Shown here in pieces: positions 1 through 32,467 of a stretch of DNA of 32,467 bases; the first letter of the stretch is position 1, and each line of letters begins with the position of its first letter. Under the pieces are notes generated by a model. That model was not told where the DNA came from. It saw nothing but the letters and a program-made list of their open reading frames with translations, and did not search any database. Source of the DNA: a virus; IMG/VR virus record IMGVR_UViG_3300044615_001496, positions 1 through 32,467 of that record; one strand, given 5' to 3'. The position numbers were made by a program, and so were the translations under genes.

Positions 1-3000
1 GATTTGGAATTATTGTTCTTACTCTCCAGCTTCCAACCATATTTTCGTCAACCATACAGTCGTTATCTAGCCATATATAAATTGACTTATTTGAAGTATT
101 GATTGTTCCGATTCCAGATACATTTTCATCTAGCTTATTTAAAACAAACCTTAGACTGTTTGGATTTGATAAAGTGCTTCCGATGAATATATCAGATGGA
201 CTCAAAGACTCCTCTATTGAATACTTTATTCCAAAGATATTTATTCTTGACTTTGACAAAGGGTCTAATGTTCCTATAAACATCTTATTATCTAGGTCTG
301 AGATGCCGTCTATTTCTGATGTGAATGCTGATTCAGAAGCAAACCAAGAATCAAGATTTAAAATTGAGAATACTTGGCTGTAATTTCCTGCAGAAATCAA
401 ATCTGAATAAACCATAGTTCTTGTTGTATCATTTAGCTTGTAAATGACCAAGTTTGAAACAGGATCTCTATCTACAGATACATATAAATTCTTTGATGTA
501 AAGTCTACAAGCTTAGGTAGATTGCTGTATCCATACTTTGAAACAGAATCAGAAGCTTCAGTTGTGACTGATACAGCTGTAAATAATAGGGCTCCAGATC
601 CGCTAGGAAGTGCCGAGTTTATCGCTTCGCTTCCCATGGCGGTTGTATACTGTGCATTATCTGGAATCTTATTTACTATAAAACCAGAAACTATAGTTGA
701 TTCTGATATGTCATTAAATTCTGATCCACTTACATCTAGCAAACTTAAGACTGAATAAATCATTCCATTGTTTGATATAAACTTAAGACCAGATAGTTTT
801 GTAGTTATAACATCATATTCATCTAGCAAGTAGCCTATATCTATATTATCATCAAGTACAATCTTAGCACTATTGAATGTTTGATCATTAAATAATTCTA
901 GTGATTCAAAGTCAGAGTACTCGATACAATTACAGTTTTTAACTTCAAATGGCCCATCATAATTTGGCATTGTATTTTGAGTTACCTCCACTTCATCAAG
1001 TGAAAATACCTGTACTCGCCCAGTGACTGGATTTTTAACCGGAATAAAGGTTCCTATTGCAAAGAATACCTTGGAATCATCGCCTATTGATATAGTTAGC
1101 GGACTTGAATAATAAGATAGTAGTATCTCTAGATTTAGAGTAAAAAATCCTCTTGATGAAGCACCTATTGCGGATGAGAAGCTTGGTATGCCTAGCCCAG
1201 AAAGTCTTTCTGATAAACTTGTTATTTTTTCATAAAAGTCAGATAGATACTCGCTACTATCTGACATTTCAGCTCTTAATGTAAATTCATGATTTGATTT
1301 TTTAAATGGAGTTAATCTATCGTGGTACTTTGTTATTCCATAAGGACCAACAACAGTTTCATTTGATATATTGGAGTAATTTACAAGAGTAATGCTGCTT
1401 CCGGTCCAATCTGTAAATCCAGATCTATCGTTTGATGCAAATAATTCAAAATTATCTTTTTTAAATATATCTTGATTCAAAATAAGTGAATAAGAAATCT
1501 TTCCCATACTTGAAAAATCAAATGATATATTGGCATCATTATCTATTCCATACCAATCATTTCTTATCCAACAGCTAAATGTTCCCTCATTTACATTTAG
1601 ACTTGTTGCTGCAGGTGCCTTTATGTTTGTATCGCCTGCAATAACAATTCCTGAATCAAATTTTCCAGATTCAAATGTTAATTTGCCAGAGTAGCTTAGC
1701 TCTGAAGGATTAAGGAAGTCTCTTCCAAGTATCCATTCTCCAAAGGCAGACTCTGTAATTTCTGGAGATTGATCTGTGAACTTTCGAATAAGATTGTCAA
1801 ACGACTCCTTTGTAGGACCTCTTGCAAATGACTCTATAGTTCCTTGTAAAGCTTTCCTGTATAGTTCACGATCCGTCATAGGTGTGAACTTTGTAAAGAA
1901 AGGTATCTTTGTTAAAATTCCAAAGTTATTCTTTAGGGCGTCTCTTAATGCACCATACTTGTAGGTTACATAGTATCTTTCGCCTTCTGAGATAGAATTA
2001 TTTATTTGCCAGTTTAGCTCATTGTCTCCGTATTCATATGATACAAATAATGAATCTATAACTTCTGTATAGTTATAAAATATAGCTCCAGAAGCATAAT
2101 TTACTGCTATTCTAGTTCCTTCTACTGGAATATAATTCTTTATATATGTTATGGTAATGTCGTCACCAGTAACCAAGGATGATTCTTCTGGTATATAAAC
2201 CTCTAGATATCCATCTGTATAGCTTAGCATCGCCTCATCTGTTAGATCTACGCCAGTTGTTGCATTTATTATGCTATAAATAAATCCAAAAAATTCATCA
2301 TAAACTCTAAATGTATATCCTAATGATAGCCTAGCCTTTGATGTGTAGTATGTTTTTAGGTCAATAAAGTTTTTACTTAAAACAACATCGTCTGGACATA
2401 TATTTCTACCTCCAAGCTCTTTTGATGTTGCTAGATCTGAGTAAACTCCTGGAGAAACTCTGTATGACTCAACCTGAGATGTTCTTCCGAACAAATCTGG
2501 AAGTGTAAAGACACCAGTAACTGCGGTTGGATTCCATTTTGTATAGATTCCATAATCGCTTGTTACAGTGCATGTTGGAACTGTTGTTCCATCGTCAAGA
2601 ATTATATAACCGTCTCCTGGCAACTCTAGGCTTTCATTTAAATCTTCTATTAAAATTCCATTGTCTACTTTTGTTTTTTCAAATGAAATAACTGAGCTTG
2701 AAGAGTCAATATAGTTTTTCTTTTTATAGGTTCCATCTGATGTTATTATATTTAATCCATTAGATGATATCTTTGAATAAGTATAGGTAGCTCTGCCTAG
2801 ATCTACATCAAATGTATTTCCTACAGCTACGTGTATTACTCCACCCTTATAATCAACTACATAATCTCCAACATTCTGCAGTCTTGCTAAAGCTGAGTTA
2901 AAGCTTGAAGATATATCGTCTGTTGATACATGATTATTCACAGCTTTATAGTAATCATAATCAGTTGTAAATTGCTTTTCTGTTATAAATATTTCTTTAT

Positions 3001-5068
3001 CTAATGATAATGATGAGCTTGTCAAAGATCCAATAGAATCTTCTTGCTCATTTAATATATATTTGTTTTCTAGACTTACAGATAAAGATACCAAACCTAT
3101 GTAATATTCTTTGGATAAATCTGGAACATCAGATGTGGCTGTCAATGCTATGTAATTTATATTTCCAGATCCATCTGGAGCACCAAAAAACTTTACATTC
3201 ATATTCTGTAAGTCGCCAGATGCTGTCTTTAAAACATACTGAGAAGATGTTACATCGACAAGATGCGATTGTATAGGAGGACTTATTTGTATGTTATTTA
3301 TACTATCGTTGTTTGTAACTTTAAATTTAGATATAGGGCTGACAAATTTAAAGTAAGGACTTATCTTCTCGTCTTGAGATATTTCAAATTTTGCAACCTT
3401 ATTCTTATGAGAAACAAACCTTGGAGGATTTATAGCGGAAAAGAATACTTCACTTTTTGAAGCATAAATAGGCTTATATACTTCTCCCGTTGTTTGATTT
3501 GTTATATTAAAAACTTTAGTTATTGGTGAGTTCTTTGTTTTCAATGAGAACGAAGATGTTACATTTGATGCAACTTCCTCATTGAGTATCTCTATATGGC
3601 ACTCTGATTTGTAATCAACTCCATCAACAAATATTTGCTGGTATGTAAATCTTATTACTGCTTCGGCCGCAACTAGGTCTCTTCCGGAAGTTGCTACAAA
3701 ATCATATGAAGATAAGAAGTAATCTAAGTTTGCTTTAAACTGTCTTCTGTATGTATATTCTGCTATATACTGTCCAAAGCCTGTACCCACTGCAGAGGTA
3801 GTTCCATATACAATTACTTCTCCTGTGCTATAGTTTACTGAGTACTCTCCGTAATTAGATGGAAGTTTTGATGTGCTAAACTGAATCTCTGTTTGAAATG
3901 GAGTTTCAATGTACTGAGATAATGATCTAAAAGTTATATTATTAAATGATAATATATCTCCGGCAGCATCTGTTATTGGTGCATTTTTTAAAAAGAACCT
4001 TGATATATTTTGTGGAATAAGCTCGCTATCAGTAGATTCTATCGAGAAGACTTCTATTGAGTCACTTGATATATTCTTTGACAAATCTTTATATAGATAA
4101 GATACAGTTACTGTATCTCCGGCTGCTGGCATTATAAAACCAGATGATTCTGATAATAAAATCTGATTTGACTTTAATCCAATATAGGAATAAGCCCTAT
4201 CTGGATCATATCTGTTGTCCAATATAGAATACTTAAACCCATCGATATTGTATTCGTATGAGGCTTCTTCGCACTCTTCTGTAGCTGCTTTTGTAACTAC
4301 CAAGCTTTCTAGCTTTATAACATTATTACTTGATAAGTTTAATAAATATCCTGATATATTTTTCTCAAGATTTGAAAATGTAAATGTTTCTGTTTTTAAA
4401 GTTTGCTGTAATGATATTGGAAAGTCAGAAATAACTCTCTGAGAAGGAACTGGTGAGCTAGAATTTGCAAGTATTTCTCCAAAGATTAAATTCTCTCCGT
4501 TTCTATATCTTGAAACATATTCAACCATATAAGCATTTTCATTTGCAAGTCTATCTTTTGCGCCAGAGCTTCTTATTCTTTGTTCATTTTCAGATCTTAT
4601 TGAAATATAATTATCAGATAAAACCTCTCCAATGTTCTTTTGTATGGTATATAGCTCTTCTGCATTATTTGATATTAGATTTTTTACCAAACTTCCTTCT
4701 ATTGAATATGTTTTTGGCACACTCAATAGCATTCTGTCTCTTACCGGATTAAAGCTATCAAAGCCTACAAAGTAAAGAACTCGGCTTATATCATCGTTTA
4801 CAAGCCTATCACCATCGTTGGCTGAAAACTTATTTGTTCCGTCTTTTAACGTTATAGTATAAAGATTTTCTTGGTTATGTGGTCTTGTAGTTAGAATTAC
4901 ACTTGTGCCAGATACAAAAACTTCTTCTATTGAAATAGAGTCATTTATTCCGGATACAGATAAGATATCAAAATTATCAACGGCAATAAGATTGCTTAAA
5001 TCTTTATTAAATGATATTTCTATTGTTGTAGATGATGTAACTTGTAAGCTAACTGGTCTTAGAGCCAT
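1..5068 (-). CDS. Giant baseplate/tail-fibre protein with lectin-like domain, 3' end beyond the left edge
   Basis: One uninterrupted minus-strand frame runs from ATG at 5068 to the window edge, giving at least 1689 residues with no stop, so the C-terminus is missing. AAGGA overlaps the upstream stop 8 bases before the ATG and supports this start. Residues 1-100 read as an Ig-like beta domain (MALRPVSLQVTSSTTIEISF). Residues about 110-190 are helical and begin with a leucine/proline pattern weakly like P2 gpI-type wedge proteins. Most of the rest is beta-rich, with recurring 'VNY..G.I' then 'Y.Y' modules near residues 404-460, 729-770 and 982-1020. Residues about 1115-1330 resemble a LamG/concanavalin A-like lectin fold (NVNEGTFSCWIRNDWYG). 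The position after the gp47/J-like gene is where P2 and Mu carry gpI and fibre genes, so a role in the distal baseplate or host binding is inferred. Family assignment of the whole protein is uncertain. Confidence 0.5.
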   Translation of the reverse strand, partial: MALRPVSLQVTSSTTIEISFNKDLSNLIAVDNFDILSVSGINDSISIEEVFVSGTSVILTTRPHNQENLYTITLKDGTNKFSANDGDRLVNDDISRVLYFVGFDSFNPVRDRMLLSVPKTYSIEGSLVKNLISNNAEELYTIQKNIGEVLSDNYISIRSENEQRIRSSGAKDRLANENAYMVEYVSRYRNGENLIFGEILANSSSPVPSQRVISDFPISLQQTLKTETFTFSNLEKNISGYLLNLSSNNVIKLESLVVTKAATEECEEASYEYNIDGFKYSILDNRYDPDRAYSYIGLKSNQILLSESSGFIMPAAGDTVTVSYLYKDLSKNISSDSIEVFSIESTDSELIPQNISRFFLKNAPITDAAGDILSFNNITFRSLSQYIETPFQTEIQFSTSKLPSNYGEYSVNYSTGEVIVYGTTSAVGTGFGQYIAEYTYRRQFKANLDYFLSSYDFVATSGRDLVAAEAVIRFTYQQIFVDGVDYKSECHIEILNEEVASNVTSSFSLKTKNSPITKVFNITNQTTGEVYKPIYASKSEVFFSAINPPRFVSHKNKVAKFEISQDEKISPYFKFVSPISKFKVTNNDSINNIQISPPIQSHLVDVTSSQYVLKTASGDLQNMNVKFFGAPDGSGNINYIALTATSDVPDLSKEYYIGLVSLSVSLENKYILNEQEDSIGSLTSSSLSLDKEIFITEKQFTTDYDYYKAVNNHVSTDDISSSFNSALARLQNVGDYVVDYKGGVIHVAVGNTFDVDLGRATYTYSKISSNGLNIITSDGTYKKKNYIDSSSSVISFEKTKVDNGILIEDLNESLELPGDGYIILDDGTTVPTCTVTSDYGIYTKWNPTAVTGVFTLPDLFGRTSQVESYRVSPGVYSDLATSKELGGRNICPDDVVLSKNFIDLKTYYTSKARLSLGYTFRVYDEFFGFIYSIINATTGVDLTDEAMLSYTDGYLEVYIPEESSLVTGDDITITYIKNYIPVEGTRIAVNYASGAIFYNYTEVIDSLFVSYEYGDNELNWQINNSISEGERYYVTYKYGALRDALKNNFGILTKIPFFTKFTPMTDRELYRKALQGTIESFARGPTKESFDNLIRKFTDQSPEITESAFGEWILGRDFLNPSELSYSGKLTFESGKFDSGIVIAGDTNIKAPAATSLNVNEGTFSCWIRNDWYGIDNDANISFDFSSMGKISYSLILNQDIFKKDNFELFASNDRSGFTDWTGSSITLVNYSNISNETVVGPYGITKYHDRLTPFKKSNHEFTLRAEMSDSSEYLSDFYEKITSLSERLSGLGIPSFSSAIGASSRGFFTLNLEILLSYYSSPLTISIGDDSKVFFAIGTFIPVKNPVTGRVQVFSLDEVEVTQNTMPNYDGPFEVKNCNCIEYSDFESLELFNDQTFNSAKIVLDDNIDIGYLLDEYDVITTKLSGLKFISNNGMIYSVLSLLDVSGSEFNDISESTIVSGFIVNKIPDNAQYTTAMGSEAINSALPSGSGALLFTAVSVTTEASDSVSKYGYSNLPKLVDFTSKNLYVSVDRDPVSNLVIYKLNDTTRTMVYSDLISAGNYSQVFSILNLDSWFASESAFTSEIDGISDLDNKMFIGTLDPLSKSRINIFGIKYSIEESLSPSDIFIGSTLSNPNSLRFVLNKLDENVSGIGTINTSNKSIYIWLDNDCMVDENMVGSWRVRTIIPN

Positions 5069-5076
5069 TGTAATCC

Positions 5077-8000
5077 TTAATTAATTCTAAATTTATCTTT
5101 AGATACAGCAGTAATTGTAATTATACCTGGTACAATTGTTTGATTCTCTAAAGCTGAAATAAAAGCTTTTCTTCCAACCTTGCCTTCTTCATTAAATAAT
5201 GAAATATTAACTGAATCAACGCCCCTTACACTTGCTGCTGAATATATTATATCTGAGTAATCAATCCTTGATCCTAGTGATCCGGTATTTAATATTCCAG
5301 ATATCGCAGTTATTACATTTTGTTCTATTGTATCTGCTTCTGATATAAAGTCTTCATTTACAAGTATTGTTCCAGAGACATCAACACTTATGGAGAATGC
5401 TTCCTTAACAAGTACGTCTGCAGTAATAGGTCTGGACTTCTCAATTGCGTTTGTAACATCAATTACTAGATTGTTTATATTATAAGTTATAGTCAGTCTT
5501 TCGCCATCCTTTGGAGCTATAAAGTCATAATCACAATAATAACTAGTTGAGCTTGTTGGCTGTGTAAAAGCCAAGACTTCAAGAGTTCCCTTTAAGATTC
5601 CTGCAGTGCTTTTAAATCCTGATGATATAGAAATCTTGTTTATTATTCCATATGAATTATTTGTTACTTTTGTTCCAGATGATCTAAATGAAACTTCTTC
5701 TTGTGCTAAAAGATTGTAAACCTGGCATGTAACATATATGGTGTCACCAGAATTAAAGGATGATGGATTGGATGACAATGCTGATGTTGAGAAGCTTAAA
5801 GTAGAAAGAGAGGTATCTACTGCGCATCTCTTTTTGTCATAAACATTTGAGTAAAGTGAATAACCGTGTACATCTAATGATGTTGTTGCTGATCCTGACT
5901 TTACTTCAACTTTATTTACTCTTGCAATTCCATATTGAGATGTGCTGACAGTTCCAACAAACCCCTTTAGTGCATTTGTTATATCAACTACTCTTCCAGA
6001 TGTATCTTTTCCTTGTACCTCTAAAACATAGGTATTAAATGACACGCCCTGTATTCTAAACTTTCCAGGGTTTGCTATATTTGCAGCTATAAGCTTTAGC
6101 TGTGTTGGGCTATATCTTATTGTATCAGTTTGAATACCAGAAGTAAATTCAATATCCATTGGCTGCCTTAGTGTATTTACAGTATCAGTTGATAATATTA
6201 GCTCATTTGATCCAGATATACTTAAAATAGGAAGCTTTGATAAATCAGCCTGTGATACTAGCTGGTTTATATTTGCAACATAATCAATATAAATAGGAAG
6301 ATTATTTGTATAAAGTATGTTAATTATAGATTCTAAATCGTTAGCTTCTCGTACTGATTGTCCAGGTAAAGTTATTGTTGAGTTGGCATAGCTTGCATCA
6401 GATTCATCAAAATTATATAATTCAATTTTATTATAACTTACCTCTACAGAATCACCTATTACGGCGAGTGAGTCTGAAGGAAGAATGATTTTGTAGCCCG
6501 TTATTTTTCCGTCTGATTTGGTGGTATTAAATAGTTCTAAACCATCTAGAGATCTATATACTCTGACTACATTAGTAATCTCTGAGCCTATATCAACACC
6601 ATAAAGTGTCTCTCCGTCAATAACAAACTGCTCTACGACTGTAGTAATTCTTGTATCTGTATATACAGATGATATTGCTGATATATTATTTGCAGTATTT
6701 ACAATATATTCTGATGCATCCAAGCTTAGCTCAACTGAAGACTCCTCACCCATTATTCCGTTTGGAGAAGTCCAATCTATAGTGTCTTGTGAGCTAGAAT
6801 ATGAAAAGGTTGAGATATTCTTTAGGCCAGCATAATCTATTGCTTCATTAAAGTATTTTCTCCATATGTAATTAACTACGACAACATCTGATGGAGATGG
6901 TAATTGTTTTCCGGATATATAAACTTCTCCAGCTAGATTTAATCCAGATACTGAATCTATATTTTGATTTGAAACCAAATATACTTCACCAGTTGTTACG
7001 TTTTGAACTCTTGATACTCTTAAAACTGGATAATGATTTAGTTTAATCATAGACTTAGATGACTTGCTTATTGTTGCAATATCATTTGTCTCTACGATGT
7101 CTGAATATACTGAATTTAAATTGCTTATTCCGCTAAATAAAACAGAATCTATACTGTTATTCTTTCCTTTAGTAAGAACTTCTCCAGTTACAGCTTTCTT
7201 ATTTGATATAAAATGAATCTTATCAAAACCAAACGGACTTCCTCCTACGTCTGGAGAATCATCTTTTACTAATTCATAGTTTCCAAGAACATTTCCTGAA
7301 TTATCTGTATAGCTCTCTACAAGCTCTCCTGATAAGCTTCCAACAATAGAGACCATTGTTGACACTGGCTGTAAAGGTATATTTCCACCATTCATTGCAA
7401 GAACTCTTCTTTCATTTATTGTTCTTGTTAAATCCTGATCTGATTGTCCCAATACAAAGTCATTCTCAGCTCTTGTTGCATCTCCTTTTCCAGATAAATC
7501 TGTATAAATATACGACTCTGATACTTGGCTTGTTTTATTTCCAAGAACGTATATGTCTACTTTTCCGCCGGTTCCTGAGTTTATTATTCTAGTTGAATTA
7601 TCAGAAATAGAGATTGTTTCTGTTCCATCTCTTAGCATTAGTGAGCTTCCAGGCTCTACAACCAAAGCGTCTTGCACTCCACTTACAGACAAGGCTACAT
7701 TTCTGTAGCTTGCGCTTGTTCCTATGTTTGCCCCACTAAATACAGAAAGTATTCTTGATCTAAAAGAGTCATCTTGCTCTCTTGAAGTACCACCTGCAAA
7801 TGATGACAAATTTGTTACTGTTAATCCATTGGCCTCAAGATCTATTGTTATAACCTGTAGTGATGATATATTTCCTGATTCACCAACTCTAGAGCATTCT
7901 ACAGGTATTTCTATTACATAGTTTGCTGATATACCTGCAATATTTAAAGATTTTCTAAGTCTATTTGCATTTGCAGACAGTCTTCCTTTATCGGAAACAG

Positions 8001-8376
8001 AAAGAGAATAGTTTCCCAAAACTTTATAAACAAATCCATTTCTTGCAGTTACTGTTGTTCCAGTTGGAATAGGAATATCATAAGTTAAAGTATTTATACA
8101 CACAACTATATATCCAGAAGCTGGAGATCCAGTGGTTCTCGCTATTCCAAAGTTACTTGCTAAATAATCTAGGTCTTGTCCAGATGAGGTTGCTAATGAT
8201 TGCTTCTGTGATACAATATTTAATAAGTTATAAAACTTAGATATCTGATCAGCAGTAAGGTCTATAAACAAATCCCTAGATACAGTACCAGGCTTTGTAT
8301 CTAGGTTTGGCTGGCTTATCTTAAGCCTTTCAATCATTGAATTTACTATTTCACTAAATCCTCTTGTTGTTGACAT
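5077..8376 (-). CDS. Baseplate wedge protein, gp47/J-like (T4 gp6 family), enlarged
   Basis: The protein has 1099 residues and looks like a baseplate J-type wedge component, which forms the ring around the hub and triggers sheath contraction. The N-terminus (about 1-140) has the family pattern: a helical start, 'KPGTVSRDLFIDL', then 'SGQDLDYLASNFGIART' and a beta segment 'IPIPTGTTVTARNGFVYKV'. The C-terminal part (about 983-1080) has the matching end, 'RPITADVLVKEA' followed by 'SRIDYSDIIYSAASVRGVD'. P2 J and Mu gp47 are only about 300-360 residues, so roughly 700 residues of beta-rich sequence are inserted between the conserved ends. The start has a good site, AAGGTG, just upstream. It lies 8 bases after the gp25-like gene, as in P2, Mu and PBSX. 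Confidence in the family is high; the function of the insertion is unknown. Confidence 0.5.
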   Translation of the reverse strand: MSTTRGFSEIVNSMIERLKISQPNLDTKPGTVSRDLFIDLTADQISKFYNLLNIVSQKQSLATSSGQDLDYLASNFGIARTTGSPASGYIVVCINTLTYDIPIPTGTTVTARNGFVYKVLGNYSLSVSDKGRLSANANRLRKSLNIAGISANYVIEIPVECSRVGESGNISSLQVITIDLEANGLTVTNLSSFAGGTSREQDDSFRSRILSVFSGANIGTSASYRNVALSVSGVQDALVVEPGSSLMLRDGTETISISDNSTRIINSGTGGKVDIYVLGNKTSQVSESYIYTDLSGKGDATRAENDFVLGQSDQDLTRTINERRVLAMNGGNIPLQPVSTMVSIVGSLSGELVESYTDNSGNVLGNYELVKDDSPDVGGSPFGFDKIHFISNKKAVTGEVLTKGKNNSIDSVLFSGISNLNSVYSDIVETNDIATISKSSKSMIKLNHYPVLRVSRVQNVTTGEVYLVSNQNIDSVSGLNLAGEVYISGKQLPSPSDVVVVNYIWRKYFNEAIDYAGLKNISTFSYSSSQDTIDWTSPNGIMGEESSVELSLDASEYIVNTANNISAISSVYTDTRITTVVEQFVIDGETLYGVDIGSEITNVVRVYRSLDGLELFNTTKSDGKITGYKIILPSDSLAVIGDSVEVSYNKIELYNFDESDASYANSTITLPGQSVREANDLESIINILYTNNLPIYIDYVANINQLVSQADLSKLPILSISGSNELILSTDTVNTLRQPMDIEFTSGIQTDTIRYSPTQLKLIAANIANPGKFRIQGVSFNTYVLEVQGKDTSGRVVDITNALKGFVGTVSTSQYGIARVNKVEVKSGSATTSLDVHGYSLYSNVYDKKRCAVDTSLSTLSFSTSALSSNPSSFNSGDTIYVTCQVYNLLAQEEVSFRSSGTKVTNNSYGIINKISISSGFKSTAGILKGTLEVLAFTQPTSSTSYYCDYDFIAPKDGERLTITYNINNLVIDVTNAIEKSRPITADVLVKEAFSISVDVSGTILVNEDFISEADTIEQNVITAISGILNTGSLGSRIDYSDIIYSAASVRGVDSVNISLFNEEGKVGRKAFISALENQTIVPGIITITAVSKDKFRIN

Positions 8377-8384
8377 GTTTCACC

Positions 8385-8813
8385 TTATACTAATCTTATT
8401 GTTATATTATCAAATACTTCAGTAAGTTGCTGTGTTAATATTGATAATCTTAGGTTATACATTCTTGGGTCCAGATTATCCCTTCCTACCTGCACATCAA
8501 GTACAGAGACTATTACCTCTGATGGATAAAGCGTTTGATACCTTGCTTGAGATCTTTGCATGCTCATTAATGTATTTATAGATGATATAACTGAACTTTT
8601 AATTTCATTTTCAGTTATTACTATATCTGCAGATCCTATTTCTAATTGACTCAAGTTACTTCCATAGTTTACATGATACTTATTATCGCCAAATGTTGTT
8701 AGCAATATCTTAAGTATATCTTGTCTTAACTTCTGATTGCCGCTAACCAAAGAAATAGTACCATCTCCATTTAGCTGCAAGTCTCCTTTTGCTATCTTTA
8801 AATCAAATGACAT
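8385..8813 (-). CDS. Baseplate wedge protein, gp25/W-like
   Basis: This 142-residue protein has the length and layout of gp25-like wedge proteins (T4 gp25, P2 W, PBSX XkdS). These sit at the sheath-baseplate junction and help nucleate sheath assembly. Visible family signs are an N-terminal 'GDLQLNGDGTISLVSGNQKL' strand region, the helix 'RQDILKILLTTFGDNKYHVNYGS', and a C-terminal strand after 'YPSEVIVSVLDVQV'. The name 'lysozyme-like' used for this family is historical and no catalytic activity is implied. It is followed after 8 bases by the gp47/J-like gene, which supports the call. The ribosome-binding site is weak (AGG about 14 bases upstream), and a 68-base gap precedes the gene, the second-largest non-coding gap in the window. 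Confidence 0.5.
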   Translation of the reverse strand: MSFDLKIAKGDLQLNGDGTISLVSGNQKLRQDILKILLTTFGDNKYHVNYGSNLSQLEIGSADIVITENEIKSSVISSINTLMSMQRSQARYQTLYPSEVIVSVLDVQVGRDNLDPRMYNLRLSILTQQLTEVFDNITIRLV

Positions 8814-8881
8814 TTTTTATATAACCTAAATATTCAAATAAAAATAATAGATATTTATGCTACATAAAATATGGAAAAGGT
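8814..8881 (-). promoter_or_regulatory. 68-base AT-rich gap with a late-promoter-like CATAAATA
   Basis: This is one of only two gaps longer than 30 bases. On the minus strand it contains CATAAATA (8859-8852), one base from the TATAAATA late promoter core of T4-type phages, about 38 bases before the gp25-like ATG. The surroundings are extremely AT-rich, so the match may be chance, and similar octamers occur inside genes. I see no convincing hairpin here. It may simply be a spacer. Confidence 0.5.
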
Positions 8882-10873
8882 TTATATATTTTTTAACAAA
8901 TCTATAAAAATATTATAATAAGTATAACAAACTGCAGTAAGGTCACTTAGCGCCAAATATACAGCCTTTTCATCAACCTTTCTTCTAAAGTCTTCTGAAA
9001 GCTTTAACTCATTAAACATAAGCTCTCTTTGGCTTCTGGTTAGTAACGCAACTAAAGTTACTTCGTCTATTGTTAATAAAGATATTGCAACAACTAAAAA
9101 GTCTACCATTCCGATTCCACTTATAATACCAATAGAGGTTTCAATATCTTTTGTAGGTTTTGTTCCTGCCGAAGCTGCTGCGTTTCTATCTCTCTTTATT
9201 TCATCTGATCTTTTGTTTATATAATTTCTTGGAACTTGAACTATATTTAATAGGGATGGCATAAGTGATGAATTTGATATTGAAGAATCTCTTCTTGTGC
9301 TAGCCTGAAGATCAAGAACGCTCTGAGCTTCTGTAGTTCCAAGCACTAACATCAAAGAGTCTTCTATCAAAAGCATTGCGTTTAAAGTCTTCTCCTCTTC
9401 TTGTTCTCCTGTGGGCTTTGCTGGTATGGCGGCAGTTGGTAATGCCTTCTCTGTAATGCAGCTTGAAAACAAAGTCATTTTATTTTTCTTTTGTGACTTT
9501 GATATTGCAGTTATAGACATTCTTGTGTTTTTTGCTAATACTGCCAAAGATTCTAGCATTCTAACTATTAACAAAGACTCTATATACCCAAGTGTACTTC
9601 CTGATATATCATCTACCGGAATCTGTCCTTCATCTGACAGTACCATCTCATTAGATATATATTGTTTTGTTCCAGATATTACGTCCATTCTTATTCTTAT
9701 TATTGTTTCTAGCAATGATGACTTCAAAGTCTTCCTATTTAAAACTCTTTTATTCTTAGGAAGAAATGGCTCAGCTATAACCTTATCTCCATCATTTATA
9801 CACTTTGCAATCCTTCCATCTTGAACCATAGGAAATAATAGTGAGCTATAATTGAAAAATATATTTTCAAGATTGTTTACAGTCATGTCTGATTCTTTTT
9901 TATAAACTAGCTCGTACAGCATAAAGCCTATATCGTTGATTGATGGAGCATTATCAGCTTCACTTGAATTTTTCCCTATCATATAAATATAAGTCAAAAA
10001 ACTGCCGTAAAATAAGAAAAGATTATCTGAAAAGAAAGCAACGCCTTGTTCAAAGTCTTGACCTCTCATATCTTTAGATATCTGTACGAATAAATCAGAA
10101 TCAATACCAGATTTATCTCCAGAAAACAAATCAGCATCTGGACCAGTAATATCCAAGGTTTTACTCACCCTGTCTAATAGAAGCCTATAGTTTTCTTTAT
10201 AGTTATCTTTGGTTGAAGAAAGCAATGCATTCATTGCATCTGACATTTCTATTATATTTTTATAATATTCCTCGCTTAATCCATATGTTTCTTTTAATAA
10301 TATTTCAGAATTTAACTGCGAATACATATCATAGTGTGATATTGATTTTGAGCATCCATATATAGCAGAGGCTTGCCTTGCATCAAGAAAGCTTTCAATA
10401 TTCTTTTCATCTACTGCATAGTTCTTAAGCTCTCCAACTGTATTTATTATTGGAAGCTTATATCCAACCTCTAAGCTGTCAGAGGTTGGAAGGCCTACCA
10501 TTCTATAGAAAGCATTATGAGCACTTTCTATTACAGTTGTTTCGTTTAAAACTTCGCTACCAGTAGTTTCTTCTGTTTCTCCATATTTTGATATATTCTT
10601 TAATACATTATAAGGCATATATCCAGATCTTGTATTTTCTATCTCATTAAATAATCTTTCAAACTCTGCATTGATCATTTGAAATGAATATTCATAAATA
10701 TTGTTTTTTTGATCTACAGTATCTTTGTTTGTATCAGGCTCTTCGCCTTCTTGAGGATACGCTGATGCTAGCAGCTCAACAGCCTGGGTTAATGTTTGAA
10801 GAAGATCTGCCTTGCTAGTCCTCTCTCTGCTGCTTAGAAGGTTTATTATTTTTTCTATATTTTCAGTATTCAT
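8882..10873 (-). CDS. Unrecognised baseplate-locus protein, 663 aa
   Basis: I do not recognise a family. The protein looks mainly alpha-helical, beginning 'MNTENIEKIINLLSSRERTS', with an acidic linker near residues 40-55. A hydrophobic stretch lies at about residues 575-615 (IGIISGIGMVDFLVVAISLL then TIDEVTLVALL) that could be one or two membrane-type helices or a buried core. No catalytic motif stands out. Its ATG shares one base with the stop of the 2613-aa gene (TAATG), so the two are probably translationally coupled and may act together. No strong Shine-Dalgarno is visible, which fits reinitiation. It sits between the spike/2613-aa pair and the gp25-like gene, so a structural baseplate role is inferred from position only. 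Confidence 0.5.
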   Translation of the reverse strand: MNTENIEKIINLLSSRERTSKADLLQTLTQAVELLASAYPQEGEEPDTNKDTVDQKNNIYEYSFQMINAEFERLFNEIENTRSGYMPYNVLKNISKYGETEETTGSEVLNETTVIESAHNAFYRMVGLPTSDSLEVGYKLPIINTVGELKNYAVDEKNIESFLDARQASAIYGCSKSISHYDMYSQLNSEILLKETYGLSEEYYKNIIEMSDAMNALLSSTKDNYKENYRLLLDRVSKTLDITGPDADLFSGDKSGIDSDLFVQISKDMRGQDFEQGVAFFSDNLFLFYGSFLTYIYMIGKNSSEADNAPSINDIGFMLYELVYKKESDMTVNNLENIFFNYSSLLFPMVQDGRIAKCINDGDKVIAEPFLPKNKRVLNRKTLKSSLLETIIRIRMDVISGTKQYISNEMVLSDEGQIPVDDISGSTLGYIESLLIVRMLESLAVLAKNTRMSITAISKSQKKNKMTLFSSCITEKALPTAAIPAKPTGEQEEEKTLNAMLLIEDSLMLVLGTTEAQSVLDLQASTRRDSSISNSSLMPSLLNIVQVPRNYINKRSDEIKRDRNAAASAGTKPTKDIETSIGIISGIGMVDFLVVAISLLTIDEVTLVALLTRSQRELMFNELKLSEDFRRKVDEKAVYLALSDLTAVCYTYYNIFIDLLKNI

Positions 10874-13800
10874 TAGTTTACCATGTTTGTAAATTCTACT
10901 TGAGGTAGTGTAACTGATGCGCCTTCATTATTAGATTCAAAGATGTTCAAAGTTTTTGGAGCAACAAATAATATAGTAAGAATTCTATCAACCTTTATCA
11001 AAGATCCTGGTGCAAATAAGTCTGGAGCGGTATCTGTAACGTTTGGTATACATCCTTCCTCAACTGTCTCTACTTTGATACCTCTTTCGGTTACTGCCTG
11101 TATGGTTACATCACAAATACTTGCCTTGATTGTTACTTTTCCTGGTGTTGATGACTTTATTGCAACTGTATATACTGATCCATCTTTATTAAACAAAGTA
11201 TCTTGATCATTATTCATCTTTACTAGCTCGGCACCAGAACTGGTTGAATCAGATAAAATATCAATTCTAATCTTTTTTCTTAAATCAAGAGTGTCTATAA
11301 TTTGATCATCATATGAATCTCTTGGAATTATTTGTATTATTGCTCTAGATCCGGCAGAGACAGTAACAGAGTCGCCTATTCCAGAGGCGTATTCCATTGC
11401 TCCAGTTATTGTTGGCATTGTTGCTACTGCTCCGGCAAGCTCTACCTCTGTAATGGTTGTAGTTGGATCAATATAATCATCTAAAGGTGTTTCATCTTTA
11501 TCATCAAGTAGCTTAAATGTTGTATTTAGAGGATTTATTGTAAACTTACAAGAATCATCTATTGCAAGATTTGTACATGCTACAAATGAATCATATAGTG
11601 TTTTTATATCTGGTATTGATATCTTCTCTGGTACTCCTCCGTTTGCCATCACATTTCTTGCTTTTGAAACTATTCCCTTATCTTCATCTAAAAAGAACCC
11701 AATAAAGTCATCTAAACATCTGCTGTATGGCTCTACAACGTCTCCATTAAAGTCAAGAGTAAAGCCTGGCATATCAAGTAATAGCTGGTTTGCTTGAGAA
11801 GTTCCACATGCTGCTGCGATGTCGTCTGCAACCTGTCTTAAGTCAACAAAGTATATCTGTGGAAATACAAATACATCAATATTTGCAACTGCATACCTTA
11901 GATCATCGGTCTCTAAGATTGTTCCGTTTACAAACTCATAAACACCATAGTCTGGATAAGGAGGCTCTGCTTGAATTGGATTATCAGGCAAGAATGTATT
12001 TAGATATGTCTTAAGCTTACTTGCTCCATTCTTTCCTACGTAGTTTCCAGAGCTTCCTATGGATCCGCTGTTAAATAACTTGTCATTAAGTTTATTGTAA
12101 TTTATATAGATCGTATATGGTCCTCCATTAGGACCTGATACAAAGAATGGCTTTGATGATCCAAACAATGTCTCATCAGTATCTCTGTCTACTATATCTT
12201 CTCCTCCGTTGTCATTTATTTCTATATACTGTGTTGCAGTTAGAGACTGGAAGAAAGATGCATTTGCTTGCAACTTCAATAATGCATCACCAAGATCATT
12301 TTCATAACCGGCAGATCTTGATGATTTAACTACATCTCCACCAGAATAGTCTAGAAGATCTTTTACTATATTTGATCTTATTTTCTTATTTTCACTAACA
12401 TAAGCATTGGTCTTTCTTGTTACTGATTCTTCTTCTTTATCAAAAGATCTGGAAGTTGCTGCTGGGAAGTTAATCATCTTGGCAAAGATTGTATCTATTA
12501 CTGGAACATAGCTTCCGCTTTCTGTTTGCTCGAGCCTTATATTTAGACCACCATCTTCAACGAAGTATACATTAAATCTATCATCAACTATTGCAAAAGA
12601 TGGTATACCTCCAAAGGTTTTAGTTACCTGCCTTGAAGTTACTGTTGCTTCTCCAGTAACTGGATCAACACCACTCTCATATACATCAATATTTGCTATC
12701 AATGGCTTTGGCTTAAATGAGTAGGTTGTATCGCCTATTAGATTTGAGTCAGATCCAACATACTCTATGAAGTCTGAGAAACCATCTATTGGGCTTACTA
12801 GCTTTATCTTATCTGCATTGAATGAAGAAGAGCTTTGTGAATAAATCTTTAGGTTACTTCCAGATGATGCTAAGAAAGCAGGATTTGAGTCCAGTGGGAA
12901 GTTTTCATCTATAACCTTTCCTTTTAGATTGAAAAAACTTGCAAATGATGTAAACAATAGATTGTTAGTTAATCCTTTATTATTAAAACTAAACTCAACA
13001 AATCTTGGATCATTTTTTGGATTCAAGAAAGGAATTCCAAAGCTAAACTTTTTCTTTGCCTTTGTACATGACATTGTAAAGGTTGCATTAAAATCTCCAC
13101 CCTTAAATCTAAGTTTTTCATAATTTATATTATCAATTAGTCCATCACCATCGCTATCTCCAGAGAAATAACCTCCAGGCTGAACTGTCTTAGGCTCTTG
13201 TGTTTGAGAGTCAATTAGAGCTGGCAAGGTATTACCTGCATAGTTAGAATTATCTATTACGATTAAGTCTGTATTTAAGTCTACTGCTTCCGATGTTTTG
13301 TACAATACATTGTTTATCTTATTTCCAGACTCATTTTTTGGAGGAGAGTTATAATCAATGTCTGTTACACTTTCTGGATCATGTGATGATGAATCAGGGG
13401 TATTACCTTCTGATCCAACTCTTTCTGAAGATAGATTTGTATAAGTTTGAGCCATAGGAATCATAGCATCTGGAACTAGCTGACCATTTGGAGCAACCTT
13501 TCCAACTATCAAACCTGCCAACATAGAAGGATCTATACAGCCTGGATCATCTGGATCTTGATTTACTTGACATGGGAACGCAAATGCAAGCTGTAGAAGC
13601 TCTTGTATCAAACCTATTATCTGTAAAATAGGCTCCATTACTTGAAGGTCTGCTTCGATTGTTATTAGATGCTCTTCTAAGGTTATTTCTAGATTTTTAA
13701 TAGCTTCAAATGATTTTTCTTTTATAGCTCTTTCTAATGCATCTATTATTTCATTTGTTGCAACAACTATTGTTATTATCTTTTGAATAACACATAGTAG

Positions 13801-16800
13801 AAGTTCTAATATATGAATTAGAAGTGTTAAGAATAAGACTGGAAGTGCTAATTGTGGTAGTAGCAATAGTAAGTCAAATAAACATACAAATAGTCTAATT
13901 ATTGCTAAAGCCAATTTAACTGGATTTGTTAAAGCACAAAGAACGTCTATTATACAGAAAATAACTTTTATTGGTACATAAATTATTCTCAATGCTTTTA
14001 GCTGGAAGGCTATCTCTGCAGTTAGATGGAATGAGAAGTCACAAAAGCTTCTAATAAAATCTTGTGCAGCAAGAGCCTTATCTGTAATCCATGGACCTAC
14101 CTTTAGCTTTGCTTGCTTTATTTTATCATCAATCTTCTTCTTTGACTTCTTTCTAAGCTTGTCAACACCACTCTTTGCTCTTTCCATAGCCCTTTCGACA
14201 TCTTGTCCATATGTTGGATCTATAGTTCTGGATATCTTTAACCTATCTTTGTTTGTTGTACTTATTGAAAGCTTAATACAATCATTGGTTTCAAATAACT
14301 GAATTCTATCGCTAGGATTTATTGTGGCTCTATAAAGAAATGTTCCATCTGGATTTCTTTCTATAAATGTAGATGATACTCTAAATTTAGATAACTCTAC
14401 CTTTAAATCAGCATCACCATCTTTTACATAAATATCTATTACTATAGGATTTGAGCCTATCTTTAAATCTCTATAGTTATCAGATGTGTATGTTTGCCCA
14501 TCTACAACTATTTTTAATATCTCTGGAATTCTTTGCTTTATTGAGTGTGCTTTTGCAATGTGTGTTGTAACAGTTACAAATAGCTCGCTACCGTCACTAG
14601 AGATAGCAGAGTAAGCAGAATTTACTGGAATTGATTCTTGGATCAAACACTTATATTGTGAAAATGAAATTACATCTAGCGGCCTACTAGCGTTTCCAAT
14701 TAATTGCTCTATTGACTCAACAGCGGCAAATACACCGCTCGAAAGCTTGTCAGTTATTGCAGAGGCCTTTCTTAATAGCTCATTTATTTGCTCTATCTTT
14801 GCCATTATAGCTGCAGAAGCAGAATTTACATTTGCAAGAAGATCATCAAGCTGGCTTTGAAGACTTGCTACGTCTACTATTATAGCATCAGATTCAGCAG
14901 CTTTATCCTTCTCTTCTTGTGTTGAAGCCGGATCATCAGCAGTTGATTTGTTTGAATTTGTTATATTTTCAATCTTTTGTTTTGATTCTGCCTTGTTTGC
15001 TTCAGCTTTTTTATTTGCATAATCCCTTGTAACTATTGGATTTATTTTTCCAGATGATAACTCTACGCAATCTTCCTTTACCCTTCCATCTTCAATCTTT
15101 TGATCAGACAAGACTGCGCCATAAGATGATGCTCCATTGCTACCAACTGTAAGTGTAACATCTGTATTTATTACAACTGGATTTGAAAACCTTATGTATG
15201 GGGGTAGCTTCGTGCTATATTCTGCCAGACCATCATTTGCCGCCCAACCACTTGTTGTTCCAGGGCTTAGTAAGTATCCAAAATATTGTAGCAATCCAGA
15301 ATACTTTGTGTCTCCGGTTTTTGTATTTACTGGAATTATTGCTTGTGTCTTTATAAGCTTATTTTGATTGTAAGCATTATATGCACCAAGCTCTCTTGAA
15401 AACTCAGATGAAATTGAAGCAATATCATTTGATATTGTAAAATCAGATTTTATTTTTTTAGAAACTTTTGTATAAAGATCTGAACTGCAAGATCCTGAGT
15501 GCTCAAGATTACTTCTAACAACCCTTACCTCTGAGTAACCAATCTTAGGTAAGTTGTCTATATTCTTAAAGAAAGCAACAGCAACATTCTGCTCTAAATA
15601 TTTTATTTTCTTAATTTTAAACTTATTAATTTTATTATTTTCTATGTAAAAACTATGAGTTTTATCTAGAGATCTTGATCTTCTATTTGGAGCCTTAAAC
15701 AATACCATTAGATATTTTAATTTATCATTTGATGATATTGGTGCTTCTGCCCTTATTTTTTTTATCGAATCTTCTGATAACATTCCATTAGGAATGGCAT
15801 TTTTTATTTTCAAAAACAAGCTATCTGTTTTGCTGTAAGCTTCGCCTATATTAAAGTCTGCCGCACCACCATGCTCTCTGTCAATCTCTGCAAATAATCC
15901 TAGAATATGTGGAGGAGTAATAAAAGCAGGCTTATCTTCTTGGGTTTTTCCAAGCTGCAATATAGATACTGGGAAGTTTGTAGATCCAGATGATATATTT
16001 ATTGTTTTATCGCTAGTTATTTTTTCATTTGAGAATATTAGATAAGATATATGAGCACCAGAAGTCTCTATAAACTGAGTTAGGTTTATTGGAGTATTTT
16101 TTGCAGGACCTGGAAATTTTATATATACTGCATTTCCAATATCGGCCTTCTTAAAATGCTCGTCTCCATATGACCATTCTAATTTTTTATTAAAATAATA
16201 ATCTTCCCCAGATACTGTAACTTTTGTTACATCAGAGTCCAAACCAACGGACTCTATTATTGCTTTATCTTTTGTTGCTAGATAGCAGAACAGCCTTCCT
16301 TTTGATGAATCTCCAAAAACATAATTATCTTTAGAATTCAATGCAACGCCTATATTGCTAACTCCATCAAAGCTTAGCGGTATTGAATCTGGTCCTTTAT
16401 TATTTACAGCTGTGTCTGCTAAAGATTTTGGCTTTCCTTCTACAGAGGAGTAAATTGAGTTTAGCGAAGTAAAAGTTAGGGCTGTGTTTATATTTCTTTC
16501 TAAGTCTACATCAGCTATGCCGTCTTGACTTATTAATATTTGCTTTGTATTTGTTCTTTTATTTGCTGTCTTTTTTGTAGTTACATATACATCGAACTTT
16601 CCAAGAAGAGTTAATACACTTGACCATAGCTTTGTAGAAAGTATTGATATTTTATCATTTGATGCTATAAAGCCTGATTCAGTATTATTTATAATCTGTC
16701 TATCACCAGTTGGAAGAACTATATATACTGCTTCTGCATTTTTTAAATTCTCGCCAATAATACTAAAGGATAAATTCTTAGATGGGGTTATGGAAGTTCC

Positions 16801-18714
16801 GCCATAAAATCCATCTGGAATTATTTGAGTTATAGAGGATCTAGCTATATTAAAGGTTATGTTTGGGCCTGGCAATCTTAGAAACTGTCCAGTTGCATTA
16901 TGTATTATATACAATGCAAATTGAACGTCATTTAAATTAATTATGCCGTTATCTGTTTCACTTTCTAGTGAATAAATTGTCTTTAATTTATCAAGTGCTT
17001 CGCTAGATAAAGAAAGGTTTATAGACTCATCGTCCTCTTGAGAGCTTAATGGAAGCCAATGTTTTGGAAATGATAGCTCATCTAATGATGATGATATTGG
17101 ATAAGAATTTATATCTTTAATTTTAAATAAATACTCTGGTTTTGATCCAGACAAGGCAATTCTTGAATATTGATTACTTGCAGAATATAATGCTAGATCA
17201 TTCTTATCTGTTTGATCAGTAGATAAATCATTTTCCCTATCTGAAAGAATTATTTCTGGCCTATTTATTGCAGAAAGAAATGAGTCAAGTGAGTCTACTT
17301 TTGCTAAAGACTTTGAACTACTTTGGTGAAGTGGAATAGAGTTATATTGAGAAAAAAGGGCTTCAGCCTTTTCATTATAATCCTTGAAGTATTTAAAATT
17401 TATATCAACAGGAATAGGGAAAGCTTCAATAAGCTGATCTTTATTTATTGCAAGGCCATTACAACTTTGATTTAACTTTGTTATTGTATTTAATATATTA
17501 TTGTTTTTAATTGAACAGTCTAACAATGGTGATAGCTTAAATGAATAATCATTTAAGTGGCCATATGGAACTTTCTGTATTTTTTCAACAGTAATAAATT
17601 TATTTTGCTGATTACTGTCACCTTCTAAATAATCTATTGTTGTATTTTTTACTTCTAAATTTGGAATCTGAACATATTTAAAAGCCAAAGCTTTGCTCAA
17701 TGAATTTTGTGATAAGCTTATGTTAAGAACAATTTGTAATAATGACTTTTGACCATCGTTATCTATATAAACAAAATCACTATAAGACTCTCTTGAATCT
17801 TTTCCAGTTAAGTTTGGAAATTTTATATAGAAAGAAGATGTTGACTCTATAAATGTATAGTATCCTGCAAGAGACATTGTATCTGCAAACAAAGAGTCTT
17901 CTGATAGTCTTATTACTGGAAATAGCTCAATTAAGGCAGCAGTAATTACTGCATCTACAATCCATGGAGAGCTTGATAAGTTTAAAAGTGCATCATATAT
18001 ATTTTTATATGTTAGTCTTGAAGACCCAATTGTAAGAAGATTTTCTGAAAACAATCCAAGACCAGTTGTTCCATCTGAAGATATTTCAGAAAGTAACTTA
18101 AATATATGCAAAATAACTTCAAAAGGTATAAAAGATAAAAATGAAAAACTTTTAAGATCTTTATCTTCTGTAGTTAAAGTTCTTAAGTAGTTATTATAAG
18201 AATCAGTTGTATCTGTCCAGACAGTTCCTTCTTCTGGTACATATTTATTACTTAGTGTAAACTCTGGAACGTTATTCTCTCTATATATATCTTTATCATT
18301 TTGCATACCTGAAATATAATTTGATAATTTAAGCATGCATTCATTTATCGAGGTCCTCACTCTAGACATGCTCCTATATCCATCAAAGGATATCTCTCCG
18401 CCTACCACTTGTGAGAGTGACTGCTCAGCTATATTTTTCATGGCCTCTATCTTTGATAGATATGATGCCATCTGAGTTCCATTTTTCTCTACACCAATTT
18501 TAAAGCCATTATTTCCAGATACTCTTACAATTGATCCGCCATTGAATGGAACTAAGTCTCCTGAACCTGATGGAGATAGAACTTGATAACTTGGAACACC
18601 AAACAAATCGGCACCAACTGCTGCAGGATCTACTGGATTACAGTTTATATCTGCTGATATATTTACTTCTTGATTGTTAATTATTCCCGCTACAGCTGAT
18701 AGTATTGAAGTCAT
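10873..18714 (-). CDS. 2613-aa multidomain baseplate-locus protein with hydrophobic membrane-like block
   Basis: This is the largest complete gene. The start is well supported: AGAGGA lies just upstream, overlapping the TAG stop of the spike gene. I do not recognise a full-length family. Visible parts, in order: a mixed N-terminal region; an IPT/TIG-like Ig domain at about 625-715; a Lys/Ala/Glu-rich coiled coil at about 1232-1332 (SLQSQLDDLLANVNSASAAI); a basic helix at about 1509-1545 (KSGVDKLRKKSKKK); a very hydrophobic block at about 1567-1660 (KVIFCIIDVLCAL, LFVCLFDLLLLLPQLALPVL) with a weaker segment near 1700; an acidic calcium-loop motif DSDGDGLID at 1853-1861; beta-rich modules; and an Ig-like domain near 2440-2540. 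The position after the hub and spike genes suggests a baseplate or central-spike accessory. A role in contacting or crossing the host membrane is my inference from the hydrophobic block. Confidence 0.5.
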   Translation of the reverse strand: MTSILSAVAGIINNQEVNISADINCNPVDPAAVGADLFGVPSYQVLSPSGSGDLVPFNGGSIVRVSGNNGFKIGVEKNGTQMASYLSKIEAMKNIAEQSLSQVVGGEISFDGYRSMSRVRTSINECMLKLSNYISGMQNDKDIYRENNVPEFTLSNKYVPEEGTVWTDTTDSYNNYLRTLTTEDKDLKSFSFLSFIPFEVILHIFKLLSEISSDGTTGLGLFSENLLTIGSSRLTYKNIYDALLNLSSSPWIVDAVITAALIELFPVIRLSEDSLFADTMSLAGYYTFIESTSSFYIKFPNLTGKDSRESYSDFVYIDNDGQKSLLQIVLNISLSQNSLSKALAFKYVQIPNLEVKNTTIDYLEGDSNQQNKFITVEKIQKVPYGHLNDYSFKLSPLLDCSIKNNNILNTITKLNQSCNGLAINKDQLIEAFPIPVDINFKYFKDYNEKAEALFSQYNSIPLHQSSSKSLAKVDSLDSFLSAINRPEIILSDRENDLSTDQTDKNDLALYSASNQYSRIALSGSKPEYLFKIKDINSYPISSSLDELSFPKHWLPLSSQEDDESINLSLSSEALDKLKTIYSLESETDNGIINLNDVQFALYIIHNATGQFLRLPGPNITFNIARSSITQIIPDGFYGGTSITPSKNLSFSIIGENLKNAEAVYIVLPTGDRQIINNTESGFIASNDKISILSTKLWSSVLTLLGKFDVYVTTKKTANKRTNTKQILISQDGIADVDLERNINTALTFTSLNSIYSSVEGKPKSLADTAVNNKGPDSIPLSFDGVSNIGVALNSKDNYVFGDSSKGRLFCYLATKDKAIIESVGLDSDVTKVTVSGEDYYFNKKLEWSYGDEHFKKADIGNAVYIKFPGPAKNTPINLTQFIETSGAHISYLIFSNEKITSDKTINISSGSTNFPVSILQLGKTQEDKPAFITPPHILGLFAEIDREHGGAADFNIGEAYSKTDSLFLKIKNAIPNGMLSEDSIKKIRAEAPISSNDKLKYLMVLFKAPNRRSRSLDKTHSFYIENNKINKFKIKKIKYLEQNVAVAFFKNIDNLPKIGYSEVRVVRSNLEHSGSCSSDLYTKVSKKIKSDFTISNDIASISSEFSRELGAYNAYNQNKLIKTQAIIPVNTKTGDTKYSGLLQYFGYLLSPGTTSGWAANDGLAEYSTKLPPYIRFSNPVVINTDVTLTVGSNGASSYGAVLSDQKIEDGRVKEDCVELSSGKINPIVTRDYANKKAEANKAESKQKIENITNSNKSTADDPASTQEEKDKAAESDAIIVDVASLQSQLDDLLANVNSASAAIMAKIEQINELLRKASAITDKLSSGVFAAVESIEQLIGNASRPLDVISFSQYKCLIQESIPVNSAYSAISSDGSELFVTVTTHIAKAHSIKQRIPEILKIVVDGQTYTSDNYRDLKIGSNPIVIDIYVKDGDADLKVELSKFRVSSTFIERNPDGTFLYRATINPSDRIQLFETNDCIKLSISTTNKDRLKISRTIDPTYGQDVERAMERAKSGVDKLRKKSKKKIDDKIKQAKLKVGPWITDKALAAQDFIRSFCDFSFHLTAEIAFQLKALRIIYVPIKVIFCIIDVLCALTNPVKLALAIIRLFVCLFDLLLLLPQLALPVLFLTLLIHILELLLCVIQKIITIVVATNEIIDALERAIKEKSFEAIKNLEITLEEHLITIEADLQVMEPILQIIGLIQELLQLAFAFPCQVNQDPDDPGCIDPSMLAGLIVGKVAPNGQLVPDAMIPMAQTYTNLSSERVGSEGNTPDSSSHDPESVTDIDYNSPPKNESGNKINNVLYKTSEAVDLNTDLIVIDNSNYAGNTLPALIDSQTQEPKTVQPGGYFSGDSDGDGLIDNINYEKLRFKGGDFNATFTMSCTKAKKKFSFGIPFLNPKNDPRFVEFSFNNKGLTNNLLFTSFASFFNLKGKVIDENFPLDSNPAFLASSGSNLKIYSQSSSSFNADKIKLVSPIDGFSDFIEYVGSDSNLIGDTTYSFKPKPLIANIDVYESGVDPVTGEATVTSRQVTKTFGGIPSFAIVDDRFNVYFVEDGGLNIRLEQTESGSYVPVIDTIFAKMINFPAATSRSFDKEEESVTRKTNAYVSENKKIRSNIVKDLLDYSGGDVVKSSRSAGYENDLGDALLKLQANASFFQSLTATQYIEINDNGGEDIVDRDTDETLFGSSKPFFVSGPNGGPYTIYINYNKLNDKLFNSGSIGSSGNYVGKNGASKLKTYLNTFLPDNPIQAEPPYPDYGVYEFVNGTILETDDLRYAVANIDVFVFPQIYFVDLRQVADDIAAACGTSQANQLLLDMPGFTLDFNGDVVEPYSRCLDDFIGFFLDEDKGIVSKARNVMANGGVPEKISIPDIKTLYDSFVACTNLAIDDSCKFTINPLNTTFKLLDDKDETPLDDYIDPTTTITEVELAGAVATMPTITGAMEYASGIGDSVTVSAGSRAIIQIIPRDSYDDQIIDTLDLRKKIRIDILSDSTSSGAELVKMNNDQDTLFNKDGSVYTVAIKSSTPGKVTIKASICDVTIQAVTERGIKVETVEEGCIPNVTDTAPDLFAPGSLIKVDRILTILFVAPKTLNIFESNNEGASVTLPQVEFTNMVN

Positions 18715-18722
18715 TTTTTCCT

Positions 18723-21164
18723 CTAGTATTCTTGCTTTCCACTCTTTAATGATTCTATCTCTGTTGCTAGTTCAGTTAGCATCCTCTGTATAGTTTCTAT
18801 ATCAGATAGCTCTCCTGGATTTTGAGTTGAATCTGTATTTTTTGACTCAGGACTCATATATGTTGGTCTTGGCGCTAGCTGCTTCTCAGTAACTGTTACT
18901 CCGCCTGCTCCACCGTTTAAATCAATACCTGCAGGAGATTGTATACATATCTTTCCAGAGTTGTTTAGAATCATAGGAACTTCTTTTTTCATTCCTGAAA
19001 TTATAATACCCTTTTCACTAACAGAAATTAAGAAGTCAGAGTCACCATCTCTATAATTAGGTGGTTTTGATTGCTCATTGTCGCCCAAGGTGCCCTTATC
19101 AGTTAGGTTTACTCTTAAATCAAATCTTCCAGAGTTAAACCTTCCAGATGAGTCGTGGCCACCTATATTTACTAGTACACTGCCATCTGTTTGTACTGCC
19201 AAACTTCTTCCTTGATTATCCTTTCCAATCCAGCTAACTACACTTCCTTGAGTATCTAATACTACGCTTTTCCCATCAGCATCGTCTGCTCCGATTGATG
19301 CTTCTATTGATCCCTCTAGGTTTATATTTGCACTAACTCCACTATATGTTTTTGAACCTTCATTTAATCTTTGATCATCATTTGTATATGGTATATCATT
19401 ACCATTCTTATCTCCAGAGATATACTGCAATCCACCTGGATTGATAACTGGTGGAGCTGGAGAGACTCTTACTGTTGCCATAATATCTGAGTGGAATGCT
19501 GGATTTCCAGGCCTTGTTATACTTGGCTTAAATGACTGACCATATCTTTCAAATGTTTTTTCATACATATTTCCTATCAAAAGATGTGGTGCTATTTCAG
19601 ATGAAGTAATGCTTGGTATAAATACATCTTCTATATAATTTGCAGTTAAAAGCTCACATGCTGCTGGCATATTATGATGTTTTGTTATATTTATTCTTAT
19701 TCTTTGCGAATCTTGATTTGAGTCTCCAAAATAACCATTTGAATTTAAAAACTCAATACCAGTTTTTCTTACAGTAGATAGCTTCTTAGAATTTAAGTCT
19801 TGCAACGCTCTTTTAGGAAAAACAACATTTCCGTCAGCATCTCTTAGGGTTATTGGTATCTGCTCAGTTGCTGATGCCTTTGCAAAGCCAGTTGTTATAG
19901 CTGGTCTTGTTACTGCACTTCCTTTCATAAAATATGTATTATCAACATATAATATGTTTCCTGTCTTTGAACTTTTTGGAATATTTGCTTTTAAAACTCC
20001 TTCTTTATCAAATATAAATCTTGTATTTGAAAGAGAAGAAAAGTCATCCATAATTGAATCATGGGTATTTAGCTGGAAGTGATAGGCTATACCTCTTTTA
20101 AAAGATGATTTAACCTTATTCAATAGGCCATTTTGATTATTCTTGATTGAAATATAATATCTATGATTTTTAAAATCTTTTATTTCTGTTTTGTTATAAT
20201 TAATATTTATAGAATCAAATGAGTCTATTGCTGCAGTTCCAGCTATAACTTGTATGATTTGATCTGGCGTCATAAAGAATAAGTTATCATCTTTTCTTGC
20301 ATTCAAATATCTTGCAAGCTCTATGTTTGAATACGACTTATCTATTATCTTGCTATTTATAAGCTCAAGTTCTTTTTCAAAGCCTATAAATCTAGATCCT
20401 TCATTTATTTGATTTATAACTTTTCTAGTTACAGTTAAGGCTGGATTTCTAGCTTCATTCTGTGAGTAAAAATCTCTTGCAGTTGGACCGTAGATTCCAA
20501 GAGTTTTATCAAAATCATGTTGAACTTCTTTTTCTACTTTATACTCATGATTTAAATCTTGAGTTAAAATATCATTTTTTATATTGCTTATCTTACCTTG
20601 AGTAGCTCTTCCTGCTGCATTTACATTTTGTTTAAAATCTGCTACCTCTGTAATCTTTGTTTCTGAAAAGCTGCTTGATATGTAAAGGCCAGAATTATTT
20701 GAATCAATAAGCTCTATTAGCTCTCCATTATTTCCAACCTTTGAAAGCTTCAATTTTCCATTTACTATAGACCTAACCAGTACATCTCCAGGTTCTATTT
20801 CAAGGTTTCCATCGTGGATATATCCTGTTTCAGTGTCTGGCAGGGGAGACTCATAGCTATCATGCCCTTGTTTTACTGGATTGTTGATTACTTTTAAGAC
20901 CTGTGTGTGATTTGTAGTACCAGGATAAACCCTTGTTAACAATATCTTAGATCCTTCTATAGGCTTATAAAACAAGCCATGTGTACCACCAGTAAGTGAT
21001 CCAAGTTCTGTATCAATCATTTCACTTGGAGAAGATACGTGCTTAAAGATTATTCTGCCATCTTTTTCAACGCTCTTTACTATAGCCTCAGAAGGAATGG
21101 TGCTTACCAATCCTTCTTCTATATCATATTTTATTTTTGAAGTTAATTTATCTACAAATGACAT
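18723..21164 (-). CDS. Central spike protein, gp5/VgrG-like with OB-fold and beta-helical tip, no lysozyme domain seen
   Basis: The protein has 813 residues. The N-terminal region (about 20-115) reads as an OB-fold domain of gp5/gpV-type spikes ('IPSEAIVKSVEKDGRIIFKH', then 'PIEGSKILLTRVYPGTTNHT'). No lysozyme or other hydrolase motif is apparent in the middle (about 120-600), unlike T4 gp5. Residues about 618-690 form a short tandem repeat of about 22 residues with the pattern GS[IV]....IG.D..G[KR]S, followed by 'DFLISVSEKGIIISG' and 'KICIQSPAGIDLNGG', typical of a trimeric beta-helix needle. The last 40 residues are a predicted helix (IETIQRMLTELATEIESLKS). Its ATG overlaps the hub stop by one base (TAATG). 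The hub-then-spike order matches P2, Mu and PBSX. The role is to cap the tube and pierce the outer envelope. Confidence 0.5.
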   Translation of the reverse strand: MSFVDKLTSKIKYDIEEGLVSTIPSEAIVKSVEKDGRIIFKHVSSPSEMIDTELGSLTGGTHGLFYKPIEGSKILLTRVYPGTTNHTQVLKVINNPVKQGHDSYESPLPDTETGYIHDGNLEIEPGDVLVRSIVNGKLKLSKVGNNGELIELIDSNNSGLYISSSFSETKITEVADFKQNVNAAGRATQGKISNIKNDILTQDLNHEYKVEKEVQHDFDKTLGIYGPTARDFYSQNEARNPALTVTRKVINQINEGSRFIGFEKELELINSKIIDKSYSNIELARYLNARKDDNLFFMTPDQIIQVIAGTAAIDSFDSININYNKTEIKDFKNHRYYISIKNNQNGLLNKVKSSFKRGIAYHFQLNTHDSIMDDFSSLSNTRFIFDKEGVLKANIPKSSKTGNILYVDNTYFMKGSAVTRPAITTGFAKASATEQIPITLRDADGNVVFPKRALQDLNSKKLSTVRKTGIEFLNSNGYFGDSNQDSQRIRINITKHHNMPAACELLTANYIEDVFIPSITSSEIAPHLLIGNMYEKTFERYGQSFKPSITRPGNPAFHSDIMATVRVSPAPPVINPGGLQYISGDKNGNDIPYTNDDQRLNEGSKTYSGVSANINLEGSIEASIGADDADGKSVVLDTQGSVVSWIGKDNQGRSLAVQTDGSVLVNIGGHDSSGRFNSGRFDLRVNLTDKGTLGDNEQSKPPNYRDGDSDFLISVSEKGIIISGMKKEVPMILNNSGKICIQSPAGIDLNGGAGGVTVTEKQLAPRPTYMSPESKNTDSTQNPGELSDIETIQRMLTELATEIESLKSGKQEY

Positions 21165-24100
21165 TATTCTATACCTGGAATGTATATTATACCAACTTCA
21201 ATTACATCCAATAATCCATTCGAATCAAGAACTCTTCTAAAGTTGTCTCTTAGTGAAAGCCAAGTCGTTTGCCTTGGTCCATCTTTTGGAAATAAAGCAT
21301 CATATCCAGAGCTAGTAGGGTCTGATAAACCTTGCTTGCTAGAATTTATAAGCGCATAAAGCTTTGAATCCATACATTTAATTTGATTTGCATCAGAAGA
21401 GCCTTCCTCTTTATTTATAAAGCTTATCTGCTGTATTATTTTTTCTTTGTTAATTGGAACAGATGGCTTTAAGTTTGGAAGTCTCATTTGCTGAGTTTGA
21501 TTTGAAATACCATTGTCAACATATTGAACAGGATTTTGAAACAAGCCGCTAATCGCCTCAAGGGAGTTGTTTGCTTTTGTAATTGCAGAGTTATCATCTT
21601 GTGATCTGACAAAAGCCCTTAATAACAAGAAGTATCCGCTTGACAAAACTCCTGTACTTAAGTACGACATCATTGATGTAAACCTAGAGTTATTTTCTTG
21701 ATAAGAAAGAATCTTTGTTAATTGGTTATTTCCACAAGAATTATCATATACACAATCTGGTATTTTCAAGCTAGACTCTGGAGTTAAAGGTCTGTAATTA
21801 TCATCTGACTGGCTAGTCCTATATACCAAGGTTGGAGTTTCTATTGCACCCAGAACGCTCTGTCCCAATATATCCATTGGATTTGGAATATATATGCCTG
21901 GAGGTCTTCCCATTTTTAATTGTAATGAAGTTGAAAAACTTTGAGAAGCATATGAAAAGCTGTGATTTACAGAAGCTATATAATAAAGTAAATTTTTAGA
22001 AGGAATATATACAGTATCTCCTGGTTGATAAAATTCATTTCCAATTACTGATAAAGTTCCAGAGTTTACTTCTGCATTTTGCAATATTAGCTCTAGTATT
22101 GCATATGGCTTTCCCATTGTTTCTGCATCAGTTATGAACGGTATATTTATTGACTTTGTTTTATAGCCATATTGTCTCCATAGATCAAAGTCTGTTGCTC
22201 CAGCCCAAAGTAAAGTTCCATCAGTTTGACTTGCTAAATCTCCGGTTAAATTAAGTGGTGTATCTCCAAACACATCTGCTCTTGTAAATTCTGGCTGACT
22301 CTCATTGAAGGTTGCATCGATTATATCTTCATCATTTATAATATATCTTTTTCCAGATCCATATCCAATATCATTTACAAAGTCATCTTCAATTAGATTA
22401 TCAAATGGGCTAGATTTATATGAGTCTCCTGTAATTACATCGAGAACTGTTTGTATTGCATCAGATGTTCTTTCTAGTGTTTGCTGAACTCTTCCAAGTA
22501 CGTTTGAAAAACCTGATGTTCCTACCACTGTTGTTTCATTTGCTGATTGATTACTAATAGTATCTATTGCAAGCTCCAACTCTTTCTGCCTTTCTTCATT
22601 TGATTTTAATAATCTAACATATGAGTCTCTTGTTGAAATTGCTTGATTTAAATACTTCAAAAGAGAATCTACCCTTGAACTTACATCATCACTATTACCA
22701 AAAGCAAAATCAACATCTTCAAATTCTGATCCATTCATTAGGCTGGAACCAGCATCTCTTCCTGTTAGCTTTTTAAATTGTGTTCTTATATTATTTAGGT
22801 TTTCTTTTGTTGCTACAGAGGTTGCAATTGGGCTGCCAGTTCCCATTGCAACATTTTGCAAATCAGTTGTTAGATTGTTTAAAGCAGCAGATATAGCGTC
22901 AACTCCACCAAGTATTGTTGATGTATCTGAGTTTATTGATTTAAAATCCTCTAAGTATGTTGCGCTTATGTAAAGGCTTTTTTCTAAATTTCTCGAAGCA
23001 TTGCTTTTTCCACTTGCTGTAGTGGATCCTTTGTACTCAAATGTTCCCTTTCTTATGCTTGTTTTTGGAGATTCCTCACCTTCTCTTATTGATACGCCAA
23101 AAAATCTCAAAGAGTTTGTAGATACATTTTTACCAGTGGAATCTTCATTTGTAATTGTATTTACCATTGCATACTTTAACGAAGGTATTAATGTCTCATC
23201 TGGAAATCTTCCTAGTAATAAAGAAATCAATACTATCCTAATATTCAAGTAATATATATTTTCATATATTGACTTTTCTCTAGTTTCAAAATTCTTTATA
23301 ATAAAATCTGGAATAATATTCTTTCCAGTTAATTTTTTATATTTTACAAGATTTCTTAAAAGTGATAAAGGAGTTTTATTCCATTGTGGAGGTCTTAACT
23401 CTATATGTCCTTGTGAGTTGCAAAAAAATTCCATATGAATATATGAAGCTGCTTCTCTACATAGCTGATCAAGAGATTCGTATTCGCCGTCAAACTTTTT
23501 AAATTGTGAATTGTTCAAACCAAGAATAAACGGTCTGATATCAGATGTATCATATTGATCTGATATTATAAGAAGGTTTTGATCCCTATTCATTCTTACA
23601 TCTTCTATTCTTCTTGTTGCTCCAACTTTAGATATAGCCCTTACAATCTCCTCATGCTCTTCTTTGGTACTTCCAAGGTAAAAAGGAACTGATTCGCCCT
23701 CGCCGAACAAAGCAGAAACTGATAGACCCTGTGCTGTTACTTGTGCAGAATTTAAAGTATTTGATATACTTGTAGCTTCCCCAATCTTTTGATCAATTGC
23801 TTTATCAATTGACCTTATTTCAGCTTGTATAGTTAAGATTATTGGATTTTTTTCATTATTAAAAGTTTTTCTTAATTTTATAACTTGATCATTTAATTTA
23901 TTTTTTCTATTTAATAACTTCTCTACTTCGTTATTTAATTCTTGCTTTTTACCTTGCAAGGTTAAAATATTTAATGTATATGAATTCTGAGTAAAGAGTC
24001 TATATGGTTTAAAATTTCCATATATTTTATTTTGTCTTTTAATTGATTCCAAATAACCAGTGAGTGCATCTTGAGGGTTTAAAGTTGCAGAATATCTATC

Positions 24101-26203
24101 ACTTTTATTTGCAATGCTTGCTTTTTCTATAAATGAAAGTATATTGTATGGCTCGCCAGTTATTAAAACAGAAATTATATTTGCAATATCTAAATTATTT
24201 ACAGGATTTTTGACAGCCGATACAGCATAGTATTGAGTATATTGTTGCAGATCCTTTGTGCTTTTTGATCCAGTTGTTTGAAATCCCGCAGTTGCAGTTA
24301 TAACTCCCGTCTTCCATCTATAAACAAATCCATCTGCATGTTGCAATATCTTAGATCCATCTAAGGATCCTATTCCTCTAAATTGCCCCTGATATATGTT
24401 GTCTATCGTTGCGTTTTTGCCAGCTAACAATCCGTTTGAATATGACAACATACCTGCAGACAATAACTCTTTATTTTCATCAAGTAAAGATATTTTTTCG
24501 TAATCAAGAGTATACATGTCATCTGTAACAAGTTTATACGGAGTAAGTGGATCTTCAAGAATTCCGGTCACATCTGCTAGTGCTGGCTGTCTTGGCACAT
24601 TACTCCAAGATAACCATCCCATATTATCTACACATGAAACATCTACAGTTCTAAAACCACCAGTATATCTTTCTGATACTGATTTTATATAACCTGCAAA
24701 GACATGCACCATGCCTATGGAATTGTCCTGCTCCTTTCTTAGCTTTTTGTATTCATCATATGATATGCTTTTATTTGTATAAAGCTCATATTCTGCTTTA
24801 AATACAGTATCGCTAATTCCATACTCTGATTCATCAGTAACTATATTTTCTGAGCTTGATCCAAATCTTTGTTTAAATCTATTTCCTCTTATGTAAAAAT
24901 GACAAACATCAGATGCATTTACTATTGGCTTTCCAAGGTAAAATGTTCTTAAGCTTTTTCTTATATAGTTTATATCAACTGTGCTATCTATTAGATCAAA
25001 TCCGTTGAGCAAAGCAGATGCTCCAAGGTATGACAAACCATCTATACCAGGCTTTGTAATGCCGTTTGCTGAGCTTTTAAAGCCATTCATCAATAGATCT
25101 GAGAATATACCAAGGGTACCCTTTAAGGCCTCCTCTATTGCTATCTCTATGTCATCTTCTGATGTAAAAGATATGCCGTAAGGATATTCTAGTGCGAATG
25201 TTGCCGTTGAGGCCGAGGACTCTTTTGTACAGTTTGTTTGAAATGATGTAAAGGAAGCAATCTCAATCACTCCAGTACCTGGCCCAGTAAGATAATTGTC
25301 TAGACTGTCAGCATCAACAATCCAAGTTGTTAGATTGGAATCCTGTGAATATGCATTTCTTTTTATAAGCTCTATTAGATCGGATAGCTGCATATTTGCA
25401 TATTCATTTTTAATTCCTTCTTGGAATTTTTCTGATGTAGATAAAGATTGAATATAACTATCTACGCTAATTACATCTTTGCTTATTTCCGATGAAAACT
25501 GCGCTTTATATTCTTCGTATTTTTTATCTAATATATATTTAGCCTGAGTAGATGGAAGTGATGCCAAGTATTGTTGATTTGTAGTTGGAGTTATTACTTC
25601 TTTTTTAAGTATTCCATTTTTAGCCTTTACATCTGAAGCAACCAATGAAATAGAATCATCTACGGTTAGATCTGATGGTTTCAAAAGCCAATCTTTTAAC
25701 ATTGCAGAAGCATAGTCTTCTGCTGTTTTGTACTGAAGTTTTTTCTGGAATAAAGACTGGAATGAATCAACGTCTTTTGTTAAAAAGGACGACTGCCTCA
25801 GCAATGAAGCAAGTAAGTTCATACTATATGTTCCAGTTTTTGTATAGTATTTTTCAAACTTTGTAAGACTTTCATAAGCTCTTATTTGCTGAACTTTATA
25901 AGCAAACAAAGCCTTTGACGCCCTCATTAGCATTCTTTCTGTTTTGTCAAAAAATCTAACATCATTATTGCTAACTAATGAAGAAAAAGCTTTTTTCTTA
26001 ACTAAGATTACTCCCTCTGGAGTTAAAGAGGTTACGGCTCTTTCTTTTTTTTCAGTTGTCTTTAGTAAACTTTCGTCTAAATATGTTGCAAAACCTGTTT
26101 CAACTAAGTTTTCTTCTGGAAAAACAAATCTAGATCCAGATGCTATATCTCTTTTTGTTTTCTGTAAAGTTTTTGATATTTTTAATAATAATTGATTATC
26201 CAT
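21164..26203 (-). CDS. Baseplate hub protein, gpD/gp27-like, strongly enlarged
   Basis: The protein has 1679 residues, about four times P2 gpD or T4 gp27. Hub signatures are spread along it: 'IEIASFTSFQTNC..' at about 315-360; a strand pair around 'GMVHVFAGYIKSVSERYTGG' and 'RTVDVSCVDNMGWLSW' at about 495-535; 'YIHMEFFCNSQGHIELRPPQ' at about 912-938; and the closing beta domain at about 1358-1440 ('GNEFYQPGDTVYIPSKNLLY', 'VNHSFSYASQSFSTSLQLKM'). Extra parts are a roughly 300-residue N-terminal helical domain, a coiled coil at about 738-815 (KKQELNNEVEKLLNRKNKLN), and about 240 residues after the hub end. The hub links the tail tube to the spike as a trimer in this family. It sits between the adaptor candidate and the spike. 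The ribosome-binding site is weak (AGGAT about 17 bases upstream), 13 bases after the preceding stop. Confidence 0.5.
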   Translation of the reverse strand: MDNQLLLKISKTLQKTKRDIASGSRFVFPEENLVETGFATYLDESLLKTTEKKERAVTSLTPEGVILVKKKAFSSLVSNNDVRFFDKTERMLMRASKALFAYKVQQIRAYESLTKFEKYYTKTGTYSMNLLASLLRQSSFLTKDVDSFQSLFQKKLQYKTAEDYASAMLKDWLLKPSDLTVDDSISLVASDVKAKNGILKKEVITPTTNQQYLASLPSTQAKYILDKKYEEYKAQFSSEISKDVISVDSYIQSLSTSEKFQEGIKNEYANMQLSDLIELIKRNAYSQDSNLTTWIVDADSLDNYLTGPGTGVIEIASFTSFQTNCTKESSASTATFALEYPYGISFTSEDDIEIAIEEALKGTLGIFSDLLMNGFKSSANGITKPGIDGLSYLGASALLNGFDLIDSTVDINYIRKSLRTFYLGKPIVNASDVCHFYIRGNRFKQRFGSSSENIVTDESEYGISDTVFKAEYELYTNKSISYDEYKKLRKEQDNSIGMVHVFAGYIKSVSERYTGGFRTVDVSCVDNMGWLSWSNVPRQPALADVTGILEDPLTPYKLVTDDMYTLDYEKISLLDENKELLSAGMLSYSNGLLAGKNATIDNIYQGQFRGIGSLDGSKILQHADGFVYRWKTGVITATAGFQTTGSKSTKDLQQYTQYYAVSAVKNPVNNLDIANIISVLITGEPYNILSFIEKASIANKSDRYSATLNPQDALTGYLESIKRQNKIYGNFKPYRLFTQNSYTLNILTLQGKKQELNNEVEKLLNRKNKLNDQVIKLRKTFNNEKNPIILTIQAEIRSIDKAIDQKIGEATSISNTLNSAQVTAQGLSVSALFGEGESVPFYLGSTKEEHEEIVRAISKVGATRRIEDVRMNRDQNLLIISDQYDTSDIRPFILGLNNSQFKKFDGEYESLDQLCREAASYIHMEFFCNSQGHIELRPPQWNKTPLSLLRNLVKYKKLTGKNIIPDFIIKNFETREKSIYENIYYLNIRIVLISLLLGRFPDETLIPSLKYAMVNTITNEDSTGKNVSTNSLRFFGVSIREGEESPKTSIRKGTFEYKGSTTASGKSNASRNLEKSLYISATYLEDFKSINSDTSTILGGVDAISAALNNLTTDLQNVAMGTGSPIATSVATKENLNNIRTQFKKLTGRDAGSSLMNGSEFEDVDFAFGNSDDVSSRVDSLLKYLNQAISTRDSYVRLLKSNEERQKELELAIDTISNQSANETTVVGTSGFSNVLGRVQQTLERTSDAIQTVLDVITGDSYKSSPFDNLIEDDFVNDIGYGSGKRYIINDEDIIDATFNESQPEFTRADVFGDTPLNLTGDLASQTDGTLLWAGATDFDLWRQYGYKTKSINIPFITDAETMGKPYAILELILQNAEVNSGTLSVIGNEFYQPGDTVYIPSKNLLYYIASVNHSFSYASQSFSTSLQLKMGRPPGIYIPNPMDILGQSVLGAIETPTLVYRTSQSDDNYRPLTPESSLKIPDCVYDNSCGNNQLTKILSYQENNSRFTSMMSYLSTGVLSSGYFLLLRAFVRSQDDNSAITKANNSLEAISGLFQNPVQYVDNGISNQTQQMRLPNLKPSVPINKEKIIQQISFINKEEGSSDANQIKCMDSKLYALINSSKQGLSDPTSSGYDALFPKDGPRQTTWLSLRDNFRRVLDSNGLLDVIEVGIIYIPGIE

Positions 26204-26216
26204 TTCACGATTATAC

Positions 26217-27275
26217 TTATCCTGTAATTATTTTTCTTCTAAAGGAGCTTTTATTTAAAGCGTCATTTTCCGAAGGTGAGAAACTACTTTTTTGATCTCG
26301 TTCTCCAATAAAGTCATTGCTGTTTTCATCTTTGTAAATATTGTTATAGTCTTTCTGAACAAATGCCTGATTTGACTCGGTTGGTGTTAATGGTATGGAA
26401 AGTCTATTTACAGAAGGATAGGTGCCTTTTGAAACACCTGAGTTATCAGCAGGAACTGTTGCTCCGCTATAGTCTAATGGATTTCTATGCCATGGCATAA
26501 AGTTATTTCTATTTCCATATTTTCTTGTACACATAAAGTTCATTTGATAAGTAAAAATACCTGGCTTTTCTGCAGACTCAGTTACGTTAAAGTTTGTAAA
26601 GTAACCTCTGTAAAAAACTCCATCATGATACATCTGTACATTCGTAGCAAACGCTGCAAGAGTGGGTACTGAAGGAGATACTGCTGGAGTATAGTCTGTG
26701 CTTCCTGATTCAAAAATATTAGATATAGATTCTATTGTTGATGTAAATCCTTGTGCCAAATTTGTTATTGCGCCACCAGTCAATATTGCATCGGCAACTT
26801 CCAAGGCTGCAACTCCAAGACCATTGTTACTTGCATTTTTATAAGAATTTATTGCTTGATCAATAGCTTCTTGAGAAAGCCTTCTATCTCTTTCTTCTAT
26901 AATTTTTGGAAGATGTAGCTGCTCATGCCTATAAATATCTCTTAGTATGTTTATTCCTTCTATTCCTGCTGAGCCAGTTGATCCACTCATATTTATCTTG
27001 GTTAGCTGCTCCCCCCAATACTGAACCATAAAGCCACCCTTTGTTTGGGTTTCTTTTATAAGCTTTGAATCATCAATTACGAAGGTTTCTGGATTTATAT
27101 ACATTCTTTTTTTATCCCAATAAACACCATTATTTGTTTGTTGAGAATTTGATATAGGATTGCCTGATGCAGATCCGGTTGCATTTGGAATTGAATTTGT
27201 TGCAACTACATCCTTAGTCAAAGAATCCATTGACAATGGAAGATAAAAAATTATTGTTTTTCTTTTTGTAGACAT
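26217..27275 (-). CDS. Baseplate hub/tail-tube adaptor candidate (XkdP or gp48/gp54-type position)
   Basis: The protein has 352 residues. Two stretches look like a tube-like beta fold: 'YINPETFVIDDSKLIKETQT' with 'GGFMVQYWGEQLTKINMSGS' at about 59-110, and 'VQMYHDGVFYRGYFTNFNVT' with 'PGIFTYQMNFMCTRKYGN' at about 210-260. A helical region with an alanine/glycine-rich part (about 110-190) separates them. This split layout is seen in proteins that connect the tail tube to the hub, and the gene lies directly between the tape measure and the hub, where PBSX has xkdP and T4-like systems need an initiator. I see no LysM repeat. The Asn/Ser-rich C-terminus looks disordered. The start is uncertain because only a distant AGG precedes it; I keep the first ATG since no better internal site is visible. 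Confidence 0.5.
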   Translation of the reverse strand: MSTKRKTIIFYLPLSMDSLTKDVVATNSIPNATGSASGNPISNSQQTNNGVYWDKKRMYINPETFVIDDSKLIKETQTKGGFMVQYWGEQLTKINMSGSTGSAGIEGINILRDIYRHEQLHLPKIIEERDRRLSQEAIDQAINSYKNASNNGLGVAALEVADAILTGGAITNLAQGFTSTIESISNIFESGSTDYTPAVSPSVPTLAAFATNVQMYHDGVFYRGYFTNFNVTESAEKPGIFTYQMNFMCTRKYGNRNNFMPWHRNPLDYSGATVPADNSGVSKGTYPSVNRLSIPLTPTESNQAFVQKDYNNIYKDENSNDFIGERDQKSSFSPSENDALNKSSFRRKIITG

Positions 27276-27303
27276 ATTAAATTAAAAAATATTACCTGTT
27301 ATA

Positions 27304-29094
27304 TTAGAGTGGAGATGAGCCAGATACTCTGGAAGAGCTTGTTGCACCGTTTACTGTCACCAATTCCATTGCCTTCTCTGAAAGGTCAATTACAATCTTT
27401 CCTCCTGGGAAATTTCTTTCAAAAACATCAGAAATCTTTTGGATTAGTACGCCGATTGCCTCTGATGCCTCATCTTTTGCTCCAGCAATATCTTCGCTAT
27501 TTGGTAATTTTGGCATTTCTATATTTTTTAGATATTCTTTTAATTCTTCTGCTTTAATATCACCACTTCTAATCTTGTCCGCCATTGACTTATATATTTC
27601 ATTTACTCCACTATAAGCATCACCTATTATACTATATTTGTCATCAAAGCCTGATATAAGCGATACCACTTCCTTTGCCAAGTTTGTTGCACTTTCTGCA
27701 GCTTCCCTTGTTGCGTTTACCTGCTCAGCTATTTTATTCTGAACATCTATACCAAACTTATCTCCCTCCCCAAGTATTGCATCTCTCTCTGATATTCCTT
27801 TTTGAACTGCTGCGGCAAGATTTCTAGCACCCTCATCGTCACCCATTTTTTCTTTTTTGCCAATTTCTGGTAGCATCTCCATTATTCTGTCTAGTGATGC
27901 AGTATCTGTAACGCCAGTAAACTTAGCCATCATTTGCTCTTGCAGATAAAATGTAGTTTGCAAAGAAGAATCTTTTGCTGCTTCTTTTAGAGTTATTAGA
28001 CTACTACCTGTAAAAGACTCAACAGCTTCTCTTAAGCTTTTAGCCATCTCTACTGCTATATCTCCTTGCTTTCCAACATCATCACCTGCTTCAATCATTT
28101 TTGCTCTTGCTTCTATTGATGATCCTAATATATTTGCACCTTGTTGATTTCCAAACCCTCCCCTAGAACTCATTATATATGATAAAGTATAGTCTTTTGA
28201 TATGTTTGCCAAACTACTAGAAAATCCTTGAGCAGAGCTTGCAGCCTCCTCAACTCCAAGACCAACCTCTTTAAAACTTTTAGCAAATCCTTCTAGTATT
28301 GGTCTTGCAAAATCAACAGTTACTCCCATCTTTTGAAAACCAAGAACTGATGATGATAAAGATTGAGTAACAGTATCAATGCTTAATCCAGTATTTTTTG
28401 ATATATCTGAATATCCAGAAAGAATTTGTAATGCAGTCTCTGCTGTAACACCTTGTTTTGAAATAATATCATTTAAAGCGCCTACGGCTCTGTTTGTTTC
28501 CATTCCTGATGCAGTAGCGACTGCCATTGCAGCAGAATAAAACTTCAAACCTTGAGTTCCAGCATTTACATTTGAAAATGAGGCTTCCAATCCAATATTA
28601 GTTCCCAGTAAAGCTCTATTAAATGTTGAAATATCTTCAGCTGTCAAATGGTATGCTTTTCCAAAATCAGAAACTCTATCTGTAGCTAATGAAGAAGATA
28701 GTTCTTTTGCGTACTCAATACCTTCACCAAATGATCTTGTATAGTTTAAGTACTCTGCATCAAGTTTTCTAAAACCAGCACTTTGACTATCAAGAATCTC
28801 AATCATTGTTCCGCCAACTTTTGCAGAATCAGTTAAAACTTTAGAAAAATCCTTTACAGCTTCCGCTGATACACCGGCAAATCCGGCTAGACCTGTTAAT
28901 CCAAATTTTTCTAACAGACCTCCAAAGAGACCAGTGGTAGAAGCTGCTATCTCACCCATACTCTTTGTTGCATCGGTTATAGTTTTCATCGCCGTAGTGC
29001 TACTAGCCAAAGACTTATACATGGAATCGTTTATTTTTACAAACTCACCCATGACTTCATTTAATTGTTCTAAATTACTAGCTTGACTGCTCAT
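27304..29094 (-). CDS. Tape measure protein
   Basis: The protein has 596 residues and is helical and low in cysteine. An N-terminal amphipathic start is followed by a glycine/alanine-rich hydrophobic patch (about residues 50-80: TTGLFGGLLEKFGLTGLAGF). Long predicted helices follow, including 'KIAEQVNATREAAESATNLA' near residue 460. This composition, and its place immediately after a frameshifting tail assembly chaperone, identify a tape measure protein. It sets tail length and is packed inside the tube. The size is close to T4 gp29 (590 aa), which would predict a tail of about 90-100 nm. No peptidase or lysozyme motif is seen. GGAG lies about 8 bases before the ATG. The gene is followed 28 bases later by the adaptor candidate. 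Confidence 0.5.
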   Translation of the reverse strand: MSSQASNLEQLNEVMGEFVKINDSMYKSLASSTTAMKTITDATKSMGEIAASTTGLFGGLLEKFGLTGLAGFAGVSAEAVKDFSKVLTDSAKVGGTMIEILDSQSAGFRKLDAEYLNYTRSFGEGIEYAKELSSSLATDRVSDFGKAYHLTAEDISTFNRALLGTNIGLEASFSNVNAGTQGLKFYSAAMAVATASGMETNRAVGALNDIISKQGVTAETALQILSGYSDISKNTGLSIDTVTQSLSSSVLGFQKMGVTVDFARPILEGFAKSFKEVGLGVEEAASSAQGFSSSLANISKDYTLSYIMSSRGGFGNQQGANILGSSIEARAKMIEAGDDVGKQGDIAVEMAKSLREAVESFTGSSLITLKEAAKDSSLQTTFYLQEQMMAKFTGVTDTASLDRIMEMLPEIGKKEKMGDDEGARNLAAAVQKGISERDAILGEGDKFGIDVQNKIAEQVNATREAAESATNLAKEVVSLISGFDDKYSIIGDAYSGVNEIYKSMADKIRSGDIKAEELKEYLKNIEMPKLPNSEDIAGAKDEASEAIGVLIQKISDVFERNFPGGKIVIDLSEKAMELVTVNGATSSSRVSGSSPL

Positions 29095-29109
29095 CAGCTT
29101 GCTCCATTA

Positions 29110-29523
29110 TTAAAAATTATCCCTATTGATTTTTAATATATTTTTCAAATCTTTAGGAAGTTTTGTTTCTCTAATAGAACTTCTTTTATTAATAACCTCT
29201 TCTTCTTTTACAAGAATATTTGGCTTTAAGAAATCTTTGTTATTTAACATTTCTTCGAATTCAGAATCCTTCATAAAGTTCTTATCTTCTTTCTTCTCTC
29301 TTAATTCCTTAATCTTAGATACTGCAGCTGGGTTTATAAACGAAGCAAGATATTCAGCGAGTTGTACTTGATCTTCTATTTCCTTTTCTCTATCCTTTCT
29401 AAGCATAAGAGTGTACCATATAATCTGATGCTTATTTAAATTTGTTATTCTTTCATCATCTATTGTACAGTTCCACAGCTTAGATAGGGCCCAAAGAATA
29501 TTTGACTCAGGACCCTCTGTTAT
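29110..29523 (-). CDS. Frameshifted C-terminal extension of the tail assembly chaperone (GT-type)
   Basis: This is the -1 frame reached by slipping at AAAAAAA (29529-29523). From 29523 it stays open for 137 codons to TAATAA at 29112-29107. The fusion with the upstream frame would be 281 residues. The junction region reads 'GPESNILWALSKLWNCTIDD' and then 'NLNKHQIIWYTLMLRKDREK', which looks like the T-type half of tail assembly chaperones. The C-terminal 90 residues are charged and helical. In lambda and many other tailed phages the short form coats the tape measure and the rare long form recruits tube subunits. An ATG at 29406 lies inside this frame but lacks a Shine-Dalgarno, so a separate gene starting there is unlikely. 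The tape measure gene follows directly. Confidence 0.5.
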   Translation of the reverse strand: MTEGPESNILWALSKLWNCTIDDERITNLNKHQIIWYTLMLRKDREKEIEDQVQLAEYLASFINPAAVSKIKELREKKEDKNFMKDSEFEEMLNNKDFLKPNILVKEEEVINKRSSIRETKLPKDLKNILKINRDNF

Positions 29524-29529
29524 TTTTTT
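29486..29529 (-). promoter_or_regulatory. Programmed -1 ribosomal frameshift signal
   Basis: At the end of the short chaperone frame the codons read ATA AAA AAA TAA, so the heptamer A AAA AAA (29529-29523) is in the correct phase for tandem -1 slippage. A 6-base spacer follows. Then AGGGTCC (29516-29510) can pair with GGGCCCT (29492-29486), a 7-bp stem with one G-U pair and a 17-base loop. Slippery site, spacing and stem all fit known prokaryotic -1 signals, and the -1 frame continues open into the T-like domain. Efficiency cannot be read from sequence. Confidence 0.5.
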
Positions 29530-29954
29530 ATTTCTTCAATCTCAATTTCTTTATCTGATTCTGCATCAATCTCTGAGCAAATTTGATGCAACCTTTCTAG
29601 AAAGGATAATTGTAAGCTGCTAACAACACTGCACTTCCTATCTAGGACATCTTTGATAGAATCATCTTCGCAAAGATTTTCTATTGGTGTATCATCTATT
29701 GATTGAAGGTGCATAGCAATAGAAAGAACCTTTGCTTCAACAAACTTTGTTGAACTATCATTTAATTGCAATATTTTTGTAATAAGAGCTTTATTATCAC
29801 TTACTGTTAAACTTTTCAACTTAACAGCAAAACCATTTATATTTATAACTCTTTCTACTTTTCCAAGAAAAATAAGATCTCTTATTGATTTTCTTGCTTC
29901 TTTTTGTGCCACAGGCTGCTCTTTCTTACCAATAGAAACTTCTGTTTTTGACAT
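29520..29954 (-). CDS. Tail assembly chaperone, short (G-type) form
   Basis: The protein has 144 residues. After a charged leader it reads 'FLGKVERVININGFAVKLKS' then 'LTVSDNKALITKIL', a short beta segment followed by helices, typical of tail assembly chaperones located between tail tube and tape measure genes. It ends in an acidic tail (SDKEIEIEEIKK) exactly at the slippery heptamer. It is expected to bind the tape measure during tail assembly and not to be in the mature virion. The start has AAGGA about 7 bases upstream. The gene lies just after an intrinsic terminator, so its transcript level should be below that of the tube gene. Confidence 0.5.
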   Translation of the reverse strand: MSKTEVSIGKKEQPVAQKEARKSIRDLIFLGKVERVININGFAVKLKSLTVSDNKALITKILQLNDSSTKFVEAKVLSIAMHLQSIDDTPIENLCEDDSIKDVLDRKCSVVSSLQLSFLERLHQICSEIDAESDKEIEIEEIKK

Positions 29955-29983
29955 ATTTTATTCCTTTTTATGTATTATACTAA

Positions 29984-30016
29984 AAATAAAACCTCCCGTT
30001 TGGGGAGGTTTTATTT
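29984..30016 (-). terminator. Intrinsic terminator after the tail tube gene
   Basis: Perfect inverted repeat: AAAACCTCCC (29988-29997) and GGGAGGTTTT (30003-30012) around the loop GTTTG, extended by four more A-T pairs to 14 bp. On the minus strand the GC-rich core is followed by TTTTATTTTT. It starts about 18 bases after the tube stop codon. The near-symmetry gives a T-run on the plus strand too, but no plus-strand gene is present. It probably acts as a partial terminator that lowers expression of the chaperone and tape measure relative to sheath and tube. Confidence 0.5.
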
Positions 30017-30033
30017 AAAAGATTTTTATACTT

Positions 30034-30672
30034 TTAGAATGCTGCTTTTATCAAGCCTGGGAAATCCAAAGATCCTCTGTAGGTTCCATAGTCGGCAGCC
30101 TGCTCAACTGCGTCAATCTGTCTACCCTCAGATCCCAAATCTCTTCCGCCGCCAACGCCCTGACTGCTTGAAACTGGAGCGCCATTTCTTTCGCAGCTTA
30201 TAGACTCAACCTCAAGCTGGCAATTTTCTGTTATAAGAAAGTTGTCTGCTTGATAAGACTTTCCAAGTGATTGAAACCAGCAATTATGATAAGTTGTTAC
30301 AATTGCCCCACCTTCATCTTCAGTTCCTGTAAATCTATCTATTACAACTATGTCAAACGGAATTCTTTGAGCGTGTATATTTCTAAATCCTCTTGCCATA
30401 GCCTCTGGAAGTGAAAGACCGTCGAAATAAATTCTATTGACTGTCAAATTTACTGTAGCAGTTGCAGATGGAACAATCTCAATTGTTCCATCGGTTCCAA
30501 CTTCCTTAATCCTTTGCAAAGGTCTTTGCTGACTTTCTTGAAAGGTCTGTATTGCTCCAACTGGTTGGTTATTGACATAGACAATTACCTGGGTGCTTAA
30601 ACCTGTTCTAGTTTTTGCACCAGTAACTGCCTCAGAGTCAAATAAAGTTCCTGTATATGGATAAGATGCCAT
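30034..30672 (-). CDS. Tail tube protein
   Basis: The protein has 212 residues, a beta-rich composition, and lies 10 bases after the sheath gene and before the chaperone, the standard place for the major tail tube subunit. Visible strands include 'GLSTQVIVYVNNQPVGAIQT', 'ATATVNLTVNRIYFDGLSLP' and 'ENCQLEVESISCER'. The segment 'PFDIVVIDRF' with a following charged loop resembles the central region of myovirus tube proteins. The C-terminal 45 residues are Gly/Ser-rich and probably extended. It forms stacked hexamers inside the sheath in this family. The start is strongly supported by AAGGAG. Confidence rests on context as much as on sequence. Confidence 0.5.
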   Translation of the reverse strand: MASYPYTGTLFDSEAVTGAKTRTGLSTQVIVYVNNQPVGAIQTFQESQQRPLQRIKEVGTDGTIEIVPSATATVNLTVNRIYFDGLSLPEAMARGFRNIHAQRIPFDIVVIDRFTGTEDEGGAIVTTYHNCWFQSLGKSYQADNFLITENCQLEVESISCERNGAPVSSSQGVGGGRDLGSEGRQIDAVEQAADYGTYRGSLDFPGLIKAAF

Positions 30673-30678
30673 TTTTTA

Positions 30679-30684
30679 CTCCTT
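30679..30684 (-). promoter_or_regulatory. Strong Shine-Dalgarno of the tail tube gene
   Basis: AAGGAG with a 6-base spacer to the ATG at 30672, partly overlapping the TAA stop of the sheath gene. This is the best ribosome-binding site in the window and fits the very high copy number needed for tube subunits. Confidence 0.5.
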
Positions 30685-32467
30685 AAACTACTCCAACTTC
30701 TAAATCTATAAATACGAAGTTGATTGGGTATGCTGGTACAAATTGCAAGAATACGTTAAGCTGTCTAGGATCAACTTTATCTCTTGCAACTCTTATGTTT
30801 GAAAATGATGTTATAAGACCCTGTGATGAAAGACCGGTCATAATTGTCTTTGTTTTTGCTGACATTAGACTTAGTGTATCAGGACCCTGAACTCCACCTA
30901 TAAATGACTTTAGTGAATTTCTTAGAACCTGCTTTACTCTATCTCTAATGAATACTATTGAGATTTCTTCCTCCTCTACTACTCCAGACTGACTGGTTGT
31001 TCTACCGGCCAATATACGGCCACCGCCTGGTATTGGCTGAACAACTGTTGCACCTTCCCCACCTAGCTTATCTAGTATTACAGGTCTATAAACCTTATCT
31101 CTTGTTAGAGAGAATCCTGTCAAAGTCTTGTTGGTTACAGGAATTGAAACATTCTGGTTTGCAGAAAGCAATCCTGCTAGCGCTGGAGCCATATAGAATC
31201 CATGTAGCTGTACATTTGTACCAGAAACATTTCTTACGATTGAATCTGGATATAGATAAACTGCTCTGCTGCTATCATATGAGCTACTTAACTTGTAATC
31301 TGCCAAGTCCTCTATATCTCCTGATAGTAGCTCAAGAGGATCATCACCCTGAATTCCTTCGATTATTCCGATATCTTCTACCGCTACTTCTTTTATTCCT
31401 AAGATTGCATCAGTTGACAAGCCTGACTGGGCTCCAAAGATTGCAACTCTTTCTTTTCTGTTTGCAATAGATGACATTGTCTCACAGTGTGTTACTGCTG
31501 ACTGGAATATTGCTGATATTGTGCTTGAAGGAAGTGGAACTATAATCTGAGCATCTACAGCCTCTAGCTTCTCGAATGCTGCAAACCAATTTGTGTCGTA
31601 GAATGATGCATCGTTTTCATCAATGTATGTTATTCTTATTCCGTCACCCTTCTTTATGGTTCCGCTCTTTACTAGATCCTTGTGTAGCAGTAGTGATGCG
31701 CTTACACTTGTTGTGCTTTCGCCCTTGATAAAGAACTGTGCATTTACAAACTTCTCAGAAACAGTTAGTGTGTTTCCATGAGCACCTACTATTACGGCTT
31801 TTGTATCTGATGAGATTTCTGAGATTAATACTTCGGCAGTTTCAGTTACTCCAACTCCGGTTCCATATAGCTGCTCAGATATATCTGCAACGCTTGTATA
31901 GATGTTTCCACTTAGATCTTCCATTGACTCGATAACAATTGTTGATCCAACATGATCTCTATCTAGGTTTATAAATAAGCTTGAAAGAGTTGTTCCTGCT
32001 ACACCTGTGCTAATTACGCCATCTTCACCTGTAAATAGAGTGTTTGTATCGCTATTTACTATAGTATATGAGAATGGATTTTCATCTCCAGATATAAAGG
32101 CTAGCTGCTGAGCATCAGTCTCTAACTGGCTGTTATAAAAATCAACCTTGTTAGGGAATATCTGAGTCTCTGCACCATCTCTCTTGATAAAGATATTTAC
32201 TCTAGTATCCTGTGCAGGTCTTCCCATTAATAGACCAGTTGTTGGAGCTGGGATTACAAATCTCAAGTCCTCAAGTCCGCATAGAGAATCGTCTATAACA
32301 CCAAGTGATGTTAGACATCCTGTAAAGCCGCCAACACCTGCTGAGTTTACCTGTGAAAGAAGTGTTGCAGAAGTTCTTCTTGGAACTGAAGGCTTGCACT
32401 GTACAGCCATTATTGCTGGTGCGCCATTCTCAAATGCAATCTGAGCGCCTAAAGCTATAGTGTTTTC
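30683..32467 (-). CDS. Tail sheath protein, 5' end beyond the right edge
   Basis: The frame is open through the right edge, giving at least 594 residues. An ATG at 32410 is in frame but has no Shine-Dalgarno, and the 19 codons upstream of it read as sheath N-terminus (GAQIAFENGAPAIMAVQC), so the true start lies outside the window. The C-terminal 200 residues carry the sheath pattern: 'PGGGRILAGRTT', 'IVFIRDRVKQVLRNSLKSFI', a helix over the 'TKTIMTGLSSQGLI' region, 'NIRVARDKVDPRQLNVFLQF' and 'PAYPINFVFIDLEV'. The middle holds the variable domain. The sheath surrounds the tube and contracts to drive it into the cell. It is followed 10 bases later by the tube gene, the usual order. Confidence 0.5.
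   Translation of the reverse strand, partial: ENTIALGAQIAFENGAPAIMAVQCKPSVPRRTSATLLSQVNSAGVGGFTGCLTSLGVIDDSLCGLEDLRFVIPAPTTGLLMGRPAQDTRVNIFIKRDGAETQIFPNKVDFYNSQLETDAQQLAFISGDENPFSYTIVNSDTNTLFTGEDGVISTGVAGTTLSSLFINLDRDHVGSTIVIESMEDLSGNIYTSVADISEQLYGTGVGVTETAEVLISEISSDTKAVIVGAHGNTLTVSEKFVNAQFFIKGESTTSVSASLLLHKDLVKSGTIKKGDGIRITYIDENDASFYDTNWFAAFEKLEAVDAQIIVPLPSSTISAIFQSAVTHCETMSSIANRKERVAIFGAQSGLSTDAILGIKEVAVEDIGIIEGIQGDDPLELLSGDIEDLADYKLSSSYDSSRAVYLYPDSIVRNVSGTNVQLHGFYMAPALAGLLSANQNVSIPVTNKTLTGFSLTRDKVYRPVILDKLGGEGATVVQPIPGGGRILAGRTTSQSGVVEEEEISIVFIRDRVKQVLRNSLKSFIGGVQGPDTLSLMSAKTKTIMTGLSSQGLITSFSNIRVARDKVDPRQLNVFLQFVPAYPINFVFIDLEVGVV

Follow-up and report, generated by a model that had tools for sequence, protein, structure and literature searches.

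The window analysed here, the whole of a 32,467-nt (32-kb) virus record, carries a run of putative tail genes on its minus strand, where the order of transcription is sheath, tube, chaperone, P0009, P0008, P0004, hub, spike, BIG, P5, gp25-like protein, gp6/J-like protein, and P0007 (Table 1). Sheath, gp25, and gp6 were named by PHROG matches, the chaperone by a weak match, and the tube only through a PHROG "virion structural protein" family; hub, spike, and tape measure were named by position and general features, without a family match, and the putative spike matched nothing in PHROGs or Pfam. BIG, the subject of this analysis, is a minus-strand ORF of 2613 aa, intact from ATG to stop. It is encoded before gp25 and gp6, and the next gene after gp6 is P0007. 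The sheath ORF (30683-32467) has a frame still open at the window end, and so the window's sheath is probably cut off there; in five relatives (L003, L004, L009, L011, and L013) the sheath ORFs span 953-1098 aa, and the segment corresponding to the window's 575-aa ORF is preceded there by ~380-520 additional residues at the N-terminus.

Table 1. Features of the BIG locus, in window coordinates.
Feature	Coordinates	Strand	Basis
BIG, 2613-aa baseplate-locus protein	10873..18714	(-)	Intact ORF; homologues share gene order in relatives
N-terminal ~1480 residues of BIG, lineage-specific, absent from 672-731 aa versions, low conservation	14275..18714	(-)	
Coiled-coil-like helical region, aa 1281-1340	14695..14874	(-)	Low-confidence model and sequence
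Ig-like domain, aa 1392-1487	14254..14541	(-)	AF2 strands; VIA Z 5-6, a modest score
Basic stretch, aa 1508-1538, charge not conserved	14101..14193	(-)	
Conserved hydrophobic helical block, about aa 1553-1715	13570..14058	(-)	Conservation and alignment
Helix h1+h2, aa 1557-1596	13927..14046	(-)	AF2 and conservation
Most hydrophobic stretch, aa 1571-1657	13744..14004	(-)	KD19
Helix h3, aa 1598-1617	13864..13923	(-)	AF2
Helix h4, aa 1620-1666	13717..13857	(-)	AF2
Helices h5a/h5b, aa 1669-1711	13582..13710	(-)	AF2
Calcium-type loop DSDGDGLID, aa 1853-1861, shared by a minority of relatives	13132..13158	(-)	
C-terminal region, ~aa 2443-2545, probably Ig-like (Big_1-like)	11080..11388	(-)	Placed by alignment with minimal versions
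P5, 663 aa, beside BIG, one hydrophobic helix (aa 577-612)	8882..10873	(-)	
gp25-like sheath initiator	8385..8813	(-)	PHROG match
gp6/baseplate J-like wedge protein	5077..8376	(-)	PHROG match, E 3.5e-40
Putative spike, 813 aa, directly before BIG	18723..21164	(-)	Gene order and glycine-rich repeats in sequence
Putative hub, 1679 aa	21164..26203	(-)	Gene order; weak match to unnamed PHROG only
Putative tape measure P0008, 596 aa, maximum KD19 1.10	27304..29094	(-)	After tail-assembly-chaperone match

The order hub-spike-BIG-P5-gp25-gp6 was found in nearly all relatives' loci that extend far enough, and the protein carrying the hydrophobic block described below was encoded after the spike wherever a contig shows that region. 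Three exceptions were seen: L117 has extra ORFs between the spike and the block protein (2919-5206, one of them on the opposite strand), and neither P5 nor gp25 was detected there; L109 has one more ORF between P5 and gp25; and in L052 the BIG gene is split. Judging from this conserved position among the structural genes of a contractile tail, BIG is probably a component of the baseplate in uncultured jumbo phages with contractile tails. That BIG might itself be the tape measure was rejected by its position after the spike; the tape-measure slot after the tube and chaperones is held by P0008 and its homologues where loci show it. The hydrophobic helix of P5 (window 9038-9145) comes after a Gly-x-Gly-x-x-Asp-like motif, and most relatives retain it, at differing levels of hydrophobicity.

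An earlier note on this DNA had described several hydrophobic runs of the Ile/Leu/Val/Phe type at about residues 1567-1660 of BIG, and hydropathy analysis (Kyte-Doolittle, KD; 19-residue windows, KD19; cut-off 1.6) bore this out. KD19 was at least 1.6 across residues 1571-1657, with a peak of 2.69, and the best 85-residue mean was 1.97, exceeding the maximum of 1.38 in 1000 shuffles of the protein as well as the control values of 1.64 for P2 gpT (the highest), 0.54 for Mu gp42, and 0.44 for T4 gp29. The single 19-residue peak was less exceptional (shuffle maximum 2.88; 500 shuffles of BIG). Since shuffled sequences also reach such a peak, the case rests on how long and how conserved the block is and not on any one peak. 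Hydrophobicity was retained in 48 of 48 aligned sequences, down to ~20% identity (peak KD 2.2-3.45), distant relatives being the more hydrophobic (up to KD 3.45). In the window's own block, runs free of D, E, K, R, N, Q, H, and P are at most 9 residues long; L116, L117, L119, and L120 have an uninterrupted non-polar run of 19-24 residues in theirs.

AlphaFold2 (AF2) modelling of residues 1540-1722 (48 sequences) gave a pLDDT of 72 and a pTM of 0.45, with helices h1+h2, h3, and h4 followed by two helices at 1669-1690 and 1693-1711. In this model the helical secondary structure of the block is credible, while the predicted arrangement is not. A confident soluble helical bundle, which the earlier note had set against a membrane role, did not emerge from this AF2 run on the monomer; a bundle formed between subunits could escape such a prediction. 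Both h3 (~20 residues) and h4 (47 residues) are hydrophobic, h2 has only ~16 residues between prolines, and charges lie inside the helices. In h2, h3, and h5b, polar residues were gathered in a single sector of ~60 degrees (concentration 0.88-0.99), with a polar fraction near 0 in the sectors facing away from it; h4 had a looser stripe (0.69) and h5a none. These figures, obtained on related sequences with analyst-chosen thresholds and with helix limits taken partly from a moderate-confidence model, describe a pattern and are not significance tests. Polar residues in h3-h5 recurred at ~3.45 residues per turn, as in coiled coils. A wider model of residues 1270-2080 (34 sequences; mean pLDDT 68) was largely beta outside the block. 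As predicted, the shared core of BIG combines a ~160-residue helical block, hydrophobic on most faces save for a thin stripe of polar residues, with a C-terminal part rich in beta structure downstream of it.

Among the flanking modules that the earlier note had listed, the Ig-like domain was recovered before the block in the wider model. A coiled coil before the block found some agreement in a helix predicted at 1299-1338, but only at low confidence. The basic helix has its composition (14 K/R and 4 D/E at 1508-1538), but its charge is not a family trait, the aligned segments having a net charge of -7 to +8; likewise, the calcium-type loop is present in the window but has counterparts in just 11 of 34 representatives, the window included.

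Alignments identify the block as the slowest-evolving part of BIG, under strong constraint. BIG and its nearest relative, L001, were 73% identical overall and 95% identical at residues 1540-1735 (96% in the best 190-residue window). Mean column identity in the block was 63% across 34 representatives, most of BIG being far lower, and against the more distant L013 the block was ~60% identical, near the values for sheath (59%) and tube (61%), as compared with 28% for BIG as a whole. Recent recombination was considered as a source of this conservation and rejected, since synonymous divergence resembled that of the rest of BIG: fourfold-site divergence from L001 at residues 1501-1700 was 0.31-0.37, at the low end but within the range of the rest. 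The conservation therefore appears to reflect mainly purifying selection, not recent exchange. D1590 is invariant and R1607 and D1614 nearly so, all three inside helices, and D1590 is accompanied in h1+h2 by the invariant C1587 and C1593. Positions such as 1603, 1610, 1640, and 1644 take K, E, Q, L, or F among relatives. The long versions also have conserved cysteines in their C-terminal part (BIG residues 2303, 2333, 2380, 2389, 2534, and 2555), and minimal versions have a Cys cluster immediately downstream of the block; these residues may form disulfides or bind metal.

Three scans of IMG/VR found the block on ~64 contigs of up to 435 kb, some of them near-duplicates, and each of the 16 records searched whole contained one match. 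Family members range from 672 to 2763 aa. In distant contigs, the BIG slot holds a protein whose block starts near residue 50-70; nine such minimal versions are complete (672-731 aa; L110-L113, L115-L117, L119, and L120), three are cut by contig ends (L108, L114, and L118), and L109 has an intermediate version of 1554 aa. In a reciprocal search, a profile of the minimal versions retrieved the long clade, including the L001 contig at E 3e-4. Since the 672-731 aa versions begin near the block, the block and the C-terminal part are, on sequence comparison, the shared core of the family, the ~1,480 residues N-terminal to it being lineage-specific. Long and minimal versions lie on opposite sides of one branch each in the gp6 tree (100/99 and 99/95); the tree is unrooted, and since its root is not fixed, gain and loss of the N-terminal part are both possible. 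That the parts of BIG are separable is shown by the L052 sequence (5702-12700), where three consecutive ORFs encode 733, 495, and 1056 aa, the last being the block plus the C-terminus. In L027, BIG is split by a single-base difference from L026 that is probably an assembly error. In L121, L122, L128, and L130, which form part of the minimal-version clade, the tube profile matched two nearby genes.

Sequence searches with BIG or the block returned nothing usable from Pfam, PHROGs, the PDB, or a cultured-phage collection, two scans of genome_contigs found no relative, and profile searches of phage G, LR745208, T4, P2, and Mu, run with positive records as controls, gave no match. One member matched crAss tail hub B in Pfam at E 0.086, which was treated as chance. 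Foldseek gave no match at E 0.001 for the multi-domain model against the PDB or for the block model against BFVD. The best VIA score of the block model (Z 9.5, under the level meaningful for helical bundles) was to a designed transmembrane hairpin, listed alongside soluble hairpins. Three minimal versions weakly matched PHROG 305, a tape-measure family (best E 0.004), and the match fell over the block in the minimal version shown; it may reflect composition only, and BIG itself matched neither PHROG 305 nor any other tape-measure family.

The expectation in the earlier note that hydrophobic helices belong in tape measures held for T4 gp29 and P2 gpT but failed for Mu gp42 and phage G gp183, and the companion expectation, that they do not occur in a protein encoded after the spike, has to be relaxed since T4 gp7, a baseplate protein, has such a segment. 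In the loci carrying BIG, none of 13 putative tape-measure ORFs in a first set reached a KD19 of 1.6, and 1 of 10 in a second set did so (1.71); both sets include near-duplicates, and the tape measure of L123 was assigned by position only. Mu and phage G weaken the simple argument that, with no hydrophobic tape measure in these phages, the function has passed to BIG: since their tape measures are also without hydrophobic segments, the tape-measure argument is suggestive only.

The analysis thus shows a genuine hydrophobic block, predicted to be helical, that is encoded after the spike and is more conserved than any other part of BIG. Both readings that the earlier note had offered, a pore or membrane-contact device and a hydrophobic bundle buried in an oligomer, gained partial support, each with evidence for and against. 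Considering sequence and model together, we put the chances at about even that the block is a baseplate-borne module that contacts a membrane or inserts into it. Several features favor this: 85-residue hydrophobicity above every control and shuffle, the inside-out amphipathicity of h2, h3, and h5b (looser in h4), the long non-polar runs of L116, L117, L119, and L120 within a family of 48 sequences that all keep the hydrophobicity, putative tape measures mostly without hydrophobic segments, the weak PHROG 305 match of the minimal versions, and long AF2 helices without a confident compact fold. Opposed to it are the charged D1590, R1607, and D1614 within helices, the short h2, and the interruptions by polar residues or proline that limit non-polar stretches in the window's block to 9 residues. 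Residue-by-residue conservation also fits tight packing better than lipid-facing surfaces, and together with the T4 gp7 precedent and the polar spacing of ~3.5 residues per turn it leads to the main rival reading, to which we give a lesser but appreciable chance. The block could be a permanently buried oligomerization core in which helices of several subunits, with an internal polar network, hold the spike or hub to the wedges and never meet lipid. The invariant polar residues and cysteines, the coiled-coil-like periodicity of h3-h5, and the tolerance of K, E, Q, L, or F at 1603, 1610, 1640, and 1644, which suggests water access, are all consistent with such a core, and gp7 indicates that a baseplate protein may carry a membrane-like segment. 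However, an 85-residue mean of 1.97 combined with a ~60-degree stripe in most helices is far beyond usual soluble bundles, and minimal versions L116-L120 place aliphatic residues at the polar positions of h4. It is improbable that the block acts only in assembly, for example by attaching to a chaperone or to the inner membrane during baseplate construction, with no role in ejection; the hydrophobic regions of the TP901-1 tape measure have been argued to serve chaperone recruitment and not membrane insertion (PMC5099701), but the BIG gene lies beside spike and wedge genes, away from the chaperones.

If the block is a membrane module, several copies of BIG would surround the spike or hub with their hydrophobic faces packed together. 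On contraction, the blocks would reach the host membrane and insert with their polar stripes inward, where they could assist in forming or sealing the DNA passage, and the single hydrophobic helix of neighboring P5 perhaps takes part. Such a membrane role is proposed elsewhere for tape measures with hydrophobic segments. A stronger version, that this large jumbo-myophage group moved membrane crossing from the tape measure to a dedicated baseplate protein beside the spike and that several copies of its polar-striped helices insert after contraction to form the DNA channel, seems to us rather unlikely. How phage DNA passes the cytoplasmic membrane after contraction is a long-standing open question, and the block is a defined ~180-residue domain, conserved across jumbo phages and encoded beside the spike, that is suited to expression and insertion tests. 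Should the membrane reading be true, these phages may keep their membrane-crossing part in the baseplate and not in the usual tape-measure protein; should the block instead be a buried core, it would be a useful warning that a hydrophobic stretch in a baseplate protein need not be a membrane span.

Among known systems, the Big_1-type Ig-like domains of intimin and invasin weakly resemble the C-terminal domain of minimal versions (E 0.025 and 0.18), a likeness confined to the C-terminal part and to a common structural module from which no function is inferred. T4 gp7 is, like BIG, a large baseplate (wedge) protein with a membrane-like segment (residues 879-907, KD 2.07), which its annotation lists as a predicted integral membrane domain; however, this is one 29-residue segment as compared with ~87 residues in BIG, and gp7 is encoded after gp6, a place held by P0007 in the window. 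BIG is thus unlike a gp7-type wedge protein in not directly following the gp6/J homologue. The hydrophobic tape measures (P2 gpT, T4 gp29, TP901-1 TMP, and diffocin CD1366) share with BIG a long hydrophobic helical stretch, and with its minimal versions the weak PHROG 305 link. In contrast to them, BIG follows the spike, consists largely of beta structure in its modelled part except for the block, and belongs to loci that also encode a separate putative tape measure of ~600-745 aa; moreover, its block is Leu/Ile/Phe-rich with invariant charges, whereas that of P2 gpT is Ala/Gly/Ile-rich. In diffocin, five predicted membrane helices per subunit have been proposed to form a pore (PMC10996793).
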